The notes beneath the pieces are model-generated. The model did not search any database. It was not told where the DNA came from and was given only the letters and a program-made list of their open reading frames with translations. Of a stretch of 42,088 nt of DNA, positions 1 through 42,088 are shown piece by piece. Source of the stretch: Paucibacter sp. TC2R-5 (GTDB lineage: Bacteria > Pseudomonadota > Gammaproteobacteria > Burkholderiales > Burkholderiaceae_C); the NCBI RefSeq assembly GCF_025717605.1, contig NZ_JAJIRQ010000013.1:1-42088 (forward strand), given 5' to 3'. Position numbers and translations under genes: made by a program. Each line of letters opens with the position of its first letter. The stretch's first letter is position 1.

Positions 1-263
1 TACGCGGCGGCCTTTTTTAAGATGTCGCGCTCCTCGGTCGTACGCTTTAGCTCAGCCTTGAGCTTGGCCATTTCGCTGCGCAGCGATGCCGCCTCAGTGG
101 CCGCCGGGCCGCGGCCTTGATCCTTGGCCTGCCTGACCCACAAATACAAGCTCTTATCCGAAATCCCAAGGCGCTTGGCCACTTCCACGACGCCATGCCC
201 TCGCTCGGTCACCTGTTTCACCGCCTCGGCTTTGAACTCCGGGGCATATCTTGCTCGACTCAT
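1..263 (-). CDS. IS3-family transposase OrfA (partial, HTH_Tnp_1 type)
   Basis: The protein begins MSRARYAPEFKAEAVKQVTE at the ATG at 263 and runs about 87 codons to the window edge. Residues 1-55 form the typical IS3 OrfA helix-turn-helix, with the motif VVEVAKRLGISDKSLYLWV. Residues 60-87 form the leucine-zipper-like tail (LRSEMAKLKAELKRTTEERD). OrfA binds the inverted repeats and, fused to OrfB by frameshifting, gives the active transposase. The reading ends just past the A AAA AAG slippery site, so OrfB would start immediately outside the window. The family assignment is firm; the subgroup (IS51- or IS150-like) cannot be decided from this piece. Confidence 0.88.
   Translation of the reverse strand, partial: MSRARYAPEFKAEAVKQVTERGHGVVEVAKRLGISDKSLYLWVRQAKDQGRGPAATEAASLRSEMAKLKAELKRTTEERDILKKAAA
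12..18 (-). other. IS3 programmed -1 frameshift heptamer (A AAA AAG)
   Basis: On the minus strand the OrfA frame reads TTA AAA AAG at codons 82-84, which places the heptamer A-AAA-AAG exactly in the X-XXY-YYZ phase needed for -1 slippage. This is the classical signal by which IS3-family elements make the OrfAB fusion transposase. It lies at the end of the OrfA coiled coil, where the family normally has it. Confidence 0.75.
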
Positions 264-335
264 TTCCTCTTCTCCGTTTCAAGTTCGACCTTATCAGGTG
301 TCTACTGAAACGGATGAAGTCCATAACGTCAAAAT

Positions 336-1280
336 TCAATGGCCTGATCGGCTTGCCGCGCAGATCCGGTGCACGGCCGGATTGGGCCCACATGCCACCT
401 CGCCAGCTATTAATTGAACACCAGTGGTCCATCCCGCATCAATGCCATACGGTGCCTCAATCAAAAGATGCTCTTCGTCGCTGTCCACAACTACAAAGAC
501 CCATTGCTTTCCATTTCTTGTTTCCGTTGCCAGGGCAACGCCGGAAACTCCGGCGAGGTACTTACGAAGAACGTTTCCGAATACAGCGTGGCTCATGAAT
601 TCACTTCTCCCTCTGTCGTATCCGTCCTTTTCCAGAGGCGTTTCACGAAGCTTCGTTTCCGATGAACTACGAAATGCTCGAACAGCCGCCAGTGACACTT
701 GGGGAAATTTCGTGTCTTGCGTTACCCGTATGCGCGAATACTGGCGAAGGTTTCCAAGATTCCCAAGATGGTATTGATCCACAGGATTGCCACAACAACC
801 GATTGAAACCGAAGTCATTGTTTCGGCGCCTGGCGATACGTGCAAGATTCGCAAGGGCCATAGGACTGATTGCCGCACCATATAGCCATCTGTCGCTTGG
901 AACCAAACAAGCGTTGCGTCTCCTTCGGCGCACTGAGCGCTCCCGGCGTATACAACGTCTTGTTTTCCATCCCCGTCAAAATCCATTTGGTAGAAAGAAG
1001 AAGACTCTGTTGGCTCAAGGGCACGCTCAATGAATGAACAGTCCGGGCCTTCGAGTGGCCCTTTCTCTAGTTTTGCCGAAAGGTATGCGGTCCTTAGCTT
1101 TTCTCGGATTGAACTGAGCGACTCGGGAGAAAATTTTGGTGCAGCCGAGACGAGCCGCCAAGACTTTGTAGCTGGATAGAGAAAGGCAGACGCCTGCGCC
1201 TGTTTGTCTTCCGCGACGGCGTTTCCCGCTAAGAAAAATGGCGCGACCAGCAACAAGAAGTAGGAGCGTATCGAGACCAT
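336..1280 (-). CDS. Secreted hypothetical protein with a calcium-binding-like DxDGDGxxD loop
   Basis: I chose the ATG at 1280 because it gives a clean signal peptide: MVSIRS, then the hydrophobic stretch YFLLLVAPFFLAG, then a cleavage region around NAVAED. An upstream in-frame start at 1349 would add 23 poor residues. The mature protein contains MDFDGDGKQDVVYAG, resembling the metal-binding loop of VCBS/FG-GAP repeats, followed by a cysteine pair (SIGCCGNP). No enzymatic motif is visible. The protein is probably periplasmic or secreted. The gene ends 12 bases from the IS3 terminus, so its last residues may not be the original C terminus. I recognise no named family for the whole protein. Confidence 0.7.
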   Translation of the reverse strand: MVSIRSYFLLLVAPFFLAGNAVAEDKQAQASAFLYPATKSWRLVSAAPKFSPESLSSIREKLRTAYLSAKLEKGPLEGPDCSFIERALEPTESSSFYQMDFDGDGKQDVVYAGSAQCAEGDATLVWFQATDGYMVRQSVLWPLRILHVSPGAETMTSVSIGCCGNPVDQYHLGNLGNLRQYSRIRVTQDTKFPQVSLAAVRAFRSSSETKLRETPLEKDGYDRGRSEFMSHAVFGNVLRKYLAGVSGVALATETRNGKQWVFVVVDSDEEHLLIEAPYGIDAGWTTGVQLIAGEVACGPNPAVHRICAASRSGH

Positions 1281-1349
1281 CGTTGTGGGCCTAAACTGCT
1301 GTGTAGCGTGGCAAAGCGCTGAATACTGCCAGAGCCCGCGCAGCAACAA

Positions 1350-2190
1350 CTCCGCCCGAATGGCTCGTAAGTGCTACTCTGAGGTGGACTTTTATGTCAT
1401 TTAGATGCTTATTCATGCGGCACTAAAAACATCGACAAAAGCCGAGCCTGTTACAAACTCCCTGGCGGCCGCGCGCTGCCGCCAGGAATGGGGCGGGCCC
1501 CATGTTGCCATCAAATCCAAGCGTTATGCCATCTTCGGTGCGGCAATGCCCGGTTTCTTTTGGGCCGTTAGCTCGTCCAGCCGCAGTGCTCATGGTGCCC
1601 GGGTCGGCTCTGACGAGCCGACTCCCCTCGGTGTTCACTGCGCAGGTCTCCGGCGGCAAACGTCCTTCCTTCGCTACGCTCTCGGACGGGCACAAATCGC
1701 CCGTCGGCGGACCGAGCCAACTTCGGGACTGGCGTTCGGCGCGGGGATGGGGCAAGGCGTTCGCGCTGCAAGCGCACTGCAGCTAAATGCAGCAACCTCG
1801 GCTGCATTGAGAGGGGCTCCAAGTGGCTGAAAAAATGCCAGAACCAGGAAAGGGAAACCTGGCCGAAAAACGCCTCGGCTTTGAATCAAACTTCGCAATG
1901 CCGCCCCCGGCTACGATTGCCGGAATTCCTGGGTCATGTTGCCGGATTGTGCAGTCACGATCAACTATGGGAGCTTCTTCGTAAACCGTGGAAAAATTTG
2001 ACTCCAATTTTGCACTTCACCACCCGCAACGCCAACGAGGAGTCCACCATCAGGCACTTGCAGGGTTTATTGAACTTTCGAGACCGAAGAAAGCTCTAGG
2101 TTTAGATGCAGTTTTGTCGGCTTTTTCCGATAAATAGGAAACGGTTGGGCAAAGCGGTCGACATCGGACGCAGGCTCCGCTGCACAGGAG
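1350..2190. other. Long stretch without a supportable gene; two hairpins
   Basis: Open frames exist on both strands, but none has a convincing start, a recognisable domain or natural composition. The stretch contains two perfect inverted repeats: GTCGGCTC/GAGCCGAC at 1603-1622 with a 4-base loop, and GACGGGC/GCCCGTC at 1685-1705 with a 7-base loop. They could form a small structured RNA, a REP-like element or a decayed mobile element. Nothing else is evident. Confidence 0.4.
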
Positions 2191-2196
2191 CACCTC

Positions 2197-2412
2197 ATGA
2201 GCAACAGCATTTCGCCTACAACGCTGGCTACCCAACAGCTTCGCCAGAACCAAGCCACCGCTGCCGTGCAGCAGGCTGCAGTTTCCCGACAGGCTCAGGC
2301 AAGCCGCGTTGATGCAGATGGTGACAACGATGGCAGCACTCGCGCTGCGCCCCCGCCAACACCATCGCCACCGTCGGCGACCTCGGGCAACAATCTCAAC
2401 GTGGTGGCCTGA
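2197..2412 (+). CDS. Small hypothetical protein, Gln/Ala-rich N terminus and Pro-rich tail
   Basis: This 71-residue protein has an AGGAG ribosome-binding site seven bases before its ATG, which is why I accept it as real. Residues 1-40 are a polar, Gln/Ala-rich, probably helical stretch (TTLATQQLRQNQATAAVQQA). Residues 41-50 contain DADGDND, and the rest is low-complexity Pro/Ser/Thr. There is no signal peptide or membrane segment. The gene points toward the convergent ABC transporter operon. The function is unknown; it is probably a small, largely disordered protein. Confidence 0.6.
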   Translation: MSNSISPTTLATQQLRQNQATAAVQQAAVSRQAQASRVDADGDNDGSTRAAPPPTPSPPSATSGNNLNVVA

Positions 2413-2473
2413 TCTGCATCATCAGCTAGATCGCGGCCCACTCAGGGCTTGGCACTTTCTCGCCGGTCAGCCT

Positions 2474-2490
2474 GGCGCCTCTTTGGCGCC
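2474..2490 (-). terminator. Hairpin just after the ABC ATPase gene
   Basis: GGCGCC, five bases, then GGCGCC gives a 6-bp all-GC stem immediately downstream of the ATPase stop codon on the minus strand. No U-tract follows, so as an intrinsic terminator it is weak. It may act with Rho or protect the 3' end of the transcript. Confidence 0.35.
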
Positions 2491-3783
2491 TCAACCCTCT
2501 CCAGACTCGGGCAGATGAATCATGCCTGTGTGGTAGTTGTACTCGAACACCTCACCATAGCGCGCCCATTCGATCGCCACGCGCAGCACCCGTTCGGCCT
2601 CATGCTCGTCCATGCTTTCATGCAGCAGCTTGAGGAAGGGTTCCTCGCGCAACTCGCCATGCGGCTCTTGCTCCAGACTGTGCCGGATGAAAGCCGCAAT
2701 CGGCACATGGGCCATCAACTGCTGGCCGAACAGCTCACGCCGCAGTTCATGGTCGCCCTGGACATAGCTTTGCCCCAGCGGCGTGATCAAGATGTCGCCG
2801 CGCTCCAGTTGGGCCAGGCCCAGTCGGTGCAAAGCGTCGGCCAAGGGCAGCAGATCTTCGTCGGTCAGCTCGCTCTCTTCGGCCAATTGAGGCAAGTCGG
2901 CGCGGCCTGCGAAGCGCGCATCGATCAACAGCTCCAACAGGCTTTCCATCCGACCGACATCGGCCTCGGGCAAGCGGTCCGACAAATGCGGCCGCAGCTC
3001 TTGCACTTGGTCGGAAGGCGCCGCACCTGCCGTCATCAAGGCATAAACCTCATCGATCAACAGGCGAACTTCCGGGCTGTCGGGGTGCCGTGGGCGCGGC
3101 AGGCCGATCGGCAATTCCGCCCGCACCCGACCCGGGTTGCTGGCAAAAATCAGCACCCGGTCGGCCATCATGACCGCCTCTTCGATATTGTGCGAGACCA
3201 CCAACATGGCCTGGGTCGGCATCTGACCGCTGCCCCACAGCGTCAGAATTTCATTGCGTAGGCGCTCACCGGTCAACACATCCAGCGCCGAAAACGCCTC
3301 GTCCATCAAGAGCACCTGCGGCTCCATCACCAAGGCGCGCGCCAAGCCCACGCGTTGGCGCATGCCACCCGAAAGTTCTCGCGGCAAGGCGCCTTCAAAA
3401 CCGGCCAGGCCGATCATGTCGATGGCGTCACTGGCGCGCCGGCTGCGCTCTGACGAGTCAACACCGCGCGCCTCCAGCCCCAGCTCGACGTTTTGCTGCA
3501 CCGTCAACCAGGGGAATAAAGCGAAGGATTGAAACACCATCGCAATGCCGTCGGCCGGCCCGAAGACCGGCTGACCGCAATAGTGGACATCGCCGCCATC
3601 GGCCGGAATCAAGCCCGCCATGATGCGCAGCAGAGTCGACTTGCCCGAGCCCGACTGGCCCAGCAAAGCGACGATTTCGCCTTTTTCCAGGCGGAAGTCG
3701 ACCCCCTCCAACACCGAGCGCTGGCTTCCGTCCGAGGACTTGAAGCTCTTGGCCACTTTCTTCAATTCAATCAGGCTGCTCAT
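2491..3783 (-). CDS. ABC importer ATP-binding protein with C-terminal AAA-associated domain
   Basis: This 430-residue ATPase carries every motif of an active ABC nucleotide-binding domain: Walker A GQSGSGKST (42-50), the Q-loop glutamine in MVFQSFALFPW (about 85), the signature LSGGM (137-141), Walker B VLLMDEAF with DE at 161-162, and the switch histidine in SHN (198). It is of the nitrate/sulfonate/taurine importer class. Residues from about 270 to the end form an extra domain like the AAA-associated C-terminal domain (AAA_assoc_C) of this subgroup, which probably regulates the transporter. It lies 10 bases after the fused permease gene and is the last gene of the operon. No substrate-binding protein is encoded nearby, so the substrate is unknown. 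Confidence 0.92.
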   Translation of the reverse strand: MSSLIELKKVAKSFKSSDGSQRSVLEGVDFRLEKGEIVALLGQSGSGKSTLLRIMAGLIPADGGDVHYCGQPVFGPADGIAMVFQSFALFPWLTVQQNVELGLEARGVDSSERSRRASDAIDMIGLAGFEGALPRELSGGMRQRVGLARALVMEPQVLLMDEAFSALDVLTGERLRNEILTLWGSGQMPTQAMLVVSHNIEEAVMMADRVLIFASNPGRVRAELPIGLPRPRHPDSPEVRLLIDEVYALMTAGAAPSDQVQELRPHLSDRLPEADVGRMESLLELLIDARFAGRADLPQLAEESELTDEDLLPLADALHRLGLAQLERGDILITPLGQSYVQGDHELRRELFGQQLMAHVPIAAFIRHSLEQEPHGELREEPFLKLLHESMDEHEAERVLRVAIEWARYGEVFEYNYHTGMIHLPESGEG

Positions 3784-3793
3784 CTGGGAAATC

Positions 3794-5521
3794 CTAAAAA
3801 TTCATGCGTTGTTCGGCGATGCGGTACAGGCGCCGCCAGACCCAATGATTGAGGCCCATCACGAACACGCACATCACGCCTATGCCCAAGGCAATGCGCG
3901 GAAAGTCGCCGATCGAGGTCATGTGCGCGATATAGCTGCCCAAACCTTGGGCCTGCAAAGTGGTGTCACCCCAGGACACATATTCGGCCACGATGCTGGC
4001 GTTCCAGCTGCCGCCACTGGCGGTGATGGCGCCCGTCACGAAGCTCGGGAAGATCGCCGGCAACAGGTAGCGGCGCCATTTCAGCCAGCCGCTCAGGCCC
4101 AGGTTCTGGGCGGCAAAGCGCAACTCGGACGGGATCAAGGAGGCGCCCGCGATCACGTTGAACAGCACATACCACTGCGTGCCCAGCACCATCAAGGGCG
4201 ATAGCCAGATGTCGGGGTTGAGCTTCCAGTGCACGATCAGCATCACCGCCACCGGGAACATCAGGTTGGCCGGAAAGGCGGCCAGGAACTGCGCCAAGGC
4301 CTGCACCCGCCCTGCAATACGCGGATTGAGGCCTATCCACACCCCCACCGGCACCCAAACGAGCGAGGCCAGCGCAATCAGCAGCAGCACGCGCAGCAAG
4401 GTGTAAAAGCCGAGTTTGAAAACATGGGCCGCTTCAGCCCAGCCAACCTCGGTGTGGATAAAGGTCAGCAAGTGCCAAAGCGCGAACAACACGGCGGCCG
4501 CCAGCAAGGCGTCCCAGGCGCGTGCCCAGAGGGGGTTCGGCAATTGCGGGCGTGCACGGATGGAGGTGCCGTCAAAACGCCGCCGGGTCAGCCTGAAAGT
4601 CGCGACCAACAAGCGCCCCGGCAGCACGCCCAAACGTTGCAGCAAAGCGGTGCGGCGCAGCCAGGTCAGCAACCAGGAGGTCGGTGCTTGCTCATTGCCG
4701 GACTCTTCGAAACGGAACTTGTCGGCCCAGGCCAGCAGCGGCCGGAAGAACAGCTGGTCATACAAAAGAATGCCGACCAGCATGGCCAGGATGGCGTAGC
4801 CGATCGCCTGCAGATCGCGCGCTGCAATTGCCATCGCGATATAGGAGCCGACGCCGGGCAACTTGATGTCCTGGTTCGCCACCGAAATCGCTTCGGAAGC
4901 GACCACAAAGAACCAGCCGCCGGACACGCTCATCATCATGTTCCACAGCAGGCCCGGCATCGCAAACGGCAGCTCCAGCCGCCAAAAGCGCTGCCAGCCG
5001 GAGAGCTGAAAAATGCGTGCGGCTTCCTGCAATTCGGCCGGTACCGTGCGCATCGACTGGTAGAGGCTGAAGGCCATATTCCAGGCTTGGGAGGTGAAGA
5101 TCGCAAAAATCGCTGCGCATTCGACGCCCAGCAGGCTGCCCGGGAAAATCGCGATGAAGCCGGTCACTGTGATGGACAGAAAGCCCAGAATCGGAATCGA
5201 CTGCAGTATGTCCAGCAAGGGCACCAACACCCGTTCCGCGGCCTTGTATTTGGCCGCCAGCGCGGCGAAGGCGCAGGCAAACAGCACCGATGCGGCCAGG
5301 GCCAGAAACATGCGCAGCGTGGTGCGCAGCAAGTAATAAGGCAGCACCGCGGGGTCAAGGCTGATCGGCAACACTTCACCCAGATGAAAGGGCTGAGCCA
5401 TTTGTGAGCCCGCCAAGGCCAGCAGGCTGAGCAGAGCGAGTACCAGCGGCAGCAAGGCCCAATCCCAGCGATTGGTGCGGCCGTCAATGACTTGCTGAGG
5501 GAAAAACCGTTTGTCTTGCAT
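3794..5521 (-). CDS. ABC importer permease, two fused BPD_transp_1 domains
   Basis: This inner-membrane protein of about 575 residues contains two copies of the binding-protein-dependent transport permease fold joined by a charged linker near the middle. Each copy has a coupling-helix (EAA-type) region, seen as LQEAARIFQLSGWQRFWRLE in the first half and LRFAAQNLGLSGWLKWRRYL in the second. Fused permeases of this kind pair with the ATPase type encoded directly downstream. I prefer the ATG at 5521 (MQDKRFFPQQ) to the TTG at 5557; neither has a good ribosome-binding site. The substrate is not indicated by the sequence. Nitrate/sulfonate-type annotation is a family label only. Confidence 0.9.
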   Translation of the reverse strand: MQDKRFFPQQVIDGRTNRWDWALLPLVLALLSLLALAGSQMAQPFHLGEVLPISLDPAVLPYYLLRTTLRMFLALAASVLFACAFAALAAKYKAAERVLVPLLDILQSIPILGFLSITVTGFIAIFPGSLLGVECAAIFAIFTSQAWNMAFSLYQSMRTVPAELQEAARIFQLSGWQRFWRLELPFAMPGLLWNMMMSVSGGWFFVVASEAISVANQDIKLPGVGSYIAMAIAARDLQAIGYAILAMLVGILLYDQLFFRPLLAWADKFRFEESGNEQAPTSWLLTWLRRTALLQRLGVLPGRLLVATFRLTRRRFDGTSIRARPQLPNPLWARAWDALLAAAVLFALWHLLTFIHTEVGWAEAAHVFKLGFYTLLRVLLLIALASLVWVPVGVWIGLNPRIAGRVQALAQFLAAFPANLMFPVAVMLIVHWKLNPDIWLSPLMVLGTQWYVLFNVIAGASLIPSELRFAAQNLGLSGWLKWRRYLLPAIFPSFVTGAITASGGSWNASIVAEYVSWGDTTLQAQGLGSYIAHMTSIGDFPRIALGIGVMCVFVMGLNHWVWRRLYRIAEQRMNF

Positions 5522-5616
5522 GTATTGGGGCAGTACGGAGAGTGGCAGCCGCAGCAAATTGTTGACGAACTGCGGGCATACACCAGCGCTATCTTGGCAA
5601 GGGGCTCAAACGGGAG

Positions 5617-5635
5617 CGCCCGACGTTGTCGGGCG
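5617..5635 (-). terminator. Strong GC hairpin between cytochrome c and permease genes
   Basis: CGCCCGAC, three bases, then GTCGGGCG forms a perfect 8-bp stem in the roughly 150-base gap. The minus-strand sequence after it has only TTT, so it is more likely to cause partial termination or transcript processing than full termination. It could let the cytochrome genes be expressed above the ABC genes. Confidence 0.45.
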
Positions 5636-5667
5636 TGGTCACTTGCCAAACGGCGATGATCGCTTTG

Positions 5668-6093
5668 CTATTTGACGCTGGCGAGAAAAGCCAATAAGTC
5701 TGCTCTGGCGTGGGCGTCGGTCAAACCATCGAACTTCATCGTCCCCCCAGGCAAGGCTGCCTTGGGCGCGCTGATGTAGATGTCTATTTTTTCGGCGCTC
5801 CAAGTCCATTTGCTGGCCTTCATCGCATCGGAATAGGCCACGCCGGCCAGGCCCGCGGAAGGGCGGCCCAGCAGCGCAAACAAGCTCGGGCCTTTTTTGT
5901 GCTTGCCCTCTTTGAGACTGTGGCATTCGGCACATTGGGTGGCGAACACCTCGGCGCCTTTTTTGATCTCGCCATCAGCGCGTGCGCTCGTGCTTGCTGC
6001 ACCGCAGACCAGGGCCAGCAGCGCAGTCAAGACGGCCTTGGGCAAGCTCTTAAAGGGGCGGCGTGGATGGATTGACTCGGCAACTGTGTACAT
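5668..6093 (-). CDS. Periplasmic class I cytochrome c (monohaem)
   Basis: From the ATG at 6093 the protein has 141 residues. I chose this start because AAGG lies nine bases upstream of it, against only three for the ATG at 6099. Residues 17-39 form an export signal (ALLALVCGAASTSARA). The haem-binding motif is CAECH (54-58), and the distal methionine is probably M119 in PGGTMKF. The size and layout match small soluble electron carriers of the class I/C5 type. It follows the outer-membrane CxxCH barrel gene by 11 bases, so the two are almost certainly co-transcribed and may exchange electrons in the periplasm. The partner redox enzyme is not encoded here. Confidence 0.9.
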   Translation of the reverse strand: MYTVAESIHPRRPFKSLPKAVLTALLALVCGAASTSARADGEIKKGAEVFATQCAECHSLKEGKHKKGPSLFALLGRPSAGLAGVAYSDAMKASKWTWSAEKIDIYISAPKAALPGGTMKFDGLTDAHARADLLAFLASVK

Positions 6094-6104
6094 ATGCATG
6101 GGCC

Positions 6105-7454
6105 TTAAAAAGAGGTCCAGGCGAACAAGAACAAGGTGTTGTTGTCGGCTGCATTGCGTCCCGCACCGTCATAGTTCTTGCTGGCGCCGTTGTATTTGGT
6201 GAAGCGCGTGTACTGGGCGCCCAGCTTCACATTGGCCCATGGCGCGCCCCAGGAGTCTTCCTTGCCAAAAGGCGTCCAGTCCATTTGCAGCACTTGACCG
6301 GCGCTATTGGGCACATTGCCCGCGTTGGCGGCATACAAGAGGCTGTCGGCCGAGCCATCGGTACGGAATTGTCCCAAGGACAAGCCCCAGCTTTGATTGA
6401 AATGGTAGGAGGCATTGAGCTTGAGTTCGTTCAAGCTTCCGTTCAAGTTGCTGGCTTCGCCTGCGGCCAGCAAGGCGTCACGGCGTTGGGTTTCGTGCAC
6501 ATAGCTGCCTTGCAAGGTAAAGACATGTTCGCGCGTGCCCAAGAATTGGTATTGGCCGTCGATGCCTATGTCTCGGTAGCGATTGCTGGCGCTGCCACTG
6601 CTGCGATCGGGCTGGATGCTGCTGTTGAAGCCGAACAAGCCGACCGAATAGGCGCTACTCTTCAAATCCTTGAACCAGGCCAAGCGCCAGTAGGCTGTGC
6701 CGTTTCCGAGCTTGCCGGGATCATCGGCTCGGCCCAAACCCAAGCGGGACTGCGTCGTTGGCGACAAGCTGCGATAGCTGCCGAGTTCGGCGTACCAGCT
6801 ATTGTCCAGAAAGGCATAGGCGGAGGCACCCACCACATGCTGCTCCAGCGCGCCATTGATCAGCGTTCCGGTCTCAGGGCCGCTGAAACCCAACGCCGAG
6901 CCGATATAGGGGAAGCCCCAGACCGGCATGCTGTTGAAAGGGTCCTGCACGCCGGGGTTGTTGTTCAGCGAGGCACCCAGGATCAGCTCTTTGCCTTGCC
7001 ATTCGGCACTGTGAGCGAAGCGCAGGTCCATTTGGTCGATGGCGGTTTTCTTGCCAATGCCGTCGTAGGTGACTTGCATGAAGGCACCGAGTTGATCGGC
7101 CAACTTGCCGGCGATGAAGAGCGAAGCTTCGTCCAATGCGTTGTTGTCGTTGGTCTTGTAGCCGTCGGCCGGCGCGGCGTCTTGCGCCTTGCTGGTGTGA
7201 GTACGTGAGGCCACCACCATGGCAGACAGCGGCACATTGCCACCGCTGCCATTGCTGTCGGTATAGCCGCCAATCTTGAACTTGATGCCGAAGGGCGTCA
7301 GTTGCGGGCCAAAGGCGCCAATATGGCAGGCCGCGCAGTCCTGCCCGGTCTGGCGGGCGAAGCTGGGGACGGCCCAACTCGGCGTTGCGCTAATGAGCCC
7401 CGCAGTTACGCCCGTGAGCAGCGCAAAGCGCCGCAACAGTCTATGCATATTCAT
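6105..7454 (-). CDS. Outer-membrane beta-barrel with N-terminal CxxCH haem motif
   Basis: This 449-residue protein has a signal peptide (residues 1-28, ending PSWA) followed at once by a single haem-attachment motif, CAACH (40-44), in the sequence FARQTGQDCAACH. The rest is rich in alternating aromatic and polar strands typical of a porin-like barrel, and the protein ends in FAWTSF. The terminal phenylalanine is the usual C-terminal recognition residue of outer-membrane barrels. I infer an outer-membrane protein that holds a haem on its periplasmic side. Proteins of this architecture are usually annotated only as cytochrome c. It sits between the b561 gene and the soluble cytochrome c gene, suggesting electron or metal/haem traffic across the envelope. 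Confidence 0.8.
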   Translation of the reverse strand: MNMHRLLRRFALLTGVTAGLISATPSWAVPSFARQTGQDCAACHIGAFGPQLTPFGIKFKIGGYTDSNGSGGNVPLSAMVVASRTHTSKAQDAAPADGYKTNDNNALDEASLFIAGKLADQLGAFMQVTYDGIGKKTAIDQMDLRFAHSAEWQGKELILGASLNNNPGVQDPFNSMPVWGFPYIGSALGFSGPETGTLINGALEQHVVGASAYAFLDNSWYAELGSYRSLSPTTQSRLGLGRADDPGKLGNGTAYWRLAWFKDLKSSAYSVGLFGFNSSIQPDRSSGSASNRYRDIGIDGQYQFLGTREHVFTLQGSYVHETQRRDALLAAGEASNLNGSLNELKLNASYHFNQSWGLSLGQFRTDGSADSLLYAANAGNVPNSAGQVLQMDWTPFGKEDSWGAPWANVKLGAQYTRFTKYNGASKNYDGAGRNAADNNTLFLFAWTSF

Positions 7455-7518
7455 GGCTATGAATTCTCAAAAATGATGGGTAGGAAATAAGAGCGGCGTA
7501 AGAAATTGGATGGCCGCT

Positions 7519-8097
7519 TCAACCGCTGCGCCAGCTCGGCAACATGGCGCCTAACACCTTGTCCCGGCGTATCCATTGATGCCAGGCAACGGCAAGCAGA
7601 TGCAGGCCTATCACTGCCGCCAGTAGCCAGGCCACATTGCCGTGTACTGCTTCGAGCGTTTCGGCCAGATCCAGATCGGTGGCCAGCAAGCGCGGCAAAT
7701 GAATGCTGCCAACGCTGACGGCATGGCCGCGTGCGTTGCTCAGCAAGAAGCCCAGTGGGGGCAGGGCGAGCAGCAGCAAATAGACCAGCCCATGCATTGC
7801 GCCGGCCAGCCGGCGCTGCCACGGCGTCGCTTCGTCCAGCGTAGCTGCCAATTTCAAGCGGCTGCGCAGCAGCAGGCGCACAAGCGTCAATGCCGCCACG
7901 CAAAGGCCAGCCAAGCGATGCCATTGCAAGACCGAAGCACGCAAAGGATCTTCATCGAGCCAGTCGCGGCCAATGATCAGGGCAAAAACCAGCAGCAGCG
8001 CTGCGGCCGTGAGCCAATGCGCATAGACGATGGCTTTGGGATGGCGCAGCTCGGCTGTAGCAGCAGCGGCAGTTGGCGATGGTGATGTGGAAGGCAT
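7519..8097 (-). CDS. Cytochrome b561-family membrane protein
   Basis: This 192-residue protein has four hydrophobic segments at about 24-44, 58-76, 100-120 and 150-172. Histidines H27, H60, H152 and H166 are spaced as in prokaryotic b561 (CybB-type) dihaem proteins. The segment KAIVYAHWLTAAALLLVFAL is the characteristic first helix. It would pass electrons between the quinone pool and periplasmic acceptors, so it is a plausible electron source for the cytochrome c encoded downstream. It is the first gene of the cytochrome/ABC group after the two-component genes, from which a hairpin separates it. Confidence 0.85.
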   Translation of the reverse strand: MPSTSPSPTAAAATAELRHPKAIVYAHWLTAAALLLVFALIIGRDWLDEDPLRASVLQWHRLAGLCVAALTLVRLLLRSRLKLAATLDEATPWQRRLAGAMHGLVYLLLLALPPLGFLLSNARGHAVSVGSIHLPRLLATDLDLAETLEAVHGNVAWLLAAVIGLHLLAVAWHQWIRRDKVLGAMLPSWRSG

Positions 8098-8146
8098 ACG
8101 GGCTTCTCGGTAATCCGCGAAAACCCGAGGCTAGGCCCTACCTGCC

Positions 8147-8170
8147 TTCAAAAGCCTGACAAATTCAGGC
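8147..8170 (-). terminator. Hairpin plus short U-run after the sensor kinase gene
   Basis: On the minus strand, GCCTGA, five bases, TCAGGC and then TTTT lie directly after the kinase stop codon. The 6-bp stem is modest, so it is probably a partial terminator. It suggests that the cytochrome and ABC genes may also have their own promoter in the 78-base gap, where the kinase/regulator pair could act. Confidence 0.5.
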
Positions 8171-8175
8171 GCCTT

Positions 8176-9570
8176 TCAAACCGGTATGGGGAAATTGACC
8201 GTCACTTGCAGGCCCTTGCCGCTTGCCCCACTTGACCCGCTACCCAGGCTGACCTGCGCGCCATGCCGCAAAGCCACCTCGCGCACAATCGCCAGGCCCA
8301 AGCCGCTGCCCAGCTTGGATGCGGTGTCGACTTGGTAGAAACGCTCAAACACCCTGTCGTATTCACGCGGGTCTATGCCCGGCCCCTCGTCTTCGACGGT
8401 CAAAAAACAGCTGCAATCCGGGCGCGTGCCGCAGCTCACGGTGATTTTTCCAGCCGGCTCACTGTGGCGGATGGCGTTGTGGATCAGGTTGCCAAGCATT
8501 TCCTGCAACAACCAGGCTGAGCCGTTGACAAACGCAGGGCGAGCCTCAAAGCCCAGATCCAGCCCGGCTGCCAAGGCTGCATCAAGCCAGCTGGAGGCGG
8601 CATCTTCCAGCAACAGTTGCAGATCCAAGCGCTGCAAAGCCTCGGCCTGCACCGATTGGGGCCCGGAGCGCGCCAAGGCCAGCATCTGATGCGTCGACCG
8701 CGCCAGGCGCTGCAAAGAAGTCTTCAGGCTCGTCAGACGCTGACGTTGATTTTCATCGGCGTCCCGCTCGGCCAATTCAAGCTGCATCTGCATGCCGGCC
8801 AAGGGCGTGCGCAATTGGTGCGCTGCATTGGAAAGGAAGGCCTGCTGCGCCTCGGTGGAGACGCGCAAATTTGCGACGAAGCCGTTGATCGCGCGGACCA
8901 GCGGAAGCAAATCGGCCGGCAGTTCCGCGGTCGCAATGGCGCTGAAATCTTCCGGCTGCCGGGCTGCCACCGCTTGGCTCAATTCATCCAAGGGCTTCAT
9001 TGCCAGGTGCACACCCAAGTGGACCAGCAGCAGCGCCAGGCTCAGCAGCACCAAATTGGGAATTACCGTGTCCATCATGACCAGGCGCGCTTGCGCCTCG
9101 CGGCGCTGCAGCGTCTCCGCCACGACAATCTTGAGTGCTCCCAATGCCGACGCATGGGGATAGGTGATGATGCGCATCTCCCGGCCGTCAAAGCGTTGAT
9201 CGGCAAAGCTGGCTTGAGCCAGAGCCTGCTTGTCCAGCAAACCGGCCAGCGCAGGATCTCCGCCGATGACGGCGCCTTCGAGTGTGCTCACCAGAAAAAA
9301 TAACTGGTCCTTGCCATCCGCAATCTGCATCGCGCGCATGGTGCGCGCCAGATGCAGGCCGAGGTCATCATCGACGGCGTCGTCCGCGTCCATATCCAGA
9401 CGCGAGGCCAGGGCTATTGCAACCCTGGCCAGCGCCTGGTCCTGGTTGTCACGCGCGCGCTCGAGTGCCCGCACATAATCGTAGACGGCACTCAACAAAA
9501 TCACCAGCAAGAGCGGCCCGAGCAGCATCCGCAGAAGGCGGTCGCGCAGACTCAAATGGAACTCGCGCAT
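8176..9570 (-). CDS. TctE-like sensor histidine kinase
   Basis: The ATG at 9570, five bases after the regulator gene, gives 464 residues; the longer open frame is an artefact of the overlap. Residues 1-30 hold the first membrane helix (LLGPLLLVILLSAVYDYV) and about 168-190 the second, enclosing a periplasmic sensor region of the 2CSK_N (TctE) type. HisKA follows with the phosphorylated histidine H251 in NAAHQLRTPL. The HATPase domain has the N box NLIHNAIRHS, the G1 box EDEGPGID and the G2 region LGSGLGLAI. The protein should phosphorylate the regulator encoded upstream. The signal is unknown. The downstream position of the cytochrome and ABC genes makes them the likely regulon. Confidence 0.93.
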   Translation of the reverse strand: MREFHLSLRDRLLRMLLGPLLLVILLSAVYDYVRALERARDNQDQALARVAIALASRLDMDADDAVDDDLGLHLARTMRAMQIADGKDQLFFLVSTLEGAVIGGDPALAGLLDKQALAQASFADQRFDGREMRIITYPHASALGALKIVVAETLQRREAQARLVMMDTVIPNLVLLSLALLLVHLGVHLAMKPLDELSQAVAARQPEDFSAIATAELPADLLPLVRAINGFVANLRVSTEAQQAFLSNAAHQLRTPLAGMQMQLELAERDADENQRQRLTSLKTSLQRLARSTHQMLALARSGPQSVQAEALQRLDLQLLLEDAASSWLDAALAAGLDLGFEARPAFVNGSAWLLQEMLGNLIHNAIRHSEPAGKITVSCGTRPDCSCFLTVEDEGPGIDPREYDRVFERFYQVDTASKLGSGLGLAIVREVALRHGAQVSLGSGSSGASGKGLQVTVNFPIPV

Positions 9571-9575
9571 CGCGG

Positions 9576-10238
9576 TCAAACGTCGATGCGGTAGCCGATG
9601 CCACGCACGGTGCGGATGGTGATGCCGCTGTCGGCAAATTTTCCGCGCAAGCGCGAGATATAGATCTCGACCGCGTTGTCGGTGATCTCCTTGTCCCAGC
9701 GGCTGAGGCTGTCGGCCAAGCGGCGTTTGGCGATCACATTGGGGGCAGCCAGCATCAGCGCCTGCATCAAGTGCCATTCGCGGCCCGTCAATGCCAGCGG
9801 CTCGCCAAACAGCTCGGCCGCATGGGTCGCCAGATCAAGCGTCAAAGGCCCAGCCGTCAAGCGGGCGCTAGCGACCGAGCGGCTGCGCCGGATTAGCGCT
9901 TGCACCCGCGCCAGCAATTCGGGCCATAAAAAGGGCTTGATCAGATAGTCGTCAGCGCCTTCGTTGAGTCCGCTGACCCGGTCCGACAGCCCGTCGCGTG
10001 CGGTCAAGATCAGAATTGGCAGCGTGTGCGCGGCGGCCCGCACTTGGCGCACCAGGCTCAAGCCATCCATGCCGGGCAGGCCAAGGTCAAAGATCGCCAG
10101 GTCATGTACTTGGTGGCCCAAGGCATCCAGCACCTGCTCCGCGCTGCCCAAATGATCCATTTCATAGCCCGCCCGACCCAGCGCTTCGCGCAGACCGGCT
10201 GCCAGCAACTCATCGTCTTCGACCAACAAAATGCGCAT
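9576..10238 (-). CDS. OmpR-family response regulator (TctD/QseB-like)
   Basis: The ATG at 10238 starts the canonical MRILLVEDD, giving 220 residues; the upstream in-frame extension lacks domain similarity. The receiver domain has the acidic pocket EDD (7-9), the phospho-acceptor D51 in FDLGLPGMDG and the conserved lysine K101 in YLIKPF. The winged-helix output domain has the hallmark regions LTGREWHLMQALM and TVRGIGYRI. It is the first gene of the minus-strand series and is transcribed with the kinase. It probably controls transcription of the cytochrome and transporter genes that follow. Confidence 0.95.
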   Translation of the reverse strand: MRILLVEDDELLAAGLREALGRAGYEMDHLGSAEQVLDALGHQVHDLAIFDLGLPGMDGLSLVRQVRAAAHTLPILILTARDGLSDRVSGLNEGADDYLIKPFLWPELLARVQALIRRSRSVASARLTAGPLTLDLATHAAELFGEPLALTGREWHLMQALMLAAPNVIAKRRLADSLSRWDKEITDNAVEIYISRLRGKFADSGITIRTVRGIGYRIDV

Positions 10239-10885
10239 CGGAATATGGTGCAAAAAATGGAACTGCTTGAACAGGCAGCTGGGCAGTATCGGCTTCGCAG
10301 TTGGCGGGAGCTCCTGCTGATTGTCCGTCCCTTTGCTGGCTGGATGTTTTCCCGCCTGCCATTTGGGACAAAGCTGGCAGCTAGGCGAAAGCCAGATCGT
10401 TGCCCCGCTCTGTAGGCGCCGACGCTCAAGCTCAGCCCCTGCAGTCGCCCTAACCCGGCTGACAGTTACCAAGAAATGCGCTCATAGAACGGGTCATCAG
10501 GAGCGACTTCGAATGCCCGCTATGGGCACATGGGAGCCATTCAATCACGTCGAAAGTAAGTCTCATACACCTACTTTCGGTTGGCTTAGTCACATCGGAA
10601 TGAGTGGCCAGTTCGAATCGGAATGCCTGGCTATTTTGAATCGGAAGAGGTGGCTATGTTGACCGGAATACGCAGTACGGACAGCAGCTCTAGCCTAGAG
10701 AGACCCGGCGCGTGGTCTAGACCCACAAGCTCAGACAGTCAAAGAGGAGGGCGTTCAAGTGGCAGTGCGCTCACCCGAGTCAAGACAAAATCGCTGAGCA
10801 ACTGCAGCCCGTCAAGTTACATGTAACGCCGGATCAGACTACATGCTGGTCACTGTTTACGAGCAAATTGGAGTCAAAAGTGCGA
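10239..10885. other. Intergenic region with relic mobile-element sequence
   Basis: No gene is convincing here. The part next to the regulator gene should hold its promoter. The middle (10605-10672) holds three imperfect repeats described separately. The remainder shows nothing that I can interpret. Confidence 0.5.
10605..10672 (+). repeat. Three imperfect ~20-bp repeats resembling an IS21-family end
   Basis: TGGCCAGTTCGAATCGGAA (10605), TGGCTATTTTGAATCGGAAG (10628) and TGGCTATGTTGACCGGAATA (10651) follow one another at a 23-base period. Serial terminal repeats of the form TGxCxAxTTxxAATCGG are characteristic of IS21-family ends, where they bind the IstA transposase. No istA or istB gene is present, so this is probably a leftover end. 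Confidence 0.55.
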
Positions 10886-11320
10886 TCAACCGACTGCGGC
10901 GACGAGCGATGCCAACCTGTCAAGATCAAATTTGGTCAATCCTGTATCGGGATCACACAGCACTACGCGTTTGTTAAATGGTCTGTATAGCCAAGCCTGA
11001 TCTTCCAGGGCCGCCCAAGGTCGCCATGGCAGGGCGCTTTGGCGTAGCCACATGGCCACCTCCGCCTCCCGAGAGAAGCGCTCCGGGCTGTCGCCGGCGA
11101 GCTTTGGCGTAACACCAACGATTCGGGACCGAATCCCCGCCGAGAAATGGCTCCGCAACTCGTCCAACGACCGCGTTAGCCGCCATGTCGACGATACAAC
11201 CACGTCCACCCCCGGGTGCAACTGCAGCCAAGCTTCTAGCAGTGGCAGACGCGTGAATAAATCGGCCGGCTTGCAGCCGTATTTGTGCAGCACCCCGTCG
11301 AAGTCGAGAAAGAGAAGCAT
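10886..11320 (-). CDS. HAD-superfamily hydrolase-like protein
   Basis: This 144-residue protein starts MLLFLDFDGVLHKYG, which is HAD motif I (DxDG, residues 6-9). Motif II is the serine/threonine in VVVSSTWR (about residue 43). A C-terminal acidic region, VVLCDPDTGLT, sits where motif IV acids are expected. The compact size and the motif SSTWR match the HAD domain group found near RNA-repair Swiss-army-knife proteins (HAD_SAK type), which are predicted phosphatases. The gene stands alone in a block of small accessory genes. I am confident of the fold, not the substrate. Confidence 0.8.
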   Translation of the reverse strand: MLLFLDFDGVLHKYGCKPADLFTRLPLLEAWLQLHPGVDVVVSSTWRLTRSLDELRSHFSAGIRSRIVGVTPKLAGDSPERFSREAEVAMWLRQSALPWRPWAALEDQAWLYRPFNKRVVLCDPDTGLTKFDLDRLASLVAAVG

Positions 11321-11531
11321 GGTATCGGTCGGCTACGGGGTCGAAGGGCCAAATGCCGGGTATTGTGTCTTGCGCTCACCGAATGCACCTCGCAGTATCG
11401 CTGTTGCCAACATGTGCGTGCGCTCGCCGAGCGTCGTCATCCAATGCAGGTTCAGGGTCACTGCGCGTTGAGGTGCAACGCCAGCGCTGCTTCGTCGTTC
11501 CCCTATTCATAGTAGCTCTGCCAGCCAAGCA

Positions 11532-11936
11532 TCAAACCTTGTCCACCCACGAAATGCCCACGTCATCTTCAGGTAGCAACCAATACCGAATGGAAAAAAT
11601 TGGGTTGGGTTCGCACCATGTTTGGCGCAACCAAAGCTCTGGATAGTGGCGGCGGGTGCACATCAATTTTCGGATCAGAGTTTCGTCCTCAAGGTGAATG
11701 GCCCCTAGAACATCAAAGAGGGAGCCTGCCGCGTCTATTGACGCTGCCCAGCGTAAATGGATCAATGGGGCGTCAGTTTCGACCAAATGAATCAAGTCCA
11801 AGGGGGTCGGATAGTCTGGAATCAACTGCGCAGCCCGCTGGCGAATCTCGAAACCCAGAGTTTCTTCCAGCGTCATGGCTCGCAAGAGTTCACCGCCCCA
11901 ACGCAGCGCTCGCATACGTTCGCTTGGCGTTGACAT
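11532..11936 (-). CDS. BPSL0761-like hypothetical protein
   Basis: This 134-residue protein has an AAAGGA ribosome-binding site eight bases before the ATG at 11936. Its N terminus, MSTPSERMRALRWGGELL, followed by a helical region and LIPDYPTPLDL, resembles the BPSL0761 family common in Burkholderiales. The C-terminal half (LIHLRWAASIDAAG onward) is Trp-rich and I do not recognise it. It is soluble and lacks a signal peptide. Such proteins are typical cargo of genomic islands. The function is unknown. Confidence 0.65.
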   Translation of the reverse strand: MSTPSERMRALRWGGELLRAMTLEETLGFEIRQRAAQLIPDYPTPLDLIHLVETDAPLIHLRWAASIDAAGSLFDVLGAIHLEDETLIRKLMCTRRHYPELWLRQTWCEPNPIFSIRYWLLPEDDVGISWVDKV

Positions 11937-12155
11937 GGCATTCCTTTCCAGTTCATATTGCGGGCTCCGCTTTTTGATAGCACAGCGTGCGACCTAGTTT
12001 CTTGGTGTAGCCCGGCTCGTGGCCGGGCCAGTTGAATCGGCGCAGGACTGTTGCTGCCAATTGCACATTGCAAGCGCGGCTTGGGAACGTCCATCGAGCC
12101 TGGGATCTTTAGTTCCGGGGGAGGCTATCCGGAAGATTTGCTGATGCGTTTCAAA

Positions 12156-12503
12156 TCAGACATTTCCTTGGTCGTTGGGTGGGCGGTGCGCTGCATCCGC
12201 AGCTGTCGGGAACTCGCATCCATGCCAAGTGGGATCGAATTGCTCCAGTGAGCGTTCGAGGGCTCGGTCAAGTTGGCCAGGTTCGACGATCCGAAGCCAT
12301 GGTCCGAGGGTCAACTTCAGGCATTGCTGGCAGAGGTCTATCTGAACCTTGTTTCCATCTCCAAAAATGGAGCCATAGCCGCCCATTACGTCAATGGACA
12401 CAGTTTCATGGAACTCCACCTCGCCGCTTTCAGTCAAGCGCTCACAGCGATCGCACCGGATCTGTTTCACGAAGGACTGTGGACGAACGTCTCTGATTTG
12501 CAT
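12156..12503 (-). CDS. Small four-cysteine (probable zinc-binding) protein
   Basis: This 115-residue protein has two CxxC pairs, CDRC near residue 17 and CQQC near residue 57, separated by a stretch with the motif GSIFGDGNKVQIDLC. The layout suggests a zinc ribbon or knuckle. The C-terminal 45 residues are variable. No strong ribosome-binding site precedes the ATG at 12503, so the start is tentative. It lacks a signal peptide and is probably cytoplasmic. I know no assigned function for it. Confidence 0.6.
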   Translation of the reverse strand: MQIRDVRPQSFVKQIRCDRCERLTESGEVEFHETVSIDVMGGYGSIFGDGNKVQIDLCQQCLKLTLGPWLRIVEPGQLDRALERSLEQFDPTWHGCEFPTAADAAHRPPNDQGNV

Positions 12504-12559
12504 TTTTTTTCGGTTCTTAGAACTTTTGGAAATATGCGTGTGCAGATTCGGAACATGCC

Positions 12560-12994
12560 TTAAGCCGATTCCACTTCCAAGATCAGCTCGAGATCGGTGA
12601 TCTTCGATACCCCCACGTCGCTCGCTTTTGCAGGGACATAATTCCCAACGGCATCTCGCAGCAAGATAGCTTCATTGTTTGATGCGTCGCATCTAACGCG
12701 CCATATCGAGTGAATCGCACGAATGCTCCACTGTCCATTCGGGTTTGTTGGAGGAGTCACGCACTGCAGCCCGACAAGTCGCCCCCCCTGCTTGAGTTCC
12801 AAGTGCCCTAAAAGGTCCTCGTTCCAAAAAATCCCTGTGGTTTCGGTGTACGAGTCTGGTGCCTCACCAATCAACATGCTTACCAAGTACCAAGTGTGAT
12901 CGCAAGGCAAGCTAAATGCGCGCCAGTAAAGGATGCTTGGAGTGGCGAGTCCAAAGGGAAGCGTAAGTTTGTGGCGAGGCTCAGTGATGAACAT
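12560..12994 (-). CDS. Hypothetical protein, unknown family
   Basis: This 144-residue protein has natural composition and a sensible length but no motif that I recognise. It is mixed in character, with aromatic-rich segments (SILYWRAFSLPCDHTWYLVSM), and it lacks a signal peptide and clear membrane helices. It is divergent from the XRE regulator gene at 13184, and the 190-base gap between them would hold both promoters. It may be an accessory or immunity-type protein, but that is only a guess from the setting. Confidence 0.5.
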   Translation of the reverse strand: MFITEPRHKLTLPFGLATPSILYWRAFSLPCDHTWYLVSMLIGEAPDSYTETTGIFWNEDLLGHLELKQGGRLVGLQCVTPPTNPNGQWSIRAIHSIWRVRCDASNNEAILLRDAVGNYVPAKASDVGVSKITDLELILEVESA

Positions 12995-13183
12995 TTTTGA
13001 AGTAACTTTTGTCGGTCATTGGCCGTACGGGCAAGCTTGCCATCTGGTTATTTAAAATACATAGTGTCTATTGAAGAGCCGTTCGTCGGCAACTGCTGGC
13101 TAAAACAGCCCCGCGCTAATTTTGGGGATAAATTCCCTTTCCGAATACGGAGTGTGTTGCGATACGTTCTGCCTGAGGGTCAC

Positions 13184-13486
13184 ATGCTCAAGTCAGTCCA
13201 TAGCAGTCATAACGAAACATTTCTGAAACTCTTGCGCAGACGACGCGTGTCCATGGGACTCAGGCAAAAGGATCTTGCTGTCCGGATTGGACGTGGGCAA
13301 GGAACAGTGAGCAAGGTGGAACGAGGCGAGCGGCGACTCGACGTAATTGAGTTGCGGGCTTGGCTACGAGCGCTCGATCTCGACTTCGCAACGTTTGCTC
13401 GTGACCTTGACCAAGAGTTGCTCGCATTCCCCATTCCTGAGCTCAATATTCACACCCTGCCAGCACGTCGTCATCGAATCGTTTGA
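13184..13486 (+). CDS. XRE-family DNA-binding protein
   Basis: I chose the ATG at 13184, preceded by GAGGG five bases upstream, rather than the longer frame from 13019. The 100-residue product is an almost complete HTH_XRE domain: residues 10-65 include RRVSMGLRQKDLAVRIGRGQ and GTVSKVERGERRLDVIEL. A short tail of about 30 residues follows. It probably represses its own promoter and perhaps the divergent gene at 12994. It is followed by a second XRE gene after an 81-base gap. Confidence 0.75.
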   Translation: MLKSVHSSHNETFLKLLRRRRVSMGLRQKDLAVRIGRGQGTVSKVERGERRLDVIELRAWLRALDLDFATFARDLDQELLAFPIPELNIHTLPARRHRIV

Positions 13487-13567
13487 TTCATCGTCGGTTC
13501 TTGCAAAAGGTTCTTTGTATTATTTAAAACGTGGCGAAATTAGGACTGATTTGGGACGCTCACTGGG

Positions 13568-13864
13568 ATGCAATCCCGTCCCAAATCTGCCCCCGCCAGA
13601 GGCCGCCCCCGAGGCTCGAAGAGCTTCCACGTCAATGTGGCCCAGGCGTTCGGCTCAATCGTGCGTGAAGGTCGTATCGCGCAAAACATCTCTCAGGAGG
13701 ACATGGCCCACATGGCACAGATGGAGCGCTCCTATTTCGGTCGAATAGAGCGCGGCCAGAGTCAACCCACACTGTTTGTCATACTCAAGATCGCAAGTGC
13801 TCTTGGTGTTGACCCTGGAGTCCTTGTTGGCGTGGTTGGCGAGGCTCTTGACAAGCCTGAATGA
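13568..13864 (+). CDS. XRE-family DNA-binding protein
   Basis: This 98-residue protein has a basic N-terminal arm (SRPKSAPARGRPRGSK), which may contact DNA or RNA. The HTH_XRE domain covers about 25-85, with NISQEDMAHMAQMERSYFGR and IERGQSQPTLFVILKIASAL. The two XRE proteins in tandem are of different subtypes and do not look like a duplication. It lies just outside the convergent recombinase operon and may regulate that module or belong to its cargo. Confidence 0.8.
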   Translation: MQSRPKSAPARGRPRGSKSFHVNVAQAFGSIVREGRIAQNISQEDMAHMAQMERSYFGRIERGQSQPTLFVILKIASALGVDPGVLVGVVGEALDKPE

Positions 13865-14104
13865 GATCGGAACGCGGCGTTTCACAAGCGCTATGGCGTC
13901 TGTCAGAAGCTGACGGAGGTGTCGCAGATTGCTTGGACGTCCATTGTTTGGAGATATACACCAAACATGCGACTCTCTTCGGCGGTCCGACAACGATCGA
14001 TTTCATGCTCGGCAAAGCAGCTAGTTGGACTCATTGCAGTTGCTGCCTATCTAGAGGGGCAACTCAGCTTGGGTATTTCATGACGTCTGGCATTGCCTTA
14101 CCTT
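13865..14104. other. Gap between XRE gene and recombinase operon; nothing evident
   Basis: This stretch separates the convergent regulator and recombinase operons. I see no good hairpin, no convincing gene and no copy of the repeats found at the other end of the recombinase operon. The unseen end of that element could nevertheless lie here. Confidence 0.3.
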
Positions 14105-14653
14105 TTAACTTCCCCCTTTCTTGCTCGAGGCCTTGTCTATTGAAGTCTGCTTCGCACTGACAGGGTCTTGAACTTGGCCAGAGTGCAGACGCTGCGGAAT
14201 TGTTGCAACTTTCCCTGACAGCTCAGGAGGCAACGCCCCCTGGCGATGTAACCGGTCTCGAATGTCTGCGTAGGACTTGTAAAACGTGAGCAACTTGGCC
14301 GTACCGCCCAATTCCGCCATAGCCCGAACCATGGCCAAGTGGCTAGCAACCCTGGCCGCCTCATTCACTTCCAGCTGTCGAATCCGAGCTTCCCCCGACT
14401 GAAGCTTCTCCGCAGCAACCTTTGTCCCGCTTCGTCTGACGTTGCCGGCGAATGTTCGCAATTCTTTCTGCTTTTGCTGTGCGGCCTCAAGCAAGGCTCG
14501 GCGCTGGGGGTGCCTCGTGTAGTCGGAGGCATTGTTCACGCAAGAATGCGCCCTAGACAGGGCCCTGGCGGTAATGTCCTCGTCCCTGTCGAGCATAGCC
14601 GCAAGAAGAGCACAGAGTTCCACGTGAGCGGGGTCTCTCGTCTTACGCGCCAT
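14105..14653 (-). CDS. Small helical partner of the recombinase operon (TnpC-like by position and form)
   Basis: This 182-residue protein has AAGGAG eight bases before its ATG and overlaps the 780-aa recombinase by 11 bases. Residues 25-50 (ITARALSRAHSCVNNASDYT) look like a degenerate helix-turn-helix. Residues 50-110 are long helical or coiled-coil sequence (LLEAAQQKQKELR, EARIRQLEVNEAA). The tail is basic and ends in SSKKGGS. In Tn554, the small TnpC with an HTH-plus-coil form assists two tyrosine recombinases, and this protein has the same place and general form. I infer an accessory role in recombination; no direct homology can be shown here. Confidence 0.6.
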   Translation of the reverse strand: MARKTRDPAHVELCALLAAMLDRDEDITARALSRAHSCVNNASDYTRHPQRRALLEAAQQKQKELRTFAGNVRRSGTKVAAEKLQSGEARIRQLEVNEAARVASHLAMVRAMAELGGTAKLLTFYKSYADIRDRLHRQGALPPELSGKVATIPQRLHSGQVQDPVSAKQTSIDKASSKKGGS

Positions 14654-16985
14654 GCAAGACGCTCCTTCGATGGTTTGTAGTTGTTGACAGATCCGTTCCA
14701 GTTGGGAATACGGGCTGGCCGGGCAGGGTGGCCATCAACGCTTCGACACCGGCCAATCGCACCGAGGCATGGGCGATTTGATTTGCCTTGCCTATGGACC
14801 CTTCAGGCTTCGCCTGAGCATGGTCGAGCGCCGTCTTCAGTCGGCCGTGCAAGGTGATGATGTTTTCCTGATGTTCTGGCAGGTTAGTGGCTGACAAATG
14901 GCGGCAGCCAGTGAAACACTCCAAGTGCTTGGGGCAGGGGTCCACGGTGAACGAATTCAAGCACGTGCCATAGGGCGTCGCATGAAACCCGTCCGCTTCG
15001 GCGGCCAAGAAACGTAAGGCGGCAACGTCCCCTTCTTTCAGCTGAATGCTTTTGAATTCCTTGACGACAGGGCCATTTGCCCGGCCAGCCATGATGAGTT
15101 TTGCCACGGTGGCGGCCTTATTGGCGCCGATGAGCAAGTCCCACTCATCGGGCAGCTCAATTTCGTCCAGTTCTTCAGCCAAGCTACGGTGGTCGTATAC
15201 ATAGCTCTGCGTGACGCTGCGTCGGTTAAATCGCTTGGTAATAATGGTGTCAGCGACACCGAGTCTAAACAGCTCTGTGTTCTGAAGGTGGCGAAATGAA
15301 TGGGTTTTCAAGCGTAGCGCTCGGTCTTCGCCGGATTGCCCGTACAGCGAAAACAGCGACTGCTCTTTGTAGTTGTCGGCACCTAAGCAACGCAAGAGCA
15401 TTTCCTCGTCCGCAATTCCAATTGCATAGGTGAGGGAAGGGTCGAGCACTGTCTGCCCTCGGCCGGCACCAACGGCGCGTTTGGGCATCAGGAACAGCAT
15501 TTCCCAGGGCGCAATCGTTGTGCCGTTGTCGAGCGTCAGAGGCGCCAAGTCTGAGAGCTTGGTCTTGAGGTGTTCGGCGAGGTAGGCCTCGACATCAGAA
15601 ACAAGCAAGACCGTGCCTCGAACACCCCTGCCGGGTCCAGGCGTTCCATCGATGTTTCGGGGAGCCAACCCGTTTGCGCGCCGCTCTGGGGAAAAGTACC
15701 GACTGATAGTCGCGGTCAATGACGTTGACGTGGACTGAAGGTGCTTCAAATCAGCAAGTTCCGTGAGGTCCATTGTTTCTGCATATCGGTCCAAACAAGC
15801 CTGAACACCTTCAGGGTAGGGCTCCGCCGCCCACACTGGATTCCCCGTCAAGTGCCCATACATTTCAACTGAGTCAACGAGTTGGTCGAGCTCATACATG
15901 GGCAAGATTCGGCCAGTTTCGAACTGTGCCTTGATCGTCTTTCGAAGGGGGGCAGTCAGGCGAGCCACCTCGTCAAGATTGCTCTCCAGCACGTCCCGAA
16001 ACATATCCGGAACAAATTGCGTTTCTTCATAGAGCAGGTTCGTACCCTGCTTCTCAGCGAAATGCCGCAAAGACAGGGTCTCGGAGATGCCACCGACCTC
16101 ACTGGCAGGCCGACCAGCATCATCGACATAGGCCCGGGTCCGTTTCCAATCCAAAGGGAGCAGGGAGACCTCACCAATCCGCAGGCCCGTAATGAGCAAG
16201 ACCTTGACCATGGCAAAGCGCAGGGCGTCACTTAGATTCCGAGGTTGTTCGGTGAATACGATTCGAATGAGCTCCCAGAACGCCTTCCGCTCAGGAAGCT
16301 TTTCCTCAGACTTTCGCTCAGATAACGTTGTTTTGAGCTCGGCCTCATTTTGCGCAAATCTGGCTCTTACTTTGGTTGCCTTTTCAGGTCTCGATACCAA
16401 CGTACCCATAGGACAAGCGTCAAACAGGTGCAAAGGGTCGATGAGGCTCGTAAGCAACCCTAGTAAAACCACTGTCCGACCTTTTGAGACTTGGCACTCG
16501 TCGGAAATTTCGCAGGTCAGGCGCACGTCATCTGCCGTTACAAGCCATGGAGCCTTCCCCGACACGGTGGCCAGGAAGCGCAGGGCGCTAGCCGCTTGGC
16601 TGATGTACCCAACCCCCTTCTTTTTGACAAGTACATGCTCGACCGAAAACGCTTTTATCAAGTCCTGCCAGGCCAAAGAAACCGGTGAAATTTTTTTGCC
16701 TGGGGGCAACAAACCTCGTTCAATCAGCTTCGCAACAGCGTCATCACATTCGCTGAACAAGCGAAGTACAGCACCCTTAGGCCGGCCGTCCTTGGTCATA
16801 ACACGCAAGTCCCAAACATGCTCTGGTATGGCCTCGCACTTTTCGTTCAATTCCATTTCCCAACAGAGCCCGGAATCACGAGCGATTCGCTTGCTCTGGT
16901 CAATGAAAGCCTCGAAATTTTTGTTGACGCCAGCCACAGCGGCTACGGCTTGAACAGGGAATTCAAAGGGGAGGGGCCTATTCAT
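14643..16985 (-). CDS. Large tyrosine recombinase (third of three)
   Basis: This 780-residue protein has AAGGG upstream of its ATG at 16985 and overlaps the preceding recombinase by 8 bases. The catalytic domain spans about 230-610: Arg I is R269 in TGLRIGEVSLLPLDW, box II is H562-x-x-R565 in THSFRH, and the nucleophile is probably Y597 in QSYVYDH. The usual box III histidine appears as N587 in RFNRRS, an unusual residue. The C terminus carries a cysteine cluster (TCLNSF, DPCPKHLECFTGCRHL) that may bind zinc. An extra 200-residue segment lies between Arg I and box II. It is larger than TnpB of Tn554 (about 630 aa) but in an equivalent position. Confidence 0.85.
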   Translation of the reverse strand: MNRPLPFEFPVQAVAAVAGVNKNFEAFIDQSKRIARDSGLCWEMELNEKCEAIPEHVWDLRVMTKDGRPKGAVLRLFSECDDAVAKLIERGLLPPGKKISPVSLAWQDLIKAFSVEHVLVKKKGVGYISQAASALRFLATVSGKAPWLVTADDVRLTCEISDECQVSKGRTVVLLGLLTSLIDPLHLFDACPMGTLVSRPEKATKVRARFAQNEAELKTTLSERKSEEKLPERKAFWELIRIVFTEQPRNLSDALRFAMVKVLLITGLRIGEVSLLPLDWKRTRAYVDDAGRPASEVGGISETLSLRHFAEKQGTNLLYEETQFVPDMFRDVLESNLDEVARLTAPLRKTIKAQFETGRILPMYELDQLVDSVEMYGHLTGNPVWAAEPYPEGVQACLDRYAETMDLTELADLKHLQSTSTSLTATISRYFSPERRANGLAPRNIDGTPGPGRGVRGTVLLVSDVEAYLAEHLKTKLSDLAPLTLDNGTTIAPWEMLFLMPKRAVGAGRGQTVLDPSLTYAIGIADEEMLLRCLGADNYKEQSLFSLYGQSGEDRALRLKTHSFRHLQNTELFRLGVADTIITKRFNRRSVTQSYVYDHRSLAEELDEIELPDEWDLLIGANKAATVAKLIMAGRANGPVVKEFKSIQLKEGDVAALRFLAAEADGFHATPYGTCLNSFTVDPCPKHLECFTGCRHLSATNLPEHQENIITLHGRLKTALDHAQAKPEGSIGKANQIAHASVRLAGVEALMATLPGQPVFPTGTDLSTTTNHRRSVLHGA

Positions 16986-18477
16986 CAGAACCCTTCAGTT
17001 CCCGAAGAACGCCCTGAACCTCAGAAATCGTACGCTGCAGCTGCAAGTAGGCGGGGGACTCCTGCTCACCCCGACCGCTGTCTTTGTAGAACGTCACAAC
17101 GCTGCGGAAGTCCGTCAGCACTTGCTCATGAAGAGCAACGTCCCGTACTGGCATGAATTTCGGGCAGCCGTAGCATGACGAAATGGGATTGAGTTCGCAG
17201 CTCGGCTGACCGGTAGTGCAGCCCCCGATGCCAGCAATAGGAATTCCATGAGGTACGCCCGCCACCTGCTGGTCGCCTCGCAACGAGGCCAATTCGTCTG
17301 GAGAAAGGAATTTTTCTCCGGCTATTTTGGCCACCGTTCGATAGGTTTCAGACACGCCAAGTGCTTTGTTCACCAACTCGGCCTGATTGGCTGAATGGGC
17401 AAAGTACACATTTGAGGTTCGCAGGCTTGAGTGGCCCAGGGCTGCCGCTAGGTCTTCATGACTCGCGCCAGCGTCAACCAGCCGTTGTGCCATCGAATGG
17501 CGAAAGTCGTAGGCCGTACGGTTGCCATCGGGGAGGATTTTAGCAATTCTTGCTATCAAAGCCGTGCTTAGCGTCCCAACTTTGGCGAATCCAAAGAAAA
17601 ATGCCCCTTCACCCTCGGACGCCCGACGCTGCATGAGCGCCACGAAAAGCGGCGCCCATTCACGCTTGACCTTTCGGTTGAGGCGTAGGCTCGCTAGGGC
17701 CGGGTCCCGTTGCTTCAACATCTTGAAGGACAAGAGTACGGTGGCGCTGCCGTCTACCTCACTGACGCGCACGGAGCAATCTTGCTTTCGTAACATGGCG
17801 AGCTGCTTCGGCCGCATGCCAAACTGGTATGAACTCACAAGAAGACATGCCAGTTCAATGTCCGACTGTCCAAGGTCAAACGCCCGGCTCGCCTGGTCGT
17901 CAATCCAGCGAACCAGCCGTGCTTCCTCTTCAATGGTGACAAAGCAATCGCCGGCACGCACGGTGGAATATCGGTCCCGAGCTTTTAAGGGCAGGGCTCT
18001 GGATACAAAACTGACGTGTAACGGACACCATGGCCCAAACCTCATACGGCAGAGGAAGCCCAACAGCCCTCGTAAGGACGCCAGCGCATCAGTCGAATAT
18101 TTGGCGACCAACTCTCGCCAGTTCCGACGCATGGCCAACGGCTCAGACAGGGCTGCAGCCTCAATGTCCGCTGAAGCGATACCTGTAAGCAGGTCAAAGT
18201 ACGACACAACGGTGCTCGGCATCAGGTCCTGGATTGAGAACAGTAGATAGGCACGGATGAGCGGCCGAATTCGAATATCTAGCCGAGCAAATTTCAGGGT
18301 GTACCGCTGGCCAGAGACATGAAGGACCATCGAGTCCAAGCATTCTGCAGGTTTCAGCGTTCGAAGTTGCTCATCAAAATCATCTTCATATCGGATGACG
18401 CTGGGAAGGCGGGGTAAGCCATTGAGTGCATCCAAGAAGGCGTCAGATTGGATGTGCCGAACTGTCCCGGCGGTCAA
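16978..18477 (-). CDS. Tyrosine recombinase (second of three)
   Basis: This 499-residue protein starts with TTG in a TTGA overlap with the stop of the first recombinase, an arrangement that implies translational coupling. Arg I is R222 in YQFGMRPKQLAML. Box II is Y323-x-x-R326 in TAYDFRH, so the usual histidine is tyrosine. Box III is H349 in LGHSS, and the nucleophile is Y358 in SNVYFAH. Near the C terminus is a cysteine cluster, GGCTTGQPSCELN then SCYGCPKF, similar in kind to that of the 780-aa protein. The domain order and keeping of the nucleophile suggest an active enzyme. Confidence 0.87.
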   Translation of the reverse strand: MTAGTVRHIQSDAFLDALNGLPRLPSVIRYEDDFDEQLRTLKPAECLDSMVLHVSGQRYTLKFARLDIRIRPLIRAYLLFSIQDLMPSTVVSYFDLLTGIASADIEAAALSEPLAMRRNWRELVAKYSTDALASLRGLLGFLCRMRFGPWCPLHVSFVSRALPLKARDRYSTVRAGDCFVTIEEEARLVRWIDDQASRAFDLGQSDIELACLLVSSYQFGMRPKQLAMLRKQDCSVRVSEVDGSATVLLSFKMLKQRDPALASLRLNRKVKREWAPLFVALMQRRASEGEGAFFFGFAKVGTLSTALIARIAKILPDGNRTAYDFRHSMAQRLVDAGASHEDLAAALGHSSLRTSNVYFAHSANQAELVNKALGVSETYRTVAKIAGEKFLSPDELASLRGDQQVAGVPHGIPIAGIGGCTTGQPSCELNPISSCYGCPKFMPVRDVALHEQVLTDFRSVVTFYKDSGRGEQESPAYLQLQRTISEVQGVLRELKGSDE

Positions 18478-19655
18478 AGTGGCAAGGCTTTCAAGAATTC
18501 AAGCCGGTCGTCGAACTGGTCGGCCAAAGTTTCATTGAGCCTCTCATCCATGGCTGCTTTTGCGTAATGAAGGGGCATCAAAGAATTTTTCGACCAACCA
18601 AAGTAGCTGCGAAGGTGCGCCATGGCCTGTTCTGGGGATTTGCCTGCGGAAAGCAACTGCTTCATTCGAACGACAGCACAGGTGTGCCGTAGCGCATGGG
18701 GGGTAACAAACAAGGCATCTGTGTACTTGAGTAAATCGGCCCTGGCTCCAGTTGAGAGTGCGCCAGACAGCCTTCGAAATGCTTTGCCAACGCCCGCTAA
18801 AGACAGTGGCTTTCCTAGCATGCTACTCAAAAAATAGTCGTGATTTACTTTACCTCGGTAATTTTCAGCATAAGCAAGAAGCACGCCGGCTGTTGTATTT
18901 GTAACGGGAATTTGTCGAATCGAATCAGCGGTCTTGATACTGGGCTTTGAGAGCCTTGGATCATCCTCAGCTTCGTTGGTTCGAACTATTAAGAGCCACC
19001 GGGTGGCGCCAGTCTTGGGGTCTCGCTGAGAAACTGGCGTGCTTGCGCTGAGCGTCAAGGCCTCACCACGTCGAAGCCCCTGATTCAGCAGCAAGACAAA
19101 CAGGCTGTACACGCGCCATTGTGTGGCCACCTGGTCAAAAGGGTTTCGCGCTGAGCCAGGGGTCACAACCTCCATTATTTCCAACAAGACGGAGGCAGGA
19201 ATCGCTCTTGGCTTTAAGTTGAAGCGTTTCTTAAGTGGTCGAAGCCCAATATAGAGGCGGTCCAGAGCGGCGATTCGTTCACGGATATCGGCCATACGAT
19301 GAGCCATGGCTGGGTTTCGCTCCAGTCGCTCACAAGTGTCTCGGACAAAGAGAAATGCCGTCTGCCATCGAGTTTGTGACGTGCTCTTTGGGCTTGGAAC
19401 GTTCAGCAGTGACACGAAGAATGCTTCCAGCATGTTCCCAAGCGCTTCAAGATCAAGCGCGGCAATTGCGTCGTCCAAGACCCCTCCAGCATTTTCAGTG
19501 TGCGCGTACAGCGACTCAATGTCCGATAGTTTCCTTTTTAGGGTCGAAGTCGCTAAACCGGCTCCGTGAAAGATTGACCAGACCGATGCCCAATACCTAG
19601 GCAACATTTGGTCGTCAACCAGAACTGGTTTTTGATGTGGGAGTGTGAGGAGCAT
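18474..19655 (-). CDS. Tyrosine recombinase (first of three)
   Basis: This 393-residue protein is the first gene of the operon. The N-terminal 110 residues form the core-binding domain. The catalytic set is R195 or R196 in NQGLRRGEAL, H320-x-x-R323 in HALRHTCAV, W354 in FGWSKNS (the accepted alternative to histidine), and Y364 in PLHYAKA. It resembles TnpA-type enzymes in size (Tn554 TnpA is 361 aa). Just upstream of its ATG lie two direct repeats with paired boxes at 19658-19735, which may be its binding sites. The promoter must lie between 19656 and about 19840. Confidence 0.9.
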   Translation of the reverse strand: MLLTLPHQKPVLVDDQMLPRYWASVWSIFHGAGLATSTLKRKLSDIESLYAHTENAGGVLDDAIAALDLEALGNMLEAFFVSLLNVPSPKSTSQTRWQTAFLFVRDTCERLERNPAMAHRMADIRERIAALDRLYIGLRPLKKRFNLKPRAIPASVLLEIMEVVTPGSARNPFDQVATQWRVYSLFVLLLNQGLRRGEALTLSASTPVSQRDPKTGATRWLLIVRTNEAEDDPRLSKPSIKTADSIRQIPVTNTTAGVLLAYAENYRGKVNHDYFLSSMLGKPLSLAGVGKAFRRLSGALSTGARADLLKYTDALFVTPHALRHTCAVVRMKQLLSAGKSPEQAMAHLRSYFGWSKNSLMPLHYAKAAMDERLNETLADQFDDRLEFLKALPL

Positions 19656-19657
19656 TT

Positions 19658-19735
19658 AACGCAACAGTGAAAGGTAGTCATTGTGCAGGAATCTGTTGCT
19701 TATTTTTCGGATAACGCAACACCAGCAAAGGTAGT
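19658..19735. repeat. Paired direct repeats upstream of the recombinase operon
   Basis: AACGCAACA (19658-19666) then AAAGGTAGT (19670-19678) recurs as AACGCAACA (19713-19721) then AAAGGTAGT (19727-19735). The spacers are 3 and 5 bases, and an inverted TGTTGC lies at about 19694 between them. Such two-box repeats are what one expects of recombinase arm or core sites at an element end, or of an autoregulatory operator. The matching end on the far side of the element was not found. Confidence 0.5.
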
Positions 19736-19738
19736 TGC

Positions 19739-19766
19739 TCTATCGACAATGTGTATTTTGCCGGTC
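19739..19766. other. attL: dif-like half site (XerC arm and centre kept)
   Basis: The sequence reads TCTATCGACAA (XerC arm), TGTGTA (centre), then TTTTGCCGGTC. Bases 19741-19757 are identical to 31801-31817 at the other end of the prophage. The last 11 bases do not resemble a XerD arm, as expected if phage sequence replaced it on integration by XerC-first strand exchange. Confidence 0.65.
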
Positions 19767-19848
19767 AGCGAAAAACGCTCAGAACCTCGATAAACACTGG
19801 CGAAACTCCCGTTTGGCCTATGGGACAAAATGTCCCAAACTTGCGTTT

Positions 19849-20145
19849 TTAGTGTGCCTGGGACGCTGGGTTAGACGCCTCAAGCCGAGTAAGTAGCATT
19901 TGCCACACTTCGCGGTCTGAATCCGTGCTTGCTCGCTCCAAATTTACCCATGCGACAACCGTCGCTGCATCGAGGCCGCAAAGCTCGCCAAGCCGCATGG
20001 CTACAGGGTTTGCGGGCACTGTCCTGCCTGCCCGATAGTTGCAAATGGCGTTCGGATGGATGCCAAGAATTTTGGCTAAACGGTAGTCGGAAACGTCGCC
20101 TTGGCGCTGCTTGGCGACTTCGATCAAATCGACGGTTGAAAGCAC
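19849..20145 (-). CDS. Prophage HTH repressor candidate (DUF3693-like)
   Basis: I chose the GTG at 20145, five bases after a GGGGGG ribosome-binding site, over the longer ATG frame at 20220, giving 98 residues. Residues 10-60 form an XRE-type helix-turn-helix (YRLAKILGIHPNAICNYRAG), followed by the motif VVAWVNLERASTDSDREVW typical of phage DUF3693 proteins. It is the only gene facing left at this end and is divergent from the early operon. It therefore fits a lysogeny repressor acting on the shared 200-base control region. Confidence 0.78.
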   Translation of the reverse strand: MLSTVDLIEVAKQRQGDVSDYRLAKILGIHPNAICNYRAGRTVPANPVAMRLGELCGLDAATVVAWVNLERASTDSDREVWQMLLTRLEASNPASQAH

Positions 20146-20199
20146 TGAAACCCCCCGGTTTCGTCGCTGAATTGCGACAAAGTGAACTGTATACCCTAC

Positions 20200-20254
20200 A
20201 TCAAACAGAGGGTAGGGCAAACACTACGTTTGATATACAACGTGGCGTTTGATA
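20200..20254. promoter_or_regulatory. Operator-like GTTTGATA repeats in the divergent control region
   Basis: GTTTGATA occurs at 20228-20235 and 20247-20254, 19 bases apart, and its inverse ATCAAAC lies at 20200-20206. The repeats lie between the repressor-like gene and the rightward early genes. Their spacing, close to two helical turns, is what a dimeric repressor operator would show. That the HTH protein binds here is inference. Confidence 0.5.
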
Positions 20255-20267
20255 ACGTGCGCCTCGC

Positions 20268-20324
20268 TGACCGGGTTTTTAAGTCTTGCCTCCCCCGGTT
20301 CCCCCGGTCAGCACCTTGACCGGG
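20268..20324. other. Inverted repeat of TGACCGGG boxes before the first early gene
   Basis: CCCGGTCA (20303-20310) and TGACCGGG (20317-20324) form a perfect 8-bp stem with a 6-base loop, and a third copy, TGACCGGG, is at 20268-20275. The hairpin precedes the first early gene by 24 bases. It could be an attenuator, a second operator or part of the replication origin. Confidence 0.45.
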
Positions 20325-20348
20325 CGGGCCAATGAACGGGGGTTCGGT

Positions 20349-20546
20349 ATGCGTTACACGATCAATTTGATAGGCCAAGACGATCCGGCGACCATCAAAG
20401 CCGAGGCGGGCCGAGTCTTGTTCAATGGGCGGGCAATCCTGCCATTTGAGGCCGCAATGCTGGGCGATGCGCTGAACGAATGCGCCGACCAAGCCGAAAC
20501 ACTCGCAGCGCAAGCGGCGGCGGCACTTCAACCCGTAGAGGCTTGA
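20349..20546 (+). CDS. Small prophage early protein
   Basis: I placed the start at the ATG at 20349 (MRYTINLIGQDD), with GGGGG nine bases upstream, giving 65 residues. It is acidic, with a beta-rich first half (AGRVLFNGRAILPFE) and an alanine-rich helical end (ECADQAETLAAQAAAAL). It lacks a membrane segment and has no family that I know. Being first in the rightward series, it may have a regulatory or replication-accessory role. Confidence 0.6.
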   Translation: MRYTINLIGQDDPATIKAEAGRVLFNGRAILPFEAAMLGDALNECADQAETLAAQAAAALQPVEA

Positions 20547-20549
20547 GCC

Positions 20550-20774
20550 ATGAAGCCGGACACACAGCGTTTTGTTATCGAAGTTCACGAATTTAAAGAC
20601 AACAGCCTGAAAAAATGGGTCAGGGCAGTCGGCCGCAAAGGGCCGCAATATTACGTTTGCTGGACGCGGGCCGCGGCGTGTGAAATGCGGGGCGGCATCG
20701 CTGAAAGATCGCTTGCGGAGCTGGCGAAAACAGCGGCGGCGGCGGGGCACACTTTGCGGATAGTTCCAGCATGA
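20550..20774 (+). CDS. Small prophage protein, unknown
   Basis: This 74-residue protein starts three bases after the previous gene's stop. The first half is beta-like and basic (RFVIEVHEFKDNSLKKWVRA), and the second is helical (IAERSLAELAKTAAAAG). It ends in an ATGA overlap with the next gene. It is cytoplasmic and of unknown role, probably part of the early/replication operon. Confidence 0.6.
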   Translation: MKPDTQRFVIEVHEFKDNSLKKWVRAVGRKGPQYYVCWTRAAACEMRGGIAERSLAELAKTAAAAGHTLRIVPA

Positions 20775-21076
20775 GCGGGCCGCTTTCATCCACACTCGCA
20801 AGCGCGGCGGTGCGTCACGCTGCAATGGCCCAATGCCATGCAGTAATCAAAGCCTGGGCGCCGAGCAAGGCGCAAAGCTTGCCCGCCAAGACCTGGGCGG
20901 CTATTCCAGAGCGCACGCGCTTGACCCTGGTAATGATCGCGGCAAGTCAACCGGGCGAGCCGGTACGGCTGGCGCGGCAGCCGTGGGCGAGCTTTTCCGA
21001 AGCGGATCAGTGCGCAATGGCGGCGGCGGCGCGTGTGCTGCTGAAAGACCTACGCAACGCGGCGAGCTTGTTCTAA
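20771..21076 (+). CDS. Small prophage protein, unknown
   Basis: This 101-residue helical protein starts in an ATGA overlap with the preceding gene. It has repeated Ala-rich helices (STLASAAVRHAAMAQCHAVI; CAMAAAARVLLKDLRNAASL) and no membrane segment or metal motif. I do not recognise it. Its position before the Rep gene suggests a replication-accessory or regulatory role. Confidence 0.55.
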   Translation: MSGPLSSTLASAAVRHAAMAQCHAVIKAWAPSKAQSLPAKTWAAIPERTRLTLVMIAASQPGEPVRLARQPWASFSEADQCAMAAAARVLLKDLRNAASLF

Positions 21077-21079
21077 GCC

Positions 21080-21505
21080 ATGAGCAGCGGAAAAAGCGCG
21101 GTTCTTGCCCGCCTGTATGTCCCTTGTGATTTTGCGGGCTACAGGACAAACATCGAGGCGCATCGGTGGGGAAATACCGTTACATCGGCGTTTGTTGTGC
21201 TGGGGCGAGAGCCTGAACACATCGAATCGTTGCGGGTGCGTATGGGTCCGCACGTGCTTATGGATTTTTCCAGCGTGACAGATCCAGAGACAGGCATTAA
21301 GACAACCGGTGGACAGTTGGCGGCGTGCATGTCGGCCTACTTTGGCCGGCGTGAGCTGGGAGGATTTCGCCTACCGATGGCCGACCTTCCGGGCCAGGGC
21401 GTGGCAATACCGATCAACTGGAGCCTATCGCTTGAAATTGGTTTTTGCGCTGACATGCCGGCCGGCAAGACCTTTGTTTTTCAAGAATTGATCGAGCTGG
21501 GCTGA
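21080..21505 (+). CDS. Prophage protein upstream of Rep, unknown
   Basis: This 141-residue protein is mixed alpha/beta, without signal peptide or membrane segment. It includes SAVLARLYVPCDFAGYRTNI and a C-terminal beta-like stretch (WSLSLEIGFCADMPAGKTFV). Its stop overlaps the Rep start as TGATG, so the two are translationally coupled. A single-stranded-DNA-binding or Rep-accessory role is possible from position only. Confidence 0.55.
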   Translation: MSSGKSAVLARLYVPCDFAGYRTNIEAHRWGNTVTSAFVVLGREPEHIESLRVRMGPHVLMDFSSVTDPETGIKTTGGQLAACMSAYFGRRELGGFRLPMADLPGQGVAIPINWSLSLEIGFCADMPAGKTFVFQELIELG

Positions 21506-23283
21506 TGCCTTACAGCGCCGCACAAATCCGGTCCTTGAAAGCCGAGGCCGACGCGCCGCACTATGCGGAGGCGAAGCGCCGCGCAGAGTTCGCGGACGCT
21601 ATGCGCTGGGCCGGCGCCAAGATCGACACGGCTTTGCACAGCATCACCGGCCTTGAGCCCGATTGGCAATTGCGGGCCGTCGCCAAAGCGCGGGCGGCGG
21701 CAATGCTTAATCTGATCCGCGACTATGAGCAGAAGATAACGCCGGCCTGGATCAATGAGCAGGTAACGCTCTTACAGGCGGCGCCGCTTGCGTTCAAATG
21801 CGGCACCGGCCGCGATGATGAGCAGTTGCAAGCAATGGTGAAGCGGGCGACTTGCCATTTGTGGTGGCGCCGCCAGCTTCGACGCGCCGCCGTAAGTACG
21901 AGAGAAACGGCCGCGATGCACGCGGGCGAAGTCTGCGCAAGGCGCCGACAGCCTTACGTAACGAACGATACGGTTCGACGTTACGAGCTGGCCGACAAAC
22001 GCAATAGGGAAATGCTGGAAGCGACAGAGCTGGAAAGCGCGGACGGCGAAGTCATAAACCTGCTGCAAGCCGTAGAAGCCAGTACGGCAAACAAGGCTAT
22101 CCGGCGCGGTGAGCTGATGACGCGCATACGGGGCGCCGAAGAATGGGCCGAGGCGCGGGGCATGGTGGGCTTGTTCACGACGAACACCACACCGAGCCGC
22201 TTTCACTCGCAACTGATGCGGGCCGGCGCCAACCCAAAGCACGACGGCAGCACGCCGAAGGATGCGCAGCAGTGGTTATGCAAGACCTGGGCGCGAGCGC
22301 GGGCGGCATTGCAGCGGCGCAAGGTGCGGGTTTTTGGCTATCGCGTGGCCGAGCCGCATCATGACGGATGCCCGCATTGGCACATGCTCCTATGGTGCGA
22401 CCCGGCACAGGTGCAACAGTTGCGCGAAACAATCCGGGCCTATTGGCTGGCCGATGCCGGCGACGAACCCGGCGCACAGGAACACCGATTCAAGGCCAAG
22501 GACTTAGACGCGGGCGGCGCCGTTTCGTATGTCGCCAAGTACATATCCAAGGGCATAGATGACGCCGGACAGATCGGCGCCGAAGGCCACACCGACGAGC
22601 GCGGCGGCGAACAGGCTGAAATGTTCGACGGCAACGCGAACAGGGTCCAGCGATGGGCCGCAGCATGGGGCATTCGGCAATTTCAGAGCATCGGGCAACC
22701 CCCGGTTACGGTTTGGCGCGAGTTGCGGCGGGTCACTGACCAAGCCGCACAGGGCGCGACTATCACGGTACAGGCCGCACATGCGGCAGTCAGCAAGACC
22801 AGCGGGCGCCGTGCGTGCTGGCGGGCCTACATGGACGCGCAGGGCGGCGCCATGCAAGGCCGCGCATACGCCGTGCGCGTGCTGGACGATGGCGAGCCGA
22901 GGGAAGGGCGCTACGGCACGGAATACCGGCCGCGCCCGGTGGGCGTGTTTGATGTGGCCGAGCCGGATCAATGGATTTTGAGCAACCGGCGCGAATGGAA
23001 AGCGCGGGGAGCCTGGGCCGAGTCGGAGCGGGTCCAGCTGCGCGGGTGGTTGTGGGCTGAGGCAAGGCCGCAGGCCGCGCAGCCTTGGACCCGTGTCATT
23101 AACTGTACGCAGGGGCGCCAGCAGGGCGCCGACCTGATGAGCCTAGGGCTAGTCGGGGCATTGAGAAAAGAGCCGGGGGCGGCAGTAAATCAACAGGAAA
23201 CCTATGAAACGCACCCCCCAAACCATCGCGGCCGAAGCTCGGGCCCATTTGACAAACGCCAGCTTGGCATTTGTCCCGGTTAA
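21505..23283 (+). CDS. Rolling-circle replication initiator (HUH, phage gpA/PM2 P12 type)
   Basis: This 592-residue protein matches the Phage_GPA (superfamily I) Rep group. Motif 1 is probably VGLFTTNTTPSRFH (221-234). Motif 2 is the metal-binding HUH H291-W-H293 in DGCPHWHMLLW. Motif 3 has the two active tyrosines Y342 and Y346 in SYVAKYISKG, the YxxxY spacing of phiX174, P2 and PM2 initiators. Rep nicks one strand at the origin and stays bound to the 5' end. The C-terminal 30 residues overlap the next gene in another frame and may be dispensable. The nick site was not located. Confidence 0.93.
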   Translation: MPYSAAQIRSLKAEADAPHYAEAKRRAEFADAMRWAGAKIDTALHSITGLEPDWQLRAVAKARAAAMLNLIRDYEQKITPAWINEQVTLLQAAPLAFKCGTGRDDEQLQAMVKRATCHLWWRRQLRRAAVSTRETAAMHAGEVCARRRQPYVTNDTVRRYELADKRNREMLEATELESADGEVINLLQAVEASTANKAIRRGELMTRIRGAEEWAEARGMVGLFTTNTTPSRFHSQLMRAGANPKHDGSTPKDAQQWLCKTWARARAALQRRKVRVFGYRVAEPHHDGCPHWHMLLWCDPAQVQQLRETIRAYWLADAGDEPGAQEHRFKAKDLDAGGAVSYVAKYISKGIDDAGQIGAEGHTDERGGEQAEMFDGNANRVQRWAAAWGIRQFQSIGQPPVTVWRELRRVTDQAAQGATITVQAAHAAVSKTSGRRACWRAYMDAQGGAMQGRAYAVRVLDDGEPREGRYGTEYRPRPVGVFDVAEPDQWILSNRREWKARGAWAESERVQLRGWLWAEARPQAAQPWTRVINCTQGRQQGADLMSLGLVGALRKEPGAAVNQQETYETHPPNHRGRSSGPFDKRQLGICPG

Positions 23284-23398
23284 CGTTGTCAAATCGGCAG
23301 AGCTGGCCGTTGAATTCATGGAGAGCACAGTAGCGGCGCTGGACTCGGCCGGCATCCTGCCTCAAGACCCGCCAGCACCAGAACAAGCGGCGGGCTGA
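23204..23398 (+). CDS. Small prophage protein overlapping the end of rep
   Basis: This 64-residue protein has AGGAAA five bases before its ATG and overlaps the rep gene by 80 bases in another frame. It is helical (TIAAEARAHLTNASLAFVPV; AELAVEFMESTVAALDSAGI) with a Pro-rich end. It lacks a membrane segment. The good ribosome-binding site makes it credible in spite of the overlap. The function is unknown. Confidence 0.6.
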   Translation: MKRTPQTIAAEARAHLTNASLAFVPVNVVKSAELAVEFMESTVAALDSAGILPQDPPAPEQAAG

Positions 23399-23400
23399 CC

Positions 23401-23709
23401 GTGGCGGCCGAGACAATCGGCCGCTGCAAGTGTCCGGTTTGCGGCGGGGCGGCGCGTTTGAGTCTCGCCAAGTCGCAACTGTCGGTTATCACTTGCAACG
23501 GTTGCAACTTCCAAGGATTCGCACGGTCCGACCGCAGCGACGAAAAATTGCGGGCTTTGCTCATCGCAGAGCCGGCCGCAGCCGCGCCAGCAGCCGCACC
23601 GGCACCGACGCCGGCACCGGCCGCAGCCAAACCGCCAACACCGGCACCAGCACCAGCAGCCGAGGCGCCAGCAGCGGCGCGGGCGAGCTGGGGCATTTTT
23701 GGAGGCTGA
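23401..23709 (+). CDS. Zinc-ribbon protein with Pro/Ala-rich linker
   Basis: This 102-residue protein begins with GTG, two bases after the previous stop. Residues 9-35 form a zinc ribbon with CPVC (11-14) and CNGC (32-35). Residues 58-95 are a low-complexity Ala/Pro repeat (APAPTPAPAAAKPPTPAPAP), probably an extended linker, ending in the aromatic tail WGIFGG. The ribbon suggests binding of nucleic acid or a replication/transcription partner, for example a late regulator. That is inference. Confidence 0.7.
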   Translation: MAAETIGRCKCPVCGGAARLSLAKSQLSVITCNGCNFQGFARSDRSDEKLRALLIAEPAAAAPAAAPAPTPAPAAAKPPTPAPAPAAEAPAAARASWGIFGG

Positions 23710-23712
23710 CCC

Positions 23713-24201
23713 ATGCCCCCCGATCAAGAAATTCAAGACAAACAACCCGCCGACCTGGGCGCCGACCTGGGCGGGCTACTGTTGCAGGCCGAGGCTATCG
23801 AGGGCGCCAATGCACCGCCTGACCCGACACAGCAGCAAGCCGCGCAAGTGGCGGCCGTGGTCGAGAGCACAGCGGCAGAGCTGCAATCTGCGCTTGAGCT
23901 GGTGCGCATGATGGCGGCGCCGCTTATGAGCTGGTGGCCGGAATTCGGAACGGTCTGGAACGACCGCACATTGCAGGAAATCAGCGCAGGCGGCGCGGCC
24001 GTTATGGAGCGCCACGGCTGGACGGTGGGCGATGCGTTCTCGAAATTCGGGCCCTATATCGCGCTGGCCGGCGCGACCCTGCCGCCTGCCCTTGTGACCT
24101 ATCAGGCCATCAAGCTGAACAGCGCCGAGCAGCGCCGCCAGCAGCAGCCGCAGCGCCGACAGGCGCCGCAGCATGAGGACGCGGAAGGGGTCAGGCCGTG
24201 A
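23713..24201 (+). CDS. Prophage protein with one or two membrane segments, upstream of ATPase
   Basis: This 162-residue protein has an acidic, Gln-rich N-terminal half, an amphipathic region with PLMSWWPEFG, and a hydrophobic segment, YIALAGATLPPALVTYQAI (about 117-135), followed by a Gln/Arg-rich tail. It ends in a GTGA overlap with the packaging ATPase gene. It is probably a virion membrane protein or an anchor for the packaging motor; no family was recognised. Confidence 0.6.
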   Translation: MPPDQEIQDKQPADLGADLGGLLLQAEAIEGANAPPDPTQQQAAQVAAVVESTAAELQSALELVRMMAAPLMSWWPEFGTVWNDRTLQEISAGGAAVMERHGWTVGDAFSKFGPYIALAGATLPPALVTYQAIKLNSAEQRRQQQPQRRQAPQHEDAEGVRP

Positions 24202-24884
24202 GCGTCACCAACCGCGCCAAAATCGAAGCCTACATAGGCGCCAGCAGCAGCGGCAAAGGGGTAAGCATTAAGCGGCGCCTGGATGAGCTGAAGCCGCGGC
24301 GCTTGCTCATCTGGGACCCTCGCAACGAATACGGCAAAAGCGGGCCGGGTTACGACAGCTTGCCCGCCTTGATCGGCGCATTCAAGCACGCCAAAGGCGG
24401 GCCGGTGCGGGCCCGATACGTGCCTGGGGCGAATATGGACCTGGGCGAAGCGTTCGGCATCGTCTGCAAGCTGGCATTCCAAGCCGGAGACTTGGTGTTT
24501 TTGGCCGAGGAGCTTTCAGACGTTACAAAACCGAGCTGGGCGCCGCCAGCGTGGCGCCAATGCCTGACGCAAGGCCGGCACCAAGCATTGCACATCATCG
24601 GCGCGGCGCAGCGGCCGACCCTGATAGACAAGACGTTTCTTGCGAATTGCACCCTTGTTCGATGCCTGACCCTGGGCTATGCCGAGGACCGTAAAACAAT
24701 GGCACGCGAGCTGGACGTTGGCCAAGCGGCCATAGACGCGCTTTATGTGACCGAAACCGACACGCTGACGGTGATGGCTTACTTGGAGCGAGAGCGCCGC
24801 AGCAAGGAACTTACAGCGGGTCACATGCAATTCAAGGCCGGCAAATTCAGCGAAAAGCGTACACCTCACGCCGGGGCTACGTAG
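24198..24884 (+). CDS. Genome-packaging ATPase (FtsK/HerA-like, PM2 P9 type)
   Basis: This 228-residue protein starts with GTG in a four-base overlap. The P-loop is GASSSGKG (14-21), Walker B is LVFLAEEL with E104/E105, and a later GAAQRPTLIDKTFLANC region corresponds to the sensor segment of this class. Tailless membrane-containing dsDNA phages package with a small FtsK/HerA/A32-like ATPase of this size rather than a terminase. Its place just before the capsid gene matches other double-jelly-roll viruses. Similarity to Zot-type ATPases of filamentous phages is expected of the superfamily. Confidence 0.85.
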   Translation: MSVTNRAKIEAYIGASSSGKGVSIKRRLDELKPRRLLIWDPRNEYGKSGPGYDSLPALIGAFKHAKGGPVRARYVPGANMDLGEAFGIVCKLAFQAGDLVFLAEELSDVTKPSWAPPAWRQCLTQGRHQALHIIGAAQRPTLIDKTFLANCTLVRCLTLGYAEDRKTMARELDVGQAAIDALYVTETDTLTVMAYLERERRSKELTAGHMQFKAGKFSEKRTPHAGAT

Positions 24885-24894
24885 CGCCTACGTA
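24878..24894. promoter_or_regulatory. TACGTA repeats before the structural genes
   Basis: TACGTA occurs at 24878-24883 and 24889-24894, separated by GCGCC, at the end of the ATPase gene and ahead of the only gap of about 100 bases in the rightward operon. It could be an operator for a late promoter that drives the capsid genes. No clear -35/-10 pair was seen. Confidence 0.3.
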
Positions 24895-24982
24895 CAGGCG
24901 GCGGGCCTATGTACAAACGGCGAAACCGGGTTTACTGGCGGTGTTCTTTTCACCCACACTTCAAACCAAGGAAGCCGACCAA

Positions 24983-25090
24983 ATGAAAGCCCATATCAAA
25001 AACGCCGCGATGACTACCGGCATTGTTCTGTTGACGATCTACGCATTGCGCCAGATCAGCATGACGAAAAATCTTGTCGATCGCGCCTTG
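24983..25090 (+). CDS. 35-aa single-span membrane peptide before the capsid gene
   Basis: This small open frame has AAGGAAG eight bases before the ATG and encodes a basic N terminus (MKAHIKNAAM), one membrane segment (TTGIVLLTIYAL) and a polar tail ending LVDAP. PM2 and its relatives encode several tiny membrane proteins that sit in the internal lipid layer next to the capsid, and this fits that role. It is real on grounds of ribosome-binding site, composition and place, but has no confirmed homologue. Confidence 0.6.
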
Positions 25091-25170
25091 AACGGCTGAC
25101 CGACAAACACGCGGGCCGCATGGCCTAACTTCAAATCGAGCCGGGGGGCACGAAGAAGGAAACAAACGCC

Positions 25171-26010
25171 ATGCGCGCTATTCGCCTCCCACAATTCCAG
25201 AACGTCGGCCCAAATCAGCGGGTTTCTATTCGCCTCCCCCTGGGTGTTTGCTACGAGAAGATTTATCTTCAACTCGGGACCAACATTCTGACCACGTTGA
25301 TTACGAATATCGTCCTTCGGATCAACAACAAAGAAGCGCAACGCTGGAACAGCGCCGCCGACATGATCACCGGTTTGAATGCCTATAAGGGCAACAACAC
25401 AGCCAGTACCTCATTCTTGACGCTCGACTTCACCGAGGGCAGCGCAAAAGAAGAGGTAGGCATGAAACTTGGGACCATCGCTGCAACCCAAGAGGCCGGC
25501 GTTCAAGAATTCACGCTTGAGTTTGACCTAGGCACCTACACGGTAGTTGGTGGCTCAATCATCACCGGATGGGCAGATGTTGAACAGCCAAGCGCAAACG
25601 GTGTTATCCAGCGCGTGCAAGTGGCTCAAAAAGTCATCGCAGCAGCCGCGCAGGAACAAATCTTTGTTCCTTTTGGCAAAAACGGCTACCAAGTCAAACG
25701 CATCATCATCAAGCACACCAATCTGTCCAGCATTCGTGTTCGACGGGATGGCGTGGACATTTACGAGGACTTGCCCGTAGCTTTGGCAAATCAGCGTTTG
25801 ACCGACTTCAAGCGCATTCCTCAGGCCGGCTATCACGTGTTGGACTTCATGCCCGACTCGCTGCAAAGCAACGCCTTCAACACGGCATTGATTCGCGGCG
25901 CGGACGGTAAGCCCATTCCGGTGGAAAACTTGGATATTCGCGTGACCACTTCGGCCGCCGACACGCTGACGGTCTACACCGAAGCCTATAGCCTCAACTC
26001 GCAGTTGTGA
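25171..26010 (+). CDS. Major capsid protein, PM2 P2-like double jelly roll
   Basis: The 279-residue protein begins MRAIRLPQFQNVGPNQRVSI, with the pattern MRxxxL...NV......SI.LP.G..YE also seen in PM2 P2 (269 aa). Later shared patterns are the DLPV segment after an RRDGVDIYED stretch and YHVLDFMPDSLQSN near 225-240, matching P2's YTIDFM region. It is beta-rich throughout, without signal peptide or membrane helix, as expected of two stacked jelly rolls. The start has AGAAGGAAA upstream. It would build the icosahedral shell around an inner lipid membrane. The pattern match is from memory of PM2 P2, so alignment scores are not given. Confidence 0.87.
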   Translation: MRAIRLPQFQNVGPNQRVSIRLPLGVCYEKIYLQLGTNILTTLITNIVLRINNKEAQRWNSAADMITGLNAYKGNNTASTSFLTLDFTEGSAKEEVGMKLGTIAATQEAGVQEFTLEFDLGTYTVVGGSIITGWADVEQPSANGVIQRVQVAQKVIAAAAQEQIFVPFGKNGYQVKRIIIKHTNLSSIRVRRDGVDIYEDLPVALANQRLTDFKRIPQAGYHVLDFMPDSLQSNAFNTALIRGADGKPIPVENLDIRVTTSAADTLTVYTEAYSLNSQL

Positions 26011-26017
26011 TGCCGGT

Positions 26018-26050
26018 GCGGGCGCCCAAGCGGCGCCCGCCTGGGCATTT
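26018..26050 (+). terminator. Strong hairpin after the capsid gene
   Basis: GCGGGCGCC, a 5-base loop, then GGCGCCCGC forms a perfect 9-bp GC stem eight bases after the capsid stop codon. It is followed by TTTT at about 26047. It probably works as a partial terminator or 3'-stabilising structure, giving capsid mRNA in excess over the downstream minor proteins. Confidence 0.65.
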
Positions 26051-26062
26051 TGAAAGGACGCT

Positions 26063-26464
26063 ATGAGCGCAAGAATCGACAACATGATGAGTCCGACTGA
26101 TGACGCCGCCTATACGGGCAGCTACAACGACAGCGCGGGCGCCTGGGACATGGGCGGCGCAACGCCGGATCAGTTCGAGGCCGCACAGATGCAGCCGTTT
26201 ACGCCTGGATCAAATCAGGGAGTTCCTTGGTGGCAAGGGATCATCGGCTATGGCATCACGCGAGCAATTGACAACCGCTATGGACCAACGCCAATTCAGG
26301 GCAATGTTGCGGCGGGCAGCTTCGCCGGACAAAACGGCCGCAGCTACTACCAAGCGCCAAACGGCACGCGGGGACAAGTGCCCCAGAGCCAGCAGCAGGC
26401 CGGGACGAATCCGCTTGTGTTGCTGGGCGGGCTTGCACTCGCCGCGCTCGCGTTCGCGGGCTGA
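26063..26464 (+). CDS. Virion membrane protein candidate
   Basis: This 133-residue protein has AAAGGA before the ATG. The N-terminal 110 residues are polar, rich in Gly, Gln and Asn (VPWWQGIIGYGITRAIDNRY). The C terminus is one membrane helix (NPLVLLGGLALAALAFAG) ending at the last residue. It is a tail-anchored form suited to the phage inner membrane. It is the first gene after the capsid hairpin. No family was recognised. Confidence 0.65.
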   Translation: MSARIDNMMSPTDDAAYTGSYNDSAGAWDMGGATPDQFEAAQMQPFTPGSNQGVPWWQGIIGYGITRAIDNRYGPTPIQGNVAAGSFAGQNGRSYYQAPNGTRGQVPQSQQQAGTNPLVLLGGLALAALAFAG

Positions 26465-26467
26465 CCA

Positions 26468-26878
26468 ATGGCTAACGGCATCGCAGCCGGCGCACAGGCC
26501 GGGGCGGCTTTTGGGCCTTGGGGCGCAGCCGTGGGCGGCGCATTGGGCGCCGCCACTGATATGGCAAGCGCGGCAATGGGCGGGCCATTCATGGGCGGCA
26601 CTTCGCACGCCACATACGGCGATGTAGACGTAGATCATTCTGGTTGGTCAGTCAACGTCGGCAGCGGATCGGCAACGACCGACAACGCACAAACCAAGAC
26701 CAAGCGCAAAGAGCAGGCGGCAGTGCGCGACCAATTCGCGCAGGGGATCGGCTACGGGCCTCCGTGGGCTGATGACGTTATGCCGGCCGCGCCAATGCAG
26801 GCCGGAATGAACAACTACGCGATTTTTTTCCTAGGCGGCGCGGCGCTGGTGATGCTCATTAAGAGGATGCGCAAGTAA
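26468..26878 (+). CDS. Virion membrane protein candidate, Gly/Ala-rich
   Basis: This 136-residue protein begins with a glycine-zipper-like hydrophobic stretch (GAAFGPWGAAVGGALGAATD), has a polar middle, and ends with one membrane helix (YAIFFLGGAALVMLIKRMRK). Glycine-zipper segments often insert into membranes. The terminal KRMRK would face the inside. It starts after a three-base gap and overlaps the next gene by one base. It is probably a structural membrane protein. Confidence 0.65.
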   Translation: MANGIAAGAQAGAAFGPWGAAVGGALGAATDMASAAMGGPFMGGTSHATYGDVDVDHSGWSVNVGSGSATTDNAQTKTKRKEQAAVRDQFAQGIGYGPPWADDVMPAAPMQAGMNNYAIFFLGGAALVMLIKRMRK

Positions 26879-27243
26879 TGGGCAGCTTGAGGCCAGCAAC
26901 CGACCGGGCCGCAGCCGTTGAACGACTGCGGCCGGTGGAACGTCACGCGCTGGAAGGCGCGACCGTGGCCGATATGACGGCCGGCTGTTTGATGCTAGAC
27001 ATACTCGAAAACGGCCGCGCCGTGGGCGCCGTCGCGCTCGATATTGTCGGCAACGTGGCGACCATCACGGCAACAGCGCGGGACGGCGAGCTAGGGCCGG
27101 ATGAGCTGGCCCAACTCGAGACAATCGCAAGGCGAGAGGGCGCCCACACCCTCAAATTTTGGACGCGCAGGCCGGCGCTTGTTCGATCAATGCAGCGGGC
27201 CGGCTTTGAGCTGGTAAGCGCAGAAATGGAAAAGGCCATTTGA
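26878..27243 (+). CDS. GNAT-like acyltransferase-fold protein in the virion operon
   Basis: This 121-residue protein has the look of a short GNAT domain: a central beta pair (AVGAVALDIVGNVATITATA), a helix (ELAQLETIARREGAHTLKFW), and the typical end RPALVRSMQRAGFELVSAEM. The acetyl-CoA-binding RxxGxG/A loop is not clearly present, so it may have lost catalysis or use the fold for another job. It overlaps both neighbours, so it is co-expressed with the structural genes. Small GNAT-like genes also occur in other phages among virion genes, with unknown role. Confidence 0.6.
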   Translation: MGSLRPATDRAAAVERLRPVERHALEGATVADMTAGCLMLDILENGRAVGAVALDIVGNVATITATARDGELGPDELAQLETIARREGAHTLKFWTRRPALVRSMQRAGFELVSAEMEKAI

Positions 27244-28442
27244 TGGGATCAAAAAGCAGTCAGGCCAACAGCCAGCAGTCAACGCAAAACTACGATCAGC
27301 GGCAAACCAACATCACCGATGACCGCGACACAACGAATATTTACGACTGGAGCGACCACAGCACCCGCACAAATCTGAACAATCAGCAGAGTTGGGACAA
27401 CTCAATCCGCGTTTCTGACAGCTCCGACCGGCGCCAGAGCTGGACGGACAACAGCGACCGCAGCAGCCGCCAGAGCTGGACGGACAACAGCGACCGCAGC
27501 AATACGCAGAGCTGGGACAACTCAATCCGCGTTTCTGACAGCTCCGACCGGCGCCAGAGCTGGACGGACAACAGCGACCGCAGCCAGGACAACTCGATAC
27601 GAGTTTCTGATAGCTCGGACCGGCGCCAGAGCTGGACGGACAACAGCGACCGCAGCCAGGACAACTCGATACGAGTTTCTGATAGCTCGGACCGGCGCCA
27701 GAGCTGGACGGACAACAGCGACCGCAGCTACAACGACAGCAGCGACCGCAGCACGCACCAAGCATTTGATAACTCGATACGTGTAAGCGATGACAGCGAC
27801 CGGCGCCAGAGCTGGACGGACAACAGCGACCGCAGCTACAACGACAGCAGCGACCGCAGCACGCACCAAGCATTTGATAACTCGATACGTGTAAGCGATG
27901 ACAGCGACCGGCGCCAGAGCTGGGCCGATAACAGCTCAAGGTCTGACAGCTCTGATAACTCGATACACGTAAGCGATGACCGAGATTGGTATGACGCAAG
28001 GTCAGACAGCAGCCAGAGAAATACAACTACGGTTAATTGGACCGGCACGGATGCCGGAGCGGCCGAGCTGCTGAAGGGGATAAGCAAAGACCAAACGGAC
28101 GGCATCAAAACAATTGCCGGGTTTGGAGATGATGCATTGCGGCGAATGGGCGACAACGCGACCAGCGTATACGCGACGGCCGGCAGCAATGCGACACGTG
28201 CCTTTGACTTGGCGACCGCTCGCAGTACGGATGCCTGGAGCGCCACAGTCGAAAAATCGACCGGCTTGATTGACTCGCTGCTGAAGGGCGCAAACAACAC
28301 GGTAAACGCAGCGCGGGACATATCGCAAAGCGCAATTACCAGTTTTCAACCCGCAGAAAACAAGGCCCAAGACGTTGGCCTAAAACTCGGCATGATCGCG
28401 GCGGCGGGCGTGGCCGTGCTGATGCTGACAAGGAAAAAATAA
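27243..28442 (+). CDS. Repeat-rich membrane-anchored fibre/spike candidate
   Basis: The ATG at 27243 overlaps the previous stop as TGATG, giving 399 residues. Residues 1-50 are Gln/Asn-rich. Residues 52 to about 248 are tandem Ser/Asp/Arg repeats of the pattern DNSIRVSDSSDRRQSWTDNS. Residues 260-375 are helical, with regular DNA/AT repeats (GDNATSVYATAGSNATRAFD), and the protein ends with a membrane helix (LGMIAAAGVAVLMLTRKK). A long repetitive shaft with a C-terminal membrane anchor suits a vertex fibre or a protein linking spike and inner membrane. DNA-level repeats make length variation likely. The role is inferred. Confidence 0.7.
   Translation: MGSKSSQANSQQSTQNYDQRQTNITDDRDTTNIYDWSDHSTRTNLNNQQSWDNSIRVSDSSDRRQSWTDNSDRSSRQSWTDNSDRSNTQSWDNSIRVSDSSDRRQSWTDNSDRSQDNSIRVSDSSDRRQSWTDNSDRSQDNSIRVSDSSDRRQSWTDNSDRSYNDSSDRSTHQAFDNSIRVSDDSDRRQSWTDNSDRSYNDSSDRSTHQAFDNSIRVSDDSDRRQSWADNSSRSDSSDNSIHVSDDRDWYDARSDSSQRNTTTVNWTGTDAGAAELLKGISKDQTDGIKTIAGFGDDALRRMGDNATSVYATAGSNATRAFDLATARSTDAWSATVEKSTGLIDSLLKGANNTVNAARDISQSAITSFQPAENKAQDVGLKLGMIAAAGVAVLMLTRKK
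27396..27986 (+). repeat. Tandem coding repeats (72-bp and 108-bp units)
   Basis: The unit encoding DNSIRVSDSSDRRQSWTDNS recurs about six times. Two near-identical 72-bp units lie at 27585-27656 and 27657-27728, and two near-identical 108-bp units at 27729-27836 and 27837-27944. The units are in frame multiples of three, so slippage would change protein length without breaking the frame. They also generate a long Cys-rich open frame on the other strand, which is not a gene. Confidence 0.9.
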
Positions 28443-28444
28443 GC

Positions 28445-29167
28445 ATGGAAAACCTACGAATCACACTCGCGGCCGGTGAAACAAAAGTATTTGTTAAGGC
28501 TGGCCGATACTTTGAAATCATTGATTCAACCGCAGCAGTTACCTTGGCGTTTTATGACTCGAACGGATCACAATGCGATGACGCGACGAACGTATTAAGT
28601 GGCTTCTTTTTCTCGGAAAGTTATGCGCAGTTCGACATTTACAGCGCAACGGCTCAAACGGTCGAAATATTTTTATCGTCAAGCGCGGCAGGTAGCAAGA
28701 GGCAACCGGGAATTGTGCGGGTTGTAGATGGAGAGAGAGATAAGGTTATTTCTGGCGTGTGTTTTAGGGGCGCACCCGGCAATTCGGGAAATGCGCCTGT
28801 TTGTCAATTATTCAATCCGGCCGGAAGCGGAAAAAATGTATTCGTTCAAGCTGTCAGGGCTGGCGCCTTGAATGCCGACAGTTGGGGAATCAGGACAACA
28901 ACAACGCCGCACACGACAAGCCAGGGGCAGGGGCGAAATCTGGACGTAACGGGCGCAGATTCGGCGGCACAGATGCGCGTAGACGTAAACCCGACGCCGG
29001 CAAACCAAAGATTTTTGGCGAGTGGTTATATCGCGGCATCATCGGACACCGTAGTTATATTTCCGCGTCCGGTGATAGTCAGGCCGGGCTATGGAATAGA
29101 TTTTTACGTCGGCGCGGCAGCTAACACAATCCGCACGAATTTTGAGTGGGAAGAATGGCCGTTATGA
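28445..29167 (+). CDS. Beta-rich minor virion protein
   Basis: This 240-residue protein is almost entirely beta-like and contains no membrane helix. The start MENLRITLAAGETKVFVKAG and the end FPRPVIVRPGYGIDFYVGAA are the kind of paired strands seen in jelly-roll minor capsid or spike domains. Its codons are more AT-rich than those of its neighbours, suggesting a different origin, as receptor-binding proteins often show. It follows the repeat protein by two bases, and the two could form the receptor-binding vertex together. The function is inferred. Confidence 0.6.
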   Translation: MENLRITLAAGETKVFVKAGRYFEIIDSTAAVTLAFYDSNGSQCDDATNVLSGFFFSESYAQFDIYSATAQTVEIFLSSSAAGSKRQPGIVRVVDGERDKVISGVCFRGAPGNSGNAPVCQLFNPAGSGKNVFVQAVRAGALNADSWGIRTTTTPHTTSQGQGRNLDVTGADSAAQMRVDVNPTPANQRFLASGYIAASSDTVVIFPRPVIVRPGYGIDFYVGAAANTIRTNFEWEEWPL

Positions 29168-29850
29168 CGCCAACCCGCGCCGCCATCATCGGCGCCGCCA
29201 TCATCGGCGGCGCCTGGATGCTTGCCCGCGCAGCCGACCAAGCCGCAGCCTATGACGTTCAAGACGCGCCAAGCGCCGACCCGGCCGAGGGTTCGACCGT
29301 CCTCGACTTCGCAAACCCTTGGGGCGCCATTGAGCGCCAATATGACGCACACCAGACCGAGGCCGCGATGAGCAGCACCAACACAGCAGCCTTTTTGACC
29401 CTGATTGACTACAGCGAAGGCACAAGCAAGGGCGGGCGCGACCCGTATCGGACTTGCTACGGCTACCGCCACACAATCAACAGCTTCGCAGATCACCCGG
29501 CCGTCACCGGTGAGTGGTCCGGCGAGAGCATCGCCAACTTGGGCCCGCAATACGCGGGCCAAGTGTCCACAGCGGCGGGCCGTTATCAAATCATCAAACC
29601 GACTTGGCTGATGTGCAAGCGGGCGCTAAACCTGCCCGACTTTTCGCCAGATAGCCAGGACAAAGCGGCCGTTTACTTGATCCGCAAGCGCGGGGCGCTG
29701 GACGCTATCGAAGCCGGCCGCGTGGCCGAGGCCGTCGCCAAGTGCCGCCAGGAATGGGCAAGCCTGCCCGGTGCGGGCTACGGGCAACCAGAGCGCCGCC
29801 TAACTGCGCTGATTGACGCATACACAAACGCCGGGGGAGTCCTCGCATGA
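29164..29850 (+). CDS. Endolysin, lambda R-type lytic transglycosylase (GH104)
   Basis: The ATG at 29164 overlaps the preceding stop as ATGA, giving 228 residues. Residues 5-25 form an N-terminal membrane anchor or signal-arrest segment (AAIIGAAIIGGAWMLA). The catalytic domain from about 70 onward follows phage lambda R closely: IDYSEGTSKGG with the catalytic E85, STAAGRYQIIKPTW, DFSPDSQDKAAVYLI and WASLPGAGYGQPE. It cleaves peptidoglycan between MurNAc and GlcNAc without water, leaving anhydro-MurNAc. It could serve lysis or entry. Confidence 0.93.
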   Translation: MTPTRAAIIGAAIIGGAWMLARAADQAAAYDVQDAPSADPAEGSTVLDFANPWGAIERQYDAHQTEAAMSSTNTAAFLTLIDYSEGTSKGGRDPYRTCYGYRHTINSFADHPAVTGEWSGESIANLGPQYAGQVSTAAGRYQIIKPTWLMCKRALNLPDFSPDSQDKAAVYLIRKRGALDAIEAGRVAEAVAKCRQEWASLPGAGYGQPERRLTALIDAYTNAGGVLA

Positions 29851-30401
29851 TGAAGCTCGAAAGCATCAAATTCTTGGTGATCCTGGGCGCGGCCGGCGCG
29901 GCGGGCCTTTACATCTGGCAGCGCGGCGGCATCGCCCAAGCGGCAGCGGGCGCGGGCGCAGCAATGGGCGGCGCCGTGGTGGATGCAGCGGGCGGCGCCG
30001 TTACGGGCGTGGTCACAGGCGCAAGCCAAGCCGTAGGCATCCCGACGCCAGCACAAACCACAACGGACGCGGCCGTCGCTCGCTGGATCATCGACAACGC
30101 CGGCTATTGGGAAGCGTCGAAGTGGTGCGGCTTGCCCGCGCTGCTGAAGGGCGCCGCGATGGATGCCGGCACCGGATCGCCGCCGCCAGCTCAGAGCGCA
30201 GCGGGGCGCGAGTTCTTGAACAGGGCGCCGCCGCAAGCCAGCTACGACGAAACCGACAGACTCGCCAAACGCTACCCAAGCCCAAGCCAGAGCCAATATG
30301 AAACGGGCGGGCGCTACGCCGGCAGCGGCAGCGGCGCGGCAGATGAACGCAGCTTTTCCGACCTCTCAAACCCAAATTACAACTACTGGCCGACACCATG
30401 A
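29847..30401 (+). CDS. Prophage membrane protein, Gly/Ala-rich N terminus
   Basis: This 184-residue protein starts ATGATG in an ATGA overlap. Residues 6-26 form a membrane helix (SIKFLVILGAAGAAGLYIW), and residues 28-60 are a glycine-zipper-like segment (AGAGAAMGGAVVDAAGGAVTG). The C-terminal half is polar, with a Tyr/Ser/Asn-rich tail (DLSNPNYNYWPTP). It sits between endolysin and holin genes but looks more like a virion or penetration-tube protein than a lysis protein. Confidence 0.6.
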   Translation: MMKLESIKFLVILGAAGAAGLYIWQRGGIAQAAAGAGAAMGGAVVDAAGGAVTGVVTGASQAVGIPTPAQTTTDAAVARWIIDNAGYWEASKWCGLPALLKGAAMDAGTGSPPPAQSAAGREFLNRAPPQASYDETDRLAKRYPSPSQSQYETGGRYAGSGSGAADERSFSDLSNPNYNYWPTP

Positions 30402-30580
30402 AGAAAATCGCCCAATACATCGCCGCTCGCTTGCGTGAGCCTTCTACCTTGTCGGGCCTTGCGGCCGTGGGCGTGCTGTTCGGCCTGCCGGCCGGGACCG
30501 TAGACGCGGGCGCGGCCGTGGTGGCTGGCGCGTGCGCCGTGCTGGCCGTGGTCTTGCCAGATGATTGGGCAAGCAAATGA
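30398..30580 (+). CDS. Holin candidate
   Basis: This 60-residue protein has a basic amphipathic start (MKKIAQYIAARLREPSTLSG) and two hydrophobic segments (LAAVGVLFGLPAGTV and AAVVAGACAVLAVVLP), ending DDWASK. The REPST...GLAA start and the size match short phage holins. It lies downstream of the endolysin gene and overlaps both neighbours. It would form membrane lesions that trigger lysis. Confidence 0.7.
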   Translation: MKKIAQYIAARLREPSTLSGLAAVGVLFGLPAGTVDAGAAVVAGACAVLAVVLPDDWASK

Positions 30581-30780
30581 TGCCGGTAACGGATGCAGGC
30601 GGGCGGGCCATCGTCGCCGCTTTGCTGGGCGCCGCGTTGGGATGGGGCGGTAATGCTCTCACGGTGGGCGGGCGCGTGTCTGCCATCGAGGCGGCGCTAG
30701 TCAGAATTGAGGCTAAGTTATACATGCAGGCCGTTATGACGCCGGCACCTGGGCAACAGACACAGGCGCCGACCAAATGA
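30577..30780 (+). CDS. Small membrane protein with coiled coil (lysis-related candidate)
   Basis: This 67-residue protein starts ATGATG, overlapping the holin stop. It has one hydrophobic segment (AIVAALLGAALGWGGNAL) and a short heptad stretch (VSAIEAALVRIEAKLY), then a Pro/Thr/Gln tail. The form resembles accessory holin or inner-membrane spanin proteins. The assignment rests on position in the lysis block. Confidence 0.55.
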   Translation: MMPVTDAGGRAIVAALLGAALGWGGNALTVGGRVSAIEAALVRIEAKLYMQAVMTPAPGQQTQAPTK

Positions 30781-30917
30781 AGGCCGGCAGCTTGATGCCA
30801 AGCGGGCCGGCCGTGGTGCGCGAAGCCGTGACCGTGATCGCGGGCGCCGTGCTTGCCGCTTTCGTGATGTATCAATTTCCCGCCGTCAAAGCCTGGGTAA
30901 AACGCGCCTGGGAATGA
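30777..30917 (+). CDS. 46-aa single-span membrane protein
   Basis: This short open frame starts in an ATGA overlap and encodes MKAGSLMPSGPAVVREAVTV, then a membrane helix (IAGAVLAAFVMYQFPAV) and a basic end (KAWVKRAWE). The overlaps on both sides and the lysis-block context support it as real. It may be an inner spanin or a small virion membrane protein. Confidence 0.55.
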   Translation: MKAGSLMPSGPAVVREAVTVIAGAVLAAFVMYQFPAVKAWVKRAWE

Positions 30918-30967
30918 GACACTATGGCCGGCGCATTTCAGCGTTAGCCAATTGGGAGATTGACAAA

Positions 30968-31243
30968 ATGAAAGCTCTATTCATGATCGCGGCCGGCTTG
31001 ATCCTGACCGCTTGCGGCGGCGGTGGCGGCAGTGATGCACCGGCAAAGCCGGCCGAAGCCTGCAAGGAAGTCACCAACACGACCGGAGACATTGTGGACA
31101 AGGCCGGCAAAGTGCTCATAGCCGGTACGTCGACAAAAGTCAGCTTGTGCTGCGCGACCGCGTTCAAGGTAACGACGACGCCGGATCAAGTGGGCAGCGA
31201 TGGAAGCATCATGAAGGGCAATACAACCAACAGTTGCACCTGA
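30968..31243 (+). CDS. Small lipoprotein (outer-spanin candidate)
   Basis: I chose the ATG at 30968, preceded by GGGAG, rather than the frame from 30914. The 91-residue product has a lipoprotein signal (MKALFMIAAGLILTACGGGG), with the lipid-bearing cysteine in LTAC at residue 15, and then a polar domain with cysteines in EACKEV, LCCATAF and NSCT. As the last gene of the lysis block it could be the outer-membrane half of a spanin pair. It might instead be a lysogenic conversion or exclusion lipoprotein. Confidence 0.65.
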   Translation: MKALFMIAAGLILTACGGGGGSDAPAKPAEACKEVTNTTGDIVDKAGKVLIAGTSTKVSLCCATAFKVTTTPDQVGSDGSIMKGNTTNSCT

Positions 31244-31260
31244 CCCGGCCTAGTCCAACG

Positions 31261-31692
31261 TCAAGCCCGGCGCCTTTCAGCAGGTGGCCGGGCTTGTTTC
31301 ATTCGCCGCTCGATCGCGTGCGCCACGGCAGCAGGCGGCATCGAATGCCGGTGCGCCATAAGCGGGCTATTGGCCGAGCCAAAATCACCGAGCGCCATCA
31401 AGCGCAGCACGTCGGCTAGATGGGCTTCTGCCTGGGCCTGGGCACACCGGGCGAGCTGGGCCTGCAAAACGGCATCATTTACGGCCGCGCAGTCAACCAA
31501 ACTACGGCCCCAAGTCGTTAGCCAAAACAGAGCGAGTCTTGCCTGAAGCGGCGCATCATCATCGCGGCACCATCGAGCCAGCGTGCGCCGATTGACGCCG
31601 AGCAGCGCGGCAACTTCGCCGCGTGTTGCGCGTAGGTTCTCCAAAATCTGGCAAATCTGCGGCAACTGTTGCGGTATTTGCTTGCTTATCAT
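31261..31692 (-). CDS. HTH-type prophage regulator, convergent to the late genes
   Basis: This 143-residue protein starts at the ATG at 31692 (MISKQIPQQLPQ). Residues 18-42 look like a helix-turn-helix (RATRGEVAALLGVNRRTLAR), with an invariant-looking WCRDDD after it. The remainder is helical (AVNDAVLQAQLARCAQAQAE) with a basic C terminus. It is the only leftward gene at this end and is 108 bases inside attR. It may control excision, copy number or late expression; none of these can be read directly. Confidence 0.65.
   Translation of the reverse strand: MISKQIPQQLPQICQILENLRATRGEVAALLGVNRRTLARWCRDDDAPLQARLALFWLTTWGRSLVDCAAVNDAVLQAQLARCAQAQAEAHLADVLRLMALGDFGSANSPLMAHRHSMPPAAVAHAIERRMKQARPPAERRRA
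31263..31299 (+). terminator. Intrinsic terminator of the rightward prophage operon
   Basis: AAGCCCGGC (31263-31271) and GCCGGGCTT (31287-31295) form a perfect 9-bp stem with a 15-base loop, followed by GTTTC. It lies 20 bases after the last rightward gene and overlaps the end of the convergent regulator gene. It may serve both directions, because the inverse side also has a T-poor tail. Confidence 0.65.
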
Positions 31693-31798
31693 AATTTCAT
31701 CCCTGAAATAAAGTTTTTTTTGTCTATTGACGAAAAGATTATGGGGGGTTAAGGCTTGACAAGACTTGATAAAAGCTGAACAAAACGGCCCTCAGAAC

Positions 31799-31826
31799 TT
31801 TATCGACAATGTGTATTATGTAAAAT
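31799..31826. other. attR: complete dif-like site (XerC arm, centre, XerD arm)
   Basis: The sequence reads TTTATCGACAA, TGTGTA and TTATGTAAAAT. Against E. coli dif, the centre differs at one base (TGTATA) and the XerD arm at one base (TTATGTTAAAT); the XerC arm is more divergent, as usual between lineages. In this model the XerC side comes from the phage and the XerD arm from the host. A functional dif would be kept, which a lysogen needs for chromosome dimer resolution. Confidence 0.7.
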
Positions 31827-31875
31827 TGCTCATGCGAAAAATACGGTCAAAATTGACCCGATGTCGGCCCCAAGG

Positions 31876-31909
31876 AATTTTGGTAACCACCCGAAAAATT
31901 TTGGTAACC
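31876..31909 (+). repeat. Two AATTTTGGTAACC direct repeats next to dif
   Basis: AATTTTGGTAACC occurs at 31876-31888 and 31897-31909, a 21-base period equal to two helical turns. It lies about 50 bases outside the dif-like site. An inverted pair, GGTCAA/TTGACC, is at 31845-31858. These may be binding sites of a terminus protein or residue from another integrated element. Confidence 0.5.
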
Positions 31910-31977
31910 GACCGCCTGGCCCGACTTCTCACCGGTCAAGCTGACACCTGGTCAATTCCAGAACCTTGAACTCGCGC

Positions 31978-32697
31978 TCACCTTGAATCGTCTATGCCAG
32001 CCCCCAGCGGCAACGCATTCAACTCCTTGCGCGCCTCCCGCCATTGCGGCCAATGCAAATCCAGCAACGCCACGAACCGGTCGCTGTGCGTCGGCTCCAG
32101 CAGGTGCACCATCTCGTGCACCACCACGTACTCAATCAGGTCCTTGGGCTTTTTGACCAACTCGGTGTTGAGTCGGATATTGCCCGCCTGGTGGTTGCAG
32201 CTGCCCCATTTGGTTTTCATGCGCTGCAAGAAGTAGCCAGAAACACGCACACCGAGCTTCAGCTCCCACTTGGCAACTAGCTTGGGCACCAAGGCATGCA
32301 GCAAAGACTTATGCCAGGCATGCATGACCTCGGCCCGTTTTGCCAAGTCATGACCAGGACGCATCGACAGCGTGATGCGCTTGTGGTCCAACTTGACGAA
32401 CGGTTTCACGTTGGCTTCCACCACTGTCATCAAATGGCGCCGCCCCCAAAGCTCGTGGCTCTCGCGCTCTTGGAACTTGCGCGGTGTTTCACGCGCCTGT
32501 GCCTTCAGCGACTTTTGTTGCTGCCGAATCCAGCTCAGTTTGGAGATCGCATAGGCACGCGCCACCTCACTGCGGGTGCTGACGGGGGCCACCAGCGTGA
32601 CGCGCCCGTCCGGCGGGTGCACGGTCAGATGCACGTTCTTCACGGCTTTGCGGACCAAGCTGATTTGCAATGTGCCCAAAAATATCTCTTCGCTCAT
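31978..32697 (-). CDS. YgjP/DUF45-type zinc metallopeptidase linked to the type I R-M locus
   Basis: The ATG at 32697 overlaps the hsdR stop as TGATG, giving 239 residues. The zinc site is HEMVH (194-198) in EYVVVHEMVHLLEPTHSDRF, with H204 as the third ligand. The preceding block KTKWGSCNHQAGNIRLNTEL is the hallmark of the DUF45/YgjP family. These proteins often lie next to hsdR and are co-transcribed with it. A role in defence or in processing of the restriction enzyme is suspected but not established. Confidence 0.9.
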   Translation of the reverse strand: MSEEIFLGTLQISLVRKAVKNVHLTVHPPDGRVTLVAPVSTRSEVARAYAISKLSWIRQQQKSLKAQARETPRKFQERESHELWGRRHLMTVVEANVKPFVKLDHKRITLSMRPGHDLAKRAEVMHAWHKSLLHALVPKLVAKWELKLGVRVSGYFLQRMKTKWGSCNHQAGNIRLNTELVKKPKDLIEYVVVHEMVHLLEPTHSDRFVALLDLHWPQWREARKELNALPLGAGIDDSR

Positions 32698-35600
32698 CAA
32701 TAGCCTGGCTGGTTCTTGATGATTTCGAAGATGGCCATGGTGGCAGCCTTGTTCTTCTTCATGATGGGGTGGATTGCATTCTTCACCTGAGCTTCCCGGG
32801 CCGGGTCTCCCCTCCAGCCCGCAGGCGCTTTCTCACGCACGGCCTTGTCCAAGGCCAAAGCCAAACTCAGGCATTCATCTCCATAGGCCGGCTCTGCTTC
32901 ATGAGCCTCGGTCGCAGCATCAGCAGCTGACTCCGCAAGAATGCCAGGGAGGTTGTTGTAAAGCACGGCCGCCTCTCGGTTGCCCTTCAGCTCGGCCGGT
33001 AGCTTGTCATCGCCCTTCCCTTGCTTGCCCAATTGCTTGGCCAGCGCTTCGGCATCCCTCAGGAATTTTTCATAGCTTTCGGTGTCGTCAATCTTCTGCT
33101 GAATCAAATCCTCCAGCAGCTTGGACATCTGCTCGTAGAACTTGGGGTCTGTCAGCTGGTCGCGGATGATGGTCTTGCGGACGTTGTTGATGATGCTCTC
33201 GGCAATCGCATTGCGAGACAACTTGCCCTTCTCATTGAGCTTCTTGGCAATCGAGTCATGGATGCCGGTTTCAATGATCAATTCGGTCAACGACAGCGAG
33301 TTCAAGTCGCCCAACAAATCCGCCGGATCGGCCTGGATATAGGTGTTGATGAGGTGGCGCATGTCCGCCTCAAAAGGCTTGGTGTCCAGCTCTTCGCCGG
33401 AATGGTTCTTGATCGCCGCGCGCACCTCGGTATAAAAGGCTGTCTCTTTTTCGAAGGCCTCGATCTGGGCCGCACTGTAACCGGCGCCTTCCAAGTCCGA
33501 GGCCAAATCCGAATAGGCGCGAACATAGGCGGCCACCGCCTTATAAAAAGCAATCCGCAGCGGTTCGGTGTTGTCCAAGGCAGCCGCATCGGCCGCGCTG
33601 CCGCAGAAGTAAAGGATGTGTTGTTCAAGCCCCTGCGGCTGCTTCACCGGCGCGCATAGGTAAATCAGCGCCTCGCGTGCGCCGTCGAGCTTGGCCTTGC
33701 CCTCCTCGCGCCAGTCCTTCACGGTCACATTGCTGTCGTCGCCGCAGCTTTCGGTATCCAGCTCTTCCGAGGTGTAGACCGCAATCGCGTTCTGCACCTT
33801 GCTGAACAATTCTTTGTAATCAACGATGTGGCCGTAATCCTTGTCATCGCCATCCAACCGGTTGGTACGGCAAATAGCCTGAAACAGGTTGTGGTCGCGC
33901 AGCTCGTTGTCCAGATAGATGTAAGTGCAGCTGGGCGCGTCAAAGCCCGTCAGCAACTTGCTCACCACGATCAGCAACTTCAGATTGGCCGGTTCCTCGA
34001 TGAAGCGCCGCTTCATCTCGGTCTCGTATTGCGTGGTGGTTTGCCCCGCCTTCAGCACATGCTGGGTGTAGGTGTCGAACTTGTAGCGGTCGTCGCTGTC
34101 CTTGGGCTCTTGCGAGATCGCGTTGTGGTTCGGCTCGAAGGACGTGATGATGCCGCAGTGCTTGCCGAAGTTCGTGTTCTGAAACAGCCGGTAGTAATGG
34201 CAGGAGTCGTAAATCGAGGCCGCCACCAAGATGGCCGTGCCCCGGTCGTTGCTCAGCCGTGGCCGCACGCCAAAGTCATGAATGATGTCGGCCATGATGC
34301 GCTGCTTGCGCTCGCCCGAACTCATCAGGTCCTCCATCGTCGCCCAGCGCCGGCGCAAAACGGATTTTTGGTAATTGTTCAGGCCCTTGGCCGCCTTTTC
34401 AAACCAGTCGTCCACAGCCTTCGGTGAAGTCAAACGCTGCGGCACCGCCCGCGCCTCGTACTTCAGATCTAGCACCACGCCGTCTTCCACCGCCTCGTGG
34501 AATTTGTAGGTATGGATAAAACTACCAAACACCTCGCGCGTGGTTTGCTTGTCTTTGCGCAGCAGCGGCGTGCCAGTGAAGCCAATAAAGATGGCGCTGG
34601 CCAGCCAGCGTTTCATCTGCTTGTTCATGTCGCCGCCCTGGGTGCGGTGGCATTCGTCCACAAACACGTAAAAGCGCCCCGCCACCTTGGGCGGCTCGCC
34701 CTTCAGGTCCGACGCATCGATTTTGTGGATCAGCGCGCACATCAAGCGCGGAGATGGCGATGCCAGCTTCTCCACCAGGTCCCTGCGAGACAGGATGCGT
34801 GGCGACGGCGCCTCGGCGCCAATCACCCCGGCGTTCTTCATAACGCCTTCAATCTGCTTGTCCAACTCATCCCGGTCGGTCACCACCAGGATGCGTGCCT
34901 CGGGGTCATGCTCCAGCAGCCACTTGGCAATCAGCACCATCAAGATGCTCTTGCCGCTGCCCTGGGTATGCCAGATGACGCCACCCTCTTGCCGCTTGAT
35001 GCTTTCTTGCGCCGCCTTCACACCTTCAAACTGATGCAGACGGGGCACCTTCTTTTGGCCCGCATCAAAGATCACGAAATTGCGCATCAGGTCCAACAAG
35101 CGCTCGGGTGCCAAGATCTGGCTCAAGGGGCCGTCCAGCAACTCCCCTTCTGCCAGGTCTCCTGCGGCCGCCTGAGTTTTGTCGTGATGCTTCCACTCGA
35201 CATAAAACTTCTCCGGCGTGCCCGTCGTGCCGAAGCGCAAGCCTTGCGAATCGCTGCCGGCCAGTACCAACTGCACCGTGCTGAAGAAACCCTGGTTGAA
35301 TATCTCTTCCTGGTTGGTGATCAGTTGCCGGATGCCATTGGCCACATCCACCGAGCTGCGCTTAAGCTCCAGCACCGCCACCGCAATGCCGTTCACATAC
35401 AGCACGATGTCGGGCCGGCGCTCATGGCCACCCTTCAGCGTCACCTCCTCGGCCAAAGCAAAGTGGTTGTTCGCCGGGGTCGCCCAATCGATCAACTCCA
35501 CCGTCTTATGCGGTACGCCGGCCGCCACTTGGACCGGCACGCCGTAACGCAGCAACTGGTATGTACGCAGATTGGCCTGATAGGGCGTGATGCCGGTGGC

Positions 35601-35828
35601 GTCCGCCGCAGTCATCAGCTTTTGAATGGCTTGGGAGATATGGGCGTCGCTATACCCACGCTGCTTCAGATTGGCCGTGAGGTAGTCGGTTTCGATGCAG
35701 CGGTTGCCTTCGCGCTTGTTCCAGTCGCCCAAGTAGGCGTAGCCCAGGCCGCCTTCGGCCACATGGCCGGTGACTCGCGAAATTACGCGATTCTGGGTGC
35801 GTCGTTCCGGTCTAGGTGCGGTAACCAT
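32697..35828 (-). CDS. hsdR: Type I restriction enzyme subunit R
   Basis: This 1043-residue protein starts at the ATG at 35828. Its N-terminal PD-(D/E)xK nuclease has D140 in RRPDIVL and E154-x-K156 in AVLELKR. The SF2 motor follows: Walker A TQGSGKS (288-294), motif II DECH (391-394), motif III GFTGTP (416-421) and later STxLLTGFDAP-like motif VSKLLTGFDAP. A long helical C terminus contacts the methylase. HsdR cuts DNA far from the recognition site after ATP-driven translocation when the site is unmethylated. Length and motifs are complete, so it should be active. Confidence 0.95.
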   Translation of the reverse strand: MVTAPRPERRTQNRVISRVTGHVAEGGLGYAYLGDWNKREGNRCIETDYLTANLKQRGYSDAHISQAIQKLMTAADATGITPYQANLRTYQLLRYGVPVQVAAGVPHKTVELIDWATPANNHFALAEEVTLKGGHERRPDIVLYVNGIAVAVLELKRSSVDVANGIRQLITNQEEIFNQGFFSTVQLVLAGSDSQGLRFGTTGTPEKFYVEWKHHDKTQAAAGDLAEGELLDGPLSQILAPERLLDLMRNFVIFDAGQKKVPRLHQFEGVKAAQESIKRQEGGVIWHTQGSGKSILMVLIAKWLLEHDPEARILVVTDRDELDKQIEGVMKNAGVIGAEAPSPRILSRRDLVEKLASPSPRLMCALIHKIDASDLKGEPPKVAGRFYVFVDECHRTQGGDMNKQMKRWLASAIFIGFTGTPLLRKDKQTTREVFGSFIHTYKFHEAVEDGVVLDLKYEARAVPQRLTSPKAVDDWFEKAAKGLNNYQKSVLRRRWATMEDLMSSGERKQRIMADIIHDFGVRPRLSNDRGTAILVAASIYDSCHYYRLFQNTNFGKHCGIITSFEPNHNAISQEPKDSDDRYKFDTYTQHVLKAGQTTTQYETEMKRRFIEEPANLKLLIVVSKLLTGFDAPSCTYIYLDNELRDHNLFQAICRTNRLDGDDKDYGHIVDYKELFSKVQNAIAVYTSEELDTESCGDDSNVTVKDWREEGKAKLDGAREALIYLCAPVKQPQGLEQHILYFCGSAADAAALDNTEPLRIAFYKAVAAYVRAYSDLASDLEGAGYSAAQIEAFEKETAFYTEVRAAIKNHSGEELDTKPFEADMRHLINTYIQADPADLLGDLNSLSLTELIIETGIHDSIAKKLNEKGKLSRNAIAESIINNVRKTIIRDQLTDPKFYEQMSKLLEDLIQQKIDDTESYEKFLRDAEALAKQLGKQGKGDDKLPAELKGNREAAVLYNNLPGILAESAADAATEAHEAEPAYGDECLSLALALDKAVREKAPAGWRGDPAREAQVKNAIHPIMKKNKAATMAIFEIIKNQPGY

Positions 35829-35899
35829 ACTGTCTACTCCCTCCGCGTCTGTATTGCGCGTATTTGTTGGCTTGCTTGCCTACTTGGCCTTTGAGCCCA

Positions 35900-36031
35900 T
35901 CAATCCAGGCTGTGGGCGCTTTCCAGAAATCCGCGAATTGCAGTATTGCTCCAAGCATCAGCCTCAAACAAAAGATGGTCCCGCACGATGTAACGAACGA
36001 TGCCTTCGCGTACTTGCTTTGGTGTTTTCAC
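35900..36031 (-). CDS. 43-aa protein resembling the C terminus of the neighbouring 154-aa protein
   Basis: A GTG start at 36031 has AGGGAG six bases upstream, a strong ribosome-binding site. The product begins MKTPKQVREGIVRYIVRDHL and contains EADAWSNTAIRGFLESA. The neighbouring protein ends with EEDVVQYLTRDYVLALAAEW then TNSKIRAFVDRRN: the two share the pattern V-x-YxxRDxxL...A-x-W-(S/T)N-x-x-I-R-x-F. It lies between the 154-aa gene and hsdR and is probably co-transcribed. It may be a stand-alone copy of the same domain, or a remnant. The gene looks genuine; the function is unknown. Confidence 0.65.
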   Translation of the reverse strand: MKTPKQVREGIVRYIVRDHLLFEADAWSNTAIRGFLESAHSLD

Positions 36032-36112
36032 TCTTCGCTCCCTGTTCGCGTAAAAAATGTCAGTTCTGTCTAATGATCGAATCGATTTCTGGGTGGCTTC
36101 TGGTCAGGCCCA

Positions 36113-36577
36113 TCAATCGCACATGTTGCGCCGGTCAACAAACGCTCGAATTTTTGAGTTGGTCCATTCGGCTGCGAGCGCTAGGACATAGTCTCGTGTC
36201 AAATATTGAACAACGTCCTCTTCGCAAACTGGGTACTCGTCGCGACTTGGGTCATCGTCGCGCCATGCCCAGTCCTCACCCTCATTGGTTTTCAGCCACA
36301 ACGCCTCCCGTTCATAAGGCTTCAACTGGCTGACAGGCCAAGCCAACATGTCATGAATGGATTGCAAATACACGTCCCAATAGACTGACTGCTCACACTG
36401 GACTTGCACACAAATTTCATCCCAAGTCGTTTCCAGCCCGGAGTCATCACCCGACAAGGTGTGGTGCATTTTTTGCAATCCAGCCACCGCCTGCCGACAC
36501 AGCCGCTTGGCGACATCGGTTGCCAGGCCCGTGACGATGCGGCTCTCGCTCAGCTTTTTCATGCCGCCGGCACTCAT
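36113..36577 (-). CDS. Accessory protein encoded inside the hsd operon
   Basis: This 154-residue protein starts in an ATGA overlap with the hsdS stop, which implies co-translation. It is acidic and Trp-rich, with helices (VTGLATDVAKRLCRQAVAGL) followed by WDEICVQVQCEQSVYWDVYL and KPYEREALWLKTNEGEDWAW. It has no nuclease, ATPase or membrane motif. Its last 40 residues resemble the whole of the 43-aa protein downstream. Being inside the locus, it may modulate restriction or work as a separate defence factor. I do not recognise a family. Confidence 0.7.
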   Translation of the reverse strand: MSAGGMKKLSESRIVTGLATDVAKRLCRQAVAGLQKMHHTLSGDDSGLETTWDEICVQVQCEQSVYWDVYLQSIHDMLAWPVSQLKPYEREALWLKTNEGEDWAWRDDDPSRDEYPVCEEDVVQYLTRDYVLALAAEWTNSKIRAFVDRRNMCD

Positions 36578-37839
36578 ACGAGGCGGGTCTTTCCGGTCAG
36601 CAGCTCTTGCATCATCCCTTGCTTGAGGGCGCGGGTTTTGGCGAGGCGGGATTCGAGGGCGGCGAGGTCGGAGTCCATGTCGGAGAGGACGGCGGCGATG
36701 GCGATTTGCTCATCAAGCGTCGGCGGCAATTCCAACGGAATTCGTTCAGCGATCAACCTGTTGATGTTGGTGAGGGCGGAGGCCTGCGAATTGTCGATTA
36801 ACCAACGCCGTGTCGGGCTAGAACGAAGCGCATAAAACAGGAAGCTCGAATTGGCCAAACCTTCTTTGGCTCGGGTCCGATAAGAAAAGCCTGAAAACAC
36901 TGTTGGTTCATTTGCTCCAAGGAACTGACTTGGGTAACCAATACCTTCGCGCTTCACCGAGGATTTACCAAACACGATATCTCCAGGTTCAAGGGCGAAC
37001 GCGGCAACCTCTGCAGTTGATGCTTTGATTCGACCGAGGCGGGCAACCTCAATCGAAGACCCAGCGTAGAGGTCCTGCACCGTCACATACAAGGCGCCAG
37101 ACCCCATTTCGCTGGTTGGTTTGTTTAGGCCGGGAGTGATTTCCGCCACCTGAACAAGAGTGGAGGCACGCCACTTCCCACTGAACCCCAGCAGGCGGGT
37201 TTGGCCGGTGAGGAGTTGCTGCATCGCGGCCTGTTTGATGTCGCGCTTCTTGGCGATCAGCCGCTCCAGCCCGGCAATCAGGGCATCGACATCGGAGAGG
37301 GATGTGGCGATGGCACGTTGCTCGGCAATGGGAGGCAGCGCGACTGGGAGCTCCCCAAGGGAAGTCTTGCTGATCGACGCGAGATTTGTTGTTTGTTTTC
37401 CGGCCAGTAAAAAGAACTTCCTGGCGCTTTGTGTGCTCGTCCAGACATTCAAGAACTCAGGCAGCAACTGGGGCTTGCAGCGAACGACGAAAACATGATT
37501 CTGATGCACACAAGGCTCCGATAGTCCGAGCCAAACAGCACCACGGCCAAGCTTGTCTAGATCACCGCCTTCATTCATAAGCACATCACCCGGCAACACC
37601 GAGTAACGTTTCAAGTCCTGTTTGCTTATTTCAATCCTGCTAATTTCGGAAAGGTCAAAGTAACCATCTTGGACATTTGCGACCCTTAGGTAAGCAACAG
37701 AGATGGCGTCTGCAACTGCGACGTTTGAATTCTTGGCAATCCCACCGCGAACTTCTGCGACCTCGGCAAGGGGCCAAACTGACCAACTATCAGGTAAGGA
37801 TTCCGCTTGATCGTTCGTCGCCACTGATATCACCGGCAT
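36574..37839 (-). CDS. hsdS: Type I R-M specificity subunit S
   Basis: This 421-residue protein has two target-recognition domains (about 15-160 and 220-375). Each is followed by a conserved helical spacer: IAEQRAIATSLSDVDALIAG ... MQQLLTGQTRL in the middle, and LDEQIAIAAVLSDMDSDLAA ... MQELLTGKTRLV at the end. This half-repeat symmetry is diagnostic of HsdS. The two domains differ, so a bipartite asymmetric DNA sequence is expected. The start overlaps the hsdM stop by 10 bases. It sets the specificity for both methylation and restriction. Confidence 0.95.
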   Translation of the reverse strand: MPVISVATNDQAESLPDSWSVWPLAEVAEVRGGIAKNSNVAVADAISVAYLRVANVQDGYFDLSEISRIEISKQDLKRYSVLPGDVLMNEGGDLDKLGRGAVWLGLSEPCVHQNHVFVVRCKPQLLPEFLNVWTSTQSARKFFLLAGKQTTNLASISKTSLGELPVALPPIAEQRAIATSLSDVDALIAGLERLIAKKRDIKQAAMQQLLTGQTRLLGFSGKWRASTLVQVAEITPGLNKPTSEMGSGALYVTVQDLYAGSSIEVARLGRIKASTAEVAAFALEPGDIVFGKSSVKREGIGYPSQFLGANEPTVFSGFSYRTRAKEGLANSSFLFYALRSSPTRRWLIDNSQASALTNINRLIAERIPLELPPTLDEQIAIAAVLSDMDSDLAALESRLAKTRALKQGMMQELLTGKTRLV

Positions 37840-40271
37840 GTCACGCCCATCCCTTTTAGATGCTCAACAACCTTGGCCGACAAGGCATTCACCTCTTCCG
37901 CCAGAGCCGGCAACGGCGCTGCATAACGCTCGGCCAGTTCGCGAATGCGCCGCGTCAATGTCTGGCTAACGCGGTCGAGTTCACCGTATAGGTCTGATGC
38001 CATGCGCGCCAACCACTTGTCATTCACCACCAGCAGCTGAATTTCTGTGATGCTGAGCTTGGCATACTGGTCATGCGCCAGTTGATCCAACTGGGCGTCC
38101 AACTCCTTGACCGTCTTTTTCAAACCCGCCTCATCGTTGCTGAGCTTGAGCCAGGCTTTCAACACCTTAAGCTCGGCTGCACCGTCCGGGTCAGCGCCAA
38201 TCTCCTTGATGCGATCCCTCACGGCGGCAGCGTTCACCTTGTCGAAGCCACCAAACACCGCGTCTTCACCGCTGTGCTCTTCTTCCAACTCGTTGATGGC
38301 ACTGCTGCCGGCGTCCAGTTGCGCTTGCGCTTCATCCAGCGCAACTTGCTGCTTGGCAAAGTAGCGCGCCACGATGAAGGCCTTGGGCACCAGGTCGCAA
38401 GCCCAGCCCTTGTCCTTTTTCTTGCCCTTTTTGTCCGTCTCGATAATGCGCGCTGGCTTGGCCACCCAGCCGTCTTGGGCAATGGCGTAGGCATCGTCTT
38501 GCATCGCTTCGGCCCAGTAATCCATCAGGTGTTGATAGACGCTGTAGGCATCGATCAGCGGGGCGGGTTTGAAGGTGGCAAGCAGATCTTCGGACAAGAC
38601 TTCGATGAAAGCCTTGGGGTGCTCGCCCAATTTGAAGCCCTTCATGCGCGGCTCGTTGCGGGCTTGCCAGTCGGCGAAGAGTTGCTTGACCGTGGCCTGA
38701 AAAGCGCTGAACTCGGCGTGGCCCAGGATGGCGGCCTTGACTTCGGCGACCGGCTGCTGGAGCTGGCTGTAGCCTTGGCGCTTGTCGTTCGCCAGCGGCG
38801 CGAACAAGGTGGCGCGCAGCGTGGGCATGACCTGCCAATACGGGGCCAGCGTGCTGCCGGCACCAAACAGGTCGCGGTCCGGGATGCCACCGTTCAGATG
38901 GGCGCTGAGGTCTTGAATGTCTTCGGCCTCGCTGGCGTCGATATAGCGCGGCAGGTTGAGGTTGTAGTCGTTCTTGTCGCTATCGATTTCGCTGCGCGGC
39001 ACCATGCGGGCGTAGCCGGGCATGTCGTCCAGCTTGTGAAAGCTGTCCACGATACGGTGCAGGTCTTGCTCGCGCAGGCGGTTCTTGTTGCCGTCTTTGA
39101 TGAAGCCCTTGCTGGCGTCGATCATCATCACACCCTTGCGGGCCGATGCGTTTTCCTTATCCAGCACCAAAATGCAGGCCGGAATGCCAGTGCCATAAAA
39201 CAGATTGGCCGGCAGGCCGATGATGCCCTTGAGGATGCCGCTGCTGACCAGTTGCTTGCGCAGCACGCCTTCGGCCCCGCCACGAAAAAGCACGCCATGC
39301 GGCAAGATGCAGGCGGCCTTGCCGCTGCTCTTCATGCTGCGGATGATGTGCAGCAGATAGGCATAGTCTCCCTGCTTGGCCGGGGGCTCACCCCAGGCGA
39401 AGCGCTGATAGGGGTCGGCCGACGGGGTTAGGCCGGTGCTCCAGGCCTTGTCGGAAAACGGCGGATTGGCCACCACATAGTCGTAGGTGCGCAACTGCTC
39501 GCCGTCCTTGAACTTCGGGCTGGCCAGGGTGTTGCCGCTCTGGATATTGGCCGTGGGGAAGTCATGCAGGATCATGTTCATCCGCGCCAGGCCGGCGGTG
39601 GTGACGTCCTTCTCCTGCCCTTCCAGGGTGATTTTGTTACCGGCTTCGGCCGCCACCTTCAGCAGCAACGAGCCGGACCCGCAGGTGGGGTCGTAGGCGG
39701 TGGTGTTGGCCTTGGTGTTCTCGGGCGAGATGCCAATGACCTTGGCGATGACACGACTGACCTCGGAAGGCGTGTAGAACTGGCCCTTGCTCTTGCCACT
39801 CTCGGTGGCGAAGTGGCGCATCAGGTATTCATACGCATCACCCAGGATGTCGTCGTGCTCGGCGCGGTTTTGCGAGAAGTCCAGCTCGTCCTTCTGGAAG
39901 ATCATCACCAGATTGCTGAGGCGCTGCACCATTTCATCACCGGTGCCGAGCTTGTTCGGGTCATTGAAGTCAGGGAAGTCGCTGCGCGCCAGGCGGGCAT
40001 TGGCATCAATCAGCGGCTGGATGATTTGCGTATTGATCTTGTCGCCGATGTCGGCCTTGCCCTTCAGCGCAATCATGTCCTTGAAGCTGGCGCCCTTTGG
40101 GATGACCACGGGCGGCGCGAAGTCGTCGGAATCGGCGTACTTGTCGCTGATGTACTTGATGAACAGCATGAACAGGACATAGTCCTTGTACTGGCTGGCA
40201 TCCATGCCGCCACGCAGCTCGTCGCAGGAGGCCCAGAGGGAGGAATAAAGGTCGGATTTCTTGATGGCCAT
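37830..40271 (-). CDS. hsdM: Type I R-M DNA methyltransferase subunit M
   Basis: This 813-residue protein has an N-terminal HsdM helical domain (1-150) followed by the N6-adenine methylase core. The AdoMet-binding motif is DPTCGSG (194-200) and the catalytic motif NPPF (269-272). The C-terminal 300 residues are longer than in E. coli HsdM (about 529 aa), with helical stretches (KVLKAWLKLSNDEAGLKKTV), as in other large HsdM proteins. With HsdS it protects host DNA, and with HsdR it forms the restriction complex. It starts at the ATG at 40271. Confidence 0.95.
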   Translation of the reverse strand: MAIKKSDLYSSLWASCDELRGGMDASQYKDYVLFMLFIKYISDKYADSDDFAPPVVIPKGASFKDMIALKGKADIGDKINTQIIQPLIDANARLARSDFPDFNDPNKLGTGDEMVQRLSNLVMIFQKDELDFSQNRAEHDDILGDAYEYLMRHFATESGKSKGQFYTPSEVSRVIAKVIGISPENTKANTTAYDPTCGSGSLLLKVAAEAGNKITLEGQEKDVTTAGLARMNMILHDFPTANIQSGNTLASPKFKDGEQLRTYDYVVANPPFSDKAWSTGLTPSADPYQRFAWGEPPAKQGDYAYLLHIIRSMKSSGKAACILPHGVLFRGGAEGVLRKQLVSSGILKGIIGLPANLFYGTGIPACILVLDKENASARKGVMMIDASKGFIKDGNKNRLREQDLHRIVDSFHKLDDMPGYARMVPRSEIDSDKNDYNLNLPRYIDASEAEDIQDLSAHLNGGIPDRDLFGAGSTLAPYWQVMPTLRATLFAPLANDKRQGYSQLQQPVAEVKAAILGHAEFSAFQATVKQLFADWQARNEPRMKGFKLGEHPKAFIEVLSEDLLATFKPAPLIDAYSVYQHLMDYWAEAMQDDAYAIAQDGWVAKPARIIETDKKGKKKDKGWACDLVPKAFIVARYFAKQQVALDEAQAQLDAGSSAINELEEEHSGEDAVFGGFDKVNAAAVRDRIKEIGADPDGAAELKVLKAWLKLSNDEAGLKKTVKELDAQLDQLAHDQYAKLSITEIQLLVVNDKWLARMASDLYGELDRVSQTLTRRIRELAERYAAPLPALAEEVNALSAKVVEHLKGMGVTCR

Positions 40272-40336
40272 GGGGCGGGTTCTGGGTCAGGCGGATTCAG
40301 GCTAAATAAGGCTCGGGGCGGCAATAAGCCGGCAGC

Positions 40337-41263
40337 TTAACGAATGTTTTCCAGCAGTCTCTCTTGGGGGCGAGCCAAGCTGCCAATGGCCAGCTCATCA
40401 CGCTTGGCCAAAAAGCGATCAAAGCGCGACTGCAACTTGGCTGGCGATGGGCAATCGGACAGAGCCGACGGCAAGGATTCCAGCCTCTTGCCATCAAAGC
40501 GGGCGTACTCGCTGTGCTTGATGGAAGGGTGTAAATGAACGCGCAGCTGGGCATCAAGGCCCAGCAGATGCAGGTCAAACAGGGTGTGCAGGTCGGCACG
40601 TAGCAAGAGGCCATTGCTCACCTGATAGTCGGCGCCCTCCGCATGCGGCACGATGTGCGCGGCCTCCAGCAAAGCCTCCACCCGCGACTCGCTGATGGGG
40701 CAGCGGCGCCCATAGGCTTGCAACAAGGCGGCCCGAAATTGACGCTGACCCCGCCGTGTCAGCACTGCGCGCATTTGAATCTCGTCCTCGGAACCAGAGG
40801 ACGATTGCTCTGCGGACTCGGCTGCAGCCTCATAAGCATCGGCGTCATCATCAAAACTCGTGCCCGCCCCTTCAGATCCTGACGCCTCAAGACGCTTCGC
40901 ATCAAACACCGAAATCAGCTCCGCCGGGATCGGTCTAAAGCCGAACGCACCACTGCCCAACGTGCCTACCCGCAAGCCTTCGAACCAGGGATGGCTTGCG
41001 GCAGAAAGCGCCCAAGCGGGGTCAAACCGTTGCCCTTCCTGCCCCGAGAAGCGCAGACCGCCCTCATCGAGGGGCTCAATGGCATCAACCACGAAGCAAT
41101 AAGCAATGGCGTAGTGCGTGCCGGCAGCCGATGGCCTCGCCGTGAGCAACCAGACGATGTCCCCTTCGACGACCTTGACAGGATTCTTGGTGCGGGCGGA
41201 GAAGCCGCTCGGTACCGGATTCTCTTGACTCAGCTTGTGATACTGGATGAAGTGCTTGCTCAT
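40337..41263 (-). CDS. HNH endonuclease (HNH_2 type) upstream of hsdM
   Basis: I set the start at the ATG at 41263 (MSKHFIQYHKL), one base after the stop of the preceding frame, giving 308 residues. Residues 25-125 form a beta-rich recognition-like domain (VVEGDIVWLLTARPSAAGTH). The nuclease domain has AAHIVPH (201-207) and NGLLLRADLHTLFD (217-230), the HNH_2 beta-beta-alpha-metal site. A linker around 128-165 is acidic and Ser-rich. Such proteins are usually restriction-like nucleases, some acting on modified DNA. It is co-directional with hsdM, which starts 66 bases further on, so it may be a second layer of defence in one transcript. Confidence 0.88.
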   Translation of the reverse strand: MSKHFIQYHKLSQENPVPSGFSARTKNPVKVVEGDIVWLLTARPSAAGTHYAIAYCFVVDAIEPLDEGGLRFSGQEGQRFDPAWALSAASHPWFEGLRVGTLGSGAFGFRPIPAELISVFDAKRLEASGSEGAGTSFDDDADAYEAAAESAEQSSSGSEDEIQMRAVLTRRGQRQFRAALLQAYGRRCPISESRVEALLEAAHIVPHAEGADYQVSNGLLLRADLHTLFDLHLLGLDAQLRVHLHPSIKHSEYARFDGKRLESLPSALSDCPSPAKLQSRFDRFLAKRDELAIGSLARPQERLLENIR

Positions 41264-41264
41264 A

Positions 41265-41694
41265 CTAGATTTGGTCAAACTCGGTTTCGGGCTTCGGTGG
41301 CGCAAGACTTGTTGCTTGTGCGACATGGATTGAGAAGTTGAATCTAGCGTTCGACTGGCTCACCAGATGCGCTAGCCACAGCATTTCCTTGACCACGGTC
41401 GAACTAAGCCAACCAATCAAAGAACCCTTGGTGGATCGACCACTGCCTTGCTTTGGCGAGAGGGATGTGAGCCTGCGTTCGGGCGGAACGACGTGACCGA
41501 AGATCCAAAAGCCCTTGCTTGATTGCTTGGCAGGTAACGCCCGAATGGGAAGCACGGCGCCCTCGCCCACGCGCAGTGGATACATCGTCAGTATTGGCTG
41601 TCGAATTCTGGCCATATGGCTTGTTTTTCTTGTCGGCCTCGCCAGGCACGGGGCAAGAGCCCCATTCCTCTAAGAGCTTGCTTTGCCCAGACAT
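41265..41694 (-). pseudogene. Probable single gene split by a frameshift (or two overlapping genes)
   Basis: The ATG at 41694 has GAGGAG nine bases upstream and begins MSGQSKLLEEWGSCPVPGEA; its frame runs to 41404. A second frame, +1 relative to the first, runs from about 41615 to a stop at 41265, directly before the HNH start, and has natural codon use (SSKGFWIFGHVVPPERR; VVKEMLWLAHLVSQSNARFN). The frames join at an A-run (AAGAAAAACAAG) near 41625; deleting one A would fuse them into about 143 residues. It may be a sequencing error, a mutation or a real frameshift. The function is unknown. Confidence 0.5.
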
Positions 41695-42088
41695 TGCCTG
41701 AAGCTCCTCGCGCGGGAACTGTCAGGCCATCAACGTGCCGGCCATTCTGCCCGAAGTACTTGACACGCCCACGCCAAGAACCGCACTGCGCTTTCGAATC
41801 TAAAGCCGTTGGTCGTTAATGACAACGGTGACGTGGCGTTGAAATCGCCACGCTCAGCACTACAAAACTCAGCCGGTACCCTTTTAGCAACACATATTAA
41901 TTCGCGCACATTCCTTTAATTCAGCCAATTTCCCAAATATTCATGAATTAAGGAAGTCCTTTTGGGCTCCATAAACCACCCCTTTCTTGAGGTGAGGCCT
42001 AGTTGAATCTGCCAATCCACCTGTGGCGAGAACATCAAGCATGGTGGACTTGTGTAGTTTCCCCTGGCGACCGGAAGTGCATTATTGG
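41695..42088. other. Upstream region of the R-M operon; no gene seen
   Basis: No open frame here has a good start or natural composition. A hairpin, CGTGGCG then CGCCACG, lies at 41832-41852 with a 7-base loop. From about 41880 to 41960 the sequence is AT-rich, with the near-palindrome ATTCATGAATTAA. This may include the promoter of the leftward restriction operon or the edge of an acquired block. Confidence 0.4.

Follow-up and report, generated by a model that had tools for sequence, protein, structure and literature searches.

In CTX, two inverted dif-like sites are folded from single-stranded DNA, and CTX and VGJ integrate by XerC only because no homology exists on the XerD side of their centre; the TLC-type attP has a good XerC arm and a centre that matches, its XerD arm being degenerate, and recombines XerD-first and without FtsK (all according to the accessible parts of PMC4246890 and PMC5357621). 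As far as the available portions of the respective papers go, NO16-like Vibrio phages have also been proposed to integrate at dif (PMC9966536), the same location has been seen for a few tailless Vibrio prophages (PMC11630473), and dif use has been inferred for Jorvik from Rhodobacter (PMC10589892). The statement of a sequence-only reading of the DNA analysed here, that use of dif by a corticovirus-type phage is little described, was therefore toned down: dif use by tailless phages has already been proposed, and the new part is the existence of mirror-image site types, a fixed direction and a motif polarity. For the latter, the accessible text of PMC5993296 mentions KOPS in permissive orientation in E. 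coli and Salmonella prophages, and that of PMC11253608 one common orientation of lambdoid prophages relative to replication, so that KOPS polarity in a prophage is an extension of these precedents and not a first. The comparison also drew on PMC1950889, PMC9765430, PMC4471427, PMC5608472, PMC7549136 and PMC2533119.

The element in question is a 12.1-kb corticovirus-type prophage on the forward strand (19739-31826) of the window, i.e. of the whole 42,088-nucleotide stretch from Paucibacter sp. TC2R-5 that was analysed, and it extends from an early-gene end with a crippled site to a full dif. An exact 17-bp repeat lies at both ends on the same strand (19741-19757 and 31801-31817), as reported earlier, and a search of both strands of the window allowing up to three mismatches gave no further match (0.03 expected by chance on average). 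The full 28-bp dif of the late end reads TTTATCGACAA-TGTGTA-TTATGTAAAAT (31799-31826, + strand). The early-end site, TCTATCGACAA-TGTGTA-TTTTGCCGGTC (19739-19766, + strand), retains the XerC arm and the centre TGTGTA, with phage DNA in place of the XerD arm, and the arm asymmetry that had been noted, a complete right end and a left end without XerD arm, is thus real. The centres of the two sites are equal at 6/6 bases. The putative attP, as reconstructed from both junctions, is of the TLC type, its XerC arm and centre matching dif and its XerD arm being degenerate, and the prophage is seated exactly at the chromosomal dif, which is one of the criteria for an IMEX. The same end layout is found in L050, a 13-kb syntenic relative in a Burkholderiaceae MAG with an 81% identical major capsid protein (MCP); no second dif match occurs in the genome of L050.

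Several lines of evidence identify the right-hand site as the host dif, at which bacteria resolve joined chromosomes. It is the sole match with up to three mismatches in its own genome (5.13 Mb, 45 contigs), which also encodes XerD and a XerC-like protein, and its sequence is present in 18/18 genomes of the genus and in 0/41 other genomes; a second dif copy with three mismatches occurs in G009. In a relative with a 5.17-Mb contig (G007) both the GC skew and the polarity of the FtsK-loading (KOPS) motif GGGNAGGG switch at dif, the motif counts in 20 sampled 20-kb stretches being 33:5 in the ten stretches before dif, 3:29 in the eight that follow it, and 4:2 and 0:0 in the remaining pair. In G212 the switch of skew and KOPS lies roughly 20-160 kb beyond its dif, which counts against the overall reading of Xer-mediated entry at dif. 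Finally, G004 has an uninterrupted dif between the same left neighbour (the end of a recombinase element) and the same right neighbour. The checks proposed in the sequence-only reading, i.e. a sole genomic dif, its position at the skew switch (seen in G007) and an uninterrupted site in a prophage-free relative, turned out in its favour, and neither a better dif elsewhere nor the repeat at a non-dif locus was encountered.

The gene content agrees with a corticovirus-type phage. A helix-turn-helix (HTH) DNA-binding protein, probably a repressor-type regulator, adjoins the crippled site (19849-20220, - strand; phrog_4441, phrog_638) and is followed on the + strand by a GPA-type nicking replication protein (21505-23283; PF05840, E=1.5e-77; phrog_91), a packaging ATPase (24198-24884; phrog_2666, head and packaging), the P2-type double-jelly-roll MCP (25171-26010; PF18628, E=7.1e-28; PF25513, E=1.8e-24), a repeat-rich long protein (27240-28442; from sequence and synteny with L050), for which a structural role may be guessed from position and repeats, and an endolysin (29146-29850; phrog_90, E=2.3e-42). 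The prophage thus possesses the capsid protein and packaging ATPase expected of a corticovirus-type member of the order Vinavirales, a label drawn from capsid and replication homology; a membrane-containing icosahedral virion with circular dsDNA would be predicted. A small HTH protein with weak matches to PF20432 and phrog_66 adjoins dif (31261-31692, - strand); its homologue has the same place in L050, L181 contains a further match, and as a guess it is a candidate integration or excision factor. Three KOPS motifs GGGNAGGG point toward dif (20210-20217, 22901-22908 and 28925-28932, all + strand). No integrase or recombinase family was detected between the repeats among the window ORFs tested, in line with the earlier description of an integrase-less corticovirus-type prophage and with a second criterion for an IMEX, the absence of a recombinase of its own. 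The window MCP had no match in IMG/VR, and an Rfam scan of the window gave no match. A scan with a defence library returned type I restriction genes located to the right of dif, plus weak matches only. Judged from sequence, the element is very probably an integrated corticovirus-type phage genome that entered dif via host XerC/XerD.

To place this locus among its relatives P2-capsid loci were collected from genomes of the order (P2_N matches in 9/399), the class (4/369) and three families (7/43, 4/61 and 13/245); these samples overlap and contain 32 separate prophage loci in all. Dif-type sites are present at both ends in 24/32 loci, a weaker or one-ended link to dif in 5/32 and no dif site in 3/32 (L073, L163, L185), the last three counting against the reading. 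In the intermediate group L075 and L184 have an early-end half-site and a late end beyond the contig, L171 has a late-end dif with a weak early-end partner (likewise a point against), L078 is a remnant adjoining dif, and L166 has a half-site within a rearranged copy. The 24 two-ended loci comprise 23 tabulated ones and G828, where the end sites are 34 kb apart and the capsid gene is split; with L050 and L117, both from IMG/VR, the 23 whole-genome loci make up the 25 tabulated pairs. Site pairs were absent from 40 control stretches of G007 and G212 searched with the same script. No recombinase family was found in any of the 232/232 filtered ORFs (minimum length 165 aa) within the 25 prophages (Pfam, three sets), the only match in the ORF scan being that of L185, a control added to one set, in which a tyrosine recombinase adjoins the prophage (PF00589, E=1.9e-25). 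Searching IMG/VR with an MCP alignment yielded four distant loci, with paired sites in L117. A search of IMG/VR with a 15-base site piece gave 30 stretches, mostly without XerD arm, and these are probably for the most part chance matches; among them, a full site is present in L085, and in L090 two copies are separated by 6.2 kb.

The 25 pairs follow a common rule, which was first seen on eight loci and afterwards applied to the remaining ones. The crippled site keeps the XerC arm in 14/25 pairs and the XerD arm in 11/25, i.e. there are two mirror-image types, and in all 25 it lies at the early-gene end, so that the late genes read toward dif; the MCP gene accordingly reads away from the crippled site and toward the full dif in 25/25. 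A homologue of the HTH protein is located at the crippled end in 22/25 prophages and was not found in L072, L117 and L165. The centres are identical in 23/25 pairs; L117 and L180 each have a single-base difference, which counts against the reading. An empty site is also available for the XerD-arm type, as G804, in which no P2_N match was found, has an intact dif at the position of the prophage in G173, with flank identities of 85% (C side) and 77% (D side). In a phylogeny built from the capsid, ATPase and replication proteins (four rows without the replication protein) the arm type changes at least six times, five of these changes being forced by well-supported branches. L180 and L178 have opposite arm types at 81% identity over 5.4 kb, and G910 has a single dif shared by two prophages, one on either side and each of a different type.

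The direction of the genes is mirrored in that of the KOPS motif. Summed over the 25 prophages, GGGNAGGG is directed toward dif in 75 copies and away from it in 4 (29 and 13 expected by a first-order model) and ranks first among 56 arrangements of its letters. Inside ORFs 54 copies face 18.7 under synonymous shuffling (sd 3.8; largest of 200 shuffles, 30), compared with 3 versus 9.2 for the reverse motif and 27 versus 19.0 for the control GGGANGGG. As related phages have motif positions in common, these are not independent counts; after thinning to 16 prophages the ratio is 47:3. Taken singly, the 8-mers of the motif stand out less, with ranks of 87, 339, 418 and 3840 among 54771 by strand skew. 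The host flanks have the same polarity, with 25:0 and 25:0 toward dif across 23/25 loci (the G910 pair being omitted from this count), and five reference marine phages contain zero copies. Two loci without detected dif are polarised as well (L163, 4:0; L073, 1:0), and polarity alone is therefore no proof of residence at dif.

We propose the following course of integration. In the circular phage genome the order at attP would be late genes, XerC arm, centre, degenerate arm and HTH gene. Once on the good arm, XerC may help XerD to bind the poor one, and an exchange over the identical 6-bp centre would join the host XerC arm to phage DNA at the early end and the phage XerC arm to the host XerD arm at the late end, leaving the host with one working dif. 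FtsK travelling through the prophage would pass the crippled site and stop at dif, and this would be expected to keep the prophage integrated. Relatives with the other arm would integrate on the opposite side of dif and in reverse orientation, and genes and KOPS would therefore always point toward dif.

The sequence-only reading had instead favoured a CTX-type, XerC-first route, considered here as XerC-only integration of single-stranded phage DNA. The window site does retain the XerC arm and lack the XerD arm, and a GPA-type replication protein implies single-stranded intermediates. However, folding would require a second, inverted site, and the window contains two 17-mer copies on the same strand and no inverted one; all six centre bases match, unlike a CTX/VGJ-type attP with centre homology on the XerC side only; and 11 tabulated relatives retain the XerD arm instead. 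A lost XerD arm together with an identical centre is the pattern of the TLC phage, and we thus reject CTX-type folding, considering this route improbable. A single dif suffices for dimer resolution, and the asymmetry might accordingly have arisen from two full sites at integration, one arm of which decayed later, the more so as decayed or broken prophages exist (L078, L166, L167/L168). Yet the crippled site is always at the early end (25/25 pairs), and free-phage records are already one-armed, those of PM2, Cr39582 and GXT1010 being of the XerD-arm type and that of fNo16 of the XerC-arm type, so that post-integration decay is rejected as very unlikely; phage PG21, with both arms and an 8-bp centre, is an exception to the one-arm rule. 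Left of the prophage, and unmentioned in the sequence-only reading, two tyrosine-recombinase genes (16978-18477, PF00589; 18474-19655, PF00589 match just below cut-off) and a third overlapping long ORF span 14643-19655. That they integrate the phage, with dif merely being their target, is scarcely credible, even though they stop 83 bp outside the left site and related genes adjoin dif in G007 (identity 59-68%) and the early prophage end in L117 (44%), as they fall outside the repeats, such genes or a remnant adjoin dif without phage in G007 and G004, and most dif-seated relatives have no matching ones; they are part of a separate element and are rejected as phage integrase.

We think it likely that residence at dif is the habit of a whole group of double-jelly-roll phages, whose one-armed attP comes in two mirror forms with the good arm facing the late genes, and whose genes and KOPS point toward dif, with the replication fork. 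At least five arm switches have occurred without breaking the direction rule. This would indicate that replication and FtsK select for prophage orientation, and it suggests that a prophage in FtsK's path has to share the polarity of the terminus of its host. A suspected use of Xer at dif by tailless phages thereby becomes a rule with a testable layout, which extends to hosts beyond those of the proposals in the accessible literature. With L180 and L178 a natural close pair with opposite Xer arms is at hand, in which the first-acting recombinase is directly testable.

Among described phages, and as far as the available parts of the sources go, Jorvik resembles the window's element in being integrase-less and in having dif-like attP and attB, but it sits in the cbbII operon region and has a 212-aa replication protein. 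PM2 and the temperate Cr39582 (Corticoviridae) share the P2 capsid and a GPA-type replication gene, and their HTH gene adjoins a one-armed dif-like site as in the window; they differ in being of the XerD-arm type, in their lower GC and in the absence of GGGNAGGG. NO16/fNo16 are likewise tailless, with a P2-type capsid and proposed dif integration, and in the fNo16 record the XerC-arm site adjoins the HTH gene; their hosts are different, however, and the window MCP has no match among phage records. An arm rule was not found in the accessible literature on NO16-like phages, nor did a search confined to the main text of openly accessible papers yield a description of mirror-image arm types in tailless phages, or of a constant orientation of such phages toward dif.

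One-armed sites are also known from inoviruses, which are unlike the window phage. Filamentous Cf1c from Xanthomonas keeps the XerC arm, and in our own comparison the 19-bp repeat of phiRSS0 (PMC3816273) extends over the XerD arm and the centre of dif from Ralstonia (PMC2731167); the accessible literature on both gave no second arm type within one filamentous phage group. Comparison with phiRSS0 and PM2 led us to drop the notion that mirror-image XerD-arm sites were unknown before. The TLC satellite phage of Vibrio cholerae, a TLC-type IMEX, shares the matching XerC arm and centre, the degenerate XerD arm and the single dif left behind, and according to the available text the gonococcal genetic island has the same attP design; these are filamentous or island elements, whereas the window harbours a double-jelly-roll phage. 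TLC uses a XerD-first order and the factor XafT, and the likeness of the window's element to it is drawn from the design of attP. By this analogy the closest precedent for prophages of the type seen in the window is the TLC phage with its XerD-first, FtsK-independent exchange.

The XerC side of dif is directly adjoined in the window by an operon (14105-19655) that comprises two tyrosine recombinases, an overlapping ORF of 780 aa, for which no Pfam match was found, and an ORF of 182 aa. Similar genes or their remnants are located at dif in the relatives G007 and G004, in the genome G012 and in the IMG/VR sequence L117, and in all four they occur together with a motif that resembles ACGCAACAC and lies at a distance of about 25 bp from the arm. 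In the genome G015 such a motif stands alone (loci L055, L060, L059, L065 and L117). Taken together, the operon and the ACGCAACAC-like motif perhaps constitute a second kind of dif-targeting element. To the right of the window's dif (31799-31826) lie type I restriction genes (R, S and M) and a gene for an HNH protein (32697-41326).

Further dif-like sites were found elsewhere. The IMG/VR contig L090 contains the genus-type site twice, 6.2 kb apart (2022-8265), with the XerD arm being degraded in one of the copies, and possibly represents another phage at the same dif. In G009, which is from the host's genus, there is a second site resembling dif, and this one carries three centre-side changes (L019/L069).

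As to the P2-capsid prophages themselves, the stretch from the crippled site to the HTH gene, inside the early end, contains a long inverted repeat of high GC content (CCTCATGCCACC plus the complementary copy) in L176, L178, L179, L180 and L076, and this repeat occurs with both arm types. At the P2-capsid prophage of G570 (L185) no dif was detected, and a tyrosine recombinase adjoins this prophage (14833-15726). G910 carries a pair of P2-capsid prophages (L172, 4186-15932; L173, up to 6890) that differ in arm type and face each other across a single common dif. Finally, the dif centre TATATA of the loci L070 and L170 is a palindrome, and the same host flank is found on the D side in L070 and on the C side in L170; thus, the orientation of dif with respect to the adjoining DNA may be inverted.
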